64,000 nt of DNA from Cyclobacterium sp. GTDB lineage: Bacteria; Bacteroidota; Bacteroidia; Cytophagales; Cyclobacteriaceae. This document shows positions 1-64,000 of this stretch, one piece after another. Within the stretch, counting starts at the first letter, position 1. Every line of letters begins with the position of its first letter. The notes below the pieces were generated by a model. That model was not told the origin of the DNA, searched no databases, and was given only the letters and a program-made list of their open reading frames with translations. The position numbers and the translations under genes were made by a program. The stretch spans positions 1 through 64,000 of the forward strand of contig NZ_JABURL010000106.1 in the NCBI RefSeq assembly GCF_014762705.1. The letters are read 5' to 3'.

Positions 1-318
1 AAAATTAGAAAAATAACGTATTTTGTTTTTCAAAAGAATACAATAAAATTTGATATTGCAGATTAGTTAGACAGCAAGGAAATGATTGTCGAATACCTGA
101 ATGCTGTGTTAGGGGAAGGGAATAATGATGATGTGATTGAAGCACTCGGCCACATTGCAAACGCCATTGGAATGACAAAGATAGCAGAAGAAACGGGGAT
201 GAGTAGGCCTGGTTTGTAAAAAGCACTGTCAACTGGTGCCAAGCCTCAATTTGAAACAATAATGAAAGTTTTATGAGCCGTGGGTGGGCAAATAAAAATA
301 AATCCAATATCCTCGTAA
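1..318 (+). pseudogene. Addiction-module antidote (HigA-like) pseudogene, 5' end outside window
   Basis: Reading the frame of codon 79-81 gives a clear antidote-family protein (FDIAD, LDSKEMIVEYLNAVLGEG, EALGHIANAIGMTKIAEETG, then KALSTGAKPQFETIMKVL). It is broken by three in-frame stops: TAG at 64-66 where the family has Tyr, TAA near 217 inside the GLYKAL motif, and TGA in the VLRA motif. It ends at TAA 316-318. Members of this family are HTH antitoxins of type II modules that bind their promoter and neutralise a RelE/HigB-like toxin encoded just upstream. The toxin would lie left of the window, and no initiator ATG is visible. Identification is from remembered family motifs, not a search. 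Confidence 0.72.
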
Positions 319-730
319 AAGTAAAAACGATAAACATTCGTAATAGACCTATTTGCAGATTTGAATTTTTAATCAGTTGCCTAATAGCTGTAGGCAATAT
401 ATGGTTTTTTAGCGTCATTGGCTTTAGCCAAATCAAGATGGCTTAAATCCAAATTTCACATTAAACACTTCCTACTTCCTGGAATTTTTTCCCCAATATG
501 CGCTTCTTGAATTTTGAGGGCTAACCACTAAATAAATGATTTGGAATATATGTGCCACAGATCCTGGATCAGGTGGCTTGCCCTGGGAAATGCTGGACGG
601 CAAACGTGAACTGAAATGAAAAATCCTAGTTGATGGTAATTGGATTTTTCTTATATTTAGGAGGTTTTGCCCCTAAGGCCAAAAGGGAAGTAACCGCAAG
701 GGTTGAGGTTAGCGGGTAGTTGTTCATAAT
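319..730. other. Intergenic stretch, no gene recognised
   Basis: About 410 bases without a convincing ORF on either strand. I see no tRNA, strong hairpin or repeat array. The stretch precedes the lipoprotein gene at 731 and presumably carries its promoter, but no clear TAnnTTTG element could be assigned. Confidence 0.4.
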
Positions 731-1363
731 ATGGAAAAAACATTTTTGCTTATATTAATCCTTCTCTTTTTTCAGGTATTTTATTCTTGTAAATCGCAGT
801 ATTCAATGGTTGAATTGAACGCCAATTTTACCGATAAAGAAATAGAGGATTTAAAATTGATTGTTGAATTCTTTAAAGATGAAATGTGCTTGCATATGGA
901 TTCTGATTTCAGAACTTGTTATGAGAGAACACCACACGATTACTTGATGGCTACTGGAAATAGATTCTGGACAAATATTGATTTTGATGAACAAAAAAAA
1001 TTATATCAAAAAATTTCGGATTCAGCTTTTGAAGCAATTTGGGTGTTTTGTGAATCTACATTCTATCCAAGCAAAGTAAAAGCTGATGAAATTTGTTTCG
1101 TTGCAATGGGTAGATACCAACAATATTTGACTGATTTGGGCAAAACGAATCCTAGAATTGCTCAATATGCAGAACGAATCCAAGCATCAGGTGATTTCTT
1201 CGGATTAGATATTCAGTATTCGGAAGTGCTAAAAGACAAAAAATCGTTTGATTTAGACGACCCAAACATTCAACTAATTCTTGCTATTCATTATTTGTCT
1301 TTAAATGATCAAGCTAAAAGAAACGCTGATTTAATTCAGGATCAAACAATAATGTTCGAATGA
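731..1363 (+). CDS. Hypothetical lipoprotein
   Basis: This is a 210-aa protein with a hydrophobic N-terminus (residues 4-17) ending in a lipobox-like FYSC at residues 17-20. It is therefore likely to be acylated on Cys20 and anchored in the envelope. The mature part is acidic and mostly helical, with scattered Cys residues (for example in DEMC, RTCY and VFCEST). I recognise no domain. The gene is AT-rich and stands alone between two degraded toxin/antitoxin-like loci, which fits an accessory region. The first ATG after the hydrophilic leader was used as the start. Confidence 0.7.
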   Translation: MEKTFLLILILLFFQVFYSCKSQYSMVELNANFTDKEIEDLKLIVEFFKDEMCLHMDSDFRTCYERTPHDYLMATGNRFWTNIDFDEQKKLYQKISDSAFEAIWVFCESTFYPSKVKADEICFVAMGRYQQYLTDLGKTNPRIAQYAERIQASGDFFGLDIQYSEVLKDKKSFDLDDPNIQLILAIHYLSLNDQAKRNADLIQDQTIMFE

Positions 1364-1570
1364 ATACTACGCACAACACTTAGTATATCCAGTAGCTTCT
1401 AAGGTGCTAAGTCCAAAGTTTTTGTAAATTTAGAAACTTAAAAATAAACTGAAAATTGAGCTAGTATTTACACGCTACTGGCCATATTAGAGAACCGTTG
1501 ATCTGTCTTAAAAAGAACAATGATACAAAAAACAATCGATATTAAACTTTGAATTTCATCAATTGCTCGT

Positions 1571-1855
1571 ATGAAAATGTCTAAAGAAACTGGAATAGAT
1601 ATTGAACTCGATAAATTAACCCGTTCTATTGAAAACAGAATTACGGGAGACAGTTTCCCGACTGACATCACTTTGATTTCCACTAAAGACTTGAAAAATA
1701 TCACCAAGAAAAACGGCTGGTTATTTGACTGGAAATCGGAATTTGCTCAAAAACATAGGGAAATTTATAAGCTTAGTATTGTCAATAATCAATCTGTAAT
1801 TCAAGGCTTGGCAAGTGTAGAAATTAAAGATGACCATGTTTTTTTGTACCTTTAA
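1571..1855 (+). CDS. Truncated acetyltransferase-like protein (N-terminal part of a Bacteroidota GNAT-like family)
   Basis: These 94 aa resemble the first half of a Bacteroidota protein of about 170 aa that I recall as GNAT-like. Shared features are an IELDKLTRSIENRITGDSF block, a TKKNGWLFDWKSEF block and a VIQGLASVEIKDDHVFL block. In the full-length family, the acetyl-CoA-binding half follows the DHVF.L segment. Here a stop follows directly and the next ORF begins 12 bases later, so the C-terminal half is missing. I consider it a truncated, probably inactive gene. The family assignment is from memory and is only moderately certain. Confidence 0.5.
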   Translation: MKMSKETGIDIELDKLTRSIENRITGDSFPTDITLISTKDLKNITKKNGWLFDWKSEFAQKHREIYKLSIVNNQSVIQGLASVEIKDDHVFLYL

Positions 1856-1867
1856 ACAGGTATTTCC

Positions 1868-2032
1868 ATGATGAATAAGAGCAAATCCAAAAAAGAACTC
1901 GATGTTGACTTAATTGGTGGGGAAGAGCTTACCGAACGTAAAGAGCGTGAATTAAAAGAATACTTTGCCAAACAAAAAGCAGGTAAACAAAGAAAGCCAG
2001 TAACCAGAAAGTCAAAAGAGCGAGTGAAGTAA
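1868..2032 (+). CDS. Small basic/acidic protein, partner of the truncated GNAT-like gene
   Basis: This is a 54-aa ORF starting with tandem ATG codons (1868 and 1871). It has a Lys-rich start, a DVDLIGGEELTERKERELKEYF core and a Lys/Arg-rich tail. Small proteins with an [IL]GG...LT..E core often sit immediately 3' of the GNAT-like gene in Bacteroidota as I remember them, so a two-gene (possibly toxin-antitoxin-like) unit is plausible. The gap to the upstream stop is 12 bases. The function is unknown. Confidence 0.5.
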   Translation: MMNKSKSKKELDVDLIGGEELTERKERELKEYFAKQKAGKQRKPVTRKSKERVK

Positions 2033-2171
2033 AACACAGGCCATAAGACAGGTTCTGCGACAGGCGGGGTGAACTTGAACTGCTACATTTTAACGGACAA
2101 AAAGGTACCTTAGTCCATGCCTGTCCCCAAATATAACCTCCATTTTTCGGCTCCAGGCTCCAACGATGCGT

Positions 2172-2516
2172 TTCCGAACTTCAATACTACGGTTCCGAAC
2201 TGAAACGATCTGTTTTTTATCTGCAAACATCCGCCTTTTTACCCGGATCAGCCGCCAAAATGGCATCCTATTCCGCCTTTTAGCTGCATTGACCCACTTC
2301 CGAACCGCAAGCTTGCGGTTCAGAACCTGACAGGCCGGGTTCCGAAGTACTACCGCCCAGTTCCGAAGTACCCTCTTCAAGCCGAAAATTCGAAAAGCTT
2401 CGGTCAACATGTCAGGGTTTTTCTATTTTAACTAGAAAGTTCCGATTTTTGGATCAAAATAAGAGCTTCCGAACCTTAAGATGGGACTTCCGAACCGCAA
2501 CGTTCGGGTTCCGAAC
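2172..2516. repeat. Degenerate array with 21-bp period (TTCCGAAC core)
   Basis: TTCCGAAC or a one-base variant starts at 2172, 2193, 2298, 2319, 2340, 2361, 2467, 2488 and 2509. Successive starts differ by 21, or by multiples of 21 within one base. Between 2193 and 2298 a CCGCC motif at 2231, 2252 and 2273 keeps the same 21-bp period in another phase. Reading the minus strand inside 2090-2410 gives a heptad-periodic peptide rich in VRN/VRK steps. The DNA array extends beyond that frame, so I treat the reading frame as a by-product. It ends about 160 bases before the YihY gene. Confidence 0.75.
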
Positions 2517-2676
2517 TTCAAGCTTGTCATTTTGAAGTCCCCCTACCCACTTGAGAAGTAGGTAGGGGTCTTTGGTCCAATTCAAAACAAATTACCTTAT
2601 ATTGAGAAATGATTTCCTATAATGCAGCTCCATTTCCCAATGGGGCCTGATTAAACTCCATAGAACTCAAAACCAC

Positions 2677-3570
2677 ATGCCCAAAGATAGTAAGGACAAA
2701 AAGATTCAATCCATTTCTGAGATAATATTCTCCGGATGGAAGACCATATTGATAAACGTAAAAGACCAGATTGGTGAAAATAATGTAGTCATTGTTTCGG
2801 CCGGGGTGGGATTTTTTGGTTTTCTGGCCATCTTTCCCGCAATTATGGCTTTGATATCCATTTATGGTTTCGTCATGGATCCGCAGCAAATCGAAGAGCA
2901 GGTATCCAAAATCAGTTCGATGATGCCAGAGCAGACGCATGAAATCCTCCAATACCGGGTGGATCAGTTTATTCAGTCCAAGGGCGACTCCCTGGGATGG
3001 GGAACCTTTTTTGGGATTTTACTGGGTGTCTGGATTGCCAACATTGGGACAAAATCATTGTTTAGGGGGATAAACATCGCCTATGAGACCAAAAGCAATA
3101 GGGGGATCATCAAAAACAACGGGCTTACCCTACTATTTACCTTTGGAGCCATCATTCTAATTATTTTAAGTGCTGCCCTGATCGTGGCATTTCCTTCAAT
3201 CGTGGAACAAATAGGTTTACCGGATAATATTGAAAGCCTTATCAGTTGGCTGCGGTGGTTGATCATGGGGCTTATTCTGGTGGGTAGTATTGGTCTGATT
3301 TATAGATTTGGACCGGGAAGAAAGCGGCCTGAGTTCAAGTGGGTCATTCCAGGTGCCGTATTAGCCAGCCTTTTGTGGCTTTTGGCTTCCTGGGGATTTT
3401 CATTTTACATCCGCAATTTCTGGAATTTAGGTGAAATTTATGGCTCCATTTCGGCGGTTGTATTTTTGATGCTGTGGCTTTTTATCAGCACATTTATAAT
3501 TCTCCTGGGTGCAGAATTGAATTCCGAAATTGAGCAACATGCCCTTAAAGATCCGGTTGATCCTAAATAA
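2677..3570 (+). CDS. YihY/BrkB family inner-membrane protein
   Basis: This 297-aa protein has about six membrane segments (near residues 40-60, 105-125, 150-172, 188-206, 225-246 and 255-280). Family hallmarks are an early VSAGVGFFGFLAIFPA helix, the FRGINIAYE segment after the second membrane span, and YGSISAVVFLMLWLF near the end. YihY/BrkB proteins (formerly mis-annotated as RNase BN) are membrane proteins of uncertain function. Length matches the family. The start was placed at the ATG giving a hydrophilic, Lys-rich N-terminus. This is the last host gene before the prophage. Confidence 0.9.
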   Translation: MPKDSKDKKIQSISEIIFSGWKTILINVKDQIGENNVVIVSAGVGFFGFLAIFPAIMALISIYGFVMDPQQIEEQVSKISSMMPEQTHEILQYRVDQFIQSKGDSLGWGTFFGILLGVWIANIGTKSLFRGINIAYETKSNRGIIKNNGLTLLFTFGAIILIILSAALIVAFPSIVEQIGLPDNIESLISWLRWLIMGLILVGSIGLIYRFGPGRKRPEFKWVIPGAVLASLLWLLASWGFSFYIRNFWNLGEIYGSISAVVFLMLWLFISTFIILLGAELNSEIEQHALKDPVDPK

Positions 3571-3642
3571 CACCGAAGTTATTAAACAGCATCCATTTTC
3601 AACCACTGGAAGTGGGGCCGGGACCTGGGCTAAACCCACAGT

Positions 3643-3673
3643 AAAAAAAAAAGCTTCTCGTTACGGAGAAGCT
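3643..3673 (-). terminator. Intrinsic terminator, probably the native tRNA-Leu terminator
   Basis: An 8-bp stem (AGCTTCTC / GAGAAGCT) with a six-base loop is followed, on the minus strand, by about ten T. If the prophage is removed by joining the two att copies, this hairpin lies about 20 nt downstream of the tRNA-Leu 3' end on the same strand, which is where a tRNA terminator belongs. In the lysogen it lies downstream of the repressor gene instead. Confidence 0.75.
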
Positions 3674-3692
3674 CTAACTGACTGTTAATCAA

Positions 3693-3708
3693 TGTACCAG
3701 GAGCGGGA
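3693..3708. other. attL: attL core (16-bp direct repeat)
   Basis: TGTACCAGGAGCGGGA is identical to 52360-52375. The flanking bases differ on both sides (A before and C after here; T before and A after at attR), so the shared core is exactly 16 bp. It reads as the last bases of the tRNA-Leu acceptor/T-arm plus two downstream bases on the minus strand. Confidence 0.9.
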
Positions 3709-3766
3709 CTACATCCTTCTAAATAAATCATTGATTATCAGTGTTTAATTTCTCGGGGGTGAAATT

Positions 3767-4138
3767 TCACCCTTTACTTTGCTCCAATTTTCCCATCAAA
3801 AGCTTGTTGTGCTCTTCCAACAATTCGATGTACTTTTTCTGCCAGAGTTCCTTTTCTTTGATGCATTTTGCCAGATCACTGCTGCTGTAAATCTCCTTTT
3901 CTTCTGGTGAAAAACCGTACTCTGTAAGCATTTCCGGAAACTCTTTTGAAAAATCATGGCCTATCGCCCGGCCATATTTATGGATAATGTTGAAACTGAG
4001 GTCATCCTTTTCAAAATGCCTGTAGGCACTGGATGGGTGATAGGAAGCCTTTTTTGCTATTGCCAATATGCTTACCGCATGCTCTTTGGCATACTCGTCT
4101 AGCTTTTTTCTGAGTATTTCTCCCCTGTGAAACTTCAT
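3767..4138 (-). CDS. Phage repressor-like HTH regulator
   Basis: With the start at the ATG at 4138 this is a 123-aa protein. It has an N-terminal HTH (residues about 8-45, including AVSILAIAKKASYHPSSAYRHF), then a helical middle, and a C-terminal coiled coil (KELWQKKYIELLEEHNKLL) that could dimerise it. An in-frame ATG at 4192 would add 18 residues. I prefer 4138 because the palindrome at 4164-4178 would otherwise be coding, and because similar Bacteroidota proteins begin MK.HRGEI. Position (first gene inside attL, leftward, divergent from the early operon) supports a lysogeny repressor, probably autoregulated. Confidence 0.75.
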   Translation of the reverse strand: MKFHRGEILRKKLDEYAKEHAVSILAIAKKASYHPSSAYRHFEKDDLSFNIIHKYGRAIGHDFSKEFPEMLTEYGFSPEEKEIYSSSDLAKCIKEKELWQKKYIELLEEHNKLLMGKLEQSKG

Positions 4139-4163
4139 GTATACAAAGTTGGGAATAAGTTTT

Positions 4164-4178
4164 TTCTCATTTTGAGAT
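4164..4178. promoter_or_regulatory. Putative repressor operator (left)
   Basis: TTCTCATTTTGAGAT is a near-perfect palindrome lying 25-40 bases upstream of the preferred repressor start. It matches the perfect palindrome ATCTCATTATGAGAT at 16060-16074 in 13 of 15 positions. Two copies at likely regulatory positions of one prophage suggest a common binding protein, most simply the adjacent repressor. Confidence 0.55.
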
Positions 4179-4245
4179 GAAAAATATTGCATTACTATAC
4201 TTTATATCGCATATTTACCGCATAGTTATAGCACTTTAAGAAAAC

Positions 4246-4500
4246 ATGCAATACCAAAAATCAAGTATGCTATCCAAAAAGGAGTTGAAAAAATTGAAAA
4301 AGAGATTGCCATATGGCTATTTCTCCAAGATAGAAAATCGGGTAAATGTGTCCTCCAGGACGATTTCCTATTTTTTTTCCGAAAAGGAACACCGCTATAA
4401 CCTGGAAGTACATCAAGCGGCCCTTGATGTGATTGAGGAATACCAACTTTCTATAAATAAGATAAAAACGCGACAAAACACCATCTTAAATGAGAAATAA
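4246..4500 (+). CDS. Small DNA-binding-type protein (Cro/antirepressor position)
   Basis: This is an 84-aa basic protein, first gene of the rightward early operon and divergent from the repressor. Residues about 9-45 (LSKKELKKLKKRLPYGYFSKIENRVNVSSRTISYFF, given here only as landmarks LSKKEL, GYFSKI and VSSRTIS) fit a short HTH, followed by a helical tail with LEVHQAALDVIEEY. Similar small proteins are common in Bacteroidota phages. A Cro- or CII-like switch role is inferred from position. It overlaps the next gene by 11 bases. Confidence 0.65.
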   Translation: MQYQKSSMLSKKELKKLKKRLPYGYFSKIENRVNVSSRTISYFFSEKEHRYNLEVHQAALDVIEEYQLSINKIKTRQNTILNEK

Positions 4501-5083
4501 GGAACTCATATCCAGAATGAAAACCTGTGTATCCGGGAAATTACCAGCAGGAATCGTCGACCAAAACGTCGAATTCTTCGCAAAAAGCGAAAGCGTTTTC
4601 GCAATTGTGCAATCCAAGATGCTTCCCCCTGCAGAATGGCCAACCTGGCTGAAAGAGTCGATTCTTGAAGACATGCAGAAGCATCCTTCCGCAGTTCAGG
4701 CACTCGTAGACGCTGATTTTGTGACGGAGGAAGAAATGATTGTCCAATACATCAAGTGCCGTTATTCTGCCCTGGACAATCAACCCGATATGATCGAAGG
4801 TCAATTGCAGGATACCGAATATGTCGATTGCAGTTTGAGAGGCAATTGCCCATATGAAGGCCGGCTGTGTGAGTTGCTGGCCGCCAGGTACGGAATACTT
4901 ACCCCCAGGGAAATAGAAGTTTTGAAGCTAATCCCTGAAGGACTACTGGACAAAGAGATAGCAGACAAAATGGGCATATCCGTCCTTACCGTGGGTGTGT
5001 ACATGAAAAATTTGCGAGAAAAAACAGGCTATAAAAATAAAGCCGAACTGGTTCGCTTCGCTTTCGAAAAGAACCTGATATGA
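4490..5083 (+). CDS. LuxR-type HTH transcriptional regulator
   Basis: This 197-aa protein has a C-terminal LuxR/GerE DNA-binding domain at about residues 135-195, with landmarks LTPREIEVLKLI, EIADKMGIS and VYMKNLREKTG. It has no recognisable receiver domain. The middle holds a Cys cluster (CSLRGNCPYEGRLC, residues about 110-125) that might bind metal or sense redox. It lies second in the early operon and overlaps the upstream gene. A role in the lytic switch or in activating later genes is inferred. The 20-22 bp palindromes at 15841-15900 are the kind of site such a dimer could bind. Confidence 0.75.
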   Translation: MRNKELISRMKTCVSGKLPAGIVDQNVEFFAKSESVFAIVQSKMLPPAEWPTWLKESILEDMQKHPSAVQALVDADFVTEEEMIVQYIKCRYSALDNQPDMIEGQLQDTEYVDCSLRGNCPYEGRLCELLAARYGILTPREIEVLKLIPEGLLDKEIADKMGISVLTVGVYMKNLREKTGYKNKAELVRFAFEKNLI

Positions 5084-5168
5084 CATTACCGGAAAGTTCA
5101 TTCCACGTTTGAGCGACAACCATTCCGGGACCGTACCGGTAGCGGTTCCGGAATTTAAAAACCAAGCC

Positions 5169-5405
5169 ATGAACCCATTCAAACTGTTACTCGACCACAA
5201 CATTGCCAGGCAAAAGAAAAAGCACTGGACAGAAAGGGCCAGGGGGCTTAAAGGAATTTTTGAACCCCTTAATAACCTGCATGCCCATAACTGGATCCGG
5301 CGGGAAATCGCTATCCGGATGAATCTCTACCAGGTGATGGATCAGCTGATCACCAATGAACAACTCTATAAAGACCTTGACTATGAGCCCAAGAAAAGAA
5401 CTTAG
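5169..5405 (+). CDS. Small early phage protein, unknown function
   Basis: This is a 78-aa basic protein from ATG 5169 (MNPFKLLLDHNI). A TTG at 5109 would extend it by 20 residues. It is helical with many Lys/Arg (RQKKKHW, RARGLKG) and an Asn/His-rich centre. No domain is recognised. It overlaps the next ORF by 23 bases, as expected in a compact early operon. Confidence 0.55.
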   Translation: MNPFKLLLDHNIARQKKKHWTERARGLKGIFEPLNNLHAHNWIRREIAIRMNLYQVMDQLITNEQLYKDLDYEPKKRT

Positions 5406-5613
5406 AGATTATGAGGAATTGCTGGAATTTGCCAGGCAGGAGCTGCGCGCAAGTCAGCAGCAACTCATTCGCATGCGGAACCTGGAAGCAGATCCCGCCC
5501 AGCTCGATGAGTTGGAAAAGGAAATAGAACTCCTCAAAAAAGGAGTAGATCGATATCAAATCAAAATCAAAGTACTCAAAAATGCACTACGAGAAAGTGA
5601 AAATCAGTCCTAA
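5383..5613 (+). CDS. Small coiled-coil early phage protein
   Basis: This is a 76-aa, strongly helical protein (starting MSPRKELRDYEELL) rich in Glu, Gln, Leu and Lys, with heptad-like spacing over most of its length, so a coiled coil is likely. The start at 5383 overlaps the upstream gene. An earlier ATG at 5356 would add nine residues. The function is unknown. Confidence 0.55.
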   Translation: MSPRKELRDYEELLEFARQELRASQQQLIRMRNLEADPAQLDELEKEIELLKKGVDRYQIKIKVLKNALRESENQS

Positions 5614-5776
5614 GCTTCGCCATGAAAATATCCCCTGCACAGCCGACCACTTCGAAAAATACCTTCGGGACAAAGCTCTCCCCATCATCTACCAGGGAAA
5701 CGATTACATCCGTGTCCGGGATGGCTCCGGCGAAGAATGGGGGCTTTTCCGCAAACAGTTTAACACGTGCCGGTAG
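5582..5776 (+). CDS. Small early phage protein, unknown function
   Basis: This 64-aa ORF starts with ATG inside the end of the preceding gene (32-base overlap). It has mixed charge with aromatic residues and a C-terminal segment YIRVRDGSGEEWGLFRKQF that looks like a small beta-rich fold. No family is recognised. It is kept because it fits the chain of overlapping genes. Confidence 0.5.
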   Translation: MHYEKVKISPKLRHENIPCTADHFEKYLRDKALPIIYQGNDYIRVRDGSGEEWGLFRKQFNTCR

Positions 5777-5966
5777 AAAGCGGAAAATCCAGCAGCGCAG
5801 GTATTACTTTATCCGGAAGCTTCGTGAAATGGGCTACCAGATCGAAACAGAGAGGCGAAGCATTCAGACACCCTACACCACAGTGAACGAAATCCCACTA
5901 CCGGACAGATACTACGTCCGGCAGCTTCTCAAACTTGGATTTCAGCAAGAACTTACTTTTTTCTGA
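5721..5966 (+). CDS. Small basic early phage protein, unknown function
   Basis: This is an 81-aa ORF from ATG 5721, with a very basic stretch GRKRKIQQRRYYFIRKLREMG followed by ETERRSIQTPYTTV and a helical end. The frame is open upstream to 5622, but that part overlaps the previous gene and looks like a shadow. The stop TGA shares its last base with the ATG of the primase-helicase gene, so the two are translationally linked. The basic, helical character suggests nucleic-acid contact. Confidence 0.5.
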   Translation: MAPAKNGGFSANSLTRAGRKRKIQQRRYYFIRKLREMGYQIETERRSIQTPYTTVNEIPLPDRYYVRQLLKLGFQQELTFF

Positions 5967-8848
5967 TGTACATAGAACAGCAAAAAATATTGGACGGGAC
6001 CGACGGAGGTCTCAAAATTATCCTGCATTACTATCCCCAGGCAGAGCGAGCCCTCGAGCGAAAAGGGACCAAGTTCAAACTTCGGGCCAGTGAAAAGACA
6101 GCCTCTGCTACGCTGAAGCAGCTTTCTGACGGCAACTGGGTCGTAACAGACTTTGGTGGAGATCAGAAGCCTAAAAACGGTATCCTGGTGGTCATGGAGG
6201 AAGAAGGCCTGGAATTTAAAGAAGCCCTGGAGCTGCTGGCCGCCAGGTACGGTTTCGATGGGCAGGAGCCACCGGAGATCCTGAAGCCCGAAATTACCAC
6301 CAGAGAAGCAAAGGCAGAAGAGAATGAGGGCGAATGGTATTTTGAAGTCCGGGAAGGTTTTACCGAGCTGGAAGTTACCACCGTCCTGGCGGATAAGGCC
6401 ATCCCTTATCAAAAGGATGATCAGGGGAAGAAAATCATCAATTGGGAAAAAATCGAAAAGGTATTCAAACGGTACCATTTTCATTCCCTGATCAGTTATT
6501 CCATTGTCAAAAACCGGAAGGTTATCACTATTTCGGCCACAGATCGATATCCCATTTTTATGTGGGATGAGGGATCTTTCAAAAAAATTTACCAGCCACT
6601 CAGTCCGGACAAGGGCCGGCGCTTTATGTACTACGGTAAGCGAGACAAAGATTTTTTACATGGCCTATCTGCCTGCCATATGGCTTATGAGTCGCTGCAG
6701 GAAGGAGAGGACATTGACGAAGAGACAGGCGAGGTCCGGTCCAAAAAGAAAAAGAAGCTTCCGGAGATCGTTTACTGCAGTGGTGGATCCGATGGCATGA
6801 ACGTGGCCATGATCGGTTACCAGGTGGTTTGGCCAAACAGCGAAACGGCCAAACTCTCCGATAAGCAATTCAAGAGCCTGGCCAAGCTGGCAGATAAGGT
6901 CATGAATATGCCGGACATCGATCACACCGGACTGAGGGAAGCGCATCGTCTGGCCATGGAGCATCTGGACCTCTACAATGTTATGCTGCCGGCAGAGCTC
7001 AGGGAGCGCCCGGACAAGCGGGGCAATCCGTCCAAGGATGTCAGGGATTACCTGAAATACCATACTTATTACGACTTTAAGCAACTGGTCAAAACGGCGC
7101 TTCCTTATCGTTTTTGGGATGAAATCTACTACGAAGACAAGGCCGGCAACTGGCGGTCAAAGTTTGAAGTGAAAAATACCAGGCTGTACAATTTTTTGAC
7201 CAAAAACGGATTCTTCAGACTGCAGAACAAAAACGAAAAGCAGGGCTTCATTTACATTCAGATCAAAGACAACATCGTCCGGGAGATAGAAGTGAATGAG
7301 GTGAAGACCCACGTACACCGCTTCCTGGAAGAGCAGTATGTGGACGAAGACCTGCGGGATGTATTCTTTCGCAGTACCCAGCTGAAGGAAGCGTCCATGT
7401 CCAATCTACCCATGACTGAGGTGGATTTTTCAGATTTCGACCGGGACCGGCAGTTTTTCTTTTTCGAAAACAAAACCGTAGAAGTCAGCAAGTCCGGTAT
7501 CCGGGTGCACAAGCTGGGGGAGATCAAGCGATATGTGTGGGAAGATGAGGTGATCAAGCACCGGTACAAGGAGCAGGAACCCCATTTCAAGATCAGCAAA
7601 AATGAAGATGGCGACTGGCACATCGATATCCTGAAGAAGGATAATATTTTCCTGAATTTCCTGATCAATACCAGCCGTACCCACTGGCGCACGGAGCTGG
7701 AAGATAACCTGGAAGGGCTCAGTCCGGACGCGCAAAAGGCTTATAAGAAAAAGCACCTGTTTGACATAGCAGGGGAAAATCTCTCTCCGGAGGAGAAGCG
7801 GGAGCAAATGCACCAGCTCGTCAATAAGATCTACGTCCTGGGCTACCTGCTGCACCGGTATAAGGATCCCTCCAGGCCATGGGCCATCTGGACCATGGAC
7901 CACCGGATCAGCGATGAGGGAGAAAGCCATGGGGGTTCCGGTAAGTCCATTGCCATGGGGGCGGTCAGTCGATTTATGAAGTCGGTCACCCTGCGGGGCA
8001 GGGATCCCAAGATGACCGAAAACCCACACATGTACGACCGGGTGACCATTCACACCGATTATATCCTGGTGGATGATGCCAATCAGTACCTGAAATTCGA
8101 TGTGTTCTTCAGTGATATCACGGGCAATATGATTGTGAATCCAAAGAACAACAAGTCCTATGAAATCCCTTATGAGGAATCCCCAAAGTTTGCCTTCAGC
8201 TCCAATTTCCCCCTTCGCAATATAGACAGCTCCGTACTGCGCCGGGTGCTATACTGCGTGTTTTCCGACTACTACCACGAAAACAAAGACGGCTATTTCC
8301 GGGAGAGCAGAAACCCCAGGGAGGAATTCGGTAAGAATATCCTCGGTCCGGACTATACAGACGACGACTGGAACGACTTCTACAATTTTATGATCCAGTG
8401 CTGCGAGTTCTACCTGAACCATGGCAAGATAGATCCTCCCATGGAGAATGTCGAGAAACGCAATTTACTGAGCGAAATGGGCACGGCATTCCACGAGTGG
8501 GCAGATACCTACTTCAGCGACAGGATGAACGAAGACGTGGTCAAAAAATACGCCATGGAGGACTTTATCCGAAGTACCAATACCAAGTGGACCTCACAGA
8601 AATTCACCAAAGCCATGCGGGCCTGGGCCAGGTACTACGGCTATGAGCTGGATCCGGAGGAATTCAAAAACAGCTCCGGCCGGATCATCCGCAAGATCCA
8701 GGAGGACGGACATCCCACCTCCGTGGAGATGATCTACATCCGAAATACTGCCGCTTCCTCGCCTGCAGGCGGAGAGCAGATCCCCATCACCCCGGGGAAT
8801 GACAAGCTGCTACCAGGCAGCCAGACTGATGTATTTGACAAATTTTGA
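5966..8848 (+). CDS. Phage primase / SF3-like replicative helicase
   Basis: This 960-aa protein probably drives phage replication. The N-terminal 100 residues resemble the zinc-less start of phage primases (GNWVVTDFGGDQ, LEFKEALELLAARYG). A Toprim-like part follows at about residues 264-330 (IVYCSGGSDGMNVAMIG, then MPDIDHTG). The C-terminal third is an SF3-type ATPase: Walker A GGSGKS near residue 656, Walker B ILVDDAN near 700, and a sensor-type FAFSSNFP near 755 with an Arg pair soon after (LRRVLY). It is the largest early gene, overlapping its neighbour by one base. I saw no separate polymerase, so it presumably uses host polymerase. Confidence 0.8.
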   Translation: MYIEQQKILDGTDGGLKIILHYYPQAERALERKGTKFKLRASEKTASATLKQLSDGNWVVTDFGGDQKPKNGILVVMEEEGLEFKEALELLAARYGFDGQEPPEILKPEITTREAKAEENEGEWYFEVREGFTELEVTTVLADKAIPYQKDDQGKKIINWEKIEKVFKRYHFHSLISYSIVKNRKVITISATDRYPIFMWDEGSFKKIYQPLSPDKGRRFMYYGKRDKDFLHGLSACHMAYESLQEGEDIDEETGEVRSKKKKKLPEIVYCSGGSDGMNVAMIGYQVVWPNSETAKLSDKQFKSLAKLADKVMNMPDIDHTGLREAHRLAMEHLDLYNVMLPAELRERPDKRGNPSKDVRDYLKYHTYYDFKQLVKTALPYRFWDEIYYEDKAGNWRSKFEVKNTRLYNFLTKNGFFRLQNKNEKQGFIYIQIKDNIVREIEVNEVKTHVHRFLEEQYVDEDLRDVFFRSTQLKEASMSNLPMTEVDFSDFDRDRQFFFFENKTVEVSKSGIRVHKLGEIKRYVWEDEVIKHRYKEQEPHFKISKNEDGDWHIDILKKDNIFLNFLINTSRTHWRTELEDNLEGLSPDAQKAYKKKHLFDIAGENLSPEEKREQMHQLVNKIYVLGYLLHRYKDPSRPWAIWTMDHRISDEGESHGGSGKSIAMGAVSRFMKSVTLRGRDPKMTENPHMYDRVTIHTDYILVDDANQYLKFDVFFSDITGNMIVNPKNNKSYEIPYEESPKFAFSSNFPLRNIDSSVLRRVLYCVFSDYYHENKDGYFRESRNPREEFGKNILGPDYTDDDWNDFYNFMIQCCEFYLNHGKIDPPMENVEKRNLLSEMGTAFHEWADTYFSDRMNEDVVKKYAMEDFIRSTNTKWTSQKFTKAMRAWARYYGYELDPEEFKNSSGRIIRKIQEDGHPTSVEMIYIRNTAASSPAGGEQIPITPGNDKLLPGSQTDVFDKF

Positions 8849-8849
8849 T

Positions 8850-9077
8850 ATGGAAATATTACTCAAACTCCGACCTGCCATGTCCCTGGAAGACTTCATG
8901 GACAAGGAAAAAAAATCCCGCAAAAAGGGCCTGGTCTATTTCCAGATCCTTGAGGGAAGCTCCGGGCTTATCACCCGGGTGGTATCCGATCAGACAGACA
9001 AGGTCTGGCTGCAGCGGATGATTCGAAAAGGAAAAATATTCTTACAGGAAACCCAAACCATTGCTGAAACATCATGA
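8850..9077 (+). CDS. Small early phage protein, unknown function
   Basis: This is a 75-aa ORF with ATG one base after the primase-helicase stop. It is basic, with MSLEDFMDKEKKSRKKGLVYF followed by a short beta-type segment and a helical end. An upstream ATG in the same frame (8799) would overlap the helicase, so 8850 is preferred. It overlaps the next ORF by four bases (ATGA). Confidence 0.6.
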   Translation: MEILLKLRPAMSLEDFMDKEKKSRKKGLVYFQILEGSSGLITRVVSDQTDKVWLQRMIRKGKIFLQETQTIAETS

Positions 9078-9292
9078 ACATTACTGTAGACCTCAGTTTT
9101 CTGATCGCTGTCAAAGACATGCGAGAGGAACAAAGACGCTTCTTTCAACTCACTAAAGAAGCCAAAGCCAAAAAGCTGCCCAAGCTATGGGCCCAGCGAA
9201 AGAACTGCCTGGACAGCTCCAGACAGCTGGAAGCCCTGGTGGATATCCGCCTGGAACAATACCTGGAAAAAAAGGAGGTGCGCAATGACTGA
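9074..9292 (+). CDS. Small helical early phage protein, unknown function
   Basis: This is a 72-aa, all-helical, highly charged protein in ATGA overlap with the upstream gene. It is Lys/Glu-rich with AKAKKLPKLWAQRKN in the middle. No domain is recognised. It overlaps the lipoprotein gene by eight bases. Confidence 0.6.
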   Translation: MNITVDLSFLIAVKDMREEQRRFFQLTKEAKAKKLPKLWAQRKNCLDSSRQLEALVDIRLEQYLEKKEVRND

Positions 9293-9581
9293 TCATCGAA
9301 GATATAATGGCTGCTGGGTAAGCGGATTTTTTTCGTTTTGCTTCTGGCTCCTCCTGCTGGTCACCTGCACCAGCTCCTGCGGTACTGTCCGGATCACTGC
9401 CCTGGTGCCTGCCGGGCAGGTGATCAGCCGGGACGGCGACCGGCTGCTGATTCAGTTTGATGATGCGGCCAGTAGGCCCGGCAAAGCTTACGAATGGTTT
9501 CATTTTCCCGGCCTGGGACCGGTGGATTACCGCGAGCTCGAGGCCGAGCTGATCATCAGGAAAAGGAGGGAACATGACTGA
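9285..9581 (+). CDS. Small phage-encoded lipoprotein
   Basis: This 98-aa protein has a hydrophobic stretch (residues 14-27) ending in a lipobox-like TSSC, so Cys32 is the likely acylated residue. The mature part of about 65 residues contains a small beta-type motif (DGDRLLIQFDD) and a charged tail. It lies in the early operon, not with the lysis genes, so a role in altering the host surface (for example superinfection exclusion) is possible but unproven. Overlaps on both sides link it to the adjacent membrane protein. Confidence 0.65.
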   Translation: MTDHRRYNGCWVSGFFSFCFWLLLLVTCTSSCGTVRITALVPAGQVISRDGDRLLIQFDDAASRPGKAYEWFHFPGLGPVDYRELEAELIIRKRREHD

Positions 9582-9771
9582 TCAGCTGCTTTATACGCCA
9601 TCCTTTTACTATCTGTACTTATGCTTTTTTTGCCTGGTGGCATCGCTCTGTCTACTTTCAGCTATTCTGGTCCTTCTTCGGGAGATGGCAAAGGAGGAGC
9701 CTCCGGATCAGGCACCGCCAGAGGTGCGCAGGCAGTGGCTCTGGCATCAGATCCGGAATAATTTCAAATGA
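9574..9771 (+). CDS. Small single-pass membrane protein
   Basis: This 65-aa protein has one hydrophobic segment at about residues 11-36 (aromatic, Cys- and Leu-rich), followed by a hydrophilic tail with a Pro/Glu-rich linker. It overlaps the lipoprotein gene by eight bases and the next gene by four. Possible partner of the upstream lipoprotein; function unknown. Confidence 0.6.
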   Translation: MTDQLLYTPSFYYLYLCFFCLVASLCLLSAILVLLREMAKEEPPDQAPPEVRRQWLWHQIRNNFK

Positions 9772-10181
9772 TCATTCACCAAAACCCTCCTATCATGAAC
9801 TTAGAATTTATCCCCCTAAAACAAACCAAGCGTGGCAAGCCCACTATTTTATTTTCCAAAACCGGGCTTATAAGCCTGTCAAAGACAGCTGCAGAGGAAA
9901 TCGGTCTGACCAAAGAAACCAGGATAGAGCTTGCCCGTGATGCAGACCGCTCTGAAGACTGGTACCTGGTTAAGTATAGGCCGGGAGTAGATGCCGGGGT
10001 TCCATTTCGGCAAAAAGATAATGGCCTCTGCCTGAATGCATCTTCCTGGACACACGCCTTTCTGGATCAGTTTTCAGAAGGAAGGAAATCACTATCCGTC
10101 CTGATCGCTACCCAGCCGGAGGATAATTCCCTGGGCGGCAAAGCGGAAATTTTTGCCATTCTAACCAAATCCCTAAGGTAA
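9768..10181 (+). CDS. Early phage protein, unknown function
   Basis: This is a 137-aa ORF starting in ATGA overlap with the upstream gene; an internal ATG at 9795 (MNLEFIPL) is an alternative start. The N-terminal half has a pattern like a small beta/helix fold (TILFSKTGLISLSKTAAEEIGL) reminiscent of AbrB-like or single-strand-binding small folds, but I cannot assign a family. It is followed directly by a 38-aa ORF. Confidence 0.6.
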   Translation: MIIHQNPPIMNLEFIPLKQTKRGKPTILFSKTGLISLSKTAAEEIGLTKETRIELARDADRSEDWYLVKYRPGVDAGVPFRQKDNGLCLNASSWTHAFLDQFSEGRKSLSVLIATQPEDNSLGGKAEIFAILTKSLR

Positions 10182-10298
10182 ATGGCTGGGATAGAAAAAT
10201 TATTTACCCTGGAGGTAGGCGTTGAGCAGTTTCTCAACGCCTACTCTCCCCTTGAGCTTAAGGAAATGGAGATGCCTATCCTGTGTTCCACATTTTAG
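10182..10298 (+). CDS. Short ORF, possibly truncated by the cargo cassette
   Basis: This is a 38-aa ORF beginning MAGIEKLFTLEVG, with its ATG directly after the previous stop (no gap). The first 30 residues look like a normal helical phage protein. The end (MPILCSTF) and the stop fall where composition turns AT-rich and gene direction reverses. I infer that the gene lost its 3' end when the leftward cassette entered, but a natural short protein cannot be excluded. Confidence 0.45.
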   Translation: MAGIEKLFTLEVGVEQFLNAYSPLELKEMEMPILCSTF

Positions 10299-10309
10299 TA
10301 TTACTAAAA
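10293..10309. terminator. AT-rich perfect palindrome between convergent genes (possible bidirectional terminator)
   Basis: TTTTAGTA-T-TACTAAAA is a perfect palindrome, and TACTAAAA recurs at 10324-10331. It lies between the rightward early operon and the leftward cassette. With no G+C core it is a weak terminator at best; a protein-binding site or a cassette boundary sequence is also possible. Confidence 0.35.
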
Positions 10310-10359
10310 ATTTATCATATCCCTACTAAAATTATAATATCAAATAGTTGCGGAATTTA

Positions 10360-11442
10360 TTAGAAAGGTAAATATTCTCCATTATCATATCCTGCGTAAA
10401 ACCTTTCGCTGTAAATGCTCATTACACTTTCTCTAACGTAAGTTTCAATTTTGGCTTTTTTTTCGGCTGTTACGGAGTTAACTAATTGGTCATATGCGTC
10501 AAAATATACGTAATCCTTTTTGGTGTGGTTTTCAACCAATTTGCATATTAATTTAAAAAACTCCTTTTTAACTGATTCACTATTTAAATATGTACCAAAT
10601 GACGCAAGAAGATTATCATTTGTATAACTCGAAATCTTGTCAGGATCACTTGCGTTTCCAATAAATGTGTTTAGGATATAAAGAAGGATAAATTCAATTT
10701 CATCATATTCTAAGTATTTAATCTCCTCATGTAGTAATCTATAATAGGATAGTACTTCCCAATTTCCACCCGTTTCGATTTTTTTAATCATTTTTCGAAG
10801 AAGGTTTTCAATGACTTCTCTGTCAATTTGTGTTTTAAGAATTCTTAGATATTTCTTAGTTCCTTCTATTTCAAATTCAAATTTTTCTAAATTAAACCCA
10901 TATTCTACTAGAGCCTTATAAAGTTTGTGTTTCTCGCCTTTGTGAACCTTAGTAAGAATTTTTTCAAAAATTGGTTGAGATAATTCATCACTTTCAAGTT
11001 TCAAAATTAAGTCATTTGCCGTATAACCAATTTTATTTAGGTAGTTTTCTCTTACTTCTTTTACAATTATATTTAGGACACTTTTAGCTACATCTCCGGT
11101 ATTTTCATCAAAACTTTCATTCTTTCTAATTTCTCGTCCAGGATGAATAAGATTTCTGTAGTTTTTTATTACTGTTGAAAGTTCCTTTGTAGATTGGGAA
11201 ATCAATTTGGCTTCATAAGCTTTTTCTATTAGCCCAAATAGATCCATAGAAAGTACTGCTTTTTTCTTCAATCCTTCAATTGAAAAGTTTATGAAGTAAT
11301 CAGCTAATATGGCTTCGATAATACTGCCTGAAAGTAATAATACGGATTTAGTACAGTTATTAGCAGCGCATTTATTTAACTCTTCAAAATCCCTTTCAAG
11401 TATTTCTCTAAAATTTTGGTCAGATATGAAGTCAAATTTCAT
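10360..11442 (-). CDS. HEPN-like N-terminal domain protein, candidate defence gene
   Basis: This is a 360-aa, AT-rich, mostly helical protein. Residues about 25-130 (SVLLLSGSIIEAILADYF, then NYRNLIHPGREIRKN) look like the HEPN/DUF4145-type helical bundle, in which a polar R-N...H motif marks RNase or nucleotide-binding activity. The remaining 230 residues are helical and unrecognised. It is the last gene of a leftward group with the ISP-type methyltransferase and a DUF4145 protein, 141 bases after the methyltransferase. An abortive-infection or R-M-linked role is inferred from the neighbours. HEPN assignment is by motif only. Confidence 0.6.
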   Translation of the reverse strand: MKFDFISDQNFREILERDFEELNKCAANNCTKSVLLLSGSIIEAILADYFINFSIEGLKKKAVLSMDLFGLIEKAYEAKLISQSTKELSTVIKNYRNLIHPGREIRKNESFDENTGDVAKSVLNIIVKEVRENYLNKIGYTANDLILKLESDELSQPIFEKILTKVHKGEKHKLYKALVEYGFNLEKFEFEIEGTKKYLRILKTQIDREVIENLLRKMIKKIETGGNWEVLSYYRLLHEEIKYLEYDEIEFILLYILNTFIGNASDPDKISSYTNDNLLASFGTYLNSESVKKEFFKLICKLVENHTKKDYVYFDAYDQLVNSVTAEKKAKIETYVRESVMSIYSERFYAGYDNGEYLPF

Positions 11443-11583
11443 CAGTCTTTTAATTAAATAGATACTAATACGAAGATTGGTGCTTAATGATCATTGAGGC
11501 CTGAGTCAATTGGTCGTTAGAATGAAATTTATTTAGAAGCTGAGTTCAGAGAAATGAAATCTTTTAACCCAATGATCCAGAAC

Positions 11584-14500
11584 CTAAATAAAACCCACCT
11601 TATCTACCTCCTTCATGAGCTGGTCCGTTTCTGAAAGTGCCACAATGATTTTTTGGTAGTGGAGAATATCGTCGTATTCCAGGTTGCGCCCCTTTCGATC
11701 CTTGAGCCACTTCTGCGCCGGCTGGTAACCGCCGATGTAGAACTCCCAGGCCACTTTCGGAACCCCGTCGAAGTACTGCTCCTCATTGATATACACCTTG
11801 CCCGCGCTGCCATCCGTGTCGGGGACATAGCGTGGCTTCACCACCTCATTTGATCCGTGTACCGGATACCGGGTGATGTATTGCTCCACCGTCGGGCTTT
11901 CCAGCAGGTGGATTTGGCGCAGCTGTCTACCTAGTTCCACCAGTTTCCAGAAGGTTTTCGGATCTTTTGGATATGGCACCCGGGGAAAGTCTATTTTTAG
12001 AAACTCCTTATACCTCTCCCGGTAGCTCGGCGAGTGCAGCACCGCATAGATATAATCCAGGATATCTATCGGCGCAAAGGTATTTTCGGCAGCTTCCTTT
12101 TCGTTGGTAAACCTCAACCCCAAGCCCTCAGCAATTTGCTTTACAATCTCAAGGTTTAGATTTGGTTGTCTTTCTGTTGTTTGCTCGATGGTTTGTTGTA
12201 CTTTGTTTTCAGTATAAAGGTAAAGAGGAAAAATATATCCCGTTTCTTTTGTTTGAGATGAAATATTGCACATATCAGAAACAAGTCTGCTTGTAAAAAC
12301 GTGTTGAAAATCAAATGTAGATTGTTGACGACAAGTAATCAGACTAACGTTTTCAGAATTATTTAAATGACCAAACATCTCCGCTCTTGGATATGCAACA
12401 AAACCTTTTGATTTTCCCGTAAAAAATGTAAATCTATCATCAAAAGGTCTATACATTACTTTTACTTGAGTTGGTTTATTTTGTAATAAATCGACTTTTG
12501 CCCATTCAATTTTCCAATCTCGACCATCAGAAGGTAATTTCAAATGGCTTCTTATTTCATCAATTTCATTTTCTTTGAACACGGATTTAACTTTTTGAAG
12601 CTCATTTGACTTTATGTTGATAGTTATTTTATCCCTTTTTGTTTGAAATCCAGAAACATAGTTTTTCATCAGACTATCGACTTTAAAACCTGATTTATAT
12701 TCACTTCCTGATTTAAAATCCTTTGGAACATAAAATAAATAAGGTTCTATATTCTCTAATTTATTCCATTTGATAGATGAAAACGTACTTCCATTAAGTT
12801 TTTCATATTTTAGGTTTCTTCTTCCATAGAGTTCAGAATGAAAAATTTCGCCTAATTCTAAGGTTTTCTTTTTACCTGTTTTAACAAATATATTGATTGA
12901 AACACCTTGCTGAATGTCAAATACGTTCTCATCTTTGCTTCCATCGATCGCTGTCTCATTTTTTTTAGCACTTCCGTGTAGATCAACTATATAAATCTTG
13001 TCAAAAGATTTTAAAATACTTCTCCGCATTTGTCGGTGGGTAATCCCATCTATAAAACTGTTATTAGATATGTAAGCTAAAATACCGCTTCCGTTTTTAT
13101 CTATATAATATTGTCCATACCGAATAAATTTTATGTAATCGTCATCTAAGTTAATTTTTCGTTCATTTAAACCTATTTTGTAATCCCCAATAAGATTTTG
13201 AATCCATTCACTTTTGTTCGAACTACTAACACTGTATGGAGGGTTTCCGATCACACACATCACCGGGGTATCCCGTTTCACATGGTTGGCATCATTTGCT
13301 TCCGCACTGAGCCAACTGGCAAAAAGCGTCCCTGTGTCTTGGTGGTATTCTTCCAGACTGTTGGTGAGATACACGCGCAGACGCTGGTTGCTGGTTGGTT
13401 TGTATCCGGTTTCGGTTAATAGCAGGTCCAGCTTCAGGTGCGCCATGGCATAGCTGGCCATCAGTAGCTCAAAGCCATTGAGCCGGGGGATCAGGTGCCG
13501 TTCTACGTAGTTGCTCCAGATTCCTTCCTGCCCGGTAAATTTCTTATGGATATGCTTGACGACTTCGGCCAGGAAGGTACCTGTACCGGTGGCTGGATCT
13601 AAGATCTGTACCCGGTGCACCTCTTGTTCCACTTGCTTGTATCCGGTAGCTGATCGTCGGTCCTCTGTTTGGGTGTTGACTTTGATCGTGGTTTTACTTG
13701 TATCGGCCAGGCCCTGGGGTAGGTCAAATTCGGATTTCAATATATCATCCACTGCTCGGACGATAAAATCTACCACCGGTTGAGGAGTATACCATACCCC
13801 ACGGGATTTACGCAGCTTGGGATCATATTCGGTTAGAAATGTTTCATAAAAATGGATGATTGGATCCTCCATTTTGGTAGATTTCCCGTAGTTTTTCAGA
13901 ATGTTTTCCACATTGCACGCTAAGAAGATATCTGCCAGGCTATCCACGACCCATTTAATCCGATCGTCAATATCCGGTCCGGCAATGTAGCCAAAAAGCT
14001 TACGTAGAAAAGGGTTTGATTTTGGGATCAATTCGGCAGCCTCTTGGCGGGTAAAAGTCCCCAGGGTAGGGTCATGAAGCCTTGCAGCGAACATACCGTA
14101 AGCGATGGTTTGTGCATATACATCAGCAAATCCCTGTGGGGTAATGTCGTGGATTAGGATCTGTTTAAAGGCCTTCATTTGGTCTTTTAGCGTGCTATCT
14201 TCCTGGTTAGCCTCATCAGAGGTCAGAGCATTGCCGATGATATCGGATAGTAACCGGGCTTTACCGGCCATCATTTCAGCCAGTTTCTTGCTGCTCTTTA
14301 TCGTTTGTCCAACGTGGCTGCTAAAGTCTTTGATTAGGTTCTCAAAGGCGGCAAAGTTCTCGGGTAGGGGGTTAATGCCCTTTTCGGTAATTTCCCCAAT
14401 GGCTATTTTTGTGGTAAACTCCCCCTCCCGGTACAGGTGGAAGTTAATGTAATCTGTGAAGATTAGGTTATTTAGTGACGCTTTATACCGGTCAAACTGC

Positions 14501-14760
14501 TCTTTGTTTCCGGTCTTCTTTGCCCCGTCAAGGTCCTTATCTCCAATATCTTTCGCCTCAATAAAGCCCACCGGTATATCCTTTTTGGTTAGAATATAGT
14601 CAGGGGCACCGCATTTTTGCCTTTTGGGTTCATTGGTCGCACTAATGGACGGGGAGAGACTTTCAAGAAGTTGCTGGAGATCTCCGCGAAAAGTATGTTC
14701 AGTAGCATTGCCCTGGCGGTATCTTTTGTCGATGTTTCCAAGGTATTCTGATAGGTTCAT
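11584..14760 (-). CDS. Type ISP-like restriction/modification enzyme without helicase (nuclease-methyltransferase-TRD)
   Basis: This 1058-aa single-chain protein has an N-terminal Mrr-like PD-(D/E)xK nuclease pattern at about residues 50-72 (GAPDYILT then GFIEAKD). A helical spacer carries YTPQPVVDFIV near residue 320. The gamma-class N6-adenine methyltransferase part has motif I DPATGTGTFLAEV near residue 390 and motif IV NPPY near 510. A target-recognition region and a Type_ISP-like C-terminus follow (DFPRVPYPKD, FWKLVELGRQLRQIHLLE). ISP enzymes such as LlaGI also carry an SF2 helicase between nuclease and methylase; none is seen here, so this is closer to a type IIG-like layout. Bases 12130-13230 (residues about 510-877, the specificity region) are much more AT-rich than the rest. 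It probably cuts unmodified invading DNA and methylates host and phage DNA. Confidence 0.82.
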   Translation of the reverse strand: MNLSEYLGNIDKRYRQGNATEHTFRGDLQQLLESLSPSISATNEPKRQKCGAPDYILTKKDIPVGFIEAKDIGDKDLDGAKKTGNKEQFDRYKASLNNLIFTDYINFHLYREGEFTTKIAIGEITEKGINPLPENFAAFENLIKDFSSHVGQTIKSSKKLAEMMAGKARLLSDIIGNALTSDEANQEDSTLKDQMKAFKQILIHDITPQGFADVYAQTIAYGMFAARLHDPTLGTFTRQEAAELIPKSNPFLRKLFGYIAGPDIDDRIKWVVDSLADIFLACNVENILKNYGKSTKMEDPIIHFYETFLTEYDPKLRKSRGVWYTPQPVVDFIVRAVDDILKSEFDLPQGLADTSKTTIKVNTQTEDRRSATGYKQVEQEVHRVQILDPATGTGTFLAEVVKHIHKKFTGQEGIWSNYVERHLIPRLNGFELLMASYAMAHLKLDLLLTETGYKPTSNQRLRVYLTNSLEEYHQDTGTLFASWLSAEANDANHVKRDTPVMCVIGNPPYSVSSSNKSEWIQNLIGDYKIGLNERKINLDDDYIKFIRYGQYYIDKNGSGILAYISNNSFIDGITHRQMRRSILKSFDKIYIVDLHGSAKKNETAIDGSKDENVFDIQQGVSINIFVKTGKKKTLELGEIFHSELYGRRNLKYEKLNGSTFSSIKWNKLENIEPYLFYVPKDFKSGSEYKSGFKVDSLMKNYVSGFQTKRDKITINIKSNELQKVKSVFKENEIDEIRSHLKLPSDGRDWKIEWAKVDLLQNKPTQVKVMYRPFDDRFTFFTGKSKGFVAYPRAEMFGHLNNSENVSLITCRQQSTFDFQHVFTSRLVSDMCNISSQTKETGYIFPLYLYTENKVQQTIEQTTERQPNLNLEIVKQIAEGLGLRFTNEKEAAENTFAPIDILDYIYAVLHSPSYRERYKEFLKIDFPRVPYPKDPKTFWKLVELGRQLRQIHLLESPTVEQYITRYPVHGSNEVVKPRYVPDTDGSAGKVYINEEQYFDGVPKVAWEFYIGGYQPAQKWLKDRKGRNLEYDDILHYQKIIVALSETDQLMKEVDKVGFI

Positions 14761-14802
14761 TTTTTAAACGTGATCGTTGGTGAAAAAATGGTTTGGCTGT
14801 AT

Positions 14803-15453
14803 TTATTTTTCGTTATCTCCGTTACTTGCTTTTCCATCTCGTTTTGAAATGGATTCTGTTTGTGAGATTGGTAAAGAATTGTAAAGATTTTGAATTTGTT
14901 TAGGCTGGGTAATCATCCTATCTGAGATAATATTGACGAGTTTAAACAGATTGACGGCAATTTCTCTGTTATCCTTAATGTCTAACCTGCCGGGGTGTAC
15001 AGCGTTGTTTCCTATTACCCTTACATAATCAAGGGACTGTTGGATTTCTTGGGGTAATCCATTTTTGACTAAATTTGAAATATCTGTATTAATGTGCTCT
15101 CCTTTTTCGCCGAGAAGTTTACAAATTTTCTGAATAACTAATCTCAACAATGCGGCACTTCCTCTCGGTGATTGATTTAGAATTTCTCTTGCTTCCAGGT
15201 AGTCGTTCTTAATTTCTTCTGGAAGATCGTCATTAGGCAGTGGGGCACTGCTATTTTCAGGAAAGACCATTTTTTCCCTATGCCAAATTGAAATATCATG
15301 GCAATGCGTACAAAATGCTAAAAAAGTTGTAGATAGGCTTTGGTACCCTTGATGAAAAATAAAAACATTTTCCCATTTCTGTTGCGAAAATGCTCCACAG
15401 TTTGGACAGTGGAAAGAACTCTTCTTGAATTCAGGTTGGTAATGTTGACTCAT
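14803..15453 (-). CDS. DUF4145 domain protein with N-terminal zinc ribbon
   Basis: This 216-aa protein begins with a zinc-ribbon pattern (CPNCG at about residues 15-19 and CTHCH near 48-52). The DUF4145 helical domain follows (LRLVIQKICKLLGEKG, then the hallmark GNNAVHPGRLD) and a polar tail. DUF4145 is HEPN-related and often found beside restriction or other defence genes. It is the first gene of the leftward cassette and ends 42 bases before the methyltransferase start, so the two are probably co-transcribed. Its exact role is not established. Confidence 0.8.
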   Translation of the reverse strand: MSQHYQPEFKKSSFHCPNCGAFSQQKWENVFIFHQGYQSLSTTFLAFCTHCHDISIWHREKMVFPENSSAPLPNDDLPEEIKNDYLEAREILNQSPRGSAALLRLVIQKICKLLGEKGEHINTDISNLVKNGLPQEIQQSLDYVRVIGNNAVHPGRLDIKDNREIAVNLFKLVNIISDRMITQPKQIQNLYNSLPISQTESISKRDGKASNGDNEK

Positions 15454-15511
15454 TTTTTTTGATTAATTAAGCGACAAAATCATAACAAATGATCTTTTAA
15501 AAAAACTACAA

Positions 15512-15700
15512 TTAATATTCCGACCCATGGTACTCATAAACCCCGTCTCTCCCGGCCACAGCCCCTCTGGAGCCTAAAGACATGCTGCCATATTTCAGTA
15601 GCCACACTGCCACAATACTGCGGCTGATCCGGGCCGGGAGAGACACCGCTTTCCCTTCTTCCCGCCCTGGCCATCCCAGGCCGGGTCTTTCTGCGTTCAT
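15512..15700 (-). CDS. Possible small ORF, doubtful
   Basis: This is a 62-aa ORF on the cassette strand, 58 bases before the DUF4145 gene. It is Gly/Arg/Ser-rich (SMSLGSRGAVAGRDGVYEY) with a short hydrophobic centre. It contains both arms of a 13-bp inverted repeat, so its codons may simply reflect a structured DNA element. No family is recognised. Confidence 0.3.
   Translation of the reverse strand: MNAERPGLGWPGREEGKAVSLPARISRSIVAVWLLKYGSMSLGSRGAVAGRDGVYEYHGSEY
15545..15644. repeat. 13-bp perfect inverted repeat with 74-bp spacer
   Basis: GTCTCTCCCGGCC at 15545-15557 is the exact reverse complement of GGCCGGGAGAGAC at 15632-15644. The arms are G+C-rich while the surroundings are AT-rich. 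They could form a long-looped hairpin at the outer edge of the cargo cassette. Confidence 0.6.
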
Positions 15701-15737
15701 TCCTGCACCTTTTAAATCATAATCTACCCAAAATTTT

Positions 15738-15993
15738 TGTAACTCTGTAACTAATAAAGGAATTCTACTTGAATACCCCTCAAAATCAGCCCATTAAATT
15801 GGTTACGAATCACTATTTTTTTTCGTAGCCAACTCTGCCCGGTTACAAAAAACTTTGTAACCAGTCCCCTCCCCTTTTAGGGTTACAAAATTCTGTAACC
15901 TGAGGTACAGTTTCATCTTCCGGGAACGCAACTTATCAATACACTGAAAACCAATTGATTAATAATCAAAAAATACAAAGTTACAGAGTTACA
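15738..15993. repeat. GTTACA/TGTAAC palindrome cluster (control region or origin candidate)
   Basis: Two palindromes stand 40 bases apart: GGTTACA-N8-TGTAACC at 15841-15862 and GGTTACA-N6-TGTAACC at 15881-15900. They are flanked by a 15-bp inverted pair, TGTAACTCTGTAACT (15738-15752) and its exact complement at 15979-15993, each holding two GTTAC half-sites. Further half-sites lie at 15801 and near 16019. The 420-base gap around it has no gene. It stands just upstream of the operator/promoter before the late genes, so it may bind a late activator or initiator. Confidence 0.75.
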
Positions 15994-16059
15994 CTATCCT
16001 TGGGTATTAGGAGAATTGAGTTACATAATTTTTTTTAAAAGAAAGTAGAAAAATGAATT

Positions 16060-16081
16060 ATCTCATTATGAGATATATTTG
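16060..16081 (+). promoter_or_regulatory. Late-region promoter element with overlapping operator palindrome
   Basis: The perfect palindrome ATCTCATTATGAGAT (16060-16074) shares its last T with TATATTTG (16074-16081). TATATTTG is an exact match to the Bacteroidota TAnnTTTG -7 element, 42 bases before the ATG at 16123. No clear -33 TTG is seen. The palindrome matches that upstream of the repressor gene, so repression of this promoter in the lysogen is the simplest reading. Confidence 0.6.
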
Positions 16082-16122
16082 CGATGAATATGCGAATTGA
16101 TTAAATTGAAGAAAAAAACAGC

Positions 16123-16650
16123 ATGGATATTCAGCTTACCATCACCAAAGACCTGCTCCGGGAATACTTCCGGCACCTCTTTCCTTTGGATGCAAAAGGC
16201 CGCTACCTGATCGACCGCAGCTCTGACCTGGGCAAAGCCATCTGCAGCTTTGTCCGCTATACCGAAGTCAAGCCAGAGCGGGATCCCCAGGCCCTGCAGC
16301 TGCTACTGCCAAAAACAGACAGCCTTAAAAATGCGCCCAACTACCACCTCTATTTTTCCCGTGAAGACCTGCTCCGGATCAATGACCTGGTGGAAGTTTT
16401 CTTCCATATCGACTTTGACCGCTTCTACCTGAAGGGCCGCAAGCTGGGCATGATGCAGAAGGATATCATTGAGTCCTTCATAGTGAGCCGAAAGCTGACC
16501 AACTTACTTCAAGACAATGAGACGCTTAAGAAACGGGAGTACCGGGAAGGGCTCCGGCTCCTGCAGCTGCGCTGTAAGACCCTGATCAATAAAGCCTATT
16601 ACAGGCATGAAAAAATCGAATTGGGCATGCAAAATATCTTAGTGAATTAG
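16123..16650 (+). CDS. Phage protein of unknown function, first gene of late region
   Basis: This 175-aa protein starts MDIQLTITKDLL and is helical with dispersed Arg/Lys. Landmarks are DAKGRYLIDRSSDLGKAI near residue 22, a central FHIDFDRFYLKGRKLG and a basic C-terminal helix. No domain is recognised. Because it stands directly behind the operator/promoter at 16060-16081, it could be a late regulator, but nothing in the sequence proves this. Confidence 0.7.
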   Translation: MDIQLTITKDLLREYFRHLFPLDAKGRYLIDRSSDLGKAICSFVRYTEVKPERDPQALQLLLPKTDSLKNAPNYHLYFSREDLLRINDLVEVFFHIDFDRFYLKGRKLGMMQKDIIESFIVSRKLTNLLQDNETLKKREYREGLRLLQLRCKTLINKAYYRHEKIELGMQNILVN

Positions 16651-16704
16651 CTAAAAAACATTTCGTGAAATTAAGGAATTCAGGTAAAAATTTACGAACT
16701 GCCA

Positions 16705-17139
16705 ATGATCCGCTCCATTAATCATATCTGCCGTGTGCGCTATGCTTTCATTTCGGAAGTCACCCGGCTGATCTACAGTCCGAGTGGGGGAGTGGCGGTG
16801 ACGGCAGCCTGGCAGGAGCTGCCGATCAGCAAACCACCCACGCTTACCATATCGGAAGATTACAGCAAAGCAGGTAGGAGCTACACTTCCTCCTTTCGCT
16901 CCTGGATCATGGAGCGCCGCCTGGTCAGGGATCCGGTTATCGTTCGCCTGGATTTTAATGATGGGCAGCCGCCATTGCTGATCGGTTCGGTGGATCATCC
17001 CGTGCGCTTCACCGAAGACCACAGCCTCACGCAAAAGAACATTCAGTTTACCCACCGCTTCTGGGCCTATCCCTTCCGGATAGTAGACCTGGCAGGTAAG
17101 GGTATCTTTTCACCACCGTTTACACCTCAATACACATAG
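16705..17139 (+). CDS. Phage structural-type protein, unknown function
   Basis: This is a 144-aa, beta-rich protein with alternating hydrophobic segments (GGVAVTAAWQELP, DPVIVRLDFNDGQPPLLIGSVDHP) ending FSPPFTPQYT. It is two bases upstream of the collagen-like fibre gene, so a tail fibre accessory or small virion protein is likely. No family match could be named. Confidence 0.65.
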   Translation: MIRSINHICRVRYAFISEVTRLIYSPSGGVAVTAAWQELPISKPPTLTISEDYSKAGRSYTSSFRSWIMERRLVRDPVIVRLDFNDGQPPLLIGSVDHPVRFTEDHSLTQKNIQFTHRFWAYPFRIVDLAGKGIFSPPFTPQYT

Positions 17140-17141
17140 CC

Positions 17142-18998
17142 ATGTCAGCCTTCAGTGACAGCCAGTTAGTAGCCAAAGCCAATGTTATTGGCAGCCAGAC
17201 CGATGAAAACACCATCGATCCCCAGATGGTGGCCAACATGTTCAATGACATCATCATGAACAAATGGAACAAGGATTCCCCTCTTCCCAAAGGCGATAAA
17301 GGGGATCAGGGAGATCCGGGGCCATCTGCCTACCAGGAATGGCTGGACCTGGGCAACAGCGGTACCGAACAGGATTTTATCAATAGTCTGAAAGGTGAAA
17401 AGGGCGACACCGGCGATCCTGGACCGCAGGGCATCCAGGGAGAGGCAGGCCCCGTTGGCCCGGACGGGCCTCAAGGCCCACAAGGAATCCAGGGAATCCA
17501 AGGTGAAACGGGTCCGGAAGGTCCACAGGGTCCACTCGGCCCACAAGGAAATGACGGGCTTTCCGCCTATGAAGTATGGCTGGATCAGGGGAATACAGGC
17601 ACAGAAGCAGATTACCTGCTGGCCATCAAAGGAGATACCGGGGATACCGGCCCTCAGGGTCCGCAAGGGATTCAGGGAGAAACAGGACCGGAAGGGCCAC
17701 AAGGAATCCAGGGGGTCCAAGGCGAAACGGGACCTGCCGGGCCAGAAGGTCCACAGGGACCCCAGGGGATCCAGGGAGAAACCGGACCGGAAGGTCCGCA
17801 AGGTCCGGCCGGTGCAGATGGCTCTCCCGATACACCTGCAGATATTGTTACCAAGCTTAGCTCAATTACCGAGGAACCAGAAAAGCTTCCTGCCTCTGCT
17901 GTCCAGTCTTCACCCTATAATCCGGACCATTTTGAATATGATGCTGAGACAGGGGCTTTTCAGGTAAGAACAGTAAGCACACCTGCGGAAGGGGTAAAGG
18001 GATTTATGACCGCAGAGGACTTTTATAACTATGAACAGGCCAATCCCCGGGGAAGTGGCACTGCTTTGTGGGATATGAGTTCATTTAGAGAGGCCAGGTA
18101 TAACAATGACTTTACACCTCGAAAAGGAACTGCTACGCAGGATGCTGTCATTATCATCGGCTCGGGGGGTAGTTCCGGAGACAAGGGATTTATATCCCGT
18201 GATTTGATCCATTACTTTGATTTTACCACCGGTTGGTTTGACAATTATGCCATTGCCCAGGCGAATGGTACCATTATCACCGCCGGAAGGAATACCAGCT
18301 CCGGTACATATATGTGCAAGAGAAGTACAGATCATGGGAAGAGCTGGACCAATATTACCCTTCCTGCCGATTCCCTGCCTTACGATATTGCCACAGACAA
18401 AAAGGGCAATTGGGTCATCTGCTGCAGAACGACGACTACCGGCCATCCTCAGGCTGTGTACAGCGATGATGACGGCCTTACTTTTTTGGCGAGCACTGTC
18501 CCGGACGAAAACGAATATATGGTGGTGGTCTGTGCAGGTGAGGGCTTTGCCCTGTTGGCTCCCCTGGGTACTAATAAAGTGCAATACAGTACAGATGGCG
18601 GTGCTACATTCCAGCCATCCACCCTCACCAACGAAACCGGGCATTTCACTGCCTTTGGCTGTGCGCACAAGGGAGACATGTTTGTCACCTCAAATGCTTC
18701 CGGGTCACATAACCGCTTGCTGCGCAGCCAGGACCAGGGAGCCAATTTTGATGGCATTTCGAATGGTTTTGATGACGTTCCGGTCAAGGCCATTGCTTCG
18801 GTGGGGGATTACCTGTATGTCGGTGCCACTGATGGCCGGCTCTTCCGGTCCAGAACCGGAGCACCTGGCGACTGGCAGGAAGTCGATTCGCCAGTGACCA
18901 ATGAGATCACCCTGATCACCGGGGGCATTATCAACAACATTCCTTTCGTCATCATCGGTACCGGTCAAAGTGGAGAGAGGGTATTAATCAATATCTAA
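17142..18998 (+). CDS. Collagen-like tail fibre with Asp-box beta-propeller domain
   Basis: This 618-aa protein has a short N-terminal attachment part, then residues about 50-230 dominated by Gly-X-Y triplets ([14 protein letters not shown] type). The triplets are interrupted by two copies of a fibre motif, [15 protein letters not shown] and [15 protein letters not shown]. After residue about 300 come Asp-box/BNR-type repeats ([41 protein letters not shown]), which form sialidase-like propellers. Collagen-like triplets trimerise phage fibres, and the propeller would be the distal receptor-binding or glycan-processing head. The next gene starts two bases later. Confidence 0.85.
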
Positions 18999-18999
18999 A

Positions 19000-21900
19000 A
19001 TGGCTGAATACTACCTATCCAAAAACGGAGGCAATGACTCGCTCACAGGTTTAGACATCGCCAATGCCTGGGAGACTGTAGGCAAGCTGAATAGTGATGT
19101 GACAGAACCTGCACAGGGACTGGAGCCTGCTGATGCAGTCCGCCTGGACAGGGGATCTGAATGGGAAGAAACCCTAAACCTGCCTACTCAGAATGACGGA
19201 ACCCAGACCGACCCCATACAGCTGCAGCCCTACGGATCAGGGGACCGCCCGGTGATCAGCGGCATGAAGAAGCTGACCGGGTGGACACTGGTATCGGGAA
19301 ATATTTACGAGCTTCAGGATAATGGTTTTGTAGACTCCCTCTTTTTATTGTACAACGGAGTACCCAAAATGAAAGGAAGACTCCCTGCTATAGGGAGTGC
19401 ACCTCCCAACGATACTTTGCAGTACATCAGTGCCGGAACAACCACTTTAGAGGCTTCCAATTTACCCAATATCGACTACAGCGGTGGTGAGGTAGTGGCC
19501 TTTGTGGAGAAGAACGACTGGATCCACGACAAGAGCTACATTTCCGGCAGAAGCGGCAATGTGCTGACCGTTGCCCAGGCATCGGGATATACCGGCACCA
19601 GGGGGCAGTATTACATTGAGAATGCCATCGAGGCACTTCAGGCCGATGGTGACTGGATGTATAGCCCTTCTGCCAAGAAATACATCATTTACTCCACTGT
19701 TCATCCAGATACGCTGGACATCTATGTGCCTGTCAGGGCAAATAATGTTAATGCGGTTGGAAACTACTACAATACCTTTGACAATATTGTGTTCCAGGGC
19801 AGTCACGATATCGGTTTTCTGGCCGGATCCTCCTTTTATAATGTTTTTCAGAACCTGCTGATCCGCTACCAGGCGAATATTGGCATGCAGCTTTCTACTG
19901 CTAAAAACTCGGAGGTAAGGAACGTCACCTTTGAAAACATTTTGAATCAGGGTGCCGAAATCATCAATGATTCGGATTTTACGGTAGTCGAAGAGAACAT
20001 CTTCCGAAACATCGGCATGTGGCTGGGCTATTCCGGAAGCGGTGATGGAAAAGGATCTGCCTTGTTTTTCCGGAGCCAGCTTGACGGTGGGTATGTCTGT
20101 AGGCTAAACCTTTTTGAGGATATAGGCTACCTGGGCATCAGATTTCACGGAGACGATGCGCTGGTAGAAAAGAACATTTTCCGGCGCTATTGCATGGTCA
20201 AGCATGATGGGGCCGGCATATACACCTATGGAGGTGCTCCAGGAGCTTCGTTTTACTCCAACAGGATTGTCAGACGAAATCTGCTTTTTGATGGTGGCAG
20301 CCGGGCCAGGGATGCGGTATATTCGATCTATATTGACGACAATTCCGAGAATGTTCTCATAGAAGAAAACGGAATAGTGCGCACGCGGTGCGCAGGGTAT
20401 TACAATCACAATTCGAACAATATCCAGTTCCGGAACAATATTGTCTATGCAGCCGATATGGGATATTTCTTTGCACAAGACAACCTGGGCGGTGTCATCT
20501 CAGACAATGAAGTAACAGGAAATGTGTTTGTGATCACATCCAAAAACCACCAGGCCGCCCGGCTGATCAGCGATGAGAACAATATCAGTACCTTTTTGAG
20601 CCTGGTAGACAATAACCATTATATCGTCTGCTGTGGCCAGCAGATTGTATTCGCCACCCGGTATGTATCCGGTGGGAAAACCATTTACGATAACCTTACT
20701 TTTGCCCAATGGCAGGCCCTCGGGCACGATGTAAATTCCACAGTGAAGTACCTCAACCTTCCTGAGTACACCATCGCAGCAGAAGGAGCCAATAAATTTC
20801 CGGGCAATAGTGATTTCGAAAGCGGAGTGACTAGCGTTTCCATTTACCATGCCAACGGTACCGCCTCGGCCACCCATGATTCCACCTCCAAAATCAACGG
20901 GACAGGATCATTAAAATGTAGCATCGTATCAGCCAGTGCCAATACGACCAGGGTAGAGCTATCCTTCAGGAACCTAGGAACTATAGAGTTCGCCAAAAAA
21001 TATGTGCTCAGGTTTAAGGCCCTGGCTCCGGGAGGTCACCAATCCCTTGTCATTTATCCCAGGCAGACAGGATCTCCCTATCACAGATTGGGAAGTGAAA
21101 TATACGCCATTGCTGATGATACCGTCCGGGAGTTTGAATTCCTGCTTAGCGGCCTGTCGGATGATGACAATGGAGCCATTTTGATAGAAATGCAGGCCCA
21201 CCAGGGCGACCTGTTTATCGATGATTTTGAATTCAGGGAAGTCGCTGCAGACTATACCGATCTGGAGAGCCATGTGAAAGTATTTTATAATGACCAGGAC
21301 AGTACGGAGGATATTGCGATTCCTGGCAAGTGGAAAGATGTGAACGGGACGGAGTACACAAATACCATATCGCTTACCGGCTTTGAATCGATTGTCCTGG
21401 AGTATGTTTCAGAAGCTGATCCTGAGCCTGTTCCCACTACGCCTGGCGGATTGATCGTCGGGATGAGGCTGGTAAGTACTGGTGATCACTACGGGCAGTC
21501 CGTATATGACAGCTACCTCAGAGCAAAGGCAAATAATGGGATACTGGGTGCCTCCCTGATGGACATCAAGCCAGTAACCGACAGGATTCTTGCCTTTGCC
21601 TGGGACATGGTAAATGTGCCAATGGCGTATAAAGATAACGTTTTGTATAGCTTGATTGGCCCGGATCTGGTTGTTTCCGGTGGGGGGAATGGTAGCCGGT
21701 TTGATAAGGATGGGCTGCTGGAGACGGAGATGCCAAATGATCGGCCCAGGTTTACGTATGCTTCAGATCCAGCATTAATCGGGAAATTTGAAGGTGTATT
21801 GATTGAAGCCGAAGACACCGCTTTAAAAGCTAATAGCGAAAACTTTACCAGTTCTCCTTGGACTATACATCCTAGAGTACAAGTGTTAGAGAATCAAGGT

Positions 21901-22629
21901 GTTTCACCAGACGGGCTTAATAATGCTTCTCTTCAAGAGTATGTGCTTTCAGAGTCAGGTGGATATGTTTTCACTAGTTTACAATCAGAAATACGGAAAT
22001 ATAACCTTTCCGTATTTGTAAAAATAGGAAACATGCCAGAAAGCAAGCAGTATGTGATAATTAATGATTTCACTGCTCCGGGAGGAGGAGGTACTTTTAA
22101 TTTAGGTACTGGAAATTTCTCAACTTCAAATCCAGCTTTTGAAAATTTAAGAATTGATAACCTTATAAATAACTGGTTTAGAATAAGCTTGGACTATAAC
22201 AGTCCTTCTGAAATGAGTGAAAATTTCTCTGTTATGTACTTAGCGCCTCCAACCAGTGGGGTAATCGGCGAGGGGATGTATTTCTGGGGTGCTAAATTTT
22301 CACATAACTATTCTACATACATCAAGACCACATCTGGTCCCGTCACCCGCCCAGCCGACACTCTCCAGGCCACTGGCCTGATCAATACCGCCGCTCCCTA
22401 TTCCCTATTCGAAATCCGAAACGGCCAGGGCATCCTTCGCTATGTGGATCCGGGAGCCGGGACCGTGCGGACGTATATCGATGGGCTGTATATCGGGGAG
22501 GAAGCAGTGACCCCATCGGCTGACTTAATCCTGAGCAGCCAGAGTTCAGATAAGCTCCTTGCTGCAGCATACCATTCCGGAACCCTTACCGAACAGGAGC
22601 GGATTGCCAGATCCTCTCTATTTCTCTGA
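19000..22629 (+). CDS. Tail spike with right-handed parallel beta-helix
   Basis: This 1209-aa protein begins YYLSKNGGNDSLTGL, a typical start of pectate-lyase-like phage and surface proteins. Residues about 60-560 show the repeated short strand/turn pattern of a parallel beta-helix (NNIQFRNNIVYA, SDNEVTGNVFVI, VRRNLLFDGGS). A jelly-roll, carbohydrate-binding-like region follows (about 600-760), and then C-terminal beta modules. Bases 21830-22330 (residues about 945-1110) are clearly more AT-rich than their surroundings. It probably binds or degrades capsule or other surface glycans of the host. No catalytic residues could be assigned by eye. Confidence 0.8.
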   Translation: MAEYYLSKNGGNDSLTGLDIANAWETVGKLNSDVTEPAQGLEPADAVRLDRGSEWEETLNLPTQNDGTQTDPIQLQPYGSGDRPVISGMKKLTGWTLVSGNIYELQDNGFVDSLFLLYNGVPKMKGRLPAIGSAPPNDTLQYISAGTTTLEASNLPNIDYSGGEVVAFVEKNDWIHDKSYISGRSGNVLTVAQASGYTGTRGQYYIENAIEALQADGDWMYSPSAKKYIIYSTVHPDTLDIYVPVRANNVNAVGNYYNTFDNIVFQGSHDIGFLAGSSFYNVFQNLLIRYQANIGMQLSTAKNSEVRNVTFENILNQGAEIINDSDFTVVEENIFRNIGMWLGYSGSGDGKGSALFFRSQLDGGYVCRLNLFEDIGYLGIRFHGDDALVEKNIFRRYCMVKHDGAGIYTYGGAPGASFYSNRIVRRNLLFDGGSRARDAVYSIYIDDNSENVLIEENGIVRTRCAGYYNHNSNNIQFRNNIVYAADMGYFFAQDNLGGVISDNEVTGNVFVITSKNHQAARLISDENNISTFLSLVDNNHYIVCCGQQIVFATRYVSGGKTIYDNLTFAQWQALGHDVNSTVKYLNLPEYTIAAEGANKFPGNSDFESGVTSVSIYHANGTASATHDSTSKINGTGSLKCSIVSASANTTRVELSFRNLGTIEFAKKYVLRFKALAPGGHQSLVIYPRQTGSPYHRLGSEIYAIADDTVREFEFLLSGLSDDDNGAILIEMQAHQGDLFIDDFEFREVAADYTDLESHVKVFYNDQDSTEDIAIPGKWKDVNGTEYTNTISLTGFESIVLEYVSEADPEPVPTTPGGLIVGMRLVSTGDHYGQSVYDSYLRAKANNGILGASLMDIKPVTDRILAFAWDMVNVPMAYKDNVLYSLIGPDLVVSGGGNGSRFDKDGLLETEMPNDRPRFTYASDPALIGKFEGVLIEAEDTALKANSENFTSSPWTIHPRVQVLENQGVSPDGLNNASLQEYVLSESGGYVFTSLQSEIRKYNLSVFVKIGNMPESKQYVIINDFTAPGGGGTFNLGTGNFSTSNPAFENLRIDNLINNWFRISLDYNSPSEMSENFSVMYLAPPTSGVIGEGMYFWGAKFSHNYSTYIKTTSGPVTRPADTLQATGLINTAAPYSLFEIRNGQGILRYVDPGAGTVRTYIDGLYIGEEAVTPSADLILSSQSSDKLLAAAYHSGTLTEQERIARSSLFL

Positions 22630-22690
22630 TTTCCGCTGTCCTTTTCCCCTTGCGGGGCTCATGGTAAACTTGTATCAAAGTAAAACTACT

Positions 22691-23632
22691 ATGACACGTC
22701 TCGCAGGTAACTGGCAGTTTCTTCTTATGTCCCAGCTTCTCAAGGGGAAGTTTTTCCTTCGTCCGGAATTAGCTCTGGGTCTGGGTTTCCAGGCTGCAGA
22801 TATCATCAATCGCACTGATCGACATTCCAGGCAGCGCAGATCCCTTAAGCTGCAGTCTGTATCTGCTTCCGGGCTGGTCCGCAGTGCCCTGCTTTTTGAC
22901 GAAGACGATGAAGAAGCCGAAGAGGATACTGGTTCTCCCTATGACGGTGCGCCGGAAGGTTCGGTGGCCATCATTCCGGTAAAAGGCAACATGATGAAAT
23001 ACGGCACCATGTGCGAATACGGCACTACCGAGATAGCTTCTTTTATGAAAGATGCTGTCACTCACAAAAACATTGGTGCCATCGTCCTGGACATTGACTC
23101 CGGAGGCGGTGCCGTGGATGCCGTGGCTCCCCTGGTGGATGTCACGCACCTGGCCAAAGCTACGGGAAAGCCTGTGGTGGCTTCGGTAGATATGGCCTGC
23201 TCGGCTGCCTACTGGATAGCTTCAGAGGCCGACTACATCGTGGCAGATAACGGCATCAGCGCAGAGGTTGGATCCATCGGGGTGATGATGAGCCTGGTCA
23301 ACATGAAAGCCTACTACGAGGAAAAGGGAATCAACTTCCACCACATCTACAGCAACGAAAGCAGCGAGAAAAACAAGCCTTTTGAGCTAGCCATGGAAGG
23401 CAAGTACGAGCTGATCCGGGAGGAAGAACTGGATCCTTTGGCCAGGGGCTTCCAGAAGACGGTAAAAACCAACAGGGCTGGAAAGCTCAATACCCAGGCA
23501 AAAGGTATCCTGAACGGCAAAACTTACTTTGCCGATGAAGCCCTGTCAGTAGGCCTGATAGACCGGGTAGGCACCTGCACCACGGCGGTGGAAATCGCCA
23601 TAGCTAAGTCTCACGCAAAACAATTCATATAA
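22691..23632 (+). CDS. S49 family (SppA/ClpP-like) prohead protease
   Basis: This 313-aa protein starts at ATG 22691 (MTRLAGNWQFLL); an upstream in-frame ATG would overlap the spike gene. The protease core has VAIIPVKGNMMKYG near residue 95, the oxyanion loop DIDSGGGAVDAV near 134, the nucleophile segment DMACSAAYWIAS (Ser near residue 170) and SAEVGSIGVMM. A Lys further on (SSEKNKPF) could complete a Ser-Lys dyad. It lies directly before the major capsid gene, so capsid maturation by cleavage of the scaffold region is the likely role. Confidence 0.88.
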   Translation: MTRLAGNWQFLLMSQLLKGKFFLRPELALGLGFQAADIINRTDRHSRQRRSLKLQSVSASGLVRSALLFDEDDEEAEEDTGSPYDGAPEGSVAIIPVKGNMMKYGTMCEYGTTEIASFMKDAVTHKNIGAIVLDIDSGGGAVDAVAPLVDVTHLAKATGKPVVASVDMACSAAYWIASEADYIVADNGISAEVGSIGVMMSLVNMKAYYEEKGINFHHIYSNESSEKNKPFELAMEGKYELIREEELDPLARGFQKTVKTNRAGKLNTQAKGILNGKTYFADEALSVGLIDRVGTCTTAVEIAIAKSHAKQFI

Positions 23633-23643
23633 ACTTTTATCCG

Positions 23644-25215
23644 ATGTTCAAAAAAATGCAAGCCATTGTACTCGGCCTTCTCGGACTCAAGGAGTTCTCC
23701 AAGGACGAGTCCGGCCAGCTTACTCTTACCGAAGAGGAAGGGAAAAAGCTCGCCGATGTGCTCGGTCAACCGTTCGTTGACAAGTTCAAGGAGGCCATGA
23801 AGGAAGCCAGTGCCGATCCGCAGCCGCTGATCGATGCCATCACTTCCCACAATGCCTCGCAGAACGAGGAGCAATTGCGACAGCTGCAGGCAAAACTGGA
23901 CCAGGCTACCAAGGATAAGGAAACGCTGCAGGCGAGTATCGCGCAGCTGAGTTCCTCTCCCGAACCTGAGCCAAAGCCTGATGCTGTAGGTATGCCCCGA
24001 AAAGAGGGCGTGAAAACGATTCTGAAAGTGGACGCTTCCAAGCCGCATTACAAGGCTTTGACCGCATTCATGAAAAGCGGCTACCTGGCAGCAGGTGCTA
24101 CCATCGATGTGGATGATTTGATGCAGGAGTTTGGTACCTATCTGAGTCAGGGACCGAATAACTTTGCTATGCTGGATACCATCTTTCAGGGATTTACCAG
24201 TGCAAAGCACTTCACCGAAGTACCGGCAGTGACCGAAAGGCGCGCCGTTCAGGCACTGATCACCTCTGTTTCGCAGCAGTACGTGAACAAGTGGACCCCA
24301 AGCGGCAAAAGCCAGTTCAGGCCCCTGAAAATCCAGAACAGAAGGCACAAGATCAACGTCCCGATCATTCCTTCCGAGGTGCTGACCTCCTACATCTTTG
24401 ACATGTACCGGGAAAATCTGGCCATTGATCAGATGCCGATCTTCTACTACATCTGGCAAAAACTGATCTATCCCCAGCTGATGCAAGACCTCGAGCTGAG
24501 GATGATCTGGAAAGGAAAGTTTGAGGAGCTGAATCCTGCCAATGTGAATGCCGGTGATGCCGGACAGGCTCCGGAGAAATCTATGGACGGTGTCGAAACC
24601 ATCCTTGCCAATAACCGCACCGGTGGTAATCCGGACAATATCCGGTTCTTTGACGGGGAAGGTTTTGATTACAAGACCGCGACGGATCAAGAGGTATTGG
24701 ACTTCTTCGCCAACTTCTTCAAGTGGATGGCCCCGGTATTCCGAACCATGCCGATGAATGTAGGTTGCTCCTACGAGCTGCGCATGCGGTACAGGGAAGC
24801 ATATAAAAACAAGTGGGGTACCGGCTCCGGTACGGAAAACCACGAGTTTGGCAGCGACCGGATAGACTACAGCCGTCATGTCCTCACTGAGATGGACGGC
24901 ATGTATGGATCGCCCATTCTGTTCGCTACTCCTAAGGCCAATATGGTGAAGCTTCGCCATATCAATGGCGCTCCAAATGTGATCAATGATATTCAAAAGC
25001 AGGACTATGAAGCCAGGATCTTCGGTGAGTACTGGATGGGTGCCGGCTTTGATTATGGGGAGGCGGTATTTGCCTTCTGCCCTGCGAACTATGATCCGCA
25101 TGCGCTGATCACCAGTGTATATGGTGCACATGACACTTATCAGCAGTTTAAGGGCACAGACCTCACCAAGTCTGTGACTGATTTTGGAAGTGCTAGCGCC
25201 GGCGGCGGTATCTAA
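23644..25215 (+). CDS. Major capsid protein with N-terminal scaffold (delta-like) region
   Basis: This is a 523-aa protein. The first 110 residues are helical and charged with a coiled coil (LRQLQAKLDQATKDKETLQ), followed by a Pro/Glu-rich linker (SSPEPEPKPDAVG). This fits a scaffold domain fused to an HK97-like capsid protein and removed by the upstream protease. The remaining 400 residues include segments usual for capsid shells (PNNFAMLDTIFQGFT, AVTERRAVQALIT, MNVGCSYELRMRYR). It ends in SAGGGI, the same six residues that end the next protein. HK97 fold is inferred from order and layout. Confidence 0.82.
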   Translation: MFKKMQAIVLGLLGLKEFSKDESGQLTLTEEEGKKLADVLGQPFVDKFKEAMKEASADPQPLIDAITSHNASQNEEQLRQLQAKLDQATKDKETLQASIAQLSSSPEPEPKPDAVGMPRKEGVKTILKVDASKPHYKALTAFMKSGYLAAGATIDVDDLMQEFGTYLSQGPNNFAMLDTIFQGFTSAKHFTEVPAVTERRAVQALITSVSQQYVNKWTPSGKSQFRPLKIQNRRHKINVPIIPSEVLTSYIFDMYRENLAIDQMPIFYYIWQKLIYPQLMQDLELRMIWKGKFEELNPANVNAGDAGQAPEKSMDGVETILANNRTGGNPDNIRFFDGEGFDYKTATDQEVLDFFANFFKWMAPVFRTMPMNVGCSYELRMRYREAYKNKWGTGSGTENHEFGSDRIDYSRHVLTEMDGMYGSPILFATPKANMVKLRHINGAPNVINDIQKQDYEARIFGEYWMGAGFDYGEAVFAFCPANYDPHALITSVYGAHDTYQQFKGTDLTKSVTDFGSASAGGGI

Positions 25216-25230
25216 AAAAGGAGGTAAATC

Positions 25231-25794
25231 ATGACATACGTAAAAGTATCCATACCAAAAATCAGGCTGGGGGCAGGTGCTCCCAAGCCCAAAGAACCGA
25301 ATGTGCTTTTTATGCTTTCCGAAGATGTGCAGGCCATGCCTGTGAAAGATGGGGTGGTCTCTACCTCTCCCATCACCCTCAAAGAGGGGAAGAAAGCCAT
25401 GGCCGTGTACATGAATCCCAAGTCCATCAATCGCTTTGACTCCTCTGAGGGGGAAGCCAGCGAAGAGATGGCAGGATGGCTTAGCAACTTAGAGTGTCAG
25501 CGACCAGGTGACGATGAGCACTTCGCCGCCTGGCTGCAGGAGCACCTGAATGAGGGATTTATCATCATCACCAAAGAATGTGGTGATGCCAAAGGGACCC
25601 GTCTGCAGGGAACGCCCTGTAATCCGCTCTTCATGAGTGTGGAAGCTCAGGACAATCAGGAAGGTATCAATAGTACCCTGACTTTTGTCAGCGGGCAGCG
25701 GTCCGCTAATAAGATGATCCATTACAGGGACGAAGATCCCCCTGTATATGATCCGCCAGTGATCGGCAGTGGATCTGCCGGCGGCGGTATCTAA
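25231..25794 (+). CDS. Virion protein next to capsid gene (decoration or tail-tube candidate)
   Basis: This is a 187-aa, beta-rich protein beginning MTYVKVSIPKIRLGAG, preceded by GGAGG eight bases before the ATG. A central segment carries EEMAGWLSNLECQRPGDDEHFAAWLQEH, followed by FIIITKECGDAKGTRLQGTPCNPL, which resembles small tail-tube or decoration proteins. Its C-terminus ends SAGGGI like the capsid protein. A terminator follows at 25817-25850. The assignment rests on position and composition. Confidence 0.65.
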   Translation: MTYVKVSIPKIRLGAGAPKPKEPNVLFMLSEDVQAMPVKDGVVSTSPITLKEGKKAMAVYMNPKSINRFDSSEGEASEEMAGWLSNLECQRPGDDEHFAAWLQEHLNEGFIIITKECGDAKGTRLQGTPCNPLFMSVEAQDNQEGINSTLTFVSGQRSANKMIHYRDEDPPVYDPPVIGSGSAGGGI

Positions 25795-25816
25795 TCAATT
25801 GAATCCATGTTCAACG

Positions 25817-25850
25817 CCCTCCGGCCCGGATCTCCGGACGGAGGGTTTTT
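25817..25850 (+). terminator. Intrinsic terminator after capsid genes
   Basis: The stem CCCTCCG (25817-25823) / CGGAGGG (25839-25845) has a loop that can pair further (CCGGA/TCCGG), followed by TTTTT at 25846-25850. It closes the protease-capsid transcription unit, 20 bases before the next ATG. Confidence 0.85.
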
Positions 25851-25869
25851 CATTTAACCCCATACCATC

Positions 25870-26811
25870 ATGAAAAAAGAAACAAAAACGCAGGAATCCG
25901 GGAAGTATGTCCAGAAAAACGAAACTTCCACTAAAAAAAAGGCGGTGAGCAAAAAGGAAGCTGCAGAAACTGCGGAAAGTGCCGATGCAAAAACGGATGA
26001 GGACGAAAGTCCGGCCCCAGCTATGGAGGCTGCCGCTCAACCGGCCAAAGAAGAGGAAGCGAAAACCAAGTCAGATCCCATCTGCATCGTGATCCCTTAC
26101 CTGGCAGAGAAAGCCAAAGGAGATGAACTCCGCTATGCCGTCCGGGCCTGGGAAAAGAGCATGCCCGGTATCCGAATCGTCATCATAGGAGATAAACCCG
26201 CCTGGGCAGGCAAAGATCTGGAACATATCCCCCACAAGCCCCAAAGCAAAAACCCCCAGGTGGATGTGGCGCATAAGATGATGGCGGCCATTGCATCCGA
26301 CCTGGTGCCGAATGTATTTGTCTGGACCAATGACGATATCTATACCCTCTGCCCGGTGGAGCTTGCCGATATCATTACCCTGAAAAGCCACGGCCTGCTG
26401 GCCAACCGGGGCAAAGCGAACGGAGTCTATCAGGAGAATGCCAAACGAACGCTGGAAGCCCTGAAAAAGCAGGGAATAGCTGCACCGTATGACTATGCTA
26501 CCCATACGCCGGTCATCGTAGAAAAGCAGGGACTGAGTAAGATCATTGAAGATTTTGAATGTGACAAAGAAGGTCAGCTGGTCTATACTTTGTATGCCAA
26601 TATGTTTTTCAGGGATCACCGGCCCATCATTACCCAGAATGACGGCAGAGGTTCCATCATTGCCTCGGTCTACCGTCCCAATCCGGATCCCCGCATCCTG
26701 GATAAGGTACTGGCAAGCCGCAAGTGGATCAATAACAATGATTCCGGATGGAAAGTCCTGGAGCCAAAGCTTAAGGAGCTCTTTCCTGAAAAGTGCCGGT
26801 TTGAGAAGTAG
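25870..26811 (+). CDS. Glycosyltransferase-like (Stealth-like) protein in the capsid module
   Basis: This is a 313-aa protein. Residues 1-70 are a low-complexity Lys/Glu/Ala linker. From residue about 72 a Rossmann-like fold begins (ICIVIPYLAEKAKGDELRYAVRAWEKSMPGIRIVIIGDKP). An acidic NDD motif follows near residues 154-156 (VFVWTNDDIYTL), then THTPVIVEK near residue 218. The NDD context and the H.P..VEK segment resemble GT-A/Stealth-type sugar-phosphate transferases. A virion or cell-surface target is possible. The gene has its own start after a terminator. Catalysis is inferred; a non-enzymatic virion role cannot be excluded. Confidence 0.6.
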   Translation: MKKETKTQESGKYVQKNETSTKKKAVSKKEAAETAESADAKTDEDESPAPAMEAAAQPAKEEEAKTKSDPICIVIPYLAEKAKGDELRYAVRAWEKSMPGIRIVIIGDKPAWAGKDLEHIPHKPQSKNPQVDVAHKMMAAIASDLVPNVFVWTNDDIYTLCPVELADIITLKSHGLLANRGKANGVYQENAKRTLEALKKQGIAAPYDYATHTPVIVEKQGLSKIIEDFECDKEGQLVYTLYANMFFRDHRPIITQNDGRGSIIASVYRPNPDPRILDKVLASRKWINNNDSGWKVLEPKLKELFPEKCRFEK

Positions 26812-26866
26812 ATCTGATTTGCATAAAACGCCATTTAATTAGCATTTCACGCACATTAATTTACCT

Positions 26867-27544
26867 ATGGATAAAGTCAAGGTATACACCTGGCTAAAGG
26901 CCGGTGCTCCTCTGGATGAGGGGCTCCGGCTTTTTGCCATGGATAGCGGGCAGGATCATCCCTTTGTTCGCCTGGCCCGGTACAATCATCAGGTGGCCTA
27001 TCCCATCCTGATCAGGGAGCTGGCCGCCAGGACAGGGATCAGCCTGGCAGAAGTGCGCCGGATCCGGGAGGCAAAAGGAAGCTTTCGGGAAAACTGGCCT
27101 TTTCTATCTGATCCTGCCTGCCCTGCCGAACTGAAAGTCCTGGCGGCAGATAAGATCACCGCCTACTGGAACTACGTTCGTGCTCATGAGCAGCTCTTTG
27201 ATTGTACCTCCCGGGAAGAGCAGTGGGCCACCGTAAAAATACTTATGGAAAACTACAAGGAAAACCGGGCCATCATCGCCGAATTTGTCCACTACCGGGA
27301 TCATGGCCACGTACTCGGCAAGCATCCGGTATTCCGGGAGATGAAGGAACTGGAAAAACTCCGGAAGCTGGGCCCCATAGATTTGGTAAAGATGGAGGAA
27401 CGCCTGGAACACAATATCTGGCGCATCGAGGATGAGCTGCGCAAAAATAAAAAGCCCCACCTGCAGGCGGATAGGGAGCGACGGCTTCGGATCAAAAGAA
27501 GGCAGCTGAAGGAAGTGAAACGGCTAATCGAAAGAATGGCATGA
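26867..27544 (+). CDS. Phage protein of unknown function (packaging-region)
   Basis: This is a 225-aa, strongly helical protein rich in Arg, Glu and Lys. It starts MDKVKVYTWLKAGA, contains LAARTGISLAEVRRIREAKGSF near residue 48 (a possible HTH), and ends in a very basic coiled-coil tail (RRLRIKRRQLKEVKRLIERM). It overlaps the PLD-like gene by four bases. A DNA-binding or packaging-related role is plausible but not shown. Confidence 0.65.
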   Translation: MDKVKVYTWLKAGAPLDEGLRLFAMDSGQDHPFVRLARYNHQVAYPILIRELAARTGISLAEVRRIREAKGSFRENWPFLSDPACPAELKVLAADKITAYWNYVRAHEQLFDCTSREEQWATVKILMENYKENRAIIAEFVHYRDHGHVLGKHPVFREMKELEKLRKLGPIDLVKMEERLEHNIWRIEDELRKNKKPHLQADRERRLRIKRRQLKEVKRLIERMA

Positions 27545-28128
27545 AGCTATTTGATCTGAAGGAAATCGCCCCTGAAAGGGAACCAGCAGGCAAAGCAGAT
27601 AAAGCTGAGATCCATAGAACTAAATTTGAAAGCAAGCACCTGGCCAAAATCTCTTCTCTCAAAAACCTGATGGGGAATCTTCCGGAACCAGGCGAAGCCA
27701 TTTTTCTCTACACCCTGAAGAGCTTCAATGCTTTTACATTCATCACCTACATCATCAAACATTGCGGAGAGATTGACGAACTGACCTTCAGCACCTATTC
27801 CATCAATGAACGGATCCTGTCCAGTCTATTGCGCTGGTACGATAAAGGGAGCATCCGGAAAATCCGCATGTCAATTTCCGAGTCAGTCAAACACCGGATG
27901 CCAAAGGTTTTTGATCTGATTGAGCTGCAGCGCAAGGAACGAAATTTCGAGGTTTGCTATTGCTGGAACCACAGCAAAGTGACCCTGATCCGGAGCCAGG
28001 GAAATTACTTTGTGATCGAGGGTAGTGGTAACTTTTCAGAAAATGCCATGCATGAGCAATATGTATTTGTAAATGATCAGCAACTTTTTGAGTTCAGAAG
28101 CAACTGTCTGATGAACCTGGAAATGTGA
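27541..28128 (+). CDS. PLD-like (HKD-type) domain protein
   Basis: This is a 195-aa protein. A basic N-terminus is followed by an alpha/beta region (GEAIFLYTLKSFNAFTFITYIIKHC). Near residues 143-163 there is one HKD-type motif, NHSKVTLIRS...VIEGSGNFSENA, in which His, Lys and the GSGN step are present. Single-motif PLD-family proteins act as dimers on phosphodiesters, often as nucleases. Position before the terminase genes suggests a DNA-processing role during packaging or host DNA attack. The gene overlaps its upstream neighbour by four bases. Confidence 0.7.
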   Translation: MKLFDLKEIAPEREPAGKADKAEIHRTKFESKHLAKISSLKNLMGNLPEPGEAIFLYTLKSFNAFTFITYIIKHCGEIDELTFSTYSINERILSSLLRWYDKGSIRKIRMSISESVKHRMPKVFDLIELQRKERNFEVCYCWNHSKVTLIRSQGNYFVIEGSGNFSENAMHEQYVFVNDQQLFEFRSNCLMNLEM

Positions 28129-28386
28129 AAAACTAAATCGGTTCATCATATAAACCATTATTTATAAAAGGTAATTTTCTAAATTAAATATTATATTAAT
28201 TAAATTAAAACTTATAATAATGTAAAATAAATACATAAAAACGTTGTTTATAACTAGAAATATACGGAATTTTGACCCAATCAATTAACACAGTCTGCGG
28301 TAAAGAATATAGGCTTAACCAGAGGTTTCCAGATACCCATATTTACCGAGGACTGGGGTATTGGAGCCTTGCATTAAATTTTTATC

Positions 28387-28623
28387 ATGACCGAAAATTG
28401 TCGTCAAGCAAAGTTGTTGGTACTGGGAGAACAACTGGAATTATTTTACAAGTTTGAGAAAACCTTTCTCCCTTATCTGTTTATTCTCGGCAAGATTTGC
28501 GCCCTGAGAAATCTGCTTCCACTCCTTCAGGATCACATCAGCAGAGAGGAAGTAGAACAAATGTTACTGCTTATGGAGGTACTCCGGAAGTGTTCGGAGT
28601 TGATGCAAAAAGAAATGCCGTGA
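28387..28623 (+). CDS. Small helical phage protein, unknown function
   Basis: This is a 78-aa protein starting MTENCRQAKLLVLG, all helical with a hydrophobic central stretch (FLPYLFILGKICALRNLLPLL). It follows a 250-base AT-rich gap (28129-28386) with no other convincing gene, and its stop lies five bases before a terminator. Confidence 0.5.
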   Translation: MTENCRQAKLLVLGEQLELFYKFEKTFLPYLFILGKICALRNLLPLLQDHISREEVEQMLLLMEVLRKCSELMQKEMP

Positions 28624-28628
28624 TCGAA

Positions 28629-28663
28629 TGTCCTTCCCTGGCTGGGGAAGGACATTTATTTTT
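28629..28663 (+). terminator. Intrinsic terminator upstream of terminase
   Basis: TGTCCTTCCC (28629-28638) pairs with GGGAAGGACA (28645-28654), followed by TTTATTTTT. The hairpin sits five bases after the stop of the 78-aa gene and five bases before the terminase small-subunit start, so terminase genes depend on read-through or on a promoter not seen. Confidence 0.85.
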
Positions 28664-28667
28664 GGGT

Positions 28668-29597
28668 ATGAACCTTAGTTTACCCCTGGACGATGAACGC
28701 ATAGCCGAATTGGAAAGCCTGGCAGCTCTAGGCTACAGCCCTGAGGAAATGGCTGTTTACTTCGATGTGGACAAATACTTTTTTGTCCAGGCTGCATTGG
28801 ATGTGGAAAGCAAAGTCCACTACCATATCAAGCGGGGCCAGCTCATGTCCGTGGCCAAAGAACAAATGGCCTTGCTGGGAGATGCCGAAAAAGGCAACGT
28901 CACTGCCTCCCAGCAACTGGGGAAAATCCGGAGATCCAGAAGTTGGGAGCTTTCGAAGCTGGATATCTTTGGCGGGGCCATCGATAAGAAGCTATTGCGA
29001 AAACTCGAGGATTATATACAGGGCGGCAGCATCAATGAGCTGAGCACGGAGGAAGCCATTTATCTGGATGCACTGACCCTGATCAACTCCATGAGCCGGA
29101 AGTATGGGAGGCGAAATACCATTAAGTTTTTTACAAGGGAACCCTGGAACTTACAATACCGTCGGGCATCGGAAATGTATGATGAAGCAGTGACCTTGTT
29201 TTACACCGATCGGAATATTGAAAAGAAAGCCCTGCGGAATATGTATGCGGATCAACTGGACGAAGCGGCGCTGATCGTTCGGGACAATGCGGAGTCATCC
29301 AAAGATTGGGAAGTGTATGGCAACCTTATTGATAAGGCTGCCCGCATGCGGGAACTGGACAAGCCTGATCCGGAAAAGCTGGACAAGGAAATTTACCTCA
29401 AGCCCCTGCGCTATTACTCCCTGGATCCTGCCAGCGTGGGACTGCCCACCATTAACCGGCAGGAACTGGCCAATCAGATCGAAGCATTGGAGATCCCCGA
29501 GCGGGAAAAGGCCCGGCTGAAGCAGGAAGCCAGCCTGGAAAATATCAAACTCGAAGACCGATTCAATGAGCTGGAGAAAGAAGCCAAAGGAGAATAG
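28668..29597 (+). CDS. Probable terminase small subunit
   Basis: This is a 309-aa protein from ATG 28668 (MNLSLPLDDERIAELESLAALGYSPEEM, given only as landmark). It is helical and begins with an HTH-like region (residues about 8-45: YSPEEMAVYFDVD, VQAALDVESKVHYHI). A long helical body and an acidic coiled-coil tail follow. It directly precedes and overlaps the large terminase subunit by 32 bases. Small terminases bind the packaging site and regulate the large subunit. An upstream open frame from 28497 runs through the terminator, so I reject it as coding. Confidence 0.72.
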   Translation: MNLSLPLDDERIAELESLAALGYSPEEMAVYFDVDKYFFVQAALDVESKVHYHIKRGQLMSVAKEQMALLGDAEKGNVTASQQLGKIRRSRSWELSKLDIFGGAIDKKLLRKLEDYIQGGSINELSTEEAIYLDALTLINSMSRKYGRRNTIKFFTREPWNLQYRRASEMYDEAVTLFYTDRNIEKKALRNMYADQLDEAALIVRDNAESSKDWEVYGNLIDKAARMRELDKPDPEKLDKEIYLKPLRYYSLDPASVGLPTINRQELANQIEALEIPEREKARLKQEASLENIKLEDRFNELEKEAKGE

Positions 29598-31317
29598 CCA
29601 GGGGCTAGATCGGGTCTTTGCCAACTGGCTCTCCCAGCTCTGCATGATGATCCTTCCCAAATCCCTTTACATGGTCGCGGGTCGTGGCTCTGCCAAGACT
29701 ACCGATATCCAGGTGGAACGCCTGCTGGAAATGGTCTATGACCTGCCCGGTGCGCCGGTGGCCTGGGTGGCCGATACCTACAGCAACCTGCAGAAAAACG
29801 TGCTTCGGACCGTCAAAGAAGGATTGACCGCTAAAGGCATGGTTGAGGGCGTTCACTATGTGATTGGCAAGCGGCCGCCAGAGATCCCCCAGAAAGAAAG
29901 GCCCGACCTGCCTCTGGAGCTAAAGGAACATTTCTGGAAGCCTTACAATGAGATTGGTTCCTATCGGCATACCATCGTTTTCTTTACCGGTTTTAACATC
30001 ACCTTTGGCAGCCTGGACCGCCCGGCTTCTCTGGCCGGTGGTAACTATGTGCATGTGTTTGGCGATGAGGTCAAATACTTCCGCAAGGAGCGGATTCTGA
30101 ACCTGCAGAAGGCCATCCGGGGCATGCGGGTAAAGTATGGGCATTCGGTATTTTATCGGGGCCATACCTTTACCACAGATATGCCCAATGTAGACCAGGT
30201 GGGAGAATACGACTGGGTGCTCGAGCGTGGAAACCGGATGAACACCGCCGCATTGCTGCGAGTGCTAAGGACGGCCTTTGTGGTGAATGAAGCCCTGGGC
30301 GAATACTACGCCGCCTGTGAGGAAGGGAATCCCGAGGAAATTATTAGCAAGAAACGCACCTGGCAGCGATGGGTGGAACGCTGGACCGCTACCCGCCTGG
30401 TGAAGGATGCCCACAGTATGTTTTACATTGCCAGCTCGTACGTCAATGTGGATATCCTGACATCCGAATGGTTTGAGGATGCTTTCAATGATGACTTTAT
30501 CGATGCCAAAACCACGGTGCTCAGCCTGAAGCCTTCTCCGGAGACAGGCGAGCTTTTTTATGCCAACCTGGGCGAGCGGCACTTCTATCAGGATGGCTCA
30601 GCTCCGGATTGGGAAATGCGATTCGGCCTGCAGGACGAGGAAGACTGCCGGATCCTGAAATACCATGACCGGAGCAAAGCCATTGACATGGGTCTTGATT
30701 TTGGCAACATGCACTCCATGACCCTGGCGCAGGAAATCGGTAAGTACTACCGGGTAAGCAAATTTATCTATACCCTCAGCCCGGAATGGATCCGGGAGCT
30801 GGCCGATAAGTTTCTGGCCTTTTACAAGCCCCATCGGGAAAAGACAATTCATCTGTATTACGATCGGGCGGCCAACAACTACAAAAAGGCCGGTCAGGAC
30901 CTGGCCACGCAACTAAAGAAAGCCTTGGAAGTGGATGGAGACGGCAACCGTACCGGCTGGAAAGTGATCCTGATGAGTGAAGGCCAGGGGAATATTGGCC
31001 AAAATGAAGAGTACAACTTTATGCAGGAGCTTTTCCAGGAGCACAACCGGAAGCTGCCGCGGGTGCTGATCGATTACTTCCATTGCAAGCCGCTGCGCTG
31101 CTCCCTGCAGCTGGCCAAAACGAAAAAGCGCACGGAACGGGGCCGTAATATTGTAGCGAAAGACAAAAATAGCGAAAAGCTGCCCATCCACCGTCTTCCC
31201 CTGGAGAGTACCAACCCCTCTGACAGCTTCAAATACCTGATGATGCGCAAGACCTGGAGGCGACATGTAAGGGGAGCACGGAAACCTGAAGTGGGAGATG
31301 CGAGTGTCAGGGGGTGA
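29566..31317 (+). CDS. Terminase large subunit
   Basis: This is a 583-aa protein. A deviant Walker A AGRGSAKTT sits near residues 38-46, and Walker B VHVFGDEVKYF near 163-173. The RNase H-like nuclease half begins at DMGLDFGNMHSMT near 373, with further acidic residues downstream (YYDRAANN). The C-terminal SFKYLMMRKTW is usual for Bacteroidota phage terminases. It pumps DNA into the prohead and cuts it. The ATG at 29566 lies in the end of the small-subunit gene; a later Met (residue 27) is possible. Confidence 0.88.
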   Translation: MSWRKKPKENSQGLDRVFANWLSQLCMMILPKSLYMVAGRGSAKTTDIQVERLLEMVYDLPGAPVAWVADTYSNLQKNVLRTVKEGLTAKGMVEGVHYVIGKRPPEIPQKERPDLPLELKEHFWKPYNEIGSYRHTIVFFTGFNITFGSLDRPASLAGGNYVHVFGDEVKYFRKERILNLQKAIRGMRVKYGHSVFYRGHTFTTDMPNVDQVGEYDWVLERGNRMNTAALLRVLRTAFVVNEALGEYYAACEEGNPEEIISKKRTWQRWVERWTATRLVKDAHSMFYIASSYVNVDILTSEWFEDAFNDDFIDAKTTVLSLKPSPETGELFYANLGERHFYQDGSAPDWEMRFGLQDEEDCRILKYHDRSKAIDMGLDFGNMHSMTLAQEIGKYYRVSKFIYTLSPEWIRELADKFLAFYKPHREKTIHLYYDRAANNYKKAGQDLATQLKKALEVDGDGNRTGWKVILMSEGQGNIGQNEEYNFMQELFQEHNRKLPRVLIDYFHCKPLRCSLQLAKTKKRTERGRNIVAKDKNSEKLPIHRLPLESTNPSDSFKYLMMRKTWRRHVRGARKPEVGDASVRG

Positions 31318-31321
31318 AATT

Positions 31322-31848
31322 TTAATTTGAAGATATTGAAATGCTCAGCGGCTGACTACAGTGTTTTTTGCGATTTCTATCAACTAGTACAACTTCTACG
31401 CTCTTATTCCTTAAGGAATCTCTTAAACTAGGTTCATTTTTGAAGGTTATTTGTGCAGGTTCTTTATAGCATTTTGATTTGAAATGCTTAAAAAGGTTTT
31501 GAGTATTTGATTGATTTACCGTAAGGTCTTTTCCCCGGAAATTTTCAAATATGCATCAATGATCTGAATGTCTCGGTCACAATCATTTGAAATATCTAAT
31601 TTAATCAAAAAAGCAGAAAGTGAATTTTTATTGGTAAAAGGTTTTTCCGCCTGGATGGGTATTATTGATAACCTGCATTTGGAATCCTTATAATTTTTGG
31701 AATAATTAACCAGTTTCTCCCAGATTTCCATAAGATCATTTAGCCATGCAAAAGGGTTTATTGTCATACTCATATACACATTTGTGAAAGTAAGATTGAA
31801 TATACATAATAAAGCTGAGTAATGTCCTTTTCCCCCTCCCATTACCAT
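31322..31848 (-). pseudogene. Leftward accessory gene broken by a frameshift
   Basis: A leftward frame starts at 31848 (or at the internal ATG near 31773) and stops at 31516 after 110 aa (DISNDCDRDIQIIDAYLKISGEKTL). A second open leftward frame, shifted by one base, continues directly from 31519 to a stop at 31322 and encodes about 65 aa that look genuine (EPAQITFKNEPSLRDSL, VEVVLVDRN). Joining them gives one protein of about 150-175 aa, so a single-base indel near 31517-31530 is likely. It is AT-rich, on the opposite strand from terminase and portal, and has no recognised family. Confidence 0.6.
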
Positions 31849-31862
31849 GCGAAATTAGTCGC

Positions 31863-32144
31863 ATGGGTCAATTAACCGTTTACGAAGCCATTTCAGAGAT
31901 GCGGACACGTTCTGCCCGGGGGCAGGAGGTTTCCTTCTCCTTTATGTCGTATTCCGAATCTAAACAGGAAACCGAAGGCATTGTGGAAGTGCGCCGGGCC
32001 AGGCTGCGTCGCAGGAGCCGGGATGCGGACTTTTTGAACGGGGAACTTCTGGAACCCTATACCGACCTGGACACCCTGGAGCAGCGGCGATTCTACATAC
32101 CCACGCTGATGACCTTTAATGGACAAAAAACCACCTTGCTATGA
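31863..32144 (+). CDS. Small phage head-region protein
   Basis: This is a 93-aa basic protein starting MGQLTVYEAISEMRTRSARGQ, with an Arg-rich centre (EVRRARLRRRSRD) and a C-terminal beta-type end. It overlaps the portal gene by four bases (ATGA). Position suggests an adaptor or portal-associated role; no family recognised. Confidence 0.65.
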   Translation: MGQLTVYEAISEMRTRSARGQEVSFSFMSYSESKQETEGIVEVRRARLRRRSRDADFLNGELLEPYTDLDTLEQRRFYIPTLMTFNGQKTTLL

Positions 32145-33520
32145 GCGAAACCAAATCCATTGAGAAAATAGGCAAATCCCGTGTGGCGAATACCGATGCC
32201 GGAGCTTTTGTGATGGGAAACAATCCCTTTGCCCATTTTGACGAATTTGCCGGGCTTTCCCGGACAGTTGACTGGGAAGCGGATCCCGCCCTGATTGGTG
32301 GGGTGAAGCTGGTACCGCATGGCCTGAACAATGACCTGCCCGTGATCATCCGGGACATCATGGACAAAAACAACCTGGCACCAGGCATCCTGGAACGGGA
32401 AATGGGCCTGCTCTATGGGGATGGCCCCCAGCTGTACCAGGTGAAGTACGAGGAAGGAAAGGTCAGCCGGGAATACGTGGAAGATCCGGAGATTCAGGCA
32501 TGGCTGGACAGCTGGGATTATAAGCGTTATATCGACATGGCCACGGTGGAGTACAAGTACATGAAGGGTGTGTATGTGAAGCGGGTAAGGAACAGAGCTC
32601 CCCGCATAGGTGGCCCCGGTATGATCAAGTACCTGGAAGTGGTACCGGGCACGGATGCCCGTCTGGAATGGCCGGAAAAGGGGCCCAAGCGACTGGAATC
32701 CGTAAAGCGTATCTGGGTGGGTGATTTTCAGAACCACTGCCTGCATACCGGCATGACCGGCTACCCCGTACATGATCCATGGAATCCCTTTAGGCATGGG
32801 ATTTCCATCGCTTACCATAACAAATACAGCTTTGGCCGGAACTTCTACAGCGTACCCAGCTACTACGGTTCTCTGAACTGGATCATGCGCAGCTCCGATA
32901 TTCCGGAGGTGTTAAAATACCTGAGTGAAAACGGGATCACCTCTGCCTACCATATCCACAGCCCTGCAGGATACTGGGAGGCCAAGGAAGAGAAAATCGA
33001 AAAGATGCATCCGGGCGAGACCGATGCCCAGCGCGACAAGCGGGTGGAAGAACTGAAGGACCAAACCTTCCAGAAAATGGCCCGGGTACTAACCGGCAAG
33101 CGGAACGCCGGGAAGTTCATCGAGACAGTGGACTTCTACGATGAAGACGGTAACAAAAACGAATGGAAGGTGGAAGCCATCGACCAAAAGATCAAGGATT
33201 TTGTCGAAAGCCAGGTAAAGATCGGCGAAAAGGCCGATTCGGCCACCACCTCGGGAATGGGCTTGCATCCTTCCCTTTCCAATATCATTGTAAACGGGCA
33301 GCTGAGCAGTGGATCTCAAATGCTGTATGCGCTGAAGCTGTACATGGCATCCGATACCACGCTTCCCGAGGAAGTGGTATTTGAACCCATCAATCAGGCA
33401 ATAGCGGCCAATTTTAAGGGCAAAAAGCTGCGAATGGGCTTCTACCATCATTCTGTGATGAAGGAAGAAGATGTGGCGCCAAACGAGCGATTAGTAAACA
33501 ATGCTGAAAACCCCGCCTAA
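32141..33520 (+). CDS. Portal protein
   Basis: This 459-aa protein is placed between terminase and head-tail genes. Segments typical of portals include LAPGILEREMGLLYGDGPQLY near residue 80, a wing region with IRYLEVVPGTDARLEW-type beta strands, and the conserved end of the stem/crown (SNIIVNGQLSSGSQMLYALKLYM near 390). It would form the dodecameric DNA channel at one capsid vertex. Identification rests on position, length and these segments, without a search. Confidence 0.75.
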   Translation: MSETKSIEKIGKSRVANTDAGAFVMGNNPFAHFDEFAGLSRTVDWEADPALIGGVKLVPHGLNNDLPVIIRDIMDKNNLAPGILEREMGLLYGDGPQLYQVKYEEGKVSREYVEDPEIQAWLDSWDYKRYIDMATVEYKYMKGVYVKRVRNRAPRIGGPGMIKYLEVVPGTDARLEWPEKGPKRLESVKRIWVGDFQNHCLHTGMTGYPVHDPWNPFRHGISIAYHNKYSFGRNFYSVPSYYGSLNWIMRSSDIPEVLKYLSENGITSAYHIHSPAGYWEAKEEKIEKMHPGETDAQRDKRVEELKDQTFQKMARVLTGKRNAGKFIETVDFYDEDGNKNEWKVEAIDQKIKDFVESQVKIGEKADSATTSGMGLHPSLSNIIVNGQLSSGSQMLYALKLYMASDTTLPEEVVFEPINQAIAANFKGKKLRMGFYHHSVMKEEDVAPNERLVNNAENPA

Positions 33521-33522
33521 CC

Positions 33523-34542
33523 ATGCTATTCAACAAAGACAATAAGGGAGCCGTGGAGCTCAGGGACCGGACCGGATCCTACTATGCCAATAATAAATTT
33601 GAGAGGGTAGCCACGGATGTGATGCTGGCTGAATCGGAAATCACCAAGCTGGTAGGGCAGGCGGTCTATGATCGGGCGCATGATCACTACCGAAGTGAGA
33701 ATTACCAGTCGGCTGATCCGGACGAAGCCCAGGCACTGAATGACCAACTGGTCCTACTGCTGCAGATCCCCATTGCCTACCGGACGACCTTCAACTATTA
33801 CCAATCCAATCTGGTGTCTCATGAGGATGCCGGTCGGAAAGTGAAGCTGGATCCGGAAAATGAAAAAATGCCCTGGGAATGGATGCTGGACCGGGATGAT
33901 GAGGCGCAGCTTCGCAAAGCCCATCAGACCACGGATCTGTTACTCGCATGGCTGGAAGAAAAGGCCTTACCTGAATGGATGGATAGCGAAAACCGTAAAA
34001 CCGCCAGGCGGCTCTTTGTCCACAACGAGGCGATCTTTCAGGATGCCTATCCCATTGATGCCAGCCCACGGTTTTACTATATGGTGCTTCCCTGGATACG
34101 GGAAGTGCAGGAACGGGCCATCAGGAAAGCGCTGGGAGTGAAATATTCGGAATTGTTAAGCTATCACCTGGAGGGAACGACTGGCAGCGGCTCCGGCAGT
34201 TCCGGAATTCCATCTGCAGATGGGGATCCGGATCTGGAGGAATTGTTGGGCCTGGTACAGAAAGCCATCCCGCTCCTGGTAATGGTGATGGCTGTGAAAC
34301 GGCTCAGCCTACAGGTGCTACCGGAAGGCGTGGTGCAGCAGTTTAAAAGCAACATGCAAAGCCGGGCAGCCAGTACCGGAGCATTGCCGGAGGTGATCAG
34401 CTGGCATGCGAAGCGATTGCAAGAGGATGCTGCAGAGGTATTGGATGATGTTCGGCGCTGGTTGCAGCGGGCAGATCCGGAATCCGGTACCTATCCACTA
34501 TTGCCGGAGAATGAGGAAAGCAATAAATTTTTTCGCACATGA
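33523..34542 (+). CDS. Head-completion-type protein (DUF6712-like)
   Basis: This 339-aa, largely helical protein begins MLFNKDNKGAVELRDRTG. The order of helices, with ESEITKLVGQAVYDRAHDHY near residue 38 and the FHNEAIFQDAYPID-like part near 165, recalls the DUF6712 family found after portal genes in Bacteroidota phages. It contains a Gly/Ser-rich linker (GTTGSGSGSSG near 220). A connector or head-completion function is inferred. It overlaps the next gene by four bases. Confidence 0.6.
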   Translation: MLFNKDNKGAVELRDRTGSYYANNKFERVATDVMLAESEITKLVGQAVYDRAHDHYRSENYQSADPDEAQALNDQLVLLLQIPIAYRTTFNYYQSNLVSHEDAGRKVKLDPENEKMPWEWMLDRDDEAQLRKAHQTTDLLLAWLEEKALPEWMDSENRKTARRLFVHNEAIFQDAYPIDASPRFYYMVLPWIREVQERAIRKALGVKYSELLSYHLEGTTGSGSGSSGIPSADGDPDLEELLGLVQKAIPLLVMVMAVKRLSLQVLPEGVVQQFKSNMQSRAASTGALPEVISWHAKRLQEDAAEVLDDVRRWLQRADPESGTYPLLPENEESNKFFRT

Positions 34543-35456
34543 ATACGCTGGAACTTCCTGAAAAATCCATTCATATCGAAATTCCCTCCCACTGGGACGA
34601 AATGGATCAGACACAGCGGCTTTACTGCTTAAAGCAGGCAGTACTTGCCAGTGCCGGGGTGATCAGGACAGAGGAAGCACTGGTGCGCTGCTTCTATCAC
34701 CTTGCCGATATACAGCGGGATTACAAAAGTGTGGCCATGGAGCGGATCATGAGTGAGGAGCAACGCATGGAAAAGCAAAGCAGGGCCTGGCTGCTGGCCG
34801 AAACACTTTGCGGCTTTGTGTTCCGGAAAAATGAAAAGGAGGAGCTTGAAATCTGTTATGAAACGGTATTCAATCACTTCCCTGTGATCCGGGCAGGGAA
34901 AGTCAAGCTGTACGGGCCTGGTCATCTTCTGGCAGACCTGACCTTTGGGGAATTCCGGGCAGCACTGGAGGAAATGAACGAGTACTTCGAATCCCGGGAA
35001 GTCGAATGCATGTGCCGGTTTCTGGCTTGCCTGTATCGACCGGAGCGTACTGGATATGCGGAGCTCTCCCAGCGGGAAGACTTTGACGGATTCCGCCGTG
35101 AGCCATTTAACCGGTCCAGGCTCCCCATCAACGCCCAATACACCGCCCAGGTAGGGCATGTAATCCAGACTGCCATCCTGCTCTGGTTTAGCTACCTGAT
35201 TGGCTATATCCAGAAAGAAACGCTGGTTCTGGGAGGGGTGGAAGTGAATTTTTCCAGTCTGTTTGGCGGTGGCTCCGGTGATGAGCGCCGGAGCCGTGGC
35301 AATGGCTGGGTTTCTGTCCTGCACAACGTGGCCAAGGAAGGCCCATTTGGAGATGTCGAAAAAACCGACAAAATGGGACTCTTTGATGTGCTGCTGTATA
35401 TGAAAGACTGCGATGATCAGAACCGGGAAATGAAGCGCAAACTCAAAAAGAAATGA
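34539..35456 (+). CDS. Phage protein of unknown function (head-tail region)
   Basis: This is a 305-aa protein starting MNTLELPEKSIHIEIPSHWDEM. It is helical for the most part, with a hydrophobic helix near residue 207-225 (AILLWFSYLIGYIQKE) and a Gly/Ser/Arg-rich linker (GGGSGDERRSRGNG). Its overlaps with the neighbours on both sides (four bases each) place it in the head-tail operon. No family could be named. Confidence 0.62.
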   Translation: MNTLELPEKSIHIEIPSHWDEMDQTQRLYCLKQAVLASAGVIRTEEALVRCFYHLADIQRDYKSVAMERIMSEEQRMEKQSRAWLLAETLCGFVFRKNEKEELEICYETVFNHFPVIRAGKVKLYGPGHLLADLTFGEFRAALEEMNEYFESREVECMCRFLACLYRPERTGYAELSQREDFDGFRREPFNRSRLPINAQYTAQVGHVIQTAILLWFSYLIGYIQKETLVLGGVEVNFSSLFGGGSGDERRSRGNGWVSVLHNVAKEGPFGDVEKTDKMGLFDVLLYMKDCDDQNREMKRKLKKK

Positions 35457-35884
35457 TAGGAATCAAGGATTTTAACGCCCTTTGTGTGGAATGGGTCGCT
35501 ACCCTTCCGGCACTAGAAGGCCATCACCTAGTGGCACAGGACAATCATGCCATTCATTCCCTGAAAGATGAGCGGGGGATTCAGCTGGTGGCCGTAATTC
35601 CCTCGGCCAATGCCTCCGGGCGTGATCCTTCCAGCCTGGTGGATGATAACAGTACCTACCTGTTTGTAATATCGAAAGGCTGGACCGGACAGCTGAAGGA
35701 AGAAGAGCTGAACCAGTATGAGCAAACACAGGAAATTATTCTAGCCATCAGAAATGAAATATTCGAAAGTTATGAAGAGGGTTGCGGACATTTCTGGCGA
35801 CTGCAGGCAGAGAGCATCAGCATCGATCCCGAATACAACATCTTCGGGGGCTGGAATGGCTGGTCCATGTTGCTCAGTTTCTAG
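35453..35884 (+). CDS. Phage protein of unknown function (tail-terminator position)
   Basis: This is a 143-aa alpha/beta protein beginning MIGIKDFNALCVEWVATLP. Its size and place between head genes and the tape measure fit a tail-terminator or head-tail joining protein, but there is no motif that decides. It overlaps the upstream gene by four bases. Confidence 0.62.
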   Translation: MIGIKDFNALCVEWVATLPALEGHHLVAQDNHAIHSLKDERGIQLVAVIPSANASGRDPSSLVDDNSTYLFVISKGWTGQLKEEELNQYEQTQEIILAIRNEIFESYEEGCGHFWRLQAESISIDPEYNIFGGWNGWSMLLSF

Positions 35885-35972
35885 CACCAGGGAGAGAAGT
35901 GCCTTTGATGGACGGGTGGTAATCGAGTCCTGTCCAAAATGTAATAAGGTGATATTTTTTCATATAGACTGA
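35856..35972 (+). CDS. Possible tiny zinc-knuckle ORF
   Basis: This 38-aa ORF overlaps the end of the upstream gene in another frame. The last part (RVVIESCPKCNKVIFFHID) has a CxxC pair in a beta-hairpin context, like half of a zinc ribbon. Its first residues may be a shadow of the upstream gene. Reported because of the CPKC motif; coding status is uncertain. Confidence 0.3.
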   Translation: MAGPCCSVSSTRERSAFDGRVVIESCPKCNKVIFFHID

Positions 35973-36004
35973 TCCGGGTTTTTGAATGGGTTTAGCCAGG
36001 ATCC

Positions 36005-36037
36005 TACGCACGGTGGAAGCTGTGCGTATTTTTTTTA
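36005..36037 (+). terminator. Intrinsic terminator after head-tail operon
   Basis: TACGCAC (36005-36011) pairs with GTGCGTA (36022-36028) over a ten-base loop, followed by eight T. It closes the portal-to-35884 operon ahead of the small paralogous genes. Confidence 0.8.
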
Positions 36038-36187
36038 CAAATATGTCAAAGTGCCAAACTACTGAATTCCATTCCTTTGAAAAACCAGTACAATTTAAAG
36101 GCTAAAGTGGATCAGACCTTTTTTGACGAATGGTTTTTAAGTATTATTTTTTATTGGTATTATTACATAAACAGCTTTTTAAGACCG

Positions 36188-36394
36188 ATGGATAACCTAA
36201 ATTATCTTATTGTCATTACTTACGGACTCAGAGAGTCATCTTTAACCCGAAAGGAGGTTTGGACAGATTTACTTTTACTTTGCCAGGATCATACCGATTT
36301 TGACTATTCTTTTTTGGTAGAAGAGGAATTTCCGTTTGAGTACAAGGGCTGGTTATTTGAAAAGCTGCCGGTGAATAAAAGAGTTAGGAGTTAG
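36188..36394 (+). CDS. Small accessory protein, paralogue 1
   Basis: This is a 68-aa protein from ATG 36188 (MDNLNYLIVITYGL). Its C-terminal half (W...LLLLCQDHTDFDYSF then FPFEYKGWLFEKLPV) matches the 65-aa protein at 36441 at most conserved positions. The family seems to be a small Bacteroidota-specific one, unknown in function. It is AT-rich, between two terminators. Confidence 0.6.
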   Translation: MDNLNYLIVITYGLRESSLTRKEVWTDLLLLCQDHTDFDYSFLVEEEFPFEYKGWLFEKLPVNKRVRS

Positions 36395-36440
36395 AGTCGT
36401 TTTTAGTTTTGATTGTGTAATTATTCGTCTATATTTGGGT

Positions 36441-36638
36441 ATGGCGACCCTTAAAAACGTAATTGTTCTCCAAAAAGAAGGAAACGAAGAATTCTGGTCT
36501 GGTCTGAAACTTTTGTGTCAGTACCATCCGGAATTTTCCTATGAATACATTAAATCAAAGAAGTTTCCCTTTGAGTATAAGGGCTGGTATTTTCGAAAAG
36601 AGGTAGTAAATGGGTTGGCTAAGGAATTGGAGCGTTAA
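36441..36638 (+). CDS. Small accessory protein, paralogue 2
   Basis: This is a 65-aa protein from ATG 36441 (MATLKNVIVLQKEG) with the same core as the preceding gene: W..LKLLCQYHPEFSYEY followed by FPFEYKGWYFRKEVV. The shared spacing W-x2-L-x-LLCQ...KGW.F indicates tandem duplication. A terminator follows at 36730. Confidence 0.6.
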   Translation: MATLKNVIVLQKEGNEEFWSGLKLLCQYHPEFSYEYIKSKKFPFEYKGWYFRKEVVNGLAKELER

Positions 36639-36729
36639 GTAATCATCTTTTTCAAATTAATTTTTAAAGGATTGAAGTGAAAGACGTTTTACTGAAATAT
36701 ATAAATTCGCCGAAGGCACCTTAAATTTT

Positions 36730-36753
36730 ACGGGACTTTTCGTCCCGTTTTTT
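36730..36753 (+). terminator. Intrinsic terminator
   Basis: ACGGGAC (36730-36736) / GTCCCGT (36742-36748) with a five-base loop and a run of T. It closes the unit of the two small paralogues, about 90 bases after the second. Confidence 0.88.
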
Positions 36754-37067
36754 AACCCTACTCCCAGGCCCGAAGGGTTCCGCCCCGCGGTATGTTTCCG
36801 TTAAGGAGCTTTTAATATTTTTTGGCAGTGAGCGTTAGGCAACTACCTTTTACCATGCAACATTCGCAGAATGAGTTGGGGGCAGGTTGCAGGGTAAAAG
36901 CAGACAAACAACCTTATTTTCTCCCGGGTCCATCATACGATAGTAATGATAATTTTTTGAAGAAAAATACCGACGATAGGAGGGGACACGGGAGAAAATG
37001 CCGCTTCCAGCGCGGGAACCTACCTACTACCTAAGTAGTTTCCCAACATTAAAAAGTAATTACCTGA
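36754..37067. other. Intergenic stretch between convergent units, no gene supported
   Basis: About 310 bases separate the terminator from the end of the leftward radC-like gene. A 70-codon rightward frame at 36822-37034 uses a TTG start and has a low-complexity, basic, Gln/Asn/Arg-rich content without secondary-structure pattern, so I do not call it. Confidence 0.4.
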
Positions 37068-37715
37068 TTAAATCATCCCTTCATCAGCAAAAGAATAATA
37101 CCCATTATCTGTAATTATCAGGTGATCCAATACCGGGATTTCCAGCGTTTTACCTGAAGTTACCAGTTTTTTGGTTAGGGTAATATCTGCCTGTGAAGGT
37201 TTTAAATTCCCGCTTGGGTGGTTGTGAATTAATATAACAGCATTGGCCAGGTGGTCCAAAGCATGTTTAAAAATCAGTTTGGGGTCTGCAATGGTGGCAG
37301 AAGTCCCGCCCTGACTAATCAGTTTGTGGCAAATAACGTGATTACTGCGGTTAATAAGCAGAATATAGAAATACTCCACCACTTCATCCATTAAAAAGGG
37401 TCTGAAATAATCATAGGCATCGGTTGAGCTGCTTATTTTTACCTTTTTTTCCGGTGTCGCTATCCATCGCCTCCGGCCTATTTCAAAGGTAGACACAATG
37501 GCTGCGGCTTTACTGTGGCTGATGTATCTAATTTTCATTAGCTCTTTTGTGGATACTTTGGCAAGGTTTCCAAGATTGAAATTTGCAAGCCTTAAAATTT
37601 CCTTTGCGGTTTGCTCTGGCAGATTAAAGGCGGCGCTAATCAGCATGGTGTCGCTCATGGCTGCTTTGCCCTTTTCGTATAGGGTTTGGATTGGTTCTTT
37701 TAGTCTCATGATCAA
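37068..37715 (-). CDS. radC: RadC family (JAMM/MPN) protein
   Basis: This is a 215-aa protein. The N-terminal half has helix-hairpin-helix-like segments (EQTAKEILRLANFNLGNLAKVST). The C-terminal JAMM part shows HNHPSGNLKPSQAD near residues 167-180, with metal-binding His-x-His and a downstream Asp. RadC-like proteins are common on plasmids and integrative elements of Bacteroidota; the function is not settled despite the old repair label. It is the last gene of a leftward three-gene cassette and overlaps the ArdC-like gene by four bases. Confidence 0.85.
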   Translation of the reverse strand: MIMRLKEPIQTLYEKGKAAMSDTMLISAAFNLPEQTAKEILRLANFNLGNLAKVSTKELMKIRYISHSKAAAIVSTFEIGRRRWIATPEKKVKISSSTDAYDYFRPFLMDEVVEYFYILLINRSNHVICHKLISQGGTSATIADPKLIFKHALDHLANAVILIHNHPSGNLKPSQADITLTKKLVTSGKTLEIPVLDHLIITDNGYYSFADEGMI

Positions 37716-38182
37716 ATTACGGTGTCAAGATTTACGGATCGGATAAATTCTGCTTTGGGCTCTTCAACTTTTGAGGGTTGCGGCTTTGATATTTTCGTCT
37801 TACCGGCATTTACAACCTGTTTGTTGGAGAACAGATAGCAGATAGGGAAAAATCTATATTCGTCTTCCTCCGGTGCTTTCTGCCCTTTTTGCTGGGCTTC
37901 CTTGGCTCGCTGCTTGCCGATGGGTTGCCCCCATACCAAAAAGGCTTTGGATCCTTTTCTTATAGTAGCTCCTTGTTCCTTCCACTGTTTAAAGGTGTTG
38001 AATTCTTCGGCTCCTTCGGTGTCGTACATGTGATTTATTAGCATATAATTTACGGTACGGGAGGCCCAAAAAAGGGCCTCATTTTCAGTTTCTGCTCCTT
38101 CTGCCATATCGTCTCTGATTTCCTTGGCTTCGTTGCTTAGGGCTATGAGCTGCGCCCTTTTGGGGTTCATTTGCTTTTCCAT
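37712..38182 (-). CDS. ArdC-like (N-terminal ssDNA-binding domain) protein
   Basis: This is a 156-aa protein. From residue about 60 it carries an ArdC-N-like core (FNTFKQWKEQGATIRKGSKAF then LVWGQPI and YRFFPICYLFSNKQV). In full ArdC proteins this domain is joined to a metallopeptidase; here only the N-terminal domain and a Pro/Lys-rich tail are present. ArdC proteins protect entering DNA from restriction. The gene lies between the coiled-coil and RadC genes, with a two-base gap and a four-base overlap. Confidence 0.75.
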   Translation of the reverse strand: MEKQMNPKRAQLIALSNEAKEIRDDMAEGAETENEALFWASRTVNYMLINHMYDTEGAEEFNTFKQWKEQGATIRKGSKAFLVWGQPIGKQRAKEAQQKGQKAPEEDEYRFFPICYLFSNKQVVNAGKTKISKPQPSKVEEPKAEFIRSVNLDTVI

Positions 38183-38184
38183 GT

Positions 38185-38598
38185 TTAAGCGTTGATTAAG
38201 GTTTGCAATTCGTTTCTTTTCTCGTTGATTTTGCCAATTGCGAAGTTTAAAACCTCTCCGATTAGCTTGGGATTTTGGATTTTTAAAACCTCCTGTTCAC
38301 TTCCGTAACTGGTGGGCTTGTAGGTAATTTTCAAAAAATGACGTTCGGTCAAAAATTCGTCTTCCTCCTGGTCTTTCTGGATATCCTCCCCCACCTTCAA
38401 AAGGCTATCGGCGTATTGATCCAAGAGGGAAAGGCGTTTAATCATTTCCTGCTTCTCCTGAAAAAATTTGATTTTTTCTTCCAGGCTCTGGGGCTGTTGG
38501 CTTAGCTGAGTTTCCAGCTTTTTAATTTGTGCTTTCAGTTGCTCCACTTCGTTTTTTCCGGTGGGCTGTGTTGTTGTTTTTTTCGTCTGTTCTTTCAT
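38185..38598 (-). CDS. Coiled-coil accessory protein
   Basis: This is a 137-aa protein with a Thr/Lys-rich start, a coiled coil at about residues 18-60 (VEQLKAQIKKLETQLSQQ), and a small alpha/beta C-terminus. It is the first gene of the leftward RadC/ArdC-like cassette and ends two bases before the ArdC-like ATG, so it likely shares their transcript. No family assigned. Confidence 0.65.
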   Translation of the reverse strand: MKEQTKKTTTQPTGKNEVEQLKAQIKKLETQLSQQPQSLEEKIKFFQEKQEMIKRLSLLDQYADSLLKVGEDIQKDQEEDEFLTERHFLKITYKPTSYGSEQEVLKIQNPKLIGEVLNFAIGKINEKRNELQTLINA

Positions 38599-38632
38599 GA
38601 TTTTAAAGGTTATATCTGTGTGTTTGTATATA

Positions 38633-38663
38633 TAAATATAACTCTTATTTTATATATTACCAA
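38633..38663 (-). promoter_or_regulatory. Possible promoter of the RadC/ArdC-like cassette
   Basis: On the minus strand TTG (38661-38663) is followed after 20 bases by TATATTTA (38633-38640), one base off the Bacteroidota TAnnTTTG element. This is about 35 bases before the ATG at 38598. The region is very AT-rich, so chance matches are possible. Confidence 0.35.
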
Positions 38664-39065
38664 TCTATAAAAACCTGTATATAAGTAGGTTAATATTATT
38701 TCTTACGATTGAATAGACAGACCTAAAGCAGGGAAGCCAGAAAAAAAATTTACCCCATTTTTCAGGTAAAAAGGCCGAATAAGGGCTGAAAACGGCTAAA
38801 AATAGCCTCTATTTACGGCTAAAAATTATTTTTCTATTTGTTTTTCAGGTGGTTAACGTTTTGATTACTTTTTGCAAAAGTCATTCAGTCAGAATTGACC
38901 CCGACTCCGCCCTCCTTTGTATTTGCAATTGCAAAAAGGCATTTTGAAATGGATATATGATAGGCAGCCCCCCGCACCCCCAAAAAATCCCACCAATTAA
39001 CCAGTGCGACCCCAGGAGCACACCATATTTTTTTCTATTTTTGAAGTGCTAAAACATCAAACAAT
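38664..39065. other. Non-coding stretch upstream of the leftward cassette
   Basis: About 400 bases with no gene I can support. It contains ACGGCTAAAAAT twice, 24 bases apart (near 38791 and 38815), and a 14-bp perfect palindrome TTTGCAATTGCAAA at 38932-38945. A direct repeat GCTAAAACATCAAACA occurs at 39048-39063 and 39179-39194. Confidence 0.45.
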
Positions 39066-39227
39066 ATGAAAATTGAATTTAAATTTGGTCGGAGTCGGGT
39101 GTCCGTGAGGCCCCGGGGGTTTATTAAGCAAATGTTTGATGTACCCAGCAGCTCCGGCCACCATATACTAATACCATGGCTAAAACATCAAACACATTCT
39201 ACCTTGTCTATGAAATCAAAAGCATAG
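39066..39227 (+). CDS. Possible small basic ORF, doubtful
   Basis: This is a 53-aa ORF starting MKIEFKFGRSRVSVRPRG. It overlaps the 50-aa ORF at 39176 in another frame. The first part looks protein-like (alternating charged and hydrophobic), while the end is probably only a shadow. No family recognised. Confidence 0.3.
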   Translation: MKIEFKFGRSRVSVRPRGFIKQMFDVPSSSGHHILIPWLKHQTHSTLSMKSKA

Positions 39228-39328
39228 ATAAAGATCAACTGAAAAAGTTGGTAGCTGAATTAAAATCCACCACAGGAATGATTCCATTTAAGGTGATGGA
39301 TTACCAGCATAACCCGATTAAGATTTAG
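39176..39328 (+). CDS. Small phage protein, unknown function
   Basis: This is a 50-aa ORF starting MAKTSNTFYLVYEIKSI, with an alternating strand-helix-strand pattern (DKDQLKKLVAELKST, MIPFKVMDYQ) typical of a tiny ferredoxin-like fold. Its stop is 12 bases before a strong terminator, which supports it as a real transcription unit. Confidence 0.5.
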   Translation: MAKTSNTFYLVYEIKSIDKDQLKKLVAELKSTTGMIPFKVMDYQHNPIKI

Positions 39329-39340
39329 TGCATTCACAAG

Positions 39341-39368
39341 CCCGGGCACTTCACCCGGGTTTTTTTTT
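39341..39368 (+). terminator. Intrinsic terminator
   Basis: Two CCCGGG hexamers (39341-39346 and 39354-39359) pair over a seven-base loop, followed by nine T. It follows the 50-aa ORF and precedes the tape-measure operon. Confidence 0.88.
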
Positions 39369-39514
39369 GCTTAGGGATCGAAATGGATAGCCCGGAGCCT
39401 TGGAATAAGGCGAAGACTTGCAATGAAGAGCCCGGTTCCGTATGGAAAAGCCCCTTCCCTTGTGCTTTATTTACCCCACCCACCCCCATAGCTTAGTAAG
39501 AAAATGCTACTGCT

Positions 39515-39892
39515 GTGGAAGATGCCATAATCAAAAAAGAATTCGTCCGACGGATATTGAAAGAGGAAGCCTCTCGGTTGGAAAGAAACCAGGGGCTTCA
39601 AATGAGAAAGATCCTTCATTTTCATACTGGTACCCTGGAGAAAGAGAGAGACTTTAATATCCATCAGGAAGCAGGTCTGGATGGGAAACTTACTTTTAAG
39701 CACAAAGCCTACGAGCGTTTTCTGGATCTCAAAAAGAAGCCCCAACTAAAACGAGGAAGACGGATCAAAAGGAAAAACTACCCCATTCACAACAAATTTG
39801 TATTCGGCCACTACTATGTGATTGCCAATAGGCTCATGGTAGACTTTACCAATGACGTAGCAGCAGGGCTTAAACGAGAAATGGAGAGATAA
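39515..39892 (+). CDS. Phage tail-region protein upstream of tape measure
   Basis: This is a 125-aa very basic protein, read from GTG 39515 (MEDAIIKKEFVRRILKEEASR as landmark). It is rich in Lys/Arg/His with FHTGTLEKERDFNI in the middle and HYYVIANRLMVDFTNDVA near the end. It lies two bases before the tape-measure ATG, where tail-assembly chaperones or tail-completion proteins are found. Function not established. Confidence 0.62.
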   Translation: MEDAIIKKEFVRRILKEEASRLERNQGLQMRKILHFHTGTLEKERDFNIHQEAGLDGKLTFKHKAYERFLDLKKKPQLKRGRRIKRKNYPIHNKFVFGHYYVIANRLMVDFTNDVAAGLKREMER

Positions 39893-39894
39893 CC

Positions 39895-42800
39895 ATGGCC
39901 AAGAAACTCAGAGACGAAGATTTGATTTTAAATATCGTGGTCAATGGTGACCGGGGTAAAAAGGAAATTGGTGAACTGGAGAGAGCGGTAAAGGATACCA
40001 ATGCCGAATTACGTGCGCTGGAACGGGAAGAAAAAAAGCTTCGCAGATCCGGTAAGCAAAATACCGAACAGTACAAAGCAGTAACTGATGCAATCAAGCA
40101 GAAAAATAATGCCTTGAACATTGCCGAATCCAGATTAAAGGTTCTTCGTTCTCAAATCGATGTAAATAAAATGTCCCTGGTAGATCTCAGGCGGGAAATG
40201 AACAGGGTGCGACGATTGCGCGATCTTGCAGCCCCCCACACAGAGCAATGGCGAAAGCATGACGAAAGGCTAAAAGAAGTCACAACCCGTTACCAGGAGC
40301 TGGATGGGCGAGCCAGGGCAACCGGATCCTCCCTGCAGCGGATGGCTGGCAGGTTTAATCACTACATCGGAGTACTAACAGCTGGATTTGCCACCATGTT
40401 TGCGGCGGTTTCCGGCATCAGGAAGACCATCAACGATTTCGCCGAGTTTGATGATAAGCTGGCTGATGTGATGAAAACCACCAACATGACCAAAGAGGAG
40501 GTCAGGGAGCTAAATGAGGAACTTAAAAAAATCGACACACGAACATCTCAAAATGACCTGTTGGGTTTATCTCGGGTTGCAGGTAAATTGGGTATCCAGG
40601 GAAAGGAAGACATCCTGGGTTTTGTCCGGGCATCCGATCAGATCGGCGTAGCCCTTTCAGAAGACCTGGGAGGGGATGTAGAAGCAGCGATTACCCAGGT
40701 CGGAAAATTAGTTGATATCTTTAAAATAGATGAAGATGTTCCACTAGAGGAAGCTTTATTAAAAGTAGGATCAGCCATTAATGAGCTAGGAATGGCATCT
40801 ACTGCGAACGAGGGGTATATCGTTGAATTCACCAGGCGAATGGCTGGCGTTGGCCCCCTGGCTAATGTTTCCATTAACGATTTGATGGGAATGGCAGCTA
40901 CTTTGGATAGCCTGGGACAAACGTCCGAGGTAAGCACCACGGCACTTTCAAAGCTATTCCTGGAAATGGCAAAAAATTCTGATGTATTTGCCAAATATGC
41001 TTCCATGGATGCCTCCGGTTTCAGGGAGTTGCTCAATAGTGATGCAAACGAGGCATTTTTACGTGTTCTGGAAGGGGTTAAAAATAATGCTGATGGATTG
41101 ACCAACCTAGCAGACACCCTAGGGGATTTGGGCCAGGACGGCGGCCGTGTCATCGGTGTGCTGGGATCACTGGCCAACAATACCGGAAAACTGCGCCAAC
41201 AGCAGGAATTATCCAACCAGGCATTTGAGAGAGGTACTAGTCTTACCGAGGAATTTGGTATCAAGAATGAGACTGCCCAGGCTCAATTGGAGAAAGCCAG
41301 GAAAGGTCTTCAAAATATGGTAGTCGAGTTGGGGGAGAAGCTGATGCCTGTGATGACGGTAAGCACCAACGGGTTTACCTATTTCGTCCGTATTTTAACG
41401 GTTCTCTTTGATTTTATTCAGGACAATTGGAAGCTGATCACCACGCTAACCGCTGCTATTGTTGGCTATAATGCAGCCATTTTCATCACCAATTCCAGAA
41501 TGCAAGCCTTTACCCTTTTGGCAAAACTCAAGGTTTTTTGGGACAATGCCATGAGGGCTTCTGCTTTGCTTGCCGCTGCGGCCCAGGCATTGTTTACCGG
41601 TAATATTGGCCGGGCGTCTGCAGCTATGAGGGTGTTTAATTTGGTAGTAAGGGCAAACCCACTTGGTATATTGGTTTCCGTGTTGGCCGCAGTTGGCGTT
41701 GCGGTATATCAATATTCCAAAAACCTTACAGCTGCAGAAAGGGCTCAAAAGGCTCTTAATAAAGTAAGCGAGGATGCCAGGGAATCCATTGTTGATGAGA
41801 AAATCAAAATGGAAAGGCTCCTGGCTGTGGCAAGGGACAAAACCCAATCTGATGAAAATCGCCAAAAAGCGATAAAGGCACTCAATGACCTTTCTCCTAA
41901 ATATCTTGGTGCCTTGGATCTGGAAACAATTCAAACTGAAAAAGCCACCAAGGCTGCTGAAAACTACATCAAGGCACTATTAAAGGAAGCTAAGGTAAAA
42001 GCTGCGAACCGAAGGCTTGAAGAAATTGCTCAGGAGCGGCAAGATCTGGTGAAAAATGCATCTGACATTCCGTTTTTCAGTATGGACAATGTAAAAGCTG
42101 CGATAGTGGGTAGGGGCAATGTGATTGCTTCCAGAGTGGCTGAGGAAGCCAAAGCGCTTAAAGCTGAAGAAGAGGCATTGACCAAAATACTTAAAGAAAA
42201 TGCCGATGATATCGTGGCCACCATCACCGGTAATGCTCCCGGAACAAGTACGCCGGGACCGAATTCCGGAGAATCATCCTCAACATCACCGTCTTCCTCA
42301 TCATCTTCTTCCCAAAACGACAAACTTGCCAACGAACTCCAAAAACAAGCTGAATACCGGCAAAAAGTCCTGGAAGGCCAAATGTCTCTCATCGAGCAGG
42401 AACGCCTGGCTTACCAAAAACGCCTGCAAGAAGCCGGGATATTTGGAAAGCAGCGGGAGGACATGACCAAGGAAGAAATCCGTGTAAAAGAAGCTCTTGA
42501 AAAAGAGCATTACGCCAACCTCAATCAACTCGATGCCGATGCCCTGAAAACATCCATCGAGCAGAAACAGACCGCTTTCAATCAGGAATTACAGGAGCTC
42601 AGGATTGCCCACAATGAGCAATACAAGGAAATCAAATCCCTGGAAGAAGCCCGGGCTTTCCTCAGAGACGATCTTTCCGCTGAAGCACTTGCCGGCCTGC
42701 GAAACATGCGCCAGGCACAACAGGAAATTGATAAAAAATTCAGAAGGGAAGAGGAAGCTTTGGTGAAGGCACATTTGCAAGATCTTCAAAGTGAACTGAG

Positions 42801-43947
42801 GGCCGTCCTGGAGACTGGCCAATGGGAGGGCCTGGATCTGTCAGATCGGATTCTTTCTGACGAAGAAAGGGAAACCATCAATGCCCGCCTGGCAGAGGTC
42901 CGGCAGCAACTCAGCGAACTTGGCTTGGGTACCGGTACCGAAATAGCCGAAGACCGGGGCATGCGTCGATCCAATGTCGATGTGCTTGGTTTCACTCCGG
43001 ATGATTGGGAAACGTTTTTTTCCAACCTCAGGCAGGGGGCGGTTTCCATGGATGGGTTGCTCATGGCCACTCAGTCACTGGGTCAGGTTTGGTCCCAGTA
43101 CAATGCCATGCGAACGGCCGGAGAGCAAAGAGAGCTGCAGCAGTTCGAAATGGCTAACCAACAAAAGGAAGCTGCCCTGAAAAAAAGACTTGAAAACGGG
43201 GTAATTACCCAGGAGCAATACAATCAACAGGTAGATCGGCTCAATGCCGAACTGGACAAAAAGAGGGCGGTATATGAGCGTAACAGAGCGAAGCGTGAGC
43301 GCAACGTTGCGCTTATGTCCGCCATCGTCAATACCGCTGCCGGCGTGGCCAAATCTCTGCCAAACCTGGTGTTGGCTGCAGCTGTGGGTTTGATGGGTGG
43401 TCTGCAGATCGCTACCATCAAAAAAGAACCCTTACCGGAGATCCCGGGAGCGGAAAAGGGAGGTTACGCAAATGTGGTTAGGAAACAAGATAAAAGAATG
43501 TTTCGGTCCAGAGGCTTTGCAGGTCCGGGCTATGTCGATGATCCGCGTATCCTGGTAGCAGAAAGCGGACGTGAGTTCGTGGCCAGTAACGAGGCCTACG
43601 AAAATCCAACCATTCGGCCAGTCCTGGATGCCATCGATACGGCTCAAAAGAACGGTACCATTTCGAGCATCAACCTGGAAAAAGTCATGGCCAGGCGAAT
43701 GGAAATGTTCAACATGCCCGGCAGGCAAAAAGGTGGATACGCCACTGATCAGGGCAGCACTCCCGCTCCCCGCCCCGTTACCGACAACGAAACCAAAGAA
43801 CTGATCAGGCAAAATAACCAGTTGATGTCCGATCTGAGAAGTGAAATCCAAAAAGGAATCCGGGCAGAAGTCAGCCTGTTGGGCCGACGTGGATTTTACG
43901 AAGCAGAAAAAGACTATAAGAAAATCGAACAAAACATAAACCTGTAA
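39895..43947 (+). CDS. Tail tape measure protein
   Basis: This 1350-aa protein has a coiled-coil N-terminus (ELERAVKDTNAELRALEREEKKL, landmark), then a TMP core near residues 200-480. Hydrophobic segments lie near 150-175, 505-530, 590-615 and 1145-1175. A Ser/Pro-rich break (residues about 780-805) is followed by long coiled coils and a C-terminal Gly-rich part. The length would fit a tail of roughly 200 nm by the usual 0.15 nm per residue rule. It sets tail length and may help DNA entry. The start follows the upstream gene by two bases. Confidence 0.9.
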   Translation: MAKKLRDEDLILNIVVNGDRGKKEIGELERAVKDTNAELRALEREEKKLRRSGKQNTEQYKAVTDAIKQKNNALNIAESRLKVLRSQIDVNKMSLVDLRREMNRVRRLRDLAAPHTEQWRKHDERLKEVTTRYQELDGRARATGSSLQRMAGRFNHYIGVLTAGFATMFAAVSGIRKTINDFAEFDDKLADVMKTTNMTKEEVRELNEELKKIDTRTSQNDLLGLSRVAGKLGIQGKEDILGFVRASDQIGVALSEDLGGDVEAAITQVGKLVDIFKIDEDVPLEEALLKVGSAINELGMASTANEGYIVEFTRRMAGVGPLANVSINDLMGMAATLDSLGQTSEVSTTALSKLFLEMAKNSDVFAKYASMDASGFRELLNSDANEAFLRVLEGVKNNADGLTNLADTLGDLGQDGGRVIGVLGSLANNTGKLRQQQELSNQAFERGTSLTEEFGIKNETAQAQLEKARKGLQNMVVELGEKLMPVMTVSTNGFTYFVRILTVLFDFIQDNWKLITTLTAAIVGYNAAIFITNSRMQAFTLLAKLKVFWDNAMRASALLAAAAQALFTGNIGRASAAMRVFNLVVRANPLGILVSVLAAVGVAVYQYSKNLTAAERAQKALNKVSEDARESIVDEKIKMERLLAVARDKTQSDENRQKAIKALNDLSPKYLGALDLETIQTEKATKAAENYIKALLKEAKVKAANRRLEEIAQERQDLVKNASDIPFFSMDNVKAAIVGRGNVIASRVAEEAKALKAEEEALTKILKENADDIVATITGNAPGTSTPGPNSGESSSTSPSSSSSSSQNDKLANELQKQAEYRQKVLEGQMSLIEQERLAYQKRLQEAGIFGKQREDMTKEEIRVKEALEKEHYANLNQLDADALKTSIEQKQTAFNQELQELRIAHNEQYKEIKSLEEARAFLRDDLSAEALAGLRNMRQAQQEIDKKFRREEEALVKAHLQDLQSELRAVLETGQWEGLDLSDRILSDEERETINARLAEVRQQLSELGLGTGTEIAEDRGMRRSNVDVLGFTPDDWETFFSNLRQGAVSMDGLLMATQSLGQVWSQYNAMRTAGEQRELQQFEMANQQKEAALKKRLENGVITQEQYNQQVDRLNAELDKKRAVYERNRAKRERNVALMSAIVNTAAGVAKSLPNLVLAAAVGLMGGLQIATIKKEPLPEIPGAEKGGYANVVRKQDKRMFRSRGFAGPGYVDDPRILVAESGREFVASNEAYENPTIRPVLDAIDTAQKNGTISSINLEKVMARRMEMFNMPGRQKGGYATDQGSTPAPRPVTDNETKELIRQNNQLMSDLRSEIQKGIRAEVSLLGRRGFYEAEKDYKKIEQNINL

Positions 43948-43950
43948 CCG

Positions 43951-45762
43951 ATGCTTAAAATGCTGCTGCAGGGGGTGCCGGTCAATTACCCTCAGGATAT
44001 ATCTCTAAATCTCATATATGAGAATCCCTTCTTTTTCAATGATCGGATTCCTTCCAATCATTCACTTAATTTCTCAGTTCCTGCCACCAATCATAATCTG
44101 AAGCTGTTCAACCGGCCTGACAGAATGAACAGCTTTAATTCCTTCAGAGAGTATGACGGTTTTGAAATTTATTTTGGCACCGTCCGGATACTTACCGGGG
44201 TGCTGGTAGTACAGGAATTTGAGCGGGACATCAAGTGCTTTTTTCGTGGATCAGTGATCACCGATGGCATGAAGTCACCCCTATTTCAGTTACCAATGAC
44301 CTATTACGGATTTGGTACGCAGACCGGTTCGAATAACCTATTTGATCCCGACTATTGGGCTTCGGATTACCGGGAACTCATTTGGCCTACGCTTTTCAAT
44401 AACTCCGATTTTTGCGCGCCCGTTATGCGAATTGCAGACGAACCCTGGCCATACCTGAATGATCCTAATGATATACCAAAAAATGCGGGAAACTTTGCCA
44501 CGCTCAAACAATACATCAACTTTTTCAATGCCAGGGAGGAAAATTACGTGCTGTATGGTTCAAGCTCTCCGGTACATACCGTGGTCTTTCCCTTCCCCAG
44601 GGCGAGGTATATCTTTGAGGCCTTTTTTGATGGCAGGCTGGATGTGAATCCTTTCGCCAGCGGAGAACTTGAAAAAATTGTGCTATCCAGTACCTACCAT
44701 CCCAGGTATAACGAATCGCTGCTTTCCATCCGGAGAGGTATTCTCCTGGACGGTTACAGCTCCGGAGGTGAAGCACCGGACAATTTCTTTTACCTGAATT
44801 CCTTTCTCCCAAGTCTGCCGGCAAATGAGCTGGTCAGGGAATTATTGAAGTTGGTCGCAGCCACCATGTTCCCGGCAGGCAATGGGTTTAGTATTCGCAC
44901 CAATGCCGATATTCTGAGCGATCCGGGACAAGTCAATTGGGATGCCAAAAGGATCAACTTACTTACCATTGGTAAGCGGGAGGGAGAAAGCTACGCCTAC
45001 GGTTACGGGCAGGCTATTGAGGGCATCGAAGAGTTCAACGGCGTTGAGGTAGACCATGTGTCGGATTTATACAATTACTTGGTACCCTCAGAAGGGGAAA
45101 TTGACGTTTATGTCCGGGACACCAAAGAGCTTTGGACAAAGCGGCTTCGCGAAAAGGCAGATCCCCAGGATCCACAGCGTTACCTTTTTGATTTGAAAGG
45201 CACAGGCCTTGGTGCGGCACCTTCAGAGGATCAGGCAGGCTTTGACATGAAACCCAACCTGGAGCCAGTCCGGATGGGAATCCATGAATACTGGCATGAA
45301 GACAGTAATGGCAGTGGGATAGAGCTGGGAAGCTGGTATGTACCTGAGTTTAAGGGCAATCGCCTGGCACGGCCTGAGCGTCCTCAAATCGGCTTATTTC
45401 ATGGAGTCCGGGAAAGCTTCAGTACCTTATCCGGATCTGAGAATTCTCCCAACCTTTATCCCTTAATGACTCCCCATAATTATGATGCGCATGGCAATCG
45501 GCTGGGAGATCTTTCCCTGGAATGGGAAGGACCTGACGGCTTGCTTGCCAACTTCCACAGTTCATACAGCGATTACATTGCTCAGGAAAAGCGGTATGTC
45601 AGAGGTCTATTTTTGTTGAAAGCCCTGGATTTGAAAAACATGGATTTAAGCAGGAAGGTGTTTCTAAAGGGGATGAACTTTTTTATTGAGCGCATCAATA
45701 TCACCATCCGGCAAAATAAGATTGAGCCAGCCCAGGTAGATCTGGTCCAGGCAGATCTGTAG
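43951..45762 (+). CDS. Distal tail / tail tip protein
   Basis: This is a 603-aa protein starting four bases after the tape measure. The N-terminal part (YPQDISLNLIYENPFFFNDRIPS, landmark, then FSVPATNHNLKLFNRPDR) is typical of the distal tail proteins that follow tape measures in Bacteroidota phages. The rest is beta-rich with a carbohydrate-binding-like C-terminus. It probably forms the ring or hub at the tail tip. Assigned by order and by this N-terminal pattern. Confidence 0.68.
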   Translation: MLKMLLQGVPVNYPQDISLNLIYENPFFFNDRIPSNHSLNFSVPATNHNLKLFNRPDRMNSFNSFREYDGFEIYFGTVRILTGVLVVQEFERDIKCFFRGSVITDGMKSPLFQLPMTYYGFGTQTGSNNLFDPDYWASDYRELIWPTLFNNSDFCAPVMRIADEPWPYLNDPNDIPKNAGNFATLKQYINFFNAREENYVLYGSSSPVHTVVFPFPRARYIFEAFFDGRLDVNPFASGELEKIVLSSTYHPRYNESLLSIRRGILLDGYSSGGEAPDNFFYLNSFLPSLPANELVRELLKLVAATMFPAGNGFSIRTNADILSDPGQVNWDAKRINLLTIGKREGESYAYGYGQAIEGIEEFNGVEVDHVSDLYNYLVPSEGEIDVYVRDTKELWTKRLREKADPQDPQRYLFDLKGTGLGAAPSEDQAGFDMKPNLEPVRMGIHEYWHEDSNGSGIELGSWYVPEFKGNRLARPERPQIGLFHGVRESFSTLSGSENSPNLYPLMTPHNYDAHGNRLGDLSLEWEGPDGLLANFHSSYSDYIAQEKRYVRGLFLLKALDLKNMDLSRKVFLKGMNFFIERINITIRQNKIEPAQVDLVQADL

Positions 45763-45795
45763 CTGTCCTTTATCCGCTCCCAACTGTCAAGTAAT

Positions 45796-46359
45796 TTGGG
45801 TAAAAATTATTTGACAGACATGGCAGATGCTATCAAATTGAACAGCCTCATGAATGCTCACCTGCTCCACAGATCAGCGGAAATCATCATTGACATTTTT
45901 GACAAGAGCAAATGGGCACTGCTGTTTACTCCGGTCTTTGTTTTTTTTCAGACCTACATTTTTAACGATTACGATTATCTCAAATGGCTCGTGGTCCTCA
46001 TTGCCCTGGACACAGCACTGGGCTTTGGCCTGGCCATCAGTCGCCGTGAGATCGATAAGGATCGTTTTGGCGATATCCTGATTAAGATCATCGTCTACAG
46101 CTCCTGCCTTATCGTGGGCCACGTACTGGAAAACTTCACCGTCTCCGGAGACACTATTCCCGGAGGCAATTACATGAAGCTGCTGATCTACGTGGCCATT
46201 ATCATCAAAGAAGCCATTTCTGTTCTGGACAATGCCGGCAAGATATCCAAAAAGCTGGTCCCGAAATTTATCCTTGAGCGCCTGAAAGGATTTGACGAAA
46301 CAGGCGATTTCAAAAACTTCAAAGACCCTTCTAAACCCAACCATGATGAACAAAAATAG
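45796..46359 (+). CDS. Holin (phage_holin_4-like)
   Basis: This is a 187-aa membrane protein with about four hydrophobic segments (residues near 41-58, 63-82, 96-116 and 126-145). The pattern LVVLIALDTALGFGLAI followed by a basic loop and ILIKIIVYSSCLIVGHVLE matches the TcdE/phage_holin_4 family. It would open the inner membrane at lysis. It overlaps the DUF5675 gene by 17 bases and opens the lysis module. Confidence 0.85.
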   Translation: MGKNYLTDMADAIKLNSLMNAHLLHRSAEIIIDIFDKSKWALLFTPVFVFFQTYIFNDYDYLKWLVVLIALDTALGFGLAISRREIDKDRFGDILIKIIVYSSCLIVGHVLENFTVSGDTIPGGNYMKLLIYVAIIIKEAISVLDNAGKISKKLVPKFILERLKGFDETGDFKNFKDPSKPNHDEQK

Positions 46360-46762
46360 CCTCTCTATGATCCGGGATGTGCAATCCCCAAATGACACCA
46401 GAGGCCGGCTATTCGTGCTTGATGAAAATGGTGCCATTGTCTTTTTCTGTTTTACTCTGGAGCTTCCCTGGAAAGACAATCAGCAGAACATTTCCTGCAT
46501 TCCTGAAGGGCGGTATAAAGTCAAAAAACGGTCAAGCCAAAAGTATGGCAACCATCTTCATATTCTCGATGTACCGGGGCGCAGTTGGATCCTTATCCAT
46601 GAGGCGAATTTCGTTTCTCAGCTTCGTGGCTGCATAGCGATTGGGAAGGCCAGGGCGGACATCAATGGCGACGGCCTGGAGGACGTGACCGAATCGGTTA
46701 AGACCAAACATGCATTACTGGAGCTACTGCCCGATGAAACTGAAATTGTCATTCGGTCATGA
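46343..46762 (+). CDS. DUF5675 protein, endolysin-position candidate
   Basis: This is a 139-aa protein from the double ATG at 46343/46346, which overlaps the holin stop. Family landmarks are TRGRLFVLDENGAIVFFCFTLELPWK (landmark), CIPEGRYKVKKRSS and ILIHEANFVSQLRGCIAIGKA. DUF5675 proteins recur in phages. Position between holin and a spanin-like protein suggests that this is the cell-wall enzyme; no biochemical proof is known to me. The C-terminal end overlaps the next gene by four bases. Confidence 0.72.
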   Translation: MMNKNSLSMIRDVQSPNDTRGRLFVLDENGAIVFFCFTLELPWKDNQQNISCIPEGRYKVKKRSSQKYGNHLHILDVPGRSWILIHEANFVSQLRGCIAIGKARADINGDGLEDVTESVKTKHALLELLPDETEIVIRS

Positions 46763-47256
46763 GGGTATTTCTAATTATAGTGGTCATATCGCTGGGTTGC
46801 AACACCCAGAAGAAATTCAGTCGCAGCACCTCTGATCAGGAGCTGAATTACACCTACCAAACCATACAGACCGATGAAAAAGACCTTGAAAAAACAATTA
46901 CACTTGATGAATCAGCCATCACCAGAAGTGTATCCGGATCCTTTATTGAGATTGTCCCCCGGGGAGCTTTCCGAATTTCAGCGGATGGCAGCTTTGAGGG
47001 CGAAGCATCTCAGGTTAGGATCCATCGTAGGGATACCACCCAAAGCAGTGAAACCAGAAAGCTAAACCAGAAGGAAACCGATCAGAGACGCTCCGGATCA
47101 TTTACCAGCGAAGACCTGCAGGATAGCAGTTCTACCACTGACGAAGAAAAAGAAGTCAGCCGTACCCCTAATTTCTTCCTTTGGATAGGGATAGCCCTGG
47201 GTATACTGGTCCTGATCCTAGGCTTGAGATTTCTCTCAAAATTCAAATTATTCTAA
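46759..47256 (+). CDS. Unimolecular spanin-like lipoprotein
   Basis: This is a 165-aa protein with an N-terminal lipoprotein signal (MRVFLIIVVISLGC, Cys14 as acylation site). A polar Ser/Thr/Asp-rich region of about 115 residues follows, and a single C-terminal membrane segment at about 139-159 with a basic end (FLSKFKLF). Outer-membrane lipid anchor plus inner-membrane anchor in one chain is the layout of u-spanins (as in phage T1 gp11), which fuse the two membranes after holin and endolysin. It is third in the holin-DUF5675-spanin order. Confidence 0.7.
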   Translation: MRVFLIIVVISLGCNTQKKFSRSTSDQELNYTYQTIQTDEKDLEKTITLDESAITRSVSGSFIEIVPRGAFRISADGSFEGEASQVRIHRRDTTQSSETRKLNQKETDQRRSGSFTSEDLQDSSSTTDEEKEVSRTPNFFLWIGIALGILVLILGLRFLSKFKLF

Positions 47257-49530
47257 ATGGCCATCACCATCACACAGGTACCTCCCGCATTATGCTATGC
47301 CGGTAATCTTCCGGATATTATCGTCACCACAGATGATCCGGGACATGATTTCTCTATTACTATCGCCGGGGATCTTCTTTTGGAAGAATATTACACCGCC
47401 GATGCTGATGGAAATATCACCATTCCTCTTCGGGTACTGCTGGAAGAGCAGCTTTCCCTGCAGGTGCCGGACACGAACTTGTTTTCCCAATCCGAAGCTG
47501 TAAAGGATGTAGCATGTCTCCTGGGAAATGAAGGCATAGATTTCCGGATGGTTAAAGGCGGTGTAGACCGGAAGGATTTTAATACCTCGGATTTCCTTAC
47601 TCTAAACTGGCTCACCTGGCAGCCACAGGTAAAGCAGGTAAAATACCGGGATCCGGAATACCTTTCCTACTATGCACAAGAGCAGGTAACCGTAAAAGTA
47701 AAGGCCTTTTTCCAGGATGGAACAGATAGTACTGTAGATGCCTATGTATTGCAGGCAGGGAATCTTTATACCCTAAATGTCACCTTCGAACAGATTCACA
47801 GCCTATTTCCGAAGCAGCCTATATATTTCGATACCTGGATTGCTTCTGCAGATGGAGAGAATACCTGGCGGCAACGATACGTGTTAACAGACCAGGTCTT
47901 TGAATTTGACGACCTGTTTGTGTTTGAAAACACCCTTGGAGGTATCGACACCATTCGGTTCACCGGTCAAAAGACACTGCTCAATAAACAACAATTCGAT
48001 ACCGGAATTTTTTATGATGAATACGAGCTTGAGTTTGATATCAATCCGGACAAGGCGTATGAAAAAAATACTGGATTTTTCCGGAGTCGCCGGCAACTGT
48101 TTTGGTCACAGGATTTTTTCTCCAGTATGCAAAAGTACCTGGTACGCGGGGCAGAGCTCCGGCGGATCCTAACCAGGGAGCCACAGTTTGAGGCGGCCAG
48201 GTATGACCTGATTGCTTTTGATTTTCAGTTTGTATTTACCCGGCAGGTGGAGTATCTGGATTGGATATCGGATGAGCCGCTGGATCTCCTGGTGATCATC
48301 GGTCCTGATCAGGAGCCGTACTACCTGGTGCCTCGCATGTGGATCTTCCCGGAACTGGAAGATCCTACCGATGCCATTTTCCCGGTGCAGGTACCTGGCC
48401 AACAGGAATGGAAAGGCCTTACTTTTCAAACCATATTGGAATACCTGAGAAACGAATTGGAGATTCCTGCAGATGACAGGATCATTGAATCTGGGGTTTT
48501 TGAAATGACCGACAGCACTTCGGGAACGCTTACAGGTGCCTCCTGGGTAAGAAATGGAGTAATATATAATTACACTGGTCCGGTGGTATTGGTAGGCACC
48601 CCAGATGCGCCCGACAGCCGGTTTGATGTGATCTATACCCTGCCTTCCAATTCGGTAGGCTATCAGGAGGGTGTGCCATCTGAAGATCCTGTGGTTCCGA
48701 ATCCGCCTGCAGGTGAATTGGTATTGCATGAGATCCTTCGGTTAAATACTGGTGAAAACATCATTTCTCCCCAAAATCCGGAGGCCCCAGAGACCAAAAA
48801 TGAAGCGGGTAAATATGAATTGTATGCTGAAGTTTGGCGGCAAAATGTCCAGCCAAACACCTACTACGATTTCAAGATCGCTTACATTGGCTGGGCCTCT
48901 GATTACAGCACAAATCGGCAGCGCCCGCTGAATGGGTTCCTGATGGTAAATTTCGTTACCAATACAGTCAATAGCACAATTGATTGGGGTCGAACCCATC
49001 TATTGACTGTGGACATCGCCCCAAGGGGAGGGGATTTTGTATTGGTGCAGTTGGCCGCTCCCGAAGTTGCCATTTATGTCAAAAAGACCGCCTTCTACCA
49101 AACCCTGACTTTTGATTTTGCAGGTCCTAAATCCAAGACCGTTGCTGATTCCAGCCTTCGAAATGGACAGGGCTATGGAGAACTACCTGCAGGAGTCAGA
49201 TGGACAAGCCGCAACCAATTGGATTATGTACCTAGCTCCGGAGGTAGCATTCGTTTTGATTGTAATAGAGCTTATGGCTATGATGGTACCCCATTATCTG
49301 GAAATATGGTCATCGCTACGGCATACGCAAATAGTGGCTGCATGGCGAAAGTCCTGAACAATCGAAGTACTATGCCATCTATTTCAGTGCCCTCCGGAGT
49401 CGTGCTACACCATGCTGGAGGTAACCATGTTGCCTCGGAAATCAATGAATACCTGTTCATTTGTCACAAAGACAACAATGGCGAAGTGGTCAGAGTAAGT
49501 TACACCATCACCCAAGATCAATCCATATGA
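47257..49530 (+). CDS. Large baseplate/tail adhesin protein
   Basis: This is a 757-aa, beta-rich protein starting MAITITQVPPALCYAGNLPD directly after the spanin-like gene. The N-terminal 400 residues have the layout I associate with large tail proteins of Bacteroidota phages (strand-rich, aromatic, with a WISDEPLDLL-like part). The C-terminal 250 residues have jelly-roll-like repeats and many Gly/Ser/Asn. It is likely to be a baseplate or receptor-binding protein. The stop overlaps the next ATG (ATGA). Confidence 0.65.
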   Translation: MAITITQVPPALCYAGNLPDIIVTTDDPGHDFSITIAGDLLLEEYYTADADGNITIPLRVLLEEQLSLQVPDTNLFSQSEAVKDVACLLGNEGIDFRMVKGGVDRKDFNTSDFLTLNWLTWQPQVKQVKYRDPEYLSYYAQEQVTVKVKAFFQDGTDSTVDAYVLQAGNLYTLNVTFEQIHSLFPKQPIYFDTWIASADGENTWRQRYVLTDQVFEFDDLFVFENTLGGIDTIRFTGQKTLLNKQQFDTGIFYDEYELEFDINPDKAYEKNTGFFRSRRQLFWSQDFFSSMQKYLVRGAELRRILTREPQFEAARYDLIAFDFQFVFTRQVEYLDWISDEPLDLLVIIGPDQEPYYLVPRMWIFPELEDPTDAIFPVQVPGQQEWKGLTFQTILEYLRNELEIPADDRIIESGVFEMTDSTSGTLTGASWVRNGVIYNYTGPVVLVGTPDAPDSRFDVIYTLPSNSVGYQEGVPSEDPVVPNPPAGELVLHEILRLNTGENIISPQNPEAPETKNEAGKYELYAEVWRQNVQPNTYYDFKIAYIGWASDYSTNRQRPLNGFLMVNFVTNTVNSTIDWGRTHLLTVDIAPRGGDFVLVQLAAPEVAIYVKKTAFYQTLTFDFAGPKSKTVADSSLRNGQGYGELPAGVRWTSRNQLDYVPSSGGSIRFDCNRAYGYDGTPLSGNMVIATAYANSGCMAKVLNNRSTMPSISVPSGVVLHHAGGNHVASEINEYLFICHKDNNGEVVRVSYTITQDQSI

Positions 49531-50594
49531 CAGCTATTCAGTTTTTTGGAAGGGTAGACCCGAAGATGCGATTCATTGGACCAGAATTTACAGGATCAGC
49601 CAAAACCATGGGGATGGCTTTGGCCGGGAATGGATGCTTGTACTGTTGTCCCTTTCACCACCCTAGAGTTTTGAAAATAGATCCGGAAAATGCCACCGTT
49701 ACCGAAATTGGACCTGAATATATAGGGTTTAGTAAGTGGTGGGGGATATGTTCCCATTCAAATGGAAAATTGTATTGTGCGCCAAACGCCAGATTAACCT
49801 ATCTGGAAATAGATCCGGCTACGGATACGATGACGGAAATCAATTCGGTATATGATCTTGCCAGGGGCATTTCCTTTCATCCCAACGGGAAGTTGTACAG
49901 TTGGAGATCCGGAGGAGGCGGTGACTCCGACAGAAACCAGCTTATTGAATTTGATCCGATTAGTCTTCAGATTAATCTCGTTGGGGAAAGCGATCTTAGT
50001 AATGTACCGGGAGGTTTTTTCAGAACCACTATTTTGGGAAAAGACAACAGAATCTATAATTCGGTAGGAAACAAGCGTAGAATTTACAGGTACGATCCCG
50101 CTTCTGATACTACGGAAATCTTTAATACGGAAGACATCGGGGGGAATAATTCCCATTGGGGAATGTGTCTGGCGGCAGACAACGAAAACATTTATTACGC
50201 AAATCACATCGATGGCAATATGCTTACCTGGTATGATACCAATGGAGTGAAAGGGGTAGCATCCGGGTATCAGGCCTATTCCCCCGGAGCCAACAATTTT
50301 GCTATCACCCCGGCACCTGATGGTAATCTTTTCTGTGCACCGGCAAATAGCCCCTTTGTCATCCGTCACAAAACGATAGATGGAATCGATTCTCCATTTG
50401 GATTTAATATGGGGACGACCGGTGAAAAGTATACTTCTATAAAATGTGCAGGAAATGGTAAACTCTACCTGGCACCCTATAATATGCCAAGAGTTTTAGA
50501 AATCTATGGGATTGGAGAATTCACTTCTTTCAGCCAGGTGTACGGATTTGACCCAATTACTAACGAGCCAACAATTTATATGAGAGGATTATGA
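49527..50594 (+). CDS. Beta-propeller-type tail protein
   Basis: This is a 355-aa protein from ATG 49527, in ATGA overlap with the upstream gene. It carries six or so repeats of about 45-50 residues with the pattern NGKLYCAP...VLEIDP.T.T.TEIG, as in HHPRVLKIDPENATVTEIG and LTYLEIDPATDTMTEI. NHL/lyase-like propellers have this layout. In a tail context it is probably a receptor-binding tip. Repeats and start are visible; the function is inferred. It overlaps the last gene by four bases. Confidence 0.7.
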   Translation: MTAIQFFGRVDPKMRFIGPEFTGSAKTMGMALAGNGCLYCCPFHHPRVLKIDPENATVTEIGPEYIGFSKWWGICSHSNGKLYCAPNARLTYLEIDPATDTMTEINSVYDLARGISFHPNGKLYSWRSGGGGDSDRNQLIEFDPISLQINLVGESDLSNVPGGFFRTTILGKDNRIYNSVGNKRRIYRYDPASDTTEIFNTEDIGGNNSHWGMCLAADNENIYYANHIDGNMLTWYDTNGVKGVASGYQAYSPGANNFAITPAPDGNLFCAPANSPFVIRHKTIDGIDSPFGFNMGTTGEKYTSIKCAGNGKLYLAPYNMPRVLEIYGIGEFTSFSQVYGFDPITNEPTIYMRGL

Positions 50595-51052
50595 ACGAAG
50601 AACTTTACTCAGAGCAAAAAATCCAGCACAGGCATTCGAATTACCTGATCCGTCTGGAGCATGAGAAGCTGGAAATTGACCAGGATCTGGAAATGACCGC
50701 CTCGATTCGTCTGGTATTTTATACCAAAGACGAAGCAGGGGAGATTGACCGGCCGGTACTTGATGTGATCAGAGAGGATACCAGCCTGACGGAATCACAA
50801 AAAAGGAATGATCTGGAAATGTTCCGGACCAGAGTTTGGAAGAGTTCCACCCGTGGCTCTATGGTGCTTCCCACTACAGGTGAGCTTGTCTACCCAGATG
50901 AATATGGAAATTATCCCGAGGGAGCCATCACACAGCTGCAGTATTGGCAAAGTTTGCCGGCAACCGCTTTCCCTGGCGAGACTCTGGCCGAAAAGGTTTA
51001 TAGTGCGCTGCTGGTAAACATGCAGGAAATATACGATTTGCAGAATATCTGA
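50591..51052 (+). CDS. Phage protein of unknown function, last late gene
   Basis: This is a 153-aa protein starting MNEELYSEQKIQHRHSNYL, rich in charged residues, with a beta-type centre (MTASIRLVFYTKDEAGEI) and a helical end. Four-base overlap ties it to the propeller gene, so a fibre chaperone or attachment protein is possible. It converges with the integrase, whose end is ten bases away. Confidence 0.6.
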   Translation: MNEELYSEQKIQHRHSNYLIRLEHEKLEIDQDLEMTASIRLVFYTKDEAGEIDRPVLDVIREDTSLTESQKRNDLEMFRTRVWKSSTRGSMVLPTTGELVYPDEYGNYPEGAITQLQYWQSLPATAFPGETLAEKVYSALLVNMQEIYDLQNI

Positions 51053-51061
51053 ACTTGCGAA

Positions 51062-52219
51062 CTACTCAACAAGAAACTTCATTTCTTCTCGTAATCTATC
51101 GTCATCGACGTGGGTATATTCCAAAGTTGTCGAAATTTTTTCATGCCCCATGAGCTTTTGCAATACTTCAACATGCCCTCCCCTTCTCAGGAACTGCGTT
51201 GCAAACGTATGCCTGGCTACATGTGTAGTTAAATTTTTCCGGATGCCAGCATTTGCAGCAATTTCTTTTAAGGTTCGGTTGGTCACCTGGTCACTGACTG
51301 TTTCAAACAAATACCCTTTTTCGGTTAGGATGTAAGCAAAATGTTCATCTCGAAGGGGGATTTTAATCGTCTTCTCAGTTTTACGGGTTTTATAAGGGAC
51401 GATAATTAGTAAATCATCATGAATATCTGACCACTTGGCACGTTTGATGTCAGAAAATCTTAGACCTGAAATACAGGAAAAAAGAAAATGACAAAGCACC
51501 CGTTTATGGTGTTCTGGAATATGGTCTTCGTTGTAATAAATTTTGAGCTTCTCAATTTCCTCCGGCTTCAAATAAACCTTTCTCCCGGGATACTTTGGCA
51601 TTGAAAATTGGCTGATTGAATCGATATTCACAGAAATCCCCGCTGCATAGGCTCTCCTTACATATGTGGTCATGGTTTTCAGAATTCGCCAGGTGGATGA
51701 AAGCTTTAGTCCCTCGTGTTTAATCAACCAAGCTTTGAAGGTTTCTAAAAATTCCTTGTTGATCTCAGAAAATGGGATTTCGGATTTAAACGATTTGATT
51801 TTCCTTAGTCCCGAAAGCTCATTTTTATACGTTTGCTTTTCGATCATAAAGGCATTGAACCGGTCTTCAATGTCATTTTCTGCCCAGATTATAAAATCCT
51901 TCCTTGCACCGTACCGCTTCAAGTCCTTATGAAACTGCTCAATAGATAGCTCCATGTCCGAATGCCGGTAGAACATAAAAATATCATTGATTTTAGCTAT
52001 CTCCTTATTCACCAAAAGGTTGTAATCATTCGCCAGTTGGTCTTTCTTTTTTCGGGGTAAAAACACACCAGCTTTGGTATCAAAAAATTCCACTGGCCAT
52101 GAAATCTTCAATGAGATCGTGGTTTTTTTCGAATTGATAATTACCTGGAGATAAACAGGAGCAAAACCATCAGAATTGACTCGGTCAATTTTTATCCTAC
52201 AATAAACGGAGGTTCTCAT
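51062..52219 (-). CDS. int: Tyrosine integrase of the prophage
   Basis: This 385-aa tyrosine recombinase starts at ATG 52219 (MRTSVYCRIKIDRVN). The open frame runs up to 52402 from a GTG, but that part overlaps the tRNA, so it is not used. Domains are an Arm-type N-terminus, a SAM-like core-binding region, and a catalytic part with Arg in SGLRFSDI, HVARHTFATQFL (HxxR), a conserved GHEKISTT and the nucleophile in LEYTHV. It integrates the phage at the tRNA-Leu 3' end. In the lysogen it lies 140 bases downstream of the tRNA on the same strand. Confidence 0.95.
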   Translation of the reverse strand: MRTSVYCRIKIDRVNSDGFAPVYLQVIINSKKTTISLKISWPVEFFDTKAGVFLPRKKKDQLANDYNLLVNKEIAKINDIFMFYRHSDMELSIEQFHKDLKRYGARKDFIIWAENDIEDRFNAFMIEKQTYKNELSGLRKIKSFKSEIPFSEINKEFLETFKAWLIKHEGLKLSSTWRILKTMTTYVRRAYAAGISVNIDSISQFSMPKYPGRKVYLKPEEIEKLKIYYNEDHIPEHHKRVLCHFLFSCISGLRFSDIKRAKWSDIHDDLLIIVPYKTRKTEKTIKIPLRDEHFAYILTEKGYLFETVSDQVTNRTLKEIAANAGIRKNLTTHVARHTFATQFLRRGGHVEVLQKLMGHEKISTTLEYTHVDDDRLREEMKFLVE

Positions 52220-52252
52220 ACCTCCGATGTTAGGGTGAAAAAAGGGAGAAAT

Positions 52253-52270
52253 GCTACTTGCAAAAGTAGC
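52253..52270 (-). other. Perfect hairpin in the int leader
   Basis: GCTACTT-N4-AAGTAGC forms a 7-bp stem with a 4-base loop, 33 bases upstream of the int start. On the minus strand a run of mostly T follows 12 bases later. It may attenuate transcription into int or be an integrase arm site. No other evidence. Confidence 0.45.
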
Positions 52271-52359
52271 CTTAATAGCCTGTTTGGGCATGTCGTGTGA
52301 AATTTGTGTGAAACAAAAATCCACGTTTGCGCGACGTATTGGCCGATTTTGCCAAAATT

Positions 52360-52375
52360 TGTACCAGGAGCGGGA
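52360..52375. other. attR: attR core (16-bp direct repeat in tRNA-Leu)
   Basis: TGTACCAGGAGCGGGA is identical to 3693-3708. Here it covers the last bases of tRNA-Leu(UAA), including the discriminator, and two bases beyond, so the tRNA gene remains intact after integration. Confidence 0.9.
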
Positions 52376-52445
52376 ATCGAACCCGCACGGCCTAATGGCC
52401 ACAAGATTTTAAGTCTTGCGTGTCTACCTATTCCACCATCCCGGC
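52362..52445 (-). tRNA. trnL-UAA: tRNA-Leu(UAA), phage integration site
   Basis: 84 nt on the minus strand. Acceptor GCCGGGA pairs with TCCTGGT (one G-U at each of two positions). The anticodon loop CTTAAAA gives anticodon TAA. The variable arm is long, as in class II Leu tRNAs, and the T-arm GCGGG-TTCGATT-CCCGC is canonical. CCA is not encoded (CAAA follows). Its 3' end is supplied by the att core. Confidence 0.93.
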
Positions 52446-52504
52446 ATGTATAGAAAGTCCAAAGTTAGGTAAAATCCCGGATTTTACCTTTACCAAACAC
52501 CCCC

Positions 52505-52532
52505 TAAATAAGAAAGCCCTGAATCAGGGCTT
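52505..52532 (-). terminator. Hairpin after tRNA-Gly
   Basis: AAGCCCTG / CAGGGCTT (52514-52532) with a 3-base loop lies just after the tRNA-Gly 3' end; on the minus strand it is followed by a T-rich stretch with interruptions. It would stop or attenuate transcription between tRNA-Gly and tRNA-Leu. Confidence 0.6.
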
Positions 52533-52536
52533 TTCT

Positions 52537-52612
<76 letters not shown>

Positions 52613-52751
52613 TGATCATTATATAAAACACGAAAAGTCTTTTCTTACCGTATTTGTGAGTGCAAATTTACGCTATAATTTCTATTCTCCAATAATCCAC
52701 AGGAAATTTTTACGCCATAAAACCTAGCCCCCTGAGCCTAAAGCCACTAGC

Positions 52752-55352
52752 CTATTCCAAAATTTTTTTGACCTCATTCAGTTTCAGCAAGGCCTCTACC
52801 GGAGAAATGGTATTGATATCCAGGGATTCCAGCAAATCCCTGGCCTCCTTAAACTTGGGGTCGATCTCAAAAAGACTCAATTGATAATTGTTTTTCGGCA
52901 TATCCTTCATCTTTTCCTGATGCTGCTGCAACTGCTTGTCCTTTTCCAGGTACTTCATGATCTCCGCTGCCCGCAACACTACCGGATTGGGCATGCCGGC
53001 CATCTGGGCCACATGAATACCAAAACTGTGCTCACTCCCCCCTTTTTCCAGCTTTCGCATAAATATCACTTTGTTTCCTACCTCCCGCACAGAAACATTG
53101 AAATTCTTTACTTTGGGAAAATCATCGGCCAGCTGATTCAGTTCATGGTAATGCGTAGCAAACAGGGTTTTGGCCTTGCACCTGGGGTGGTTGTGCAGGT
53201 ATTCCACAATCGACCAGGCAATGGAAATACCATCGTAGGTAGAAGTACCCCTTCCGATTTCATCCATCAGCACCAGGCTCCGGTCGGATAAATTGTTTAA
53301 AATACTGGCTGTCTCAGTCATCTCTACCATAAAGGTAGATTCTCCCTTGGACAGGTTATCGGAGGCACCTACCCGGGTAAAAACCTTATCCACCATGCCT
53401 ATGCGCGCAAAAGAAGCGGGCACAAAACTACCCATCTGCGCCATCAGGACAATCAGGGCTGTCTGCCGCAACAATGCAGATTTCCCTGCCATATTGGGTC
53501 CCGTGATGATGATGACCTGCTGGGAAGAATTGTCCAGGTAAATGTCATTGGGCACATATTCCTCTCCAATTGGCAGCTGCTTTTCGATTACCGGATGACG
53601 GCCATCTCTGATTTCTATCGATTCAGCGTCGGTAATCTTGGGGGCACAGTAGTTGTTTTCCGCAGCTACTTCGGCAAAACTCAATAAGCAGTCGAGTGCC
53701 GCCAGCACCCGGGCATTCTGCTGGATCTGAACCACATAGTCTCCCGCATCCTGTACCAGCAGCTGGAAATACTTTTGCTCCAGTGCCACCAGCCTCTCCT
53801 CCGCATGCAGGATTTTTTCTTCATAGGTTTTCAGTTCCTCGGTAATGTATCGCTCGGCATTGACGAGGGTCTGCTTGCGGATCCACTCTGCCGGCACCTT
53901 GTCCTTGTGGGTATTGCTTACCTCCAGGTAATAACCAAAAACCTTGTTGAAGGCCACTTTCAGGGAACTGATCCCTGTCCGTTGCACCTCTCTTTGCTGA
54001 ATCTGCACCAGGTAGTCCTTACCGGAATTGGCCAGTTTGCGGTATTCATCCAGATCGGCATCTACCCCATTTTTGATAATGCCCCCCTGATGAGTCAGCA
54101 TGGGGGCATCTTCCATCAATTCCTTTTCAATTTTCTCCAGCAGGTAAGCACAGGTATTCAGCTGGTCAGCCAACTTCTTCAGGGAGCCATGTTTTTGTTT
54201 GCCCAGCAATTCCTTGATGGGAAGGGTACTTTTCAGGGCCTTTTTCAGGTGGTTCATTTCCCGGGGATTGATCCTGCCCACGGCCACTTTGGAGATCAGC
54301 CTTTCCAGGTCTCCTACATGCTTGAGATGGGAAAACAATTCCTCTCTCAGTTCCGCTTCCTGATAGAAAAAATCAACTGATTTTTGTCTTTCTACAATGG
54401 GTTCTTTTTCCTTTAAAGGAAGCACCAGCCATTTTTTCATCATTCTGCTACCCATAGGCGTCTGGGTCCTATCCAGAATCTGGATGAGGGGAATCCCCCC
54501 TTCCTGTTGTGAAAAAATCAATTCCAGGTTGCGGATGGTGAATTTATCCAGCCAGACATATTTCTCCTCCGCTATCCTGGATATAGAGGCAATATGCCTG
54601 ACTTCCTTGTGCTCGGTTTCTTCCAGGTAATACAAAACGGCACCTGCAGCAATGGTGCCCAATACCATATTTTCTATGCCATATCCCTTCAGGTTATTGG
54701 TACCGAAATGATTGACTAGTTTCTCGTAAGTATACTCCTGTTGATACACCCAATCCTCACAATGAAAAGTCGTGAAATCATTTTTCAGCAAAGCCCCTGC
54801 GGCAGCCCGCGAGGCCTTGGAGTGGATCACTTCAGAGGGATTAAAACTTTGCAGCAGTTTTTCTATATAGGATTGGTTGCCCTGGGCACACATGAACTCC
54901 CCTGTAGAGAGATCCAGGAAGGCGATTCCAAGTTGCTCTCCCTCAAAATGAATGCTGGCCAAAAAATTATTCCTTCTCTTGTCCAGTACATTGTCATTGT
55001 AGGCAAGTCCGGGGGTAACCAGTTCCGTCACACCCCTTTTCACAATACCTTTTACCTCCCTGGGATCCTCCAGTTGGTCGCAAATGGCCACCCTGTTTCC
55101 AGCCCGCACCAATTTGGGCAAATAGGCATCCAGCGAATGATGGGGAAATCCTGCCAACTCGATATGCGAGGCCGATCCGTTGGCCCTTTTGGTGAGCACA
55201 ATATCCAGGATTTTGCTGGCCTTGATGGCATCTTCTCCAAAAGTTTCATAAAAGTCCCCTACCCTGAAAAGCAATATCGCTCCGGGATGTTTTGCCTTGA
55301 TGGCATTGTACTGTTTCATCAAAGGGGTTTCTTTCACTGCTGGTTTAGCCAT
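52752..55352 (-). CDS. mutS: DNA mismatch repair protein MutS
   Basis: This 866-aa protein matches the usual MutS length. The mismatch-reading motif FYE (GDFYETFGEDA) sits near residue 32-34. Connector, lever and clamp regions follow, then the ABC-type ATPase with Walker A GPNMAGKSALLRQT near 620, signature region STFMVEMTETASIL and Walker B LVLMDEIGRGTST near 695. It recognises base mispairs and recruits MutL. The end lies some 140 bases from tRNA-Gly; the divergent neighbour is the TrmH-family gene. Confidence 0.97.
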   Translation of the reverse strand: MAKPAVKETPLMKQYNAIKAKHPGAILLFRVGDFYETFGEDAIKASKILDIVLTKRANGSASHIELAGFPHHSLDAYLPKLVRAGNRVAICDQLEDPREVKGIVKRGVTELVTPGLAYNDNVLDKRRNNFLASIHFEGEQLGIAFLDLSTGEFMCAQGNQSYIEKLLQSFNPSEVIHSKASRAAAGALLKNDFTTFHCEDWVYQQEYTYEKLVNHFGTNNLKGYGIENMVLGTIAAGAVLYYLEETEHKEVRHIASISRIAEEKYVWLDKFTIRNLELIFSQQEGGIPLIQILDRTQTPMGSRMMKKWLVLPLKEKEPIVERQKSVDFFYQEAELREELFSHLKHVGDLERLISKVAVGRINPREMNHLKKALKSTLPIKELLGKQKHGSLKKLADQLNTCAYLLEKIEKELMEDAPMLTHQGGIIKNGVDADLDEYRKLANSGKDYLVQIQQREVQRTGISSLKVAFNKVFGYYLEVSNTHKDKVPAEWIRKQTLVNAERYITEELKTYEEKILHAEERLVALEQKYFQLLVQDAGDYVVQIQQNARVLAALDCLLSFAEVAAENNYCAPKITDAESIEIRDGRHPVIEKQLPIGEEYVPNDIYLDNSSQQVIIITGPNMAGKSALLRQTALIVLMAQMGSFVPASFARIGMVDKVFTRVGASDNLSKGESTFMVEMTETASILNNLSDRSLVLMDEIGRGTSTYDGISIAWSIVEYLHNHPRCKAKTLFATHYHELNQLADDFPKVKNFNVSVREVGNKVIFMRKLEKGGSEHSFGIHVAQMAGMPNPVVLRAAEIMKYLEKDKQLQQHQEKMKDMPKNNYQLSLFEIDPKFKEARDLLESLDINTISPVEALLKLNEVKKILE

Positions 55353-55485
55353 GTGAGCATCGTGTTTTGTAAAATAAATCCTGAATTTACCGCTTCCTTA
55401 GGATAAACAAAAATAAGGTAAAAAATTAGGGCTTTCTAATTTTTCAGCCAGCACTTATCTTTACATTTTCAAACCCTGTTGAAAT

Positions 55486-56025
55486 ATGAAAAAACTTAGT
55501 TTAGATGAACTCAACCGGCTATCTGTTGAGGCATTTAAAAAAGCCGATAAAAACCCAATTGTATTGGTTTTGGACAATGTACGCAGCCTGAACAATGTTG
55601 GTGCTGCTTTCCGCACAGGAGATGCCTTCCGGGTCGAGAAAATATTCCTCTGTGGCATCACCGGTACCCCACCGCACCGGGACATTCACAAAACGGCCCT
55701 GGGCGCTACCGAATCCGTGGCCTGGGAATACCGGGAAAACACCCTTGAGCTGATCAGGGATCTCCGTCACGACGGCTATCAGGTCTGCGTGCTGGAGCAG
55801 GCATCTCACAGCATCCCCTTAAACCGCTTTCAGCCAAAGCCCGGACAGCCATATGCCCTTGTTTTTGGGAATGAGGTCTTTGGTGTACATGAGGATGTGG
55901 TGCTTGCTGCCGATCATGTGTTGGAAATCCCCCAGCTGGGTACCAAGCATTCCCTCAATATCTCTGTCACTATAGGTATTGCCTTGTGGGACCTGGTCTG
56001 CAAAACCGAGGGCTTGGAAAAGTAA
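55486..56025 (+). CDS. TrmH/SpoU family RNA methyltransferase
   Basis: This 179-aa protein has the three SPOUT motifs: NVGAAFRTGDAF near residues 42-53, YALVFGNEVFGVHEDV near 123-138 and IPQLGTKHSLNISVTIGIALWD near 147-168. It transfers a methyl group from SAM to ribose 2'-OH in tRNA or rRNA, and the knotted C-terminus forms the SAM site and dimer. Which RNA it modifies cannot be read from the sequence. It is divergent from mutS with a 130-base gap. Confidence 0.9.
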   Translation: MKKLSLDELNRLSVEAFKKADKNPIVLVLDNVRSLNNVGAAFRTGDAFRVEKIFLCGITGTPPHRDIHKTALGATESVAWEYRENTLELIRDLRHDGYQVCVLEQASHSIPLNRFQPKPGQPYALVFGNEVFGVHEDVVLAADHVLEIPQLGTKHSLNISVTIGIALWDLVCKTEGLEK

Positions 56026-56123
56026 ATTTAGTTTATCCAAAAAATAATGGATAATCTACAAGAACTTTGCCTTAAATGGTCCGTTTAAAATCGAAGAAAC
56101 CATACCTAAACACAATTAGATCG

Positions 56124-56903
56124 ATGAAAACTTTTCTTTCTGTTATGGCTGTTTTTTGTTTTGCCTGTATACTCAGCAGCTGTAAAACCCGGCAATCCCT
56201 TCCTACAGGAGATACCAGTGCCAATTCCCTGGATTGGGAAGGTACCTATGAAGGCATCCTCCCCTGTGCAGATTGTGAGGGAATTGCCACTTCCATCAGT
56301 CTTGACCGGGAAGGGAAATACCTCAAAGTAATCCGTTATATGGGAGAAAGAGAGGAGGAATTCCGGCAGGAAGGCCGTTTTGAATGGAATCCTGAGGGCA
56401 ATACCATCACCTTATCCGGCATGGACGATGCGCCAAATCAATACCTGGTTGGAGAAAACCAACTTTTTCACCTGGACATGGAGGGGAAAAGAATAACCGG
56501 AGATCTGGCAAATTCCTACGTGTTGAAAAAAGTAGTTGCCAAAACAGACCATCCTTTGCTCAACACCAATTGGATGCTGACATACATGGAGAAATTTCCG
56601 GAAGAAGACTGGACTCCTGGAGAAATCTTTGTTTTTCTGGAGGAAGAAAGCAACCGCTTGCATGGTTATGGCGGCTGCAATAATTTTTTCGGCGTATACG
56701 AACTAAAAACCGAAAACCAGCTGGAGCTTGGAAAGATTGGCAGGACCCAAAAATATTGTCGGGATGAAATGCAGGCAGAAAATTTCTTTTTCGCCTATCT
56801 TGAACAAGTGCGAAACTACCAGTTGAAGGGGGATACATTGGAGTTGCGGGATGAGGGAAATGAATTGCTGCTTACATTTTCAAAAGCCTCCGGAAAAAAA
56901 TAA
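56124..56903 (+). CDS. NlpE N-terminal plus META domain lipoprotein
   Basis: This 259-aa protein starts at ATG 56124 with a signal peptide ending in a lipobox LSSC (Cys at residue 20). Residues about 40-130 are an NlpE-type barrel with the CxxC motif (GILPCADCEGI). The C-terminal part (about 155-255) is a META/HslJ domain (LNTNWMLTYM, then HGYGGCNNFFGVYE). Such proteins sit in the envelope and are linked to metal or surface stress. An ATG at 56076 upstream would destroy the signal peptide layout. Confidence 0.82.
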   Translation: MKTFLSVMAVFCFACILSSCKTRQSLPTGDTSANSLDWEGTYEGILPCADCEGIATSISLDREGKYLKVIRYMGEREEEFRQEGRFEWNPEGNTITLSGMDDAPNQYLVGENQLFHLDMEGKRITGDLANSYVLKKVVAKTDHPLLNTNWMLTYMEKFPEEDWTPGEIFVFLEEESNRLHGYGGCNNFFGVYELKTENQLELGKIGRTQKYCRDEMQAENFFFAYLEQVRNYQLKGDTLELRDEGNELLLTFSKASGKK

Positions 56904-56971
56904 AATTTTCCGACTTCTTTAGGAAATCTAAATTAAATCAGCTAATTTTTTAGTCTTAAAACAAGCTGCTA

Positions 56972-58123
56972 ATGAAATACTTATTCTTATCAGGATTGTT
57001 CCTGGTACTTGCTGCCTGCCAGTCCAAGGAAAACAAATCCGGGGCCGGAAATCAGTTTACTCTTCAAATGGACACAGTGATGGTCCACCCGGGAGAGGAA
57101 ATCCTTTTTCTAAACTCTCGGCTGTACCATGCCAAGCTGACTCCTGACAAAAAATACCTCTATAACTTTAATTATCAGGAATACAGCATCGAAAAGATCG
57201 ATCTGGATGAGCTGAAATTTGTCAGCAAAATTACCCTTGACAAGGAAGGGCCAAATGGGTTGGGAGCCTACTTCCGGACACTGGAACTTATAGGGGAGGA
57301 CCGTTTTTTATTTTGCAGTTACGGGCAGGACAATATCATAAATGACCAGGGCAAAAAGTTGGAGCAGTTTGAATTTGCCAAAATGGGTTCGGATGAAGAA
57401 AAGCTGGATGAACGCGATAATTTCCTGATCCCGCTGAGTATTGACGAAAAAGCCAGGCGCTTTGCGGGAATAGTGACCAACTGGGAAAAGAAAACCGCCA
57501 AACTGGTGTTAATTGACCGGGAGCAGAACCAAATAACCAGCTTTGCTGCCCCGGAAATCGAAAAGGCCTCAAAATTTGAAATCATGCTCAACGATGGGGA
57601 AATGAGAATGGGACTGGGCACGACCCGGTTTGGAAAGGTAGAAAATGGCAAGTTAATTTTCGGAACCGGGGTGGGGCATGAGCTTTATGTACTGGATCCG
57701 GAGGCTGAAGAATTCCGCCTGGTAAGCTATGCCAGTGAACTCCTTCCTCCGGAAAAGAGCGGGGATTACCCTGCAGAGGTCAGCAGTCAAAACGAAATGC
57801 GGGTCATTCACGAGAAAATTCAATCTGACATTAATTTTGCCGCTCCGGTTTGGGACGAAAAAAAGCAGGTTTATTATCGATTGGCTTTCCGGATGGAGTT
57901 TGACGACTCACAGCCCATTCCTGAAGGGAGTTTTATGCGGGAAACCAGTGGAGCGAATGTCTACCTGACTGTTTTGGACAAGGATTTCAATCCGCTTAGC
58001 GAAGGGCAACTTACCGCCATGAACAATTATCCGCCTTTTCATTTTGCCAAAGACGGTAAGCTATGGCTATTTGAAAATCTGGAGGATGAAATGGGATTTG
58101 TCCGGATGGATATTTCCTGGTAA
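56972..58123 (+). CDS. DUF4221 family lipoprotein
   Basis: This 383-aa protein has a lipoprotein signal MKYLFLSGLFLVLAAC (Cys16). The body is beta-rich, with repeated blade-like segments (YLYNFNYQEYSIEKIDLDEL, FLFCSYGQDNIINDQGKKL as landmarks), as in the DUF4221 family, abundant in Cyclobacteriaceae. Function unknown; a propeller fold is likely. It converges with the M56 peptidase gene. Confidence 0.78.
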   Translation: MKYLFLSGLFLVLAACQSKENKSGAGNQFTLQMDTVMVHPGEEILFLNSRLYHAKLTPDKKYLYNFNYQEYSIEKIDLDELKFVSKITLDKEGPNGLGAYFRTLELIGEDRFLFCSYGQDNIINDQGKKLEQFEFAKMGSDEEKLDERDNFLIPLSIDEKARRFAGIVTNWEKKTAKLVLIDREQNQITSFAAPEIEKASKFEIMLNDGEMRMGLGTTRFGKVENGKLIFGTGVGHELYVLDPEAEEFRLVSYASELLPPEKSGDYPAEVSSQNEMRVIHEKIQSDINFAAPVWDEKKQVYYRLAFRMEFDDSQPIPEGSFMRETSGANVYLTVLDKDFNPLSEGQLTAMNNYPPFHFAKDGKLWLFENLEDEMGFVRMDISW

Positions 58124-58232
58124 AAACTGCCAAGTTTCCGAAGACCTCAAAGGTTAAATTGACCCTGACCTTTGGTTTCAAATTCTTCATTTATCAAAGC
58201 ACCATATAGGCCCTACCATTTGGGTTGTCTGA

Positions 58233-59930
58233 TTAAATGGTTGGCAATTTCATAAATAATATGGGTTTTCCCTCCCCTTTGAATATTGCAATTGAAAAAC
58301 TTTTTGACGGATCATATTTGGTTGGTTTTTTGATCTCCTTATACAATTGGACAGGATCAATGACCCTCAACTGATGAAAGACGGATGCTTCATAATTTTC
58401 AGGTAAGGGTTTGGTGGTCTGAACACCCTTCGTTTGTGAAATTTGCGGTCGATAGGAAACCTGTACTTTACCCCCATTGGAATATTTAGCTTGAATGCCT
58501 TCTATTTTTTTCCCCGGTTTAACATATTTCTCATCATAATAGACATGGGTCATCAAGGTTACACTGTAGGTGGATTTTTTGAACAACCCCCCCGCTTCGG
58601 TTTCCCGTACTGTAAACCTGGCAAAATCGGCTGGTTGATAGTTTTCTATTTCAGCTTTTTCAATTTCCCTATCATCAATGGTGAATGAAATGTTCTTGGT
58701 CTTTTTCCATCGCTCAAAAACATCATCCTGAATCTTCTTTTTATCGGGAGGCCTTTCAAAATGAATACTTGTTTTCACTTCCGGATAGGCTTGCTGCAAG
58801 GCCAGCAATTTCTCAAATGCCAAATCATCAAAAAAAGGAAATGGCGTACTTTCTGACTTTTCTTTTTCATTTAAGCCAAGGAAAGCACTTCTAAGTCTTG
58901 GCAGGTCCAGTTTATTCAAATCCACTTCAAAGGGGTTTCCATCCTTGAACGCGCTGGCAAGGATTTGCTCATAATCGCTTGCTGTATGGTTTTGTTGGAT
59001 CCTTTCGAGGGAGGTTTGGCCGGACGACAAAAAAACCATCAGGAATCCTGCCACAATAACGCCGATTGATTTGACCAGCATGGTCTTAAGGAAGGAGCTG
59101 GATTGGCCCATCATGATTAACCTTCTTTTGGTGGCGGAGAAATTGAACGGACTACTGATCGATATAGCAGCTTCGTTCCCTGAAATTTTATGGATTAAAA
59201 GCCACTGGTAGGCAGCTTTGTTGCGGAATTTGGCAATTACAGCTGCATCGGCCATAAATTCATGATTCAGCTGCATCGCTTTTTTGTAAAGCAATAAAAC
59301 GGGGTTAAACCAAAAGACAACTTTTAGCACTTCCACAAACAATATGTCCCAACTGTGCCGCTGCCGAATATGGGTCAATTCATGAAATAAAATCTCATTT
59401 TCTATGGTCTTATTCTGGAAGGATGCTTTATCGACAAATAGAAAATGTAAAAAGGTAAAGGGCAGGGTGTCTTTCCTTAGTAAAACATAAGTACAATCCT
59501 TTTGCCTGAGGGTCAAATTATTTCGGATCAGGCGCCTGATTTGTACCAACTGAATAATAAACCGGACTAAAAAAAAGAAAAGGCCAGACAAATAAATCCC
59601 CATCAATAGGGTATTCCAGGGGACAGCAATATCCGATTGTGAAGGTAGGGGAGCTTCCCCTTCAGCCTGTAGCCCTCTTTGCGTTGGGAATGTATCGTTT
59701 TCTGAACTTATTTCACTGCTGAATGCGGCAGGCACCTTTTCTGGAAATAAATCTTCCCCGATTTGAAAGCCTAAGGGTACCTGAAGAAAGGGCACCATCA
59801 GGGAAAAACAAAGCGCAAAAATCAGGAAAAAACGGTTGAAGCCAAACATGCTCTCTTTCACCAAAAAGAGTCGATAAAAAGCATAAAAGATAAGCAAAGC
59901 AATCGTGGCCTTTAGGATAAATGTGATCAT
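58233..59930 (-). CDS. BlaR1/MecR1-like M56 membrane metallopeptidase
   Basis: This 565-aa protein has N-terminal membrane helices (about 1-20, 33-50, 105-128), a zinc peptidase motif LFHELTHIRQRHSWD near residue 187-201, a fourth helix near 275-295, and a long periplasmic C-terminal part without a penicillin-binding domain that I can recognise. In BlaR1/MecR1 the peptidase relays an envelope signal that inactivates BlaI. Here the signal is unknown. It overlaps the BlaI gene by four bases. Confidence 0.87.
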   Translation of the reverse strand: MITFILKATIALLIFYAFYRLFLVKESMFGFNRFFLIFALCFSLMVPFLQVPLGFQIGEDLFPEKVPAAFSSEISSENDTFPTQRGLQAEGEAPLPSQSDIAVPWNTLLMGIYLSGLFFFLVRFIIQLVQIRRLIRNNLTLRQKDCTYVLLRKDTLPFTFLHFLFVDKASFQNKTIENEILFHELTHIRQRHSWDILFVEVLKVVFWFNPVLLLYKKAMQLNHEFMADAAVIAKFRNKAAYQWLLIHKISGNEAAISISSPFNFSATKRRLIMMGQSSSFLKTMLVKSIGVIVAGFLMVFLSSGQTSLERIQQNHTASDYEQILASAFKDGNPFEVDLNKLDLPRLRSAFLGLNEKEKSESTPFPFFDDLAFEKLLALQQAYPEVKTSIHFERPPDKKKIQDDVFERWKKTKNISFTIDDREIEKAEIENYQPADFARFTVRETEAGGLFKKSTYSVTLMTHVYYDEKYVKPGKKIEGIQAKYSNGGKVQVSYRPQISQTKGVQTTKPLPENYEASVFHQLRVIDPVQLYKEIKKPTKYDPSKSFSIAIFKGEGKPILFMKLPTI

Positions 59931-60298
59931 GGCTTCTGGGATTTTATTTGTTCTTCAATAATTTTTTTCAGATCCTCCAGTTCCTTTGTGTCCAATTCCG
60001 TCTCTTTGGTAAAAAAGGAAGCAAATTGGGCCGGAGAATCATTAAAGAATCTTTTGATCATGGTGTTTACTTTTCTGGAGAAATAGTCATTCTTTTCCAC
60101 CACAGGGAAATAGGCCCGGGAGTTGCCGTATAACTCATAACGGATGGCCCCTTTTTCCTGCAATCTTTTGAGCAGGGTAGCCACCGTTGTATTTGCCGGC
60201 TTGGGCTCCGGATAGGAGGCCAGTATATCCTTCATAAAAGCCCTTCCTTTTTCCCAAATCAAATTCATAAGTTGCTCTTCAGCATTTGAAAGCTTCAT
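59927..60298 (-). CDS. BlaI/MecI/CopY family repressor
   Basis: This 123-aa protein has a winged-helix N-terminus (LSNAEEQLMNLIWEKGRAFMKDIL, landmark, then NTTVATLLKRLQEKGAI) and a helical dimerisation part. These repressors hold down their own operon and are cleaved or released via the partner peptidase. The gene is first in the two-gene operon with the M56 peptidase. No beta-lactamase gene is seen within the window. Confidence 0.93.
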   Translation of the reverse strand: MKLSNAEEQLMNLIWEKGRAFMKDILASYPEPKPANTTVATLLKRLQEKGAIRYELYGNSRAYFPVVEKNDYFSRKVNTMIKRFFNDSPAQFASFFTKETELDTKELEDLKKIIEEQIKSQKP

Positions 60299-60401
60299 GT
60301 TCTATTTTTTTAGATACTGATCTACAAATATAGAATATAAATTTTATCTCTCAAAAGGAATTTGTAATTTATTATTATAGTTAAAATAAAAAACAGAAGC
60401 T

Positions 60402-60479
60402 GACCTTTGGGGTTTTTCCAACCCCGAAGGTCTTTCCGCAGAACGTACACGAAAAAATCGTCGAGGTCTCAAAGACCTC
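60402..60479 (-). terminator. Two G+C-rich hairpins between operons
   Basis: GAGGTCT-CAA-AGACCTC (60463-60479) is followed on the minus strand by a T-rich run and fits the terminator of the HTH/TM gene that ends at 60478. A longer inverted repeat at 60402-60432 (GACCTTTGGGG / CCCCGAAGGTC with single mismatch) follows, again with T runs. A second terminator or a small repeat element is possible. Confidence 0.65.
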
Positions 60480-61722
60480 AACGGTTTAGGATGTCGCCCC
60501 CCGGATCTACCCAAAAAGTGGCAGGTTCCTGCAGCGGAAATACATGGATCAGTTTGGTGCTGAGCTCGGTGCGGTCAATTCCGGAAACTTCAAAAAGTAC
60601 TTCAAAATAGGCTGGTACCTCCCCCAATTGCCCGGCGATTTCACTTTCGATAGATTGCCGCAGAGAGGTATCCGTGAAGTTTTTAAGGCTCTGCGTGGCT
60701 CCGGTATCCCAAAGACCACAGAAAAGGTAAACCGTATTTTGGTTTGGACCAGGAAATTTGGCCATAAAGCCGTAATCGGTATGGTAGCCATCCGGATCAC
60801 CAGATGGAGAAAAAACCTGTCCTTCGGCAGCATCGCCTTTTTCCAAAATCAATGCTTCCCCTGCCTCGTCATAGGCAAACCGGGAGTAATTGAAATAATC
60901 CCTGAACAAACCCAATGTTTTGATCATGCCTACCACCACAAAATTCTGGTCCTGCAATTCTTTGGGATTGAAGCGGGAAATGGTCCGGATGGAAAAGAAA
61001 TGCCCGGCTGCGTCAAATAGGCGGGTGAGGTCTTTGATCCATTGCAAGCTGCCCCGAATAAGCAAGCCATAGGAAATAGGCGCGGTAAAAACTCCTTCCC
61101 GCTTGTCTGAATTCCGGAAAGTTTCAAACTCGGAAAAACTGTTGACCTGTGGATCCCGGATGGTTCTGTCCATTCCGTTTATGCTGTCCTGTTCCAGGTA
61201 AATAAACAAGTCTCCCAGGAAAACCGATGTGGGGTAACCATTCGTAACCAGATCCGACCATACGGTATCATGAAGCAAATTTCGGTTTTTTTGTCCCAAC
61301 TGAAACCAGGCAAGCAGCAAGCATAAAATTGTTGTGCCTAAAATCAAGGGTATCCGAATCCATTTCTTTTCTACCCATTGAAAAATAGCCAAGTTGCGCC
61401 TCCTTTTTTCTAAAACTATTCCGTAGCTACCTTTGGGCATGCTCATCAGGAAGGGGTCATTGCTTCCTTCATTGGCGTAATAATTCCCTAACTTCTCCCG
61501 CAGTTTATAGGCATAAACCCGAATCAAGGTGCTCTCAGATGGATCAAAATCAGGCCGCCCAAAAACCTCAGCCGCAATAACGGTCTCTTTGGGCACGTCC
61601 TCATCTAATGAACAACGCACCAGAAAGCGCAGCAAATTGGCATAGGTTGTTGATCGGCCAAAGTCCTTACTCTGTATGATCTTTTCAGTAAGTTCCAGAA
61701 TTTCAGCCTTGTCCATTCCCAA
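60478..61722 (-). CDS. Membrane-anchored HTH protein
   Basis: This 414-aa protein has an N-terminal winged-helix-like DNA-binding part (residues about 10-105, with LLRFLVRCSLDEDVPKET, RVYAYKLREKLGNYY). A single membrane helix lies near 127-146 (IPLILGTTILCLLLAWFQL as landmark), and about 260 extracytoplasmic residues follow. One-component membrane regulators of this type are encoded beside surface or respiratory gene clusters. It is divergent from the PSD1-type gene with a 139-base gap, so it probably regulates that gene. The signal is unknown. Confidence 0.7.
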   Translation of the reverse strand: MGMDKAEILELTEKIIQSKDFGRSTTYANLLRFLVRCSLDEDVPKETVIAAEVFGRPDFDPSESTLIRVYAYKLREKLGNYYANEGSNDPFLMSMPKGSYGIVLEKRRRNLAIFQWVEKKWIRIPLILGTTILCLLLAWFQLGQKNRNLLHDTVWSDLVTNGYPTSVFLGDLFIYLEQDSINGMDRTIRDPQVNSFSEFETFRNSDKREGVFTAPISYGLLIRGSLQWIKDLTRLFDAAGHFFSIRTISRFNPKELQDQNFVVVGMIKTLGLFRDYFNYSRFAYDEAGEALILEKGDAAEGQVFSPSGDPDGYHTDYGFMAKFPGPNQNTVYLFCGLWDTGATQSLKNFTDTSLRQSIESEIAGQLGEVPAYFEVLFEVSGIDRTELSTKLIHVFPLQEPATFWVDPGGDILNR

Positions 61723-61861
61723 CTTTTCTTTTTTTTCTTAAAGATAATCAATAACTTTAACAGTTAACAAAACGGTTTTTCGCCTTGGTAATTGGGCAAA
61801 TTTCCAATTATATTTGGAGATAGTCCAAAAGACAAAAACCTTGTTTATAAACCCAAATTAC

Positions 61862-64000
61862 ATGAGTCGTATTGCATTCAGAAATCTTTTGCCCATTATC
61901 GGTTTATCCATAGGCTGGATAAGCTGCGGTTGGGAGAAACCGGAAGCAATACAAGAGGCCTACCGTGATCTACCTGAAGCCATTGACTTCAATTACCATG
62001 TCAAGCCCATCCTTTCGGACAAGTGTTTTGCCTGTCACGGTCCTGATGCTGCCAATCAGGAAGCAGACCTCCGGCTGGATATAGAGGAGTATGCCTTAGC
62101 CAGCCTGAAGAGCAATTCGGGACATTATGCCATTGTACCGGGAAAACCAGGAAAAAGTAAACTCGTCGATCGCATCTTTTCGGTGGACCAGGAATTGGTC
62201 ATGCCCCCACCAGAATCCAATTTAAGCCTAAGCACAGAAGAAAAAGCCATTCTCACCAAATGGATAGAACAGGGCGCGGAGTACAAACCCCACTGGTCAT
62301 TTATTCCTCCGGCAAGCCCGAAAATCCCGGAGGTGGAAAACAAAGATTGGGCAAACAATGAAATTGATCATTTTGTGGCTTCCAGCCTGCAAAAATCAGG
62401 GCTACAGCCTTCTGATAAGGCAGCCAAGGAAATCCTTATCCGCAGACTTAGTTTTGACCTGACCGGCTTGCCCCCTTCTCTGGAAGAAATAGCACGTTTT
62501 GTGGCAGACAAATCCCCCAATGCTTATGAAAAACTGGTAGACAGGTTACTGGCTTCTCCAGCCTACGGGGAACGCATGGCGGCAGATTGGATGGATGTGG
62601 CCCGCTATGCAGATTCGGACGGCTACCTGGATGACAAGCACCGGGATTTTAGTCCTTACCGCGATTGGGTAATCGAAGCCTTCAACCAAAACATTCCCTA
62701 TGACCAATTCGTGACCTGGCAACTAGCCGGGGACCTGATTGAAAATCCAAGTCAGGAGAGCATACTGGCCACAGCTTTCAACAGACTTCATAAAAGAAAT
62801 TCAGAGGCCGGAATCGTATTTGAAGAGTACCGTGCTGAATATGTGGCAGACCGCACCAACACCGTTGGAAAAGCCATCCTCGGCCTGAGTATGGAGTGCG
62901 CCCGTTGCCACGACCATAAATATGACCCGATCAGCCAGAAGGAGTATTATGAATTTTCTGCCTTTTTTAACAGTACCAATGAGATCGGCACTGCTGTATA
63001 TGGCCCAGGCCAGGTGCCGGGTCCTTCCTTGCTATTGACCAGCGAGGAACAAGACAAAATCCTGAACTATATTGACAATGAACTTCAAACCAGGCAGTCC
63101 CGGCTTCATGAATTGGAAAACAAAAGCAATAAAGATCTCGAAACCTGGCTGGCAGGTCCGGAGAGCAATATCGCCTCCATTCAGCAGGGGCTAAAGAAAG
63201 GGCTGCGGGTGGCTTATGATTTTGACAATTTGCGGTCTGAGGCCAATCAAAAAGTTTTCAAAAGTCCCGGACTGGTTCCCCAAACAGCTCCTGCCATAAT
63301 CAGGGAGCCAGACATCCGGGAAGCTGCCAATGGCGTTTTCATCAACGATTTTACCACGCTCTCCCTTCCGGATAAAGTGGGCTGGTTTGACCAGACAGAC
63401 CCCTTTACGGTATCCCTCTCCGTATACCCGGACACCTTATATAAGGAAGCGGTTTTGTTTACCCATTGTGAAGATATCCGGCTGGGTTTAAAAGGTTACT
63501 CCTTATTTCTGGAAGACAACAAGCTGAATTTTATCATGGCCTTCAGCTGGCCCAGCAATGCCCTGCAGGTAAAAAGCAAGGAGCCAATTCCTGTAAAAAA
63601 ATGGTCTGATATCAGCATTACTTATGATGGCATGGGCAAAGCGGCCGGCATTGGCCTGTATGTAGACGGAAAAAAAGTACCGGTAACCGTAGAAGCAGAT
63701 CATATCTACAAATCCATTTTATTTGAACCGGATATTCACACCTATGGCTTCCGGGGATTTGTCCTCGGGGTGAGGGACAAGATGAAAACCTTTCTAAATG
63801 GAGGTCTCGACGAGCTGAAAATCTATGACAGGGCTTTGACCGGGCTGGAAATCTTACATGCAGCGGACCCCAAAAAGGCCCAGGATCTGATCGATAAGCC
63901 GTGGGAAGGAAAAAACAATGAAATCCTGCAGCAACATGTCTTCCAAACACAAAATGCTGAAGCCAGGAAGCTGAAGTCGGAGCTGCTCCAATTGAGAAAA
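61862..64000 (+). CDS. PSD1/DUF1549 planctomycete cytochrome C protein (3' end outside window)
   Basis: 713 codons without a stop. The N-terminus has a lipoprotein-like signal (WISCGWEK, lipobox ISC at residue about 20-22). A cytochrome C-like motif CFACHG follows near residue 55, and a second CARCHDHKYDPIS near residue 350 lies in the DUF1549 domain (landmarks RRLSFDLTGLPPS, DWMDVARYADSDGY). A LamG/concanavalin-like insert (residues about 500-650) follows. The rest (DUF1553 expected) lies outside the window. Members are often next to sulfatases or sugar catabolism genes and may oxidise sugar-derived substrates. Confidence 0.9.
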   Translation, partial: MSRIAFRNLLPIIGLSIGWISCGWEKPEAIQEAYRDLPEAIDFNYHVKPILSDKCFACHGPDAANQEADLRLDIEEYALASLKSNSGHYAIVPGKPGKSKLVDRIFSVDQELVMPPPESNLSLSTEEKAILTKWIEQGAEYKPHWSFIPPASPKIPEVENKDWANNEIDHFVASSLQKSGLQPSDKAAKEILIRRLSFDLTGLPPSLEEIARFVADKSPNAYEKLVDRLLASPAYGERMAADWMDVARYADSDGYLDDKHRDFSPYRDWVIEAFNQNIPYDQFVTWQLAGDLIENPSQESILATAFNRLHKRNSEAGIVFEEYRAEYVADRTNTVGKAILGLSMECARCHDHKYDPISQKEYYEFSAFFNSTNEIGTAVYGPGQVPGPSLLLTSEEQDKILNYIDNELQTRQSRLHELENKSNKDLETWLAGPESNIASIQQGLKKGLRVAYDFDNLRSEANQKVFKSPGLVPQTAPAIIREPDIREAANGVFINDFTTLSLPDKVGWFDQTDPFTVSLSVYPDTLYKEAVLFTHCEDIRLGLKGYSLFLEDNKLNFIMAFSWPSNALQVKSKEPIPVKKWSDISITYDGMGKAAGIGLYVDGKKVPVTVEADHIYKSILFEPDIHTYGFRGFVLGVRDKMKTFLNGGLDELKIYDRALTGLEILHAADPKKAQDLIDKPWEGKNNEILQQHVFQTQNAEARKLKSELLQLRK

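Follow-up and report, generated by a model that had tools for sequence, protein, structure and literature searches.

A probable anti-phage cargo site in a Bacteroidota prophage, with a predicted Type IIG restriction-methyltransferase as its most recurrent resident

The current study describes three leftward genes that fill the 10.3-15.5 kb part of a ~48.7 kb prophage, found within a stretch of 64,000 nucleotides that was analysed as a whole (the window). The locus is probably a cargo bay of a Bacteroidota temperate phage, i.e. an anti-phage hotspot, where three genes have accumulated by separate acquisition. Each of the three resembles a known kind of gene, and together they do not have the appearance of a single fixed machine.

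Results

A foreign insert within the prophage

The features of the locus and of the prophage ends are as follows.

10296..15497, no strand assigned: variable cargo insert, approximate borders, from blastn against the sister prophages L113 and L123
14803..15453, minus strand: gene 1, uninterrupted ORF of 216 aa
11584..14760, minus strand: gene 2, uninterrupted ORF of 1058 aa
10360..11442, minus strand: gene 3, uninterrupted ORF of 360 aa
3693..3708, plus strand: likely attL, 16 nt repeating the 3' end of tRNA-Leu
52360..52375, plus strand: likely attR, at the 3' end of tRNA-Leu
52361-52445, minus strand: tRNA-Leu, site of the likely attR
51062..52402, minus strand: tyrosine integrase of the prophage (Pfam Phage_integrase, Phage_int_SAM_5 and Arm-DNA-bind_5)

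The attL/attR repeat is the sole exact repeat of at least 14 nt between 1-6,500 and 50,501-64,000. On their common strand, genes 1 and 2 are separated by 42 nt and genes 2 and 3 by 141 nt. DNA similarity to L113 and L123 is lost between borders at 10,283-10,296 and 15,498-15,571: in blastn comparisons, backbone similarity to L113 stops at 10,282 and returns at 15,498, while that to L123 stops at 10,295 and returns at 15,571. A preliminary description of this DNA had placed three leftward prophage genes at 10299-15500, which is confirmed by the intact ORFs and by insert borders falling at almost the same positions. The insert is flanked by a conserved gene block starting with 5966-8848 on one side and by a conserved gene at 16123-16650 on the other. 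Its composition is foreign, with a G+C content of 0.30 in gene 3, 0.42 in gene 2 and 0.37 in gene 1, versus 0.46-0.49 in the three rightward genes directly before the trio and 0.46-0.54 across 4,501-10,000 (500-base windows). Because sister-prophage DNA similarity ends at the borders and the G+C content departs from the surroundings, the insert exceeds what chance would produce. For the putative late promoter of the preliminary description, a promoter/terminator scan returned 11 promoter-like matches, fewer than the 16.3 in shuffles, and was set aside; the label "early operon" was assigned from gene direction alone. A small leftward ORF of 62 aa is also present at 15512-15700.

Turnover of cargo at the same site

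We compared the site in 10 related prophages, the window included, all 10 of which contain both anchor genes. The Type IIG enzyme encoded by gene 2 (see below) is present at the site in five (the window, L113, L123, L117 and L118), is reduced to a 37-residue match in L114, and has no match at the site in L115, L120, L124 and L125. In the five prophages with the enzyme, its 3' neighbours belong to five different clusters and its 5' neighbours likewise differ, save for gene 1, which is common to the window and L113. Across the 10 prophages, the cargo varies between the two conserved anchor genes, the layout expected of a prophage defence hotspot. The insert borders, the gene families and the turnover at the site are shown directly, and the earlier suggestion of prophage cargo with defence-type families is supported.

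Gene 2 is predicted to be a Type IIG enzyme

From its domains and motifs, gene 2 is classified here as a Type IIG restriction-methyltransferase that lacks a helicase and whose specificity domain is of the ISP type. It matches the PADLOC profile PDLC03610 at 1152 bits and the Pfam families Type_ISP_C, N6_Mtase and Eco57I. A single chain contains a nuclease motif (PD-x13-ExK, residues 53-70), a methyltransferase match starting at residue 299 of the 1058-aa protein with the motifs DPATGTG (388-394) and NPPY (506-509), and the specificity domain (Type_ISP_C, 296 bits, residues 697-1051), which is the arrangement that defines Type IIG; the motif residues are shared with the enzyme of L005. No helicase family was detected at E<=1 in the Pfam scan, in agreement with the helicase-less ISP-type enzyme proposed beforehand, and since the ATP-driven translocase (helicase) domain, which in Type ISP enzymes lies between nuclease and methyltransferase, is absent, membership of Type ISP was rejected. 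The specificity domain differs among the sister prophages, as seen with the L113 enzyme, which is 92-98% identical to gene 2 over residues 51-500, but only 24-36% identical over residues 651-850 in the specificity region.

Gene 1 is a PD-T7-4 homologue

Gene 1 matches the PADLOC profile PDLC04109 PD-T7-4 at 299 bits (E 3e-90; protein residues 1-208 on profile positions 1-209 of 211) and is a full-length PD-T7-4 homologue with a predicted zinc ribbon and DUF4145 domain. The DUF4145 assignment of the preliminary description holds, with 52.8 bits to PF13643 against a cut-off of 23.1. The N-terminal zinc-ribbon cysteines (C16, C19, C48 and C51) and the DUF4145/HEPN residues R145 and H153 are invariant in 13 aligned sequences, and 9y9c_OA is a relative with known structure (198 bits). 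The catalytic HEPN motif is given as Rx4-6H in the available part of PMC3710099; the R145-x7-H153 spacing of gene 1 falls outside this range.

Gene 3 combines a predicted HEPN domain with a C-terminal part of its own

Residues 1-140 of gene 3 are modelled as a HEPN helical fold. The AlphaFold model of this part has a pLDDT of 88.2 and a pTM of 0.84, and its best PDB matches in Foldseek are HEPN structures, albeit with modest E-values (best E 0.05; 246 PDB rows at E<=10 and none at E<=0.001). Among the best 50 of the 246 rows, HEPN appears in 23 titles and HpeT in six, while at least four of the PDB matches listed are unrelated. The top TM scores are 0.64/0.71, to 2hsb, and the structural matches are headed by HEPN toxins. 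The matches 1ylm, 1wwp, 2q00, 1jog, 1v4a and 3c8g appear in the HEPN table of PMC3710099, as far as the available part of that source goes. Across 13 sequences of the gene 3 HEPN family, E21, G39, E43, L68, R96, N97, H100 and P101 are invariant. The motif reads RNLIHPG (R96, N97, H100 and P101), an Rx3H spacing that is also outside Rx4-6H; R93, which would yield Rx6H, is nearly invariant in the relatives and is K93 in gene 3. It may be that gene 3 is without RNase activity.

The C-terminal ~225 aa are without relatives, and two weak matches of this part to other proteins (L004 and L143) were taken as chance. The single-sequence model of the whole protein was too poor to use (pLDDT 43.5), and no ATPase domain was found in gene 3. 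Structure prediction supports the earlier proposal that 10360-11442 encodes a HEPN-like protein, with the HEPN part confined to about residues 1-140. Gene 3 matches phrog_1305 at E=5e-4. The gene 3 and gene 1 families showed no significant similarity by hhalign (probability 1.7%, E 0.028). Several further candidates were set aside: a PDB sequence search with the gene 3 family returned only two S100 proteins near E 0.8, taken as chance; AbiJ membership was rejected with one weak AbiJ_NTD3 match (E 0.085) among six scanned relatives; and matches of gene 3 to DUF6291 (E 0.005) and PADLOC Cas2_IIIa (E 0.0056) either missed the cut-off or were ascribed to chance.

The 3' neighbours of the Type IIG enzyme

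The 3' neighbour of the enzyme turns over quickly and is often tightly coupled. Among 26 pairs of enzymes at least 95% alike (N-terminal identity), only two pairs have a 3' neighbour in common and the neighbours are not homologous in the other 24. Counting same-strand genes of at least 100 aa at those genomic loci where a neighbour could be seen, the gene next to the enzyme lies within 30 nt on the 3' side at 33 of 73 loci, compared to 4/74 on the 5' side; for other genes of at least 300 aa at the same loci, the values are 90/347 (3') and 102/348 (5'). Pfam scans of 30 hand-picked 3' neighbours, 24 of them with gaps <=30 nt, placed six above cut-off in effector- or nuclease-type families (AAA_15/OLD-like, AAA_13, SIR2_2, Mrr_cat, GmrSD_N and Abi_2), AAA_13 being PrrC/RloC-like. 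Sixteen have no Pfam family at E 0.01, one matches DUF4209, five have below-cut-off matches alone and two belong to clearly non-defence families (MCRA and CorA). The control consisted of IIG-like genes other than this enzyme (TaqI_C proteins with at least 850 aa) at 30 loci, 19 of which have a gene of this size, one of these without a visible neighbour; a tight 3' neighbour occurs in 7/18, a group that may include BREX pglX genes. Since these controls are similar, a tight 3' neighbour is not special to the enzyme, which weakens the notion of a tightness peculiar to gene 2-type enzymes.

These counts bear upon the possibility that gene 3 guards the Type IIG enzyme in the manner of PrrC, staying silent while the enzyme is intact and having its HEPN RNase freed when a phage protein blocks restriction, with gene 1 being unrelated; an RNase set off by failed restriction was also conjectured in the preliminary description. 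Such an arrangement would agree with the excess of tight neighbours on the 3' side, with the six effector- or nuclease-type families, and with BxaP (DUF4145 plus a HEAT-like part), which the available part of PMC10799925 places within BREX loci and, for phages, within loci of type I R-M. However, gene 3 itself is not tightly coupled to the enzyme given its 141-nt gap, the IIG-like controls have a tight 3' neighbour about equally often, the scanned neighbours are mostly without a family or even non-defence, the Rx3H spacing of gene 3 departs from the canonical motif, and BxaP also protects a strain that has neither BREX nor type I R-M (PMC10799925, same part). The conserved linkage expected of a PrrC-type guard is likewise absent from the 24 enzyme pairs with differing neighbours. 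Overall, we regard a guard function for gene 3 as rather unlikely.

Co-occurrence of the three genes

If the trio were one integrated system with mutually dependent parts, its genes should recur together. They share a strand and are closely spaced, and L113 retains genes 1 and 2 with an identical 42-nt gap; because this junction is kept, these two genes may be more than chance neighbours. However, the third gene differs in L113, gene 1 was found near gene 2 at 0/80 genomic and 1/14 viral loci (within the fetched flanks), gene 2 was found at none of 12 other gene 1 loci, and no full-length relative of gene 3 was found in any other locus. A conserved three-gene system, as envisaged in the preliminary description, was rejected on these neighbourhood counts, and an integrated system is highly improbable. 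The same is true of genes 1 and 3 acting as HEPN toxins for prophage maintenance (addiction) rather than defence: the toxin-like structural matches of gene 3 and the prophage setting would suit this, but no recognisable antitoxin lies beside either gene (ORFs of at least 60 aa) and the PADLOC family of gene 1 is a tested defence system.

Discussion

The trio is best read as an accumulation site rather than a new named system, with the Type IIG enzyme as its commonest resident amid fast-changing neighbours. In such a cargo bay, all three genes would presumably protect the lysogen, the Type IIG enzyme by methylating its own site and cutting unmethylated DNA that enters the cell. Gene 1, located upstream of the enzyme and sharing its strand, would be a HEPN-family defence protein acting independently. 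Gene 3 lies at the fast-changing spot on the 3' side of the enzyme. Most likely, its HEPN domain would cleave RNA and halt translation during infection, either alone or as a backup once restriction of DNA fails, while the C-terminal part would act as a sensor or bind a partner. A backup role of the PrrC kind is plausible for gene 3.

A broader idea, which we advance tentatively and consider doubtful, is that the widespread Type IIG enzyme could form the constant core of a modular defence unit with two parts. Unrelated effectors (gene 3 included) would be swapped at a docking point provided by its conserved 3' end, each a backup upon the defeat of restriction. The kinds of effector named for this position are HEPN, OLD-like, SIR2, PrrC/RloC-like, 2TM and Mrr, often with a stop-start overlap. 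Coupling of R-M to toxins is in print as a general idea (PMC3506569, PMC3710099 and PMC12707154, in their available parts), and no description of exchangeable 3' partners for Type IIG enzymes was found among the matches listed, including the available parts of PMC12707154, PMC3874165, PMC12259885 and PMC9122126. If the coupled neighbours serve as backups once restriction fails, dozens of so far uncharacterised proteins beside the enzyme become candidate effectors.

When compared to known systems, gene 2 agrees with Type IIG R-M enzymes, as presented in the available part of PMC3874165, in its single chain, N-terminal PD-ExK, methyltransferase motifs and C-terminal specificity domain, except that the latter matches the ISP type. 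It shares this Type_ISP_C domain with Type ISP enzymes of the LlaGI kind, but not their defining translocase. Gene 3 resembles PrrC, associated with EcoprrI (type Ic R-M), in being a HEPN-family protein beside a restriction enzyme, but has neither a detected ATPase domain nor conserved linkage. From its description in the available part of PMC10799925, BxaP likewise has an N-terminal DUF4145/HEPN-like domain plus a C-terminal part and is found beside modification-based defence, whereas the neighbour of gene 3 is a Type IIG enzyme instead of a BREX or type I system. PD-T7-4 is an experimentally validated defence system of E. coli (PMC9519451); gene 1 resembles its profile over the whole length, including zinc-ribbon cysteines and DUF4145, and residence on mobile elements is a common feature, but gene 1, a predicted defence protein, has a Type IIG enzyme as its neighbour and resides in a Bacteroidota prophage. 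Finally, defence hotspots between two conserved prophage genes have a precedent in P2/P4 (PMC9122126, available part), where cargo with defence-type families similarly turns over. The present site differs in its Bacteroidota phage lineage and in that its anti-phage activity is predicted, and this prophage lineage adds a candidate Bacteroidota anti-phage hotspot beside those of P2/P4.

A variable cargo interval within the prophage

Judged by sequence comparison, the three genes previously proposed as a DUF4145/ISP-type R-M/HEPN-like defence cassette do not, on present evidence, appear to be one system; they are genes of known kinds brought together in a prophage hotspot. All three are leftward and together span 10,360-15,453 inside the prophage:

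about 3,693-52,375: prophage (48.7 kb), delimited by a flanking 16-nt repeat
14803-15453, leftward: gene 1, PD-T7-4 type
11584-14760, leftward: gene 2, predicted Type IIG enzyme
10360-11442, leftward: gene 3, predicted N-terminal HEPN domain

A tRNA-Leu gene supplies, with its 3' end, the right copy of the terminal repeat, and a tyrosine integrase adjoins this end of the prophage. DNA similarity to the sister prophages is lost at 10,282-10,295 and returns from 15,498-15,571, and the insert drawn in the preliminary description corresponds to this gap in the backbone. Separate origins are suggested for genes 3, 2 and 1, because their G+C contents differ (0.30, 0.42 and 0.37, respectively). Downstream of the cargo, a protein with long collagen-like GPQG repeats (17142-18998) varies more between sister prophages than the adjacent proteins do.

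Ten related prophages, that of the window counted, contain both conserved anchor genes flanking the insert (5966-8848 and 16123-16650). The IIG enzyme occupies the cargo site in five of the ten; of the others, four show no similarity to it and one matches it over 37 residues. Each of the five enzymes has a 3' neighbour from a different cluster, and the 5' neighbours all differ, except for gene 1, which is common to two. In the same interval, the related prophage L124 carries a rightward C5-cytosine DNA methyltransferase gene (L124:6423-7988), and in sister prophage L123 the gene 3' of the enzyme (L123:7342-7908) weakly matches a PADLOC 2TM effector (E 3e-4).

Identity of the three genes

The PADLOC profile of PD-T7-4, which according to PMC9519451 came from a functional selection in E. 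coli, covers the entire gene 1 (299 bits), and its proposed identity as a DUF4145 protein is borne out by Pfam (52.8 bits). Four Zn-ribbon cysteines as well as R145, G148, V152 and H153 are invariant in an alignment of 13 relatives. Of 295 family genomes, 7 were found to contain gene 1, the source genome being one of them. PDB 9y9c, with 24 chains of a DUF4145 protein that is a full-length relative (198 bits), may show a binding partner of PD-T7-4-type proteins.

Gene 2 matches the PADLOC Type IIG profile with 1152 bits and, in Pfam, Type_ISP_C (296 bits) plus methyltransferase domains; it shares P53-D54, E68-A-K70, DPATGTG and NPPY with the sister enzyme, and no Pfam helicase family was found at E<=1. 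These domains and motifs, without a helicase, identify gene 2 as a predicted Type IIG enzyme with an ISP-type specificity domain, in agreement with the helicase-less ISP-type enzyme first described. A Type ISP enzyme is ruled out by the missing helicase; a translocase is part of the description of such enzymes as given in PMC3874165. The enzymes of the window and of sister prophage L113 are 92-98% identical over residues 51-500 and 24-36% over residues 651-850, indicating that their specificity regions are not alike. At six further loci (L018, L020, L021, L023, L025 and L043), Type IIG enzymes ~97-99% identical over the 500 N-terminal residues occur in bacteria from different families and are followed by mostly unrelated 3' genes, as if the enzyme had spread very recently.

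Gene 3 has no Pfam match above cut-off and, at E<=1, none in NCBIfam; its sole PADLOC match, Cas2_IIIa (E 0.0056), was taken as chance. PHROG 1305, strongly matched by gene 1, also matches gene 3 residues 13-111 (E 5e-4). Its relatives resemble it only over roughly 135 N-terminal residues; in most of the relatives that were translated (roughly 257-312 aa), the HEPN-type domain is C-terminal. E21, G39, E43, L68, R96, N97, H100 and P101 are kept in a 13-sequence domain alignment, the model from which is all helical (pLDDT 88.2, pTM 0.84). Among 50 PDB matches listed for this model, 23 carry HEPN and 6 HpeT titles, and several more belong to the HEPN superfamily as circumscribed in PMC3710099; the best E is 0.05 and 0/246 matches reach 0.001. 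Because the modelled fold matches HEPN structures, the HEPN-like call for 10360-11442 stands, with good support by fold for the N-terminal domain. Counting against it are a profile-profile probability of 1.7% between the gene 3 and gene 1 families and an E of only 0.13 for the N-terminal 134 residues against Pfam DUF4145. RNLIH is an uncertain candidate for the catalytic motif: it is Rx3H, whereas the HEPN motif presented in PMC3710099 is Rx4-6H. A search of the family and phylum genomes for convincing relatives of the C-terminal 225 residues found none.

On three Streptomyces plasmids (L131-L133), a long AAA-domain gene is directly followed by a gene-3-type HEPN gene, with a 4-nt overlap in L131, an arrangement that hints at a further partnership for this HEPN family. 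At a further locus (L159:4564-5865), the 433-aa gene right 3' of a gene-3-type HEPN gene is, we presume from its motif, AbiH-like.

Co-occurrence of the three genes

A three-gene system is not supported by the distribution of its members. Gene 1 was not detected in the flanks (up to 10 kb, some shortened by contig ends) of 80/80 genomic gene 2 loci, the best 80 of at least 577 confirmed, or of 13/14 viral ones, and gene 2 was not detected (phmmer E<=1e-3) around any of 12 other gene 1 loci, which lie in genomes, plasmids and a phage. Gene 3 has matches in 4/295 family and 10/395 phylum genomes (partly overlapping samples, own genome counted in each), none whole-length outside its own genome. 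Among 50,697 phage records one is matched in part, as are five among 72,556 plasmid records; in viral contigs, a single-sequence scan with gene 3 found none, and a scan with the HEPN alignment found the domain at 18 loci. Among the loci compared, genes 1 and 2 were found together at only one other, L113, where they are likewise joined by 42 nt and the place of gene 3 is taken by a protein of 286 aa that has three hydrophobic stretches.

The position 3' of the enzyme

Taking as neighbour the next same-strand gene of 100 aa or more, a neighbour lies within 30 nt of the enzyme at 33/73 genomic loci on the 3' side and 4/74 on the 5' side (loci with a neighbour in view), compared with 90/347 and 102/348 for other genes of >=300 aa at the same loci. 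For 3' tightness, p=0.0017 is only a guide, since the loci are not independent. Fifty-four proteins (gene 3 and 53 neighbours lying no more than 150 nt away) formed 46 clusters, and PADLOC GajA models match two of the 54 proteins. Where two enzymes are >=95% identical in their N-terminal part, their 3' genes are homologous in 2/26 pairs, or in 1/12 if both gaps are <=30 nt; an ATGA overlap of enzyme stop and partner start occurs at 9 loci (7 clusters). Pfam scans of 30 hand-picked partners, one protein each, returned six of effector/nuclease type (OLD-like, AAA_13, SIR2_2, Mrr, GmrSD, Abi_2), two clearly not (MCRA, CorA), one DUF4209, five with matches below cut-off only and 16 with nothing at E 0.01. 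Two observations count against a special role of this position: another IIG-like group has a tight 3' neighbour in 7/18 cases, and 5' neighbours also vary (homologous in 1/5 pairs at >=95%). The 3' data fit the view that R-M genes often acquire partners, some Abi-type; such acquisition is proposed, in general terms, in PMC3506569, PMC3710099 and PMC12707154.

Possible mechanism and comparison with known systems

We infer that the gene 2 enzyme would restrict unmethylated DNA, and that genes 1 and 3, as HEPN-family proteins probably targeting RNA, would add independent and probably abortive layers. Alternatively, gene 3 could possibly act in a guard role, as PrrC does. The architecture of gene 3 is reminiscent of BxaP: its N-terminus is HEPN-like, it continues into an additional C-terminal part, and it is encoded next to a modification system; this is resemblance, not membership. 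In the account of PMC10799925, protection by BxaP seems to be abortive and is also seen without BREX or type I R-M. The cargo site as a whole follows a pattern like that of the P2/P4 hotspots as described in PMC9122126.
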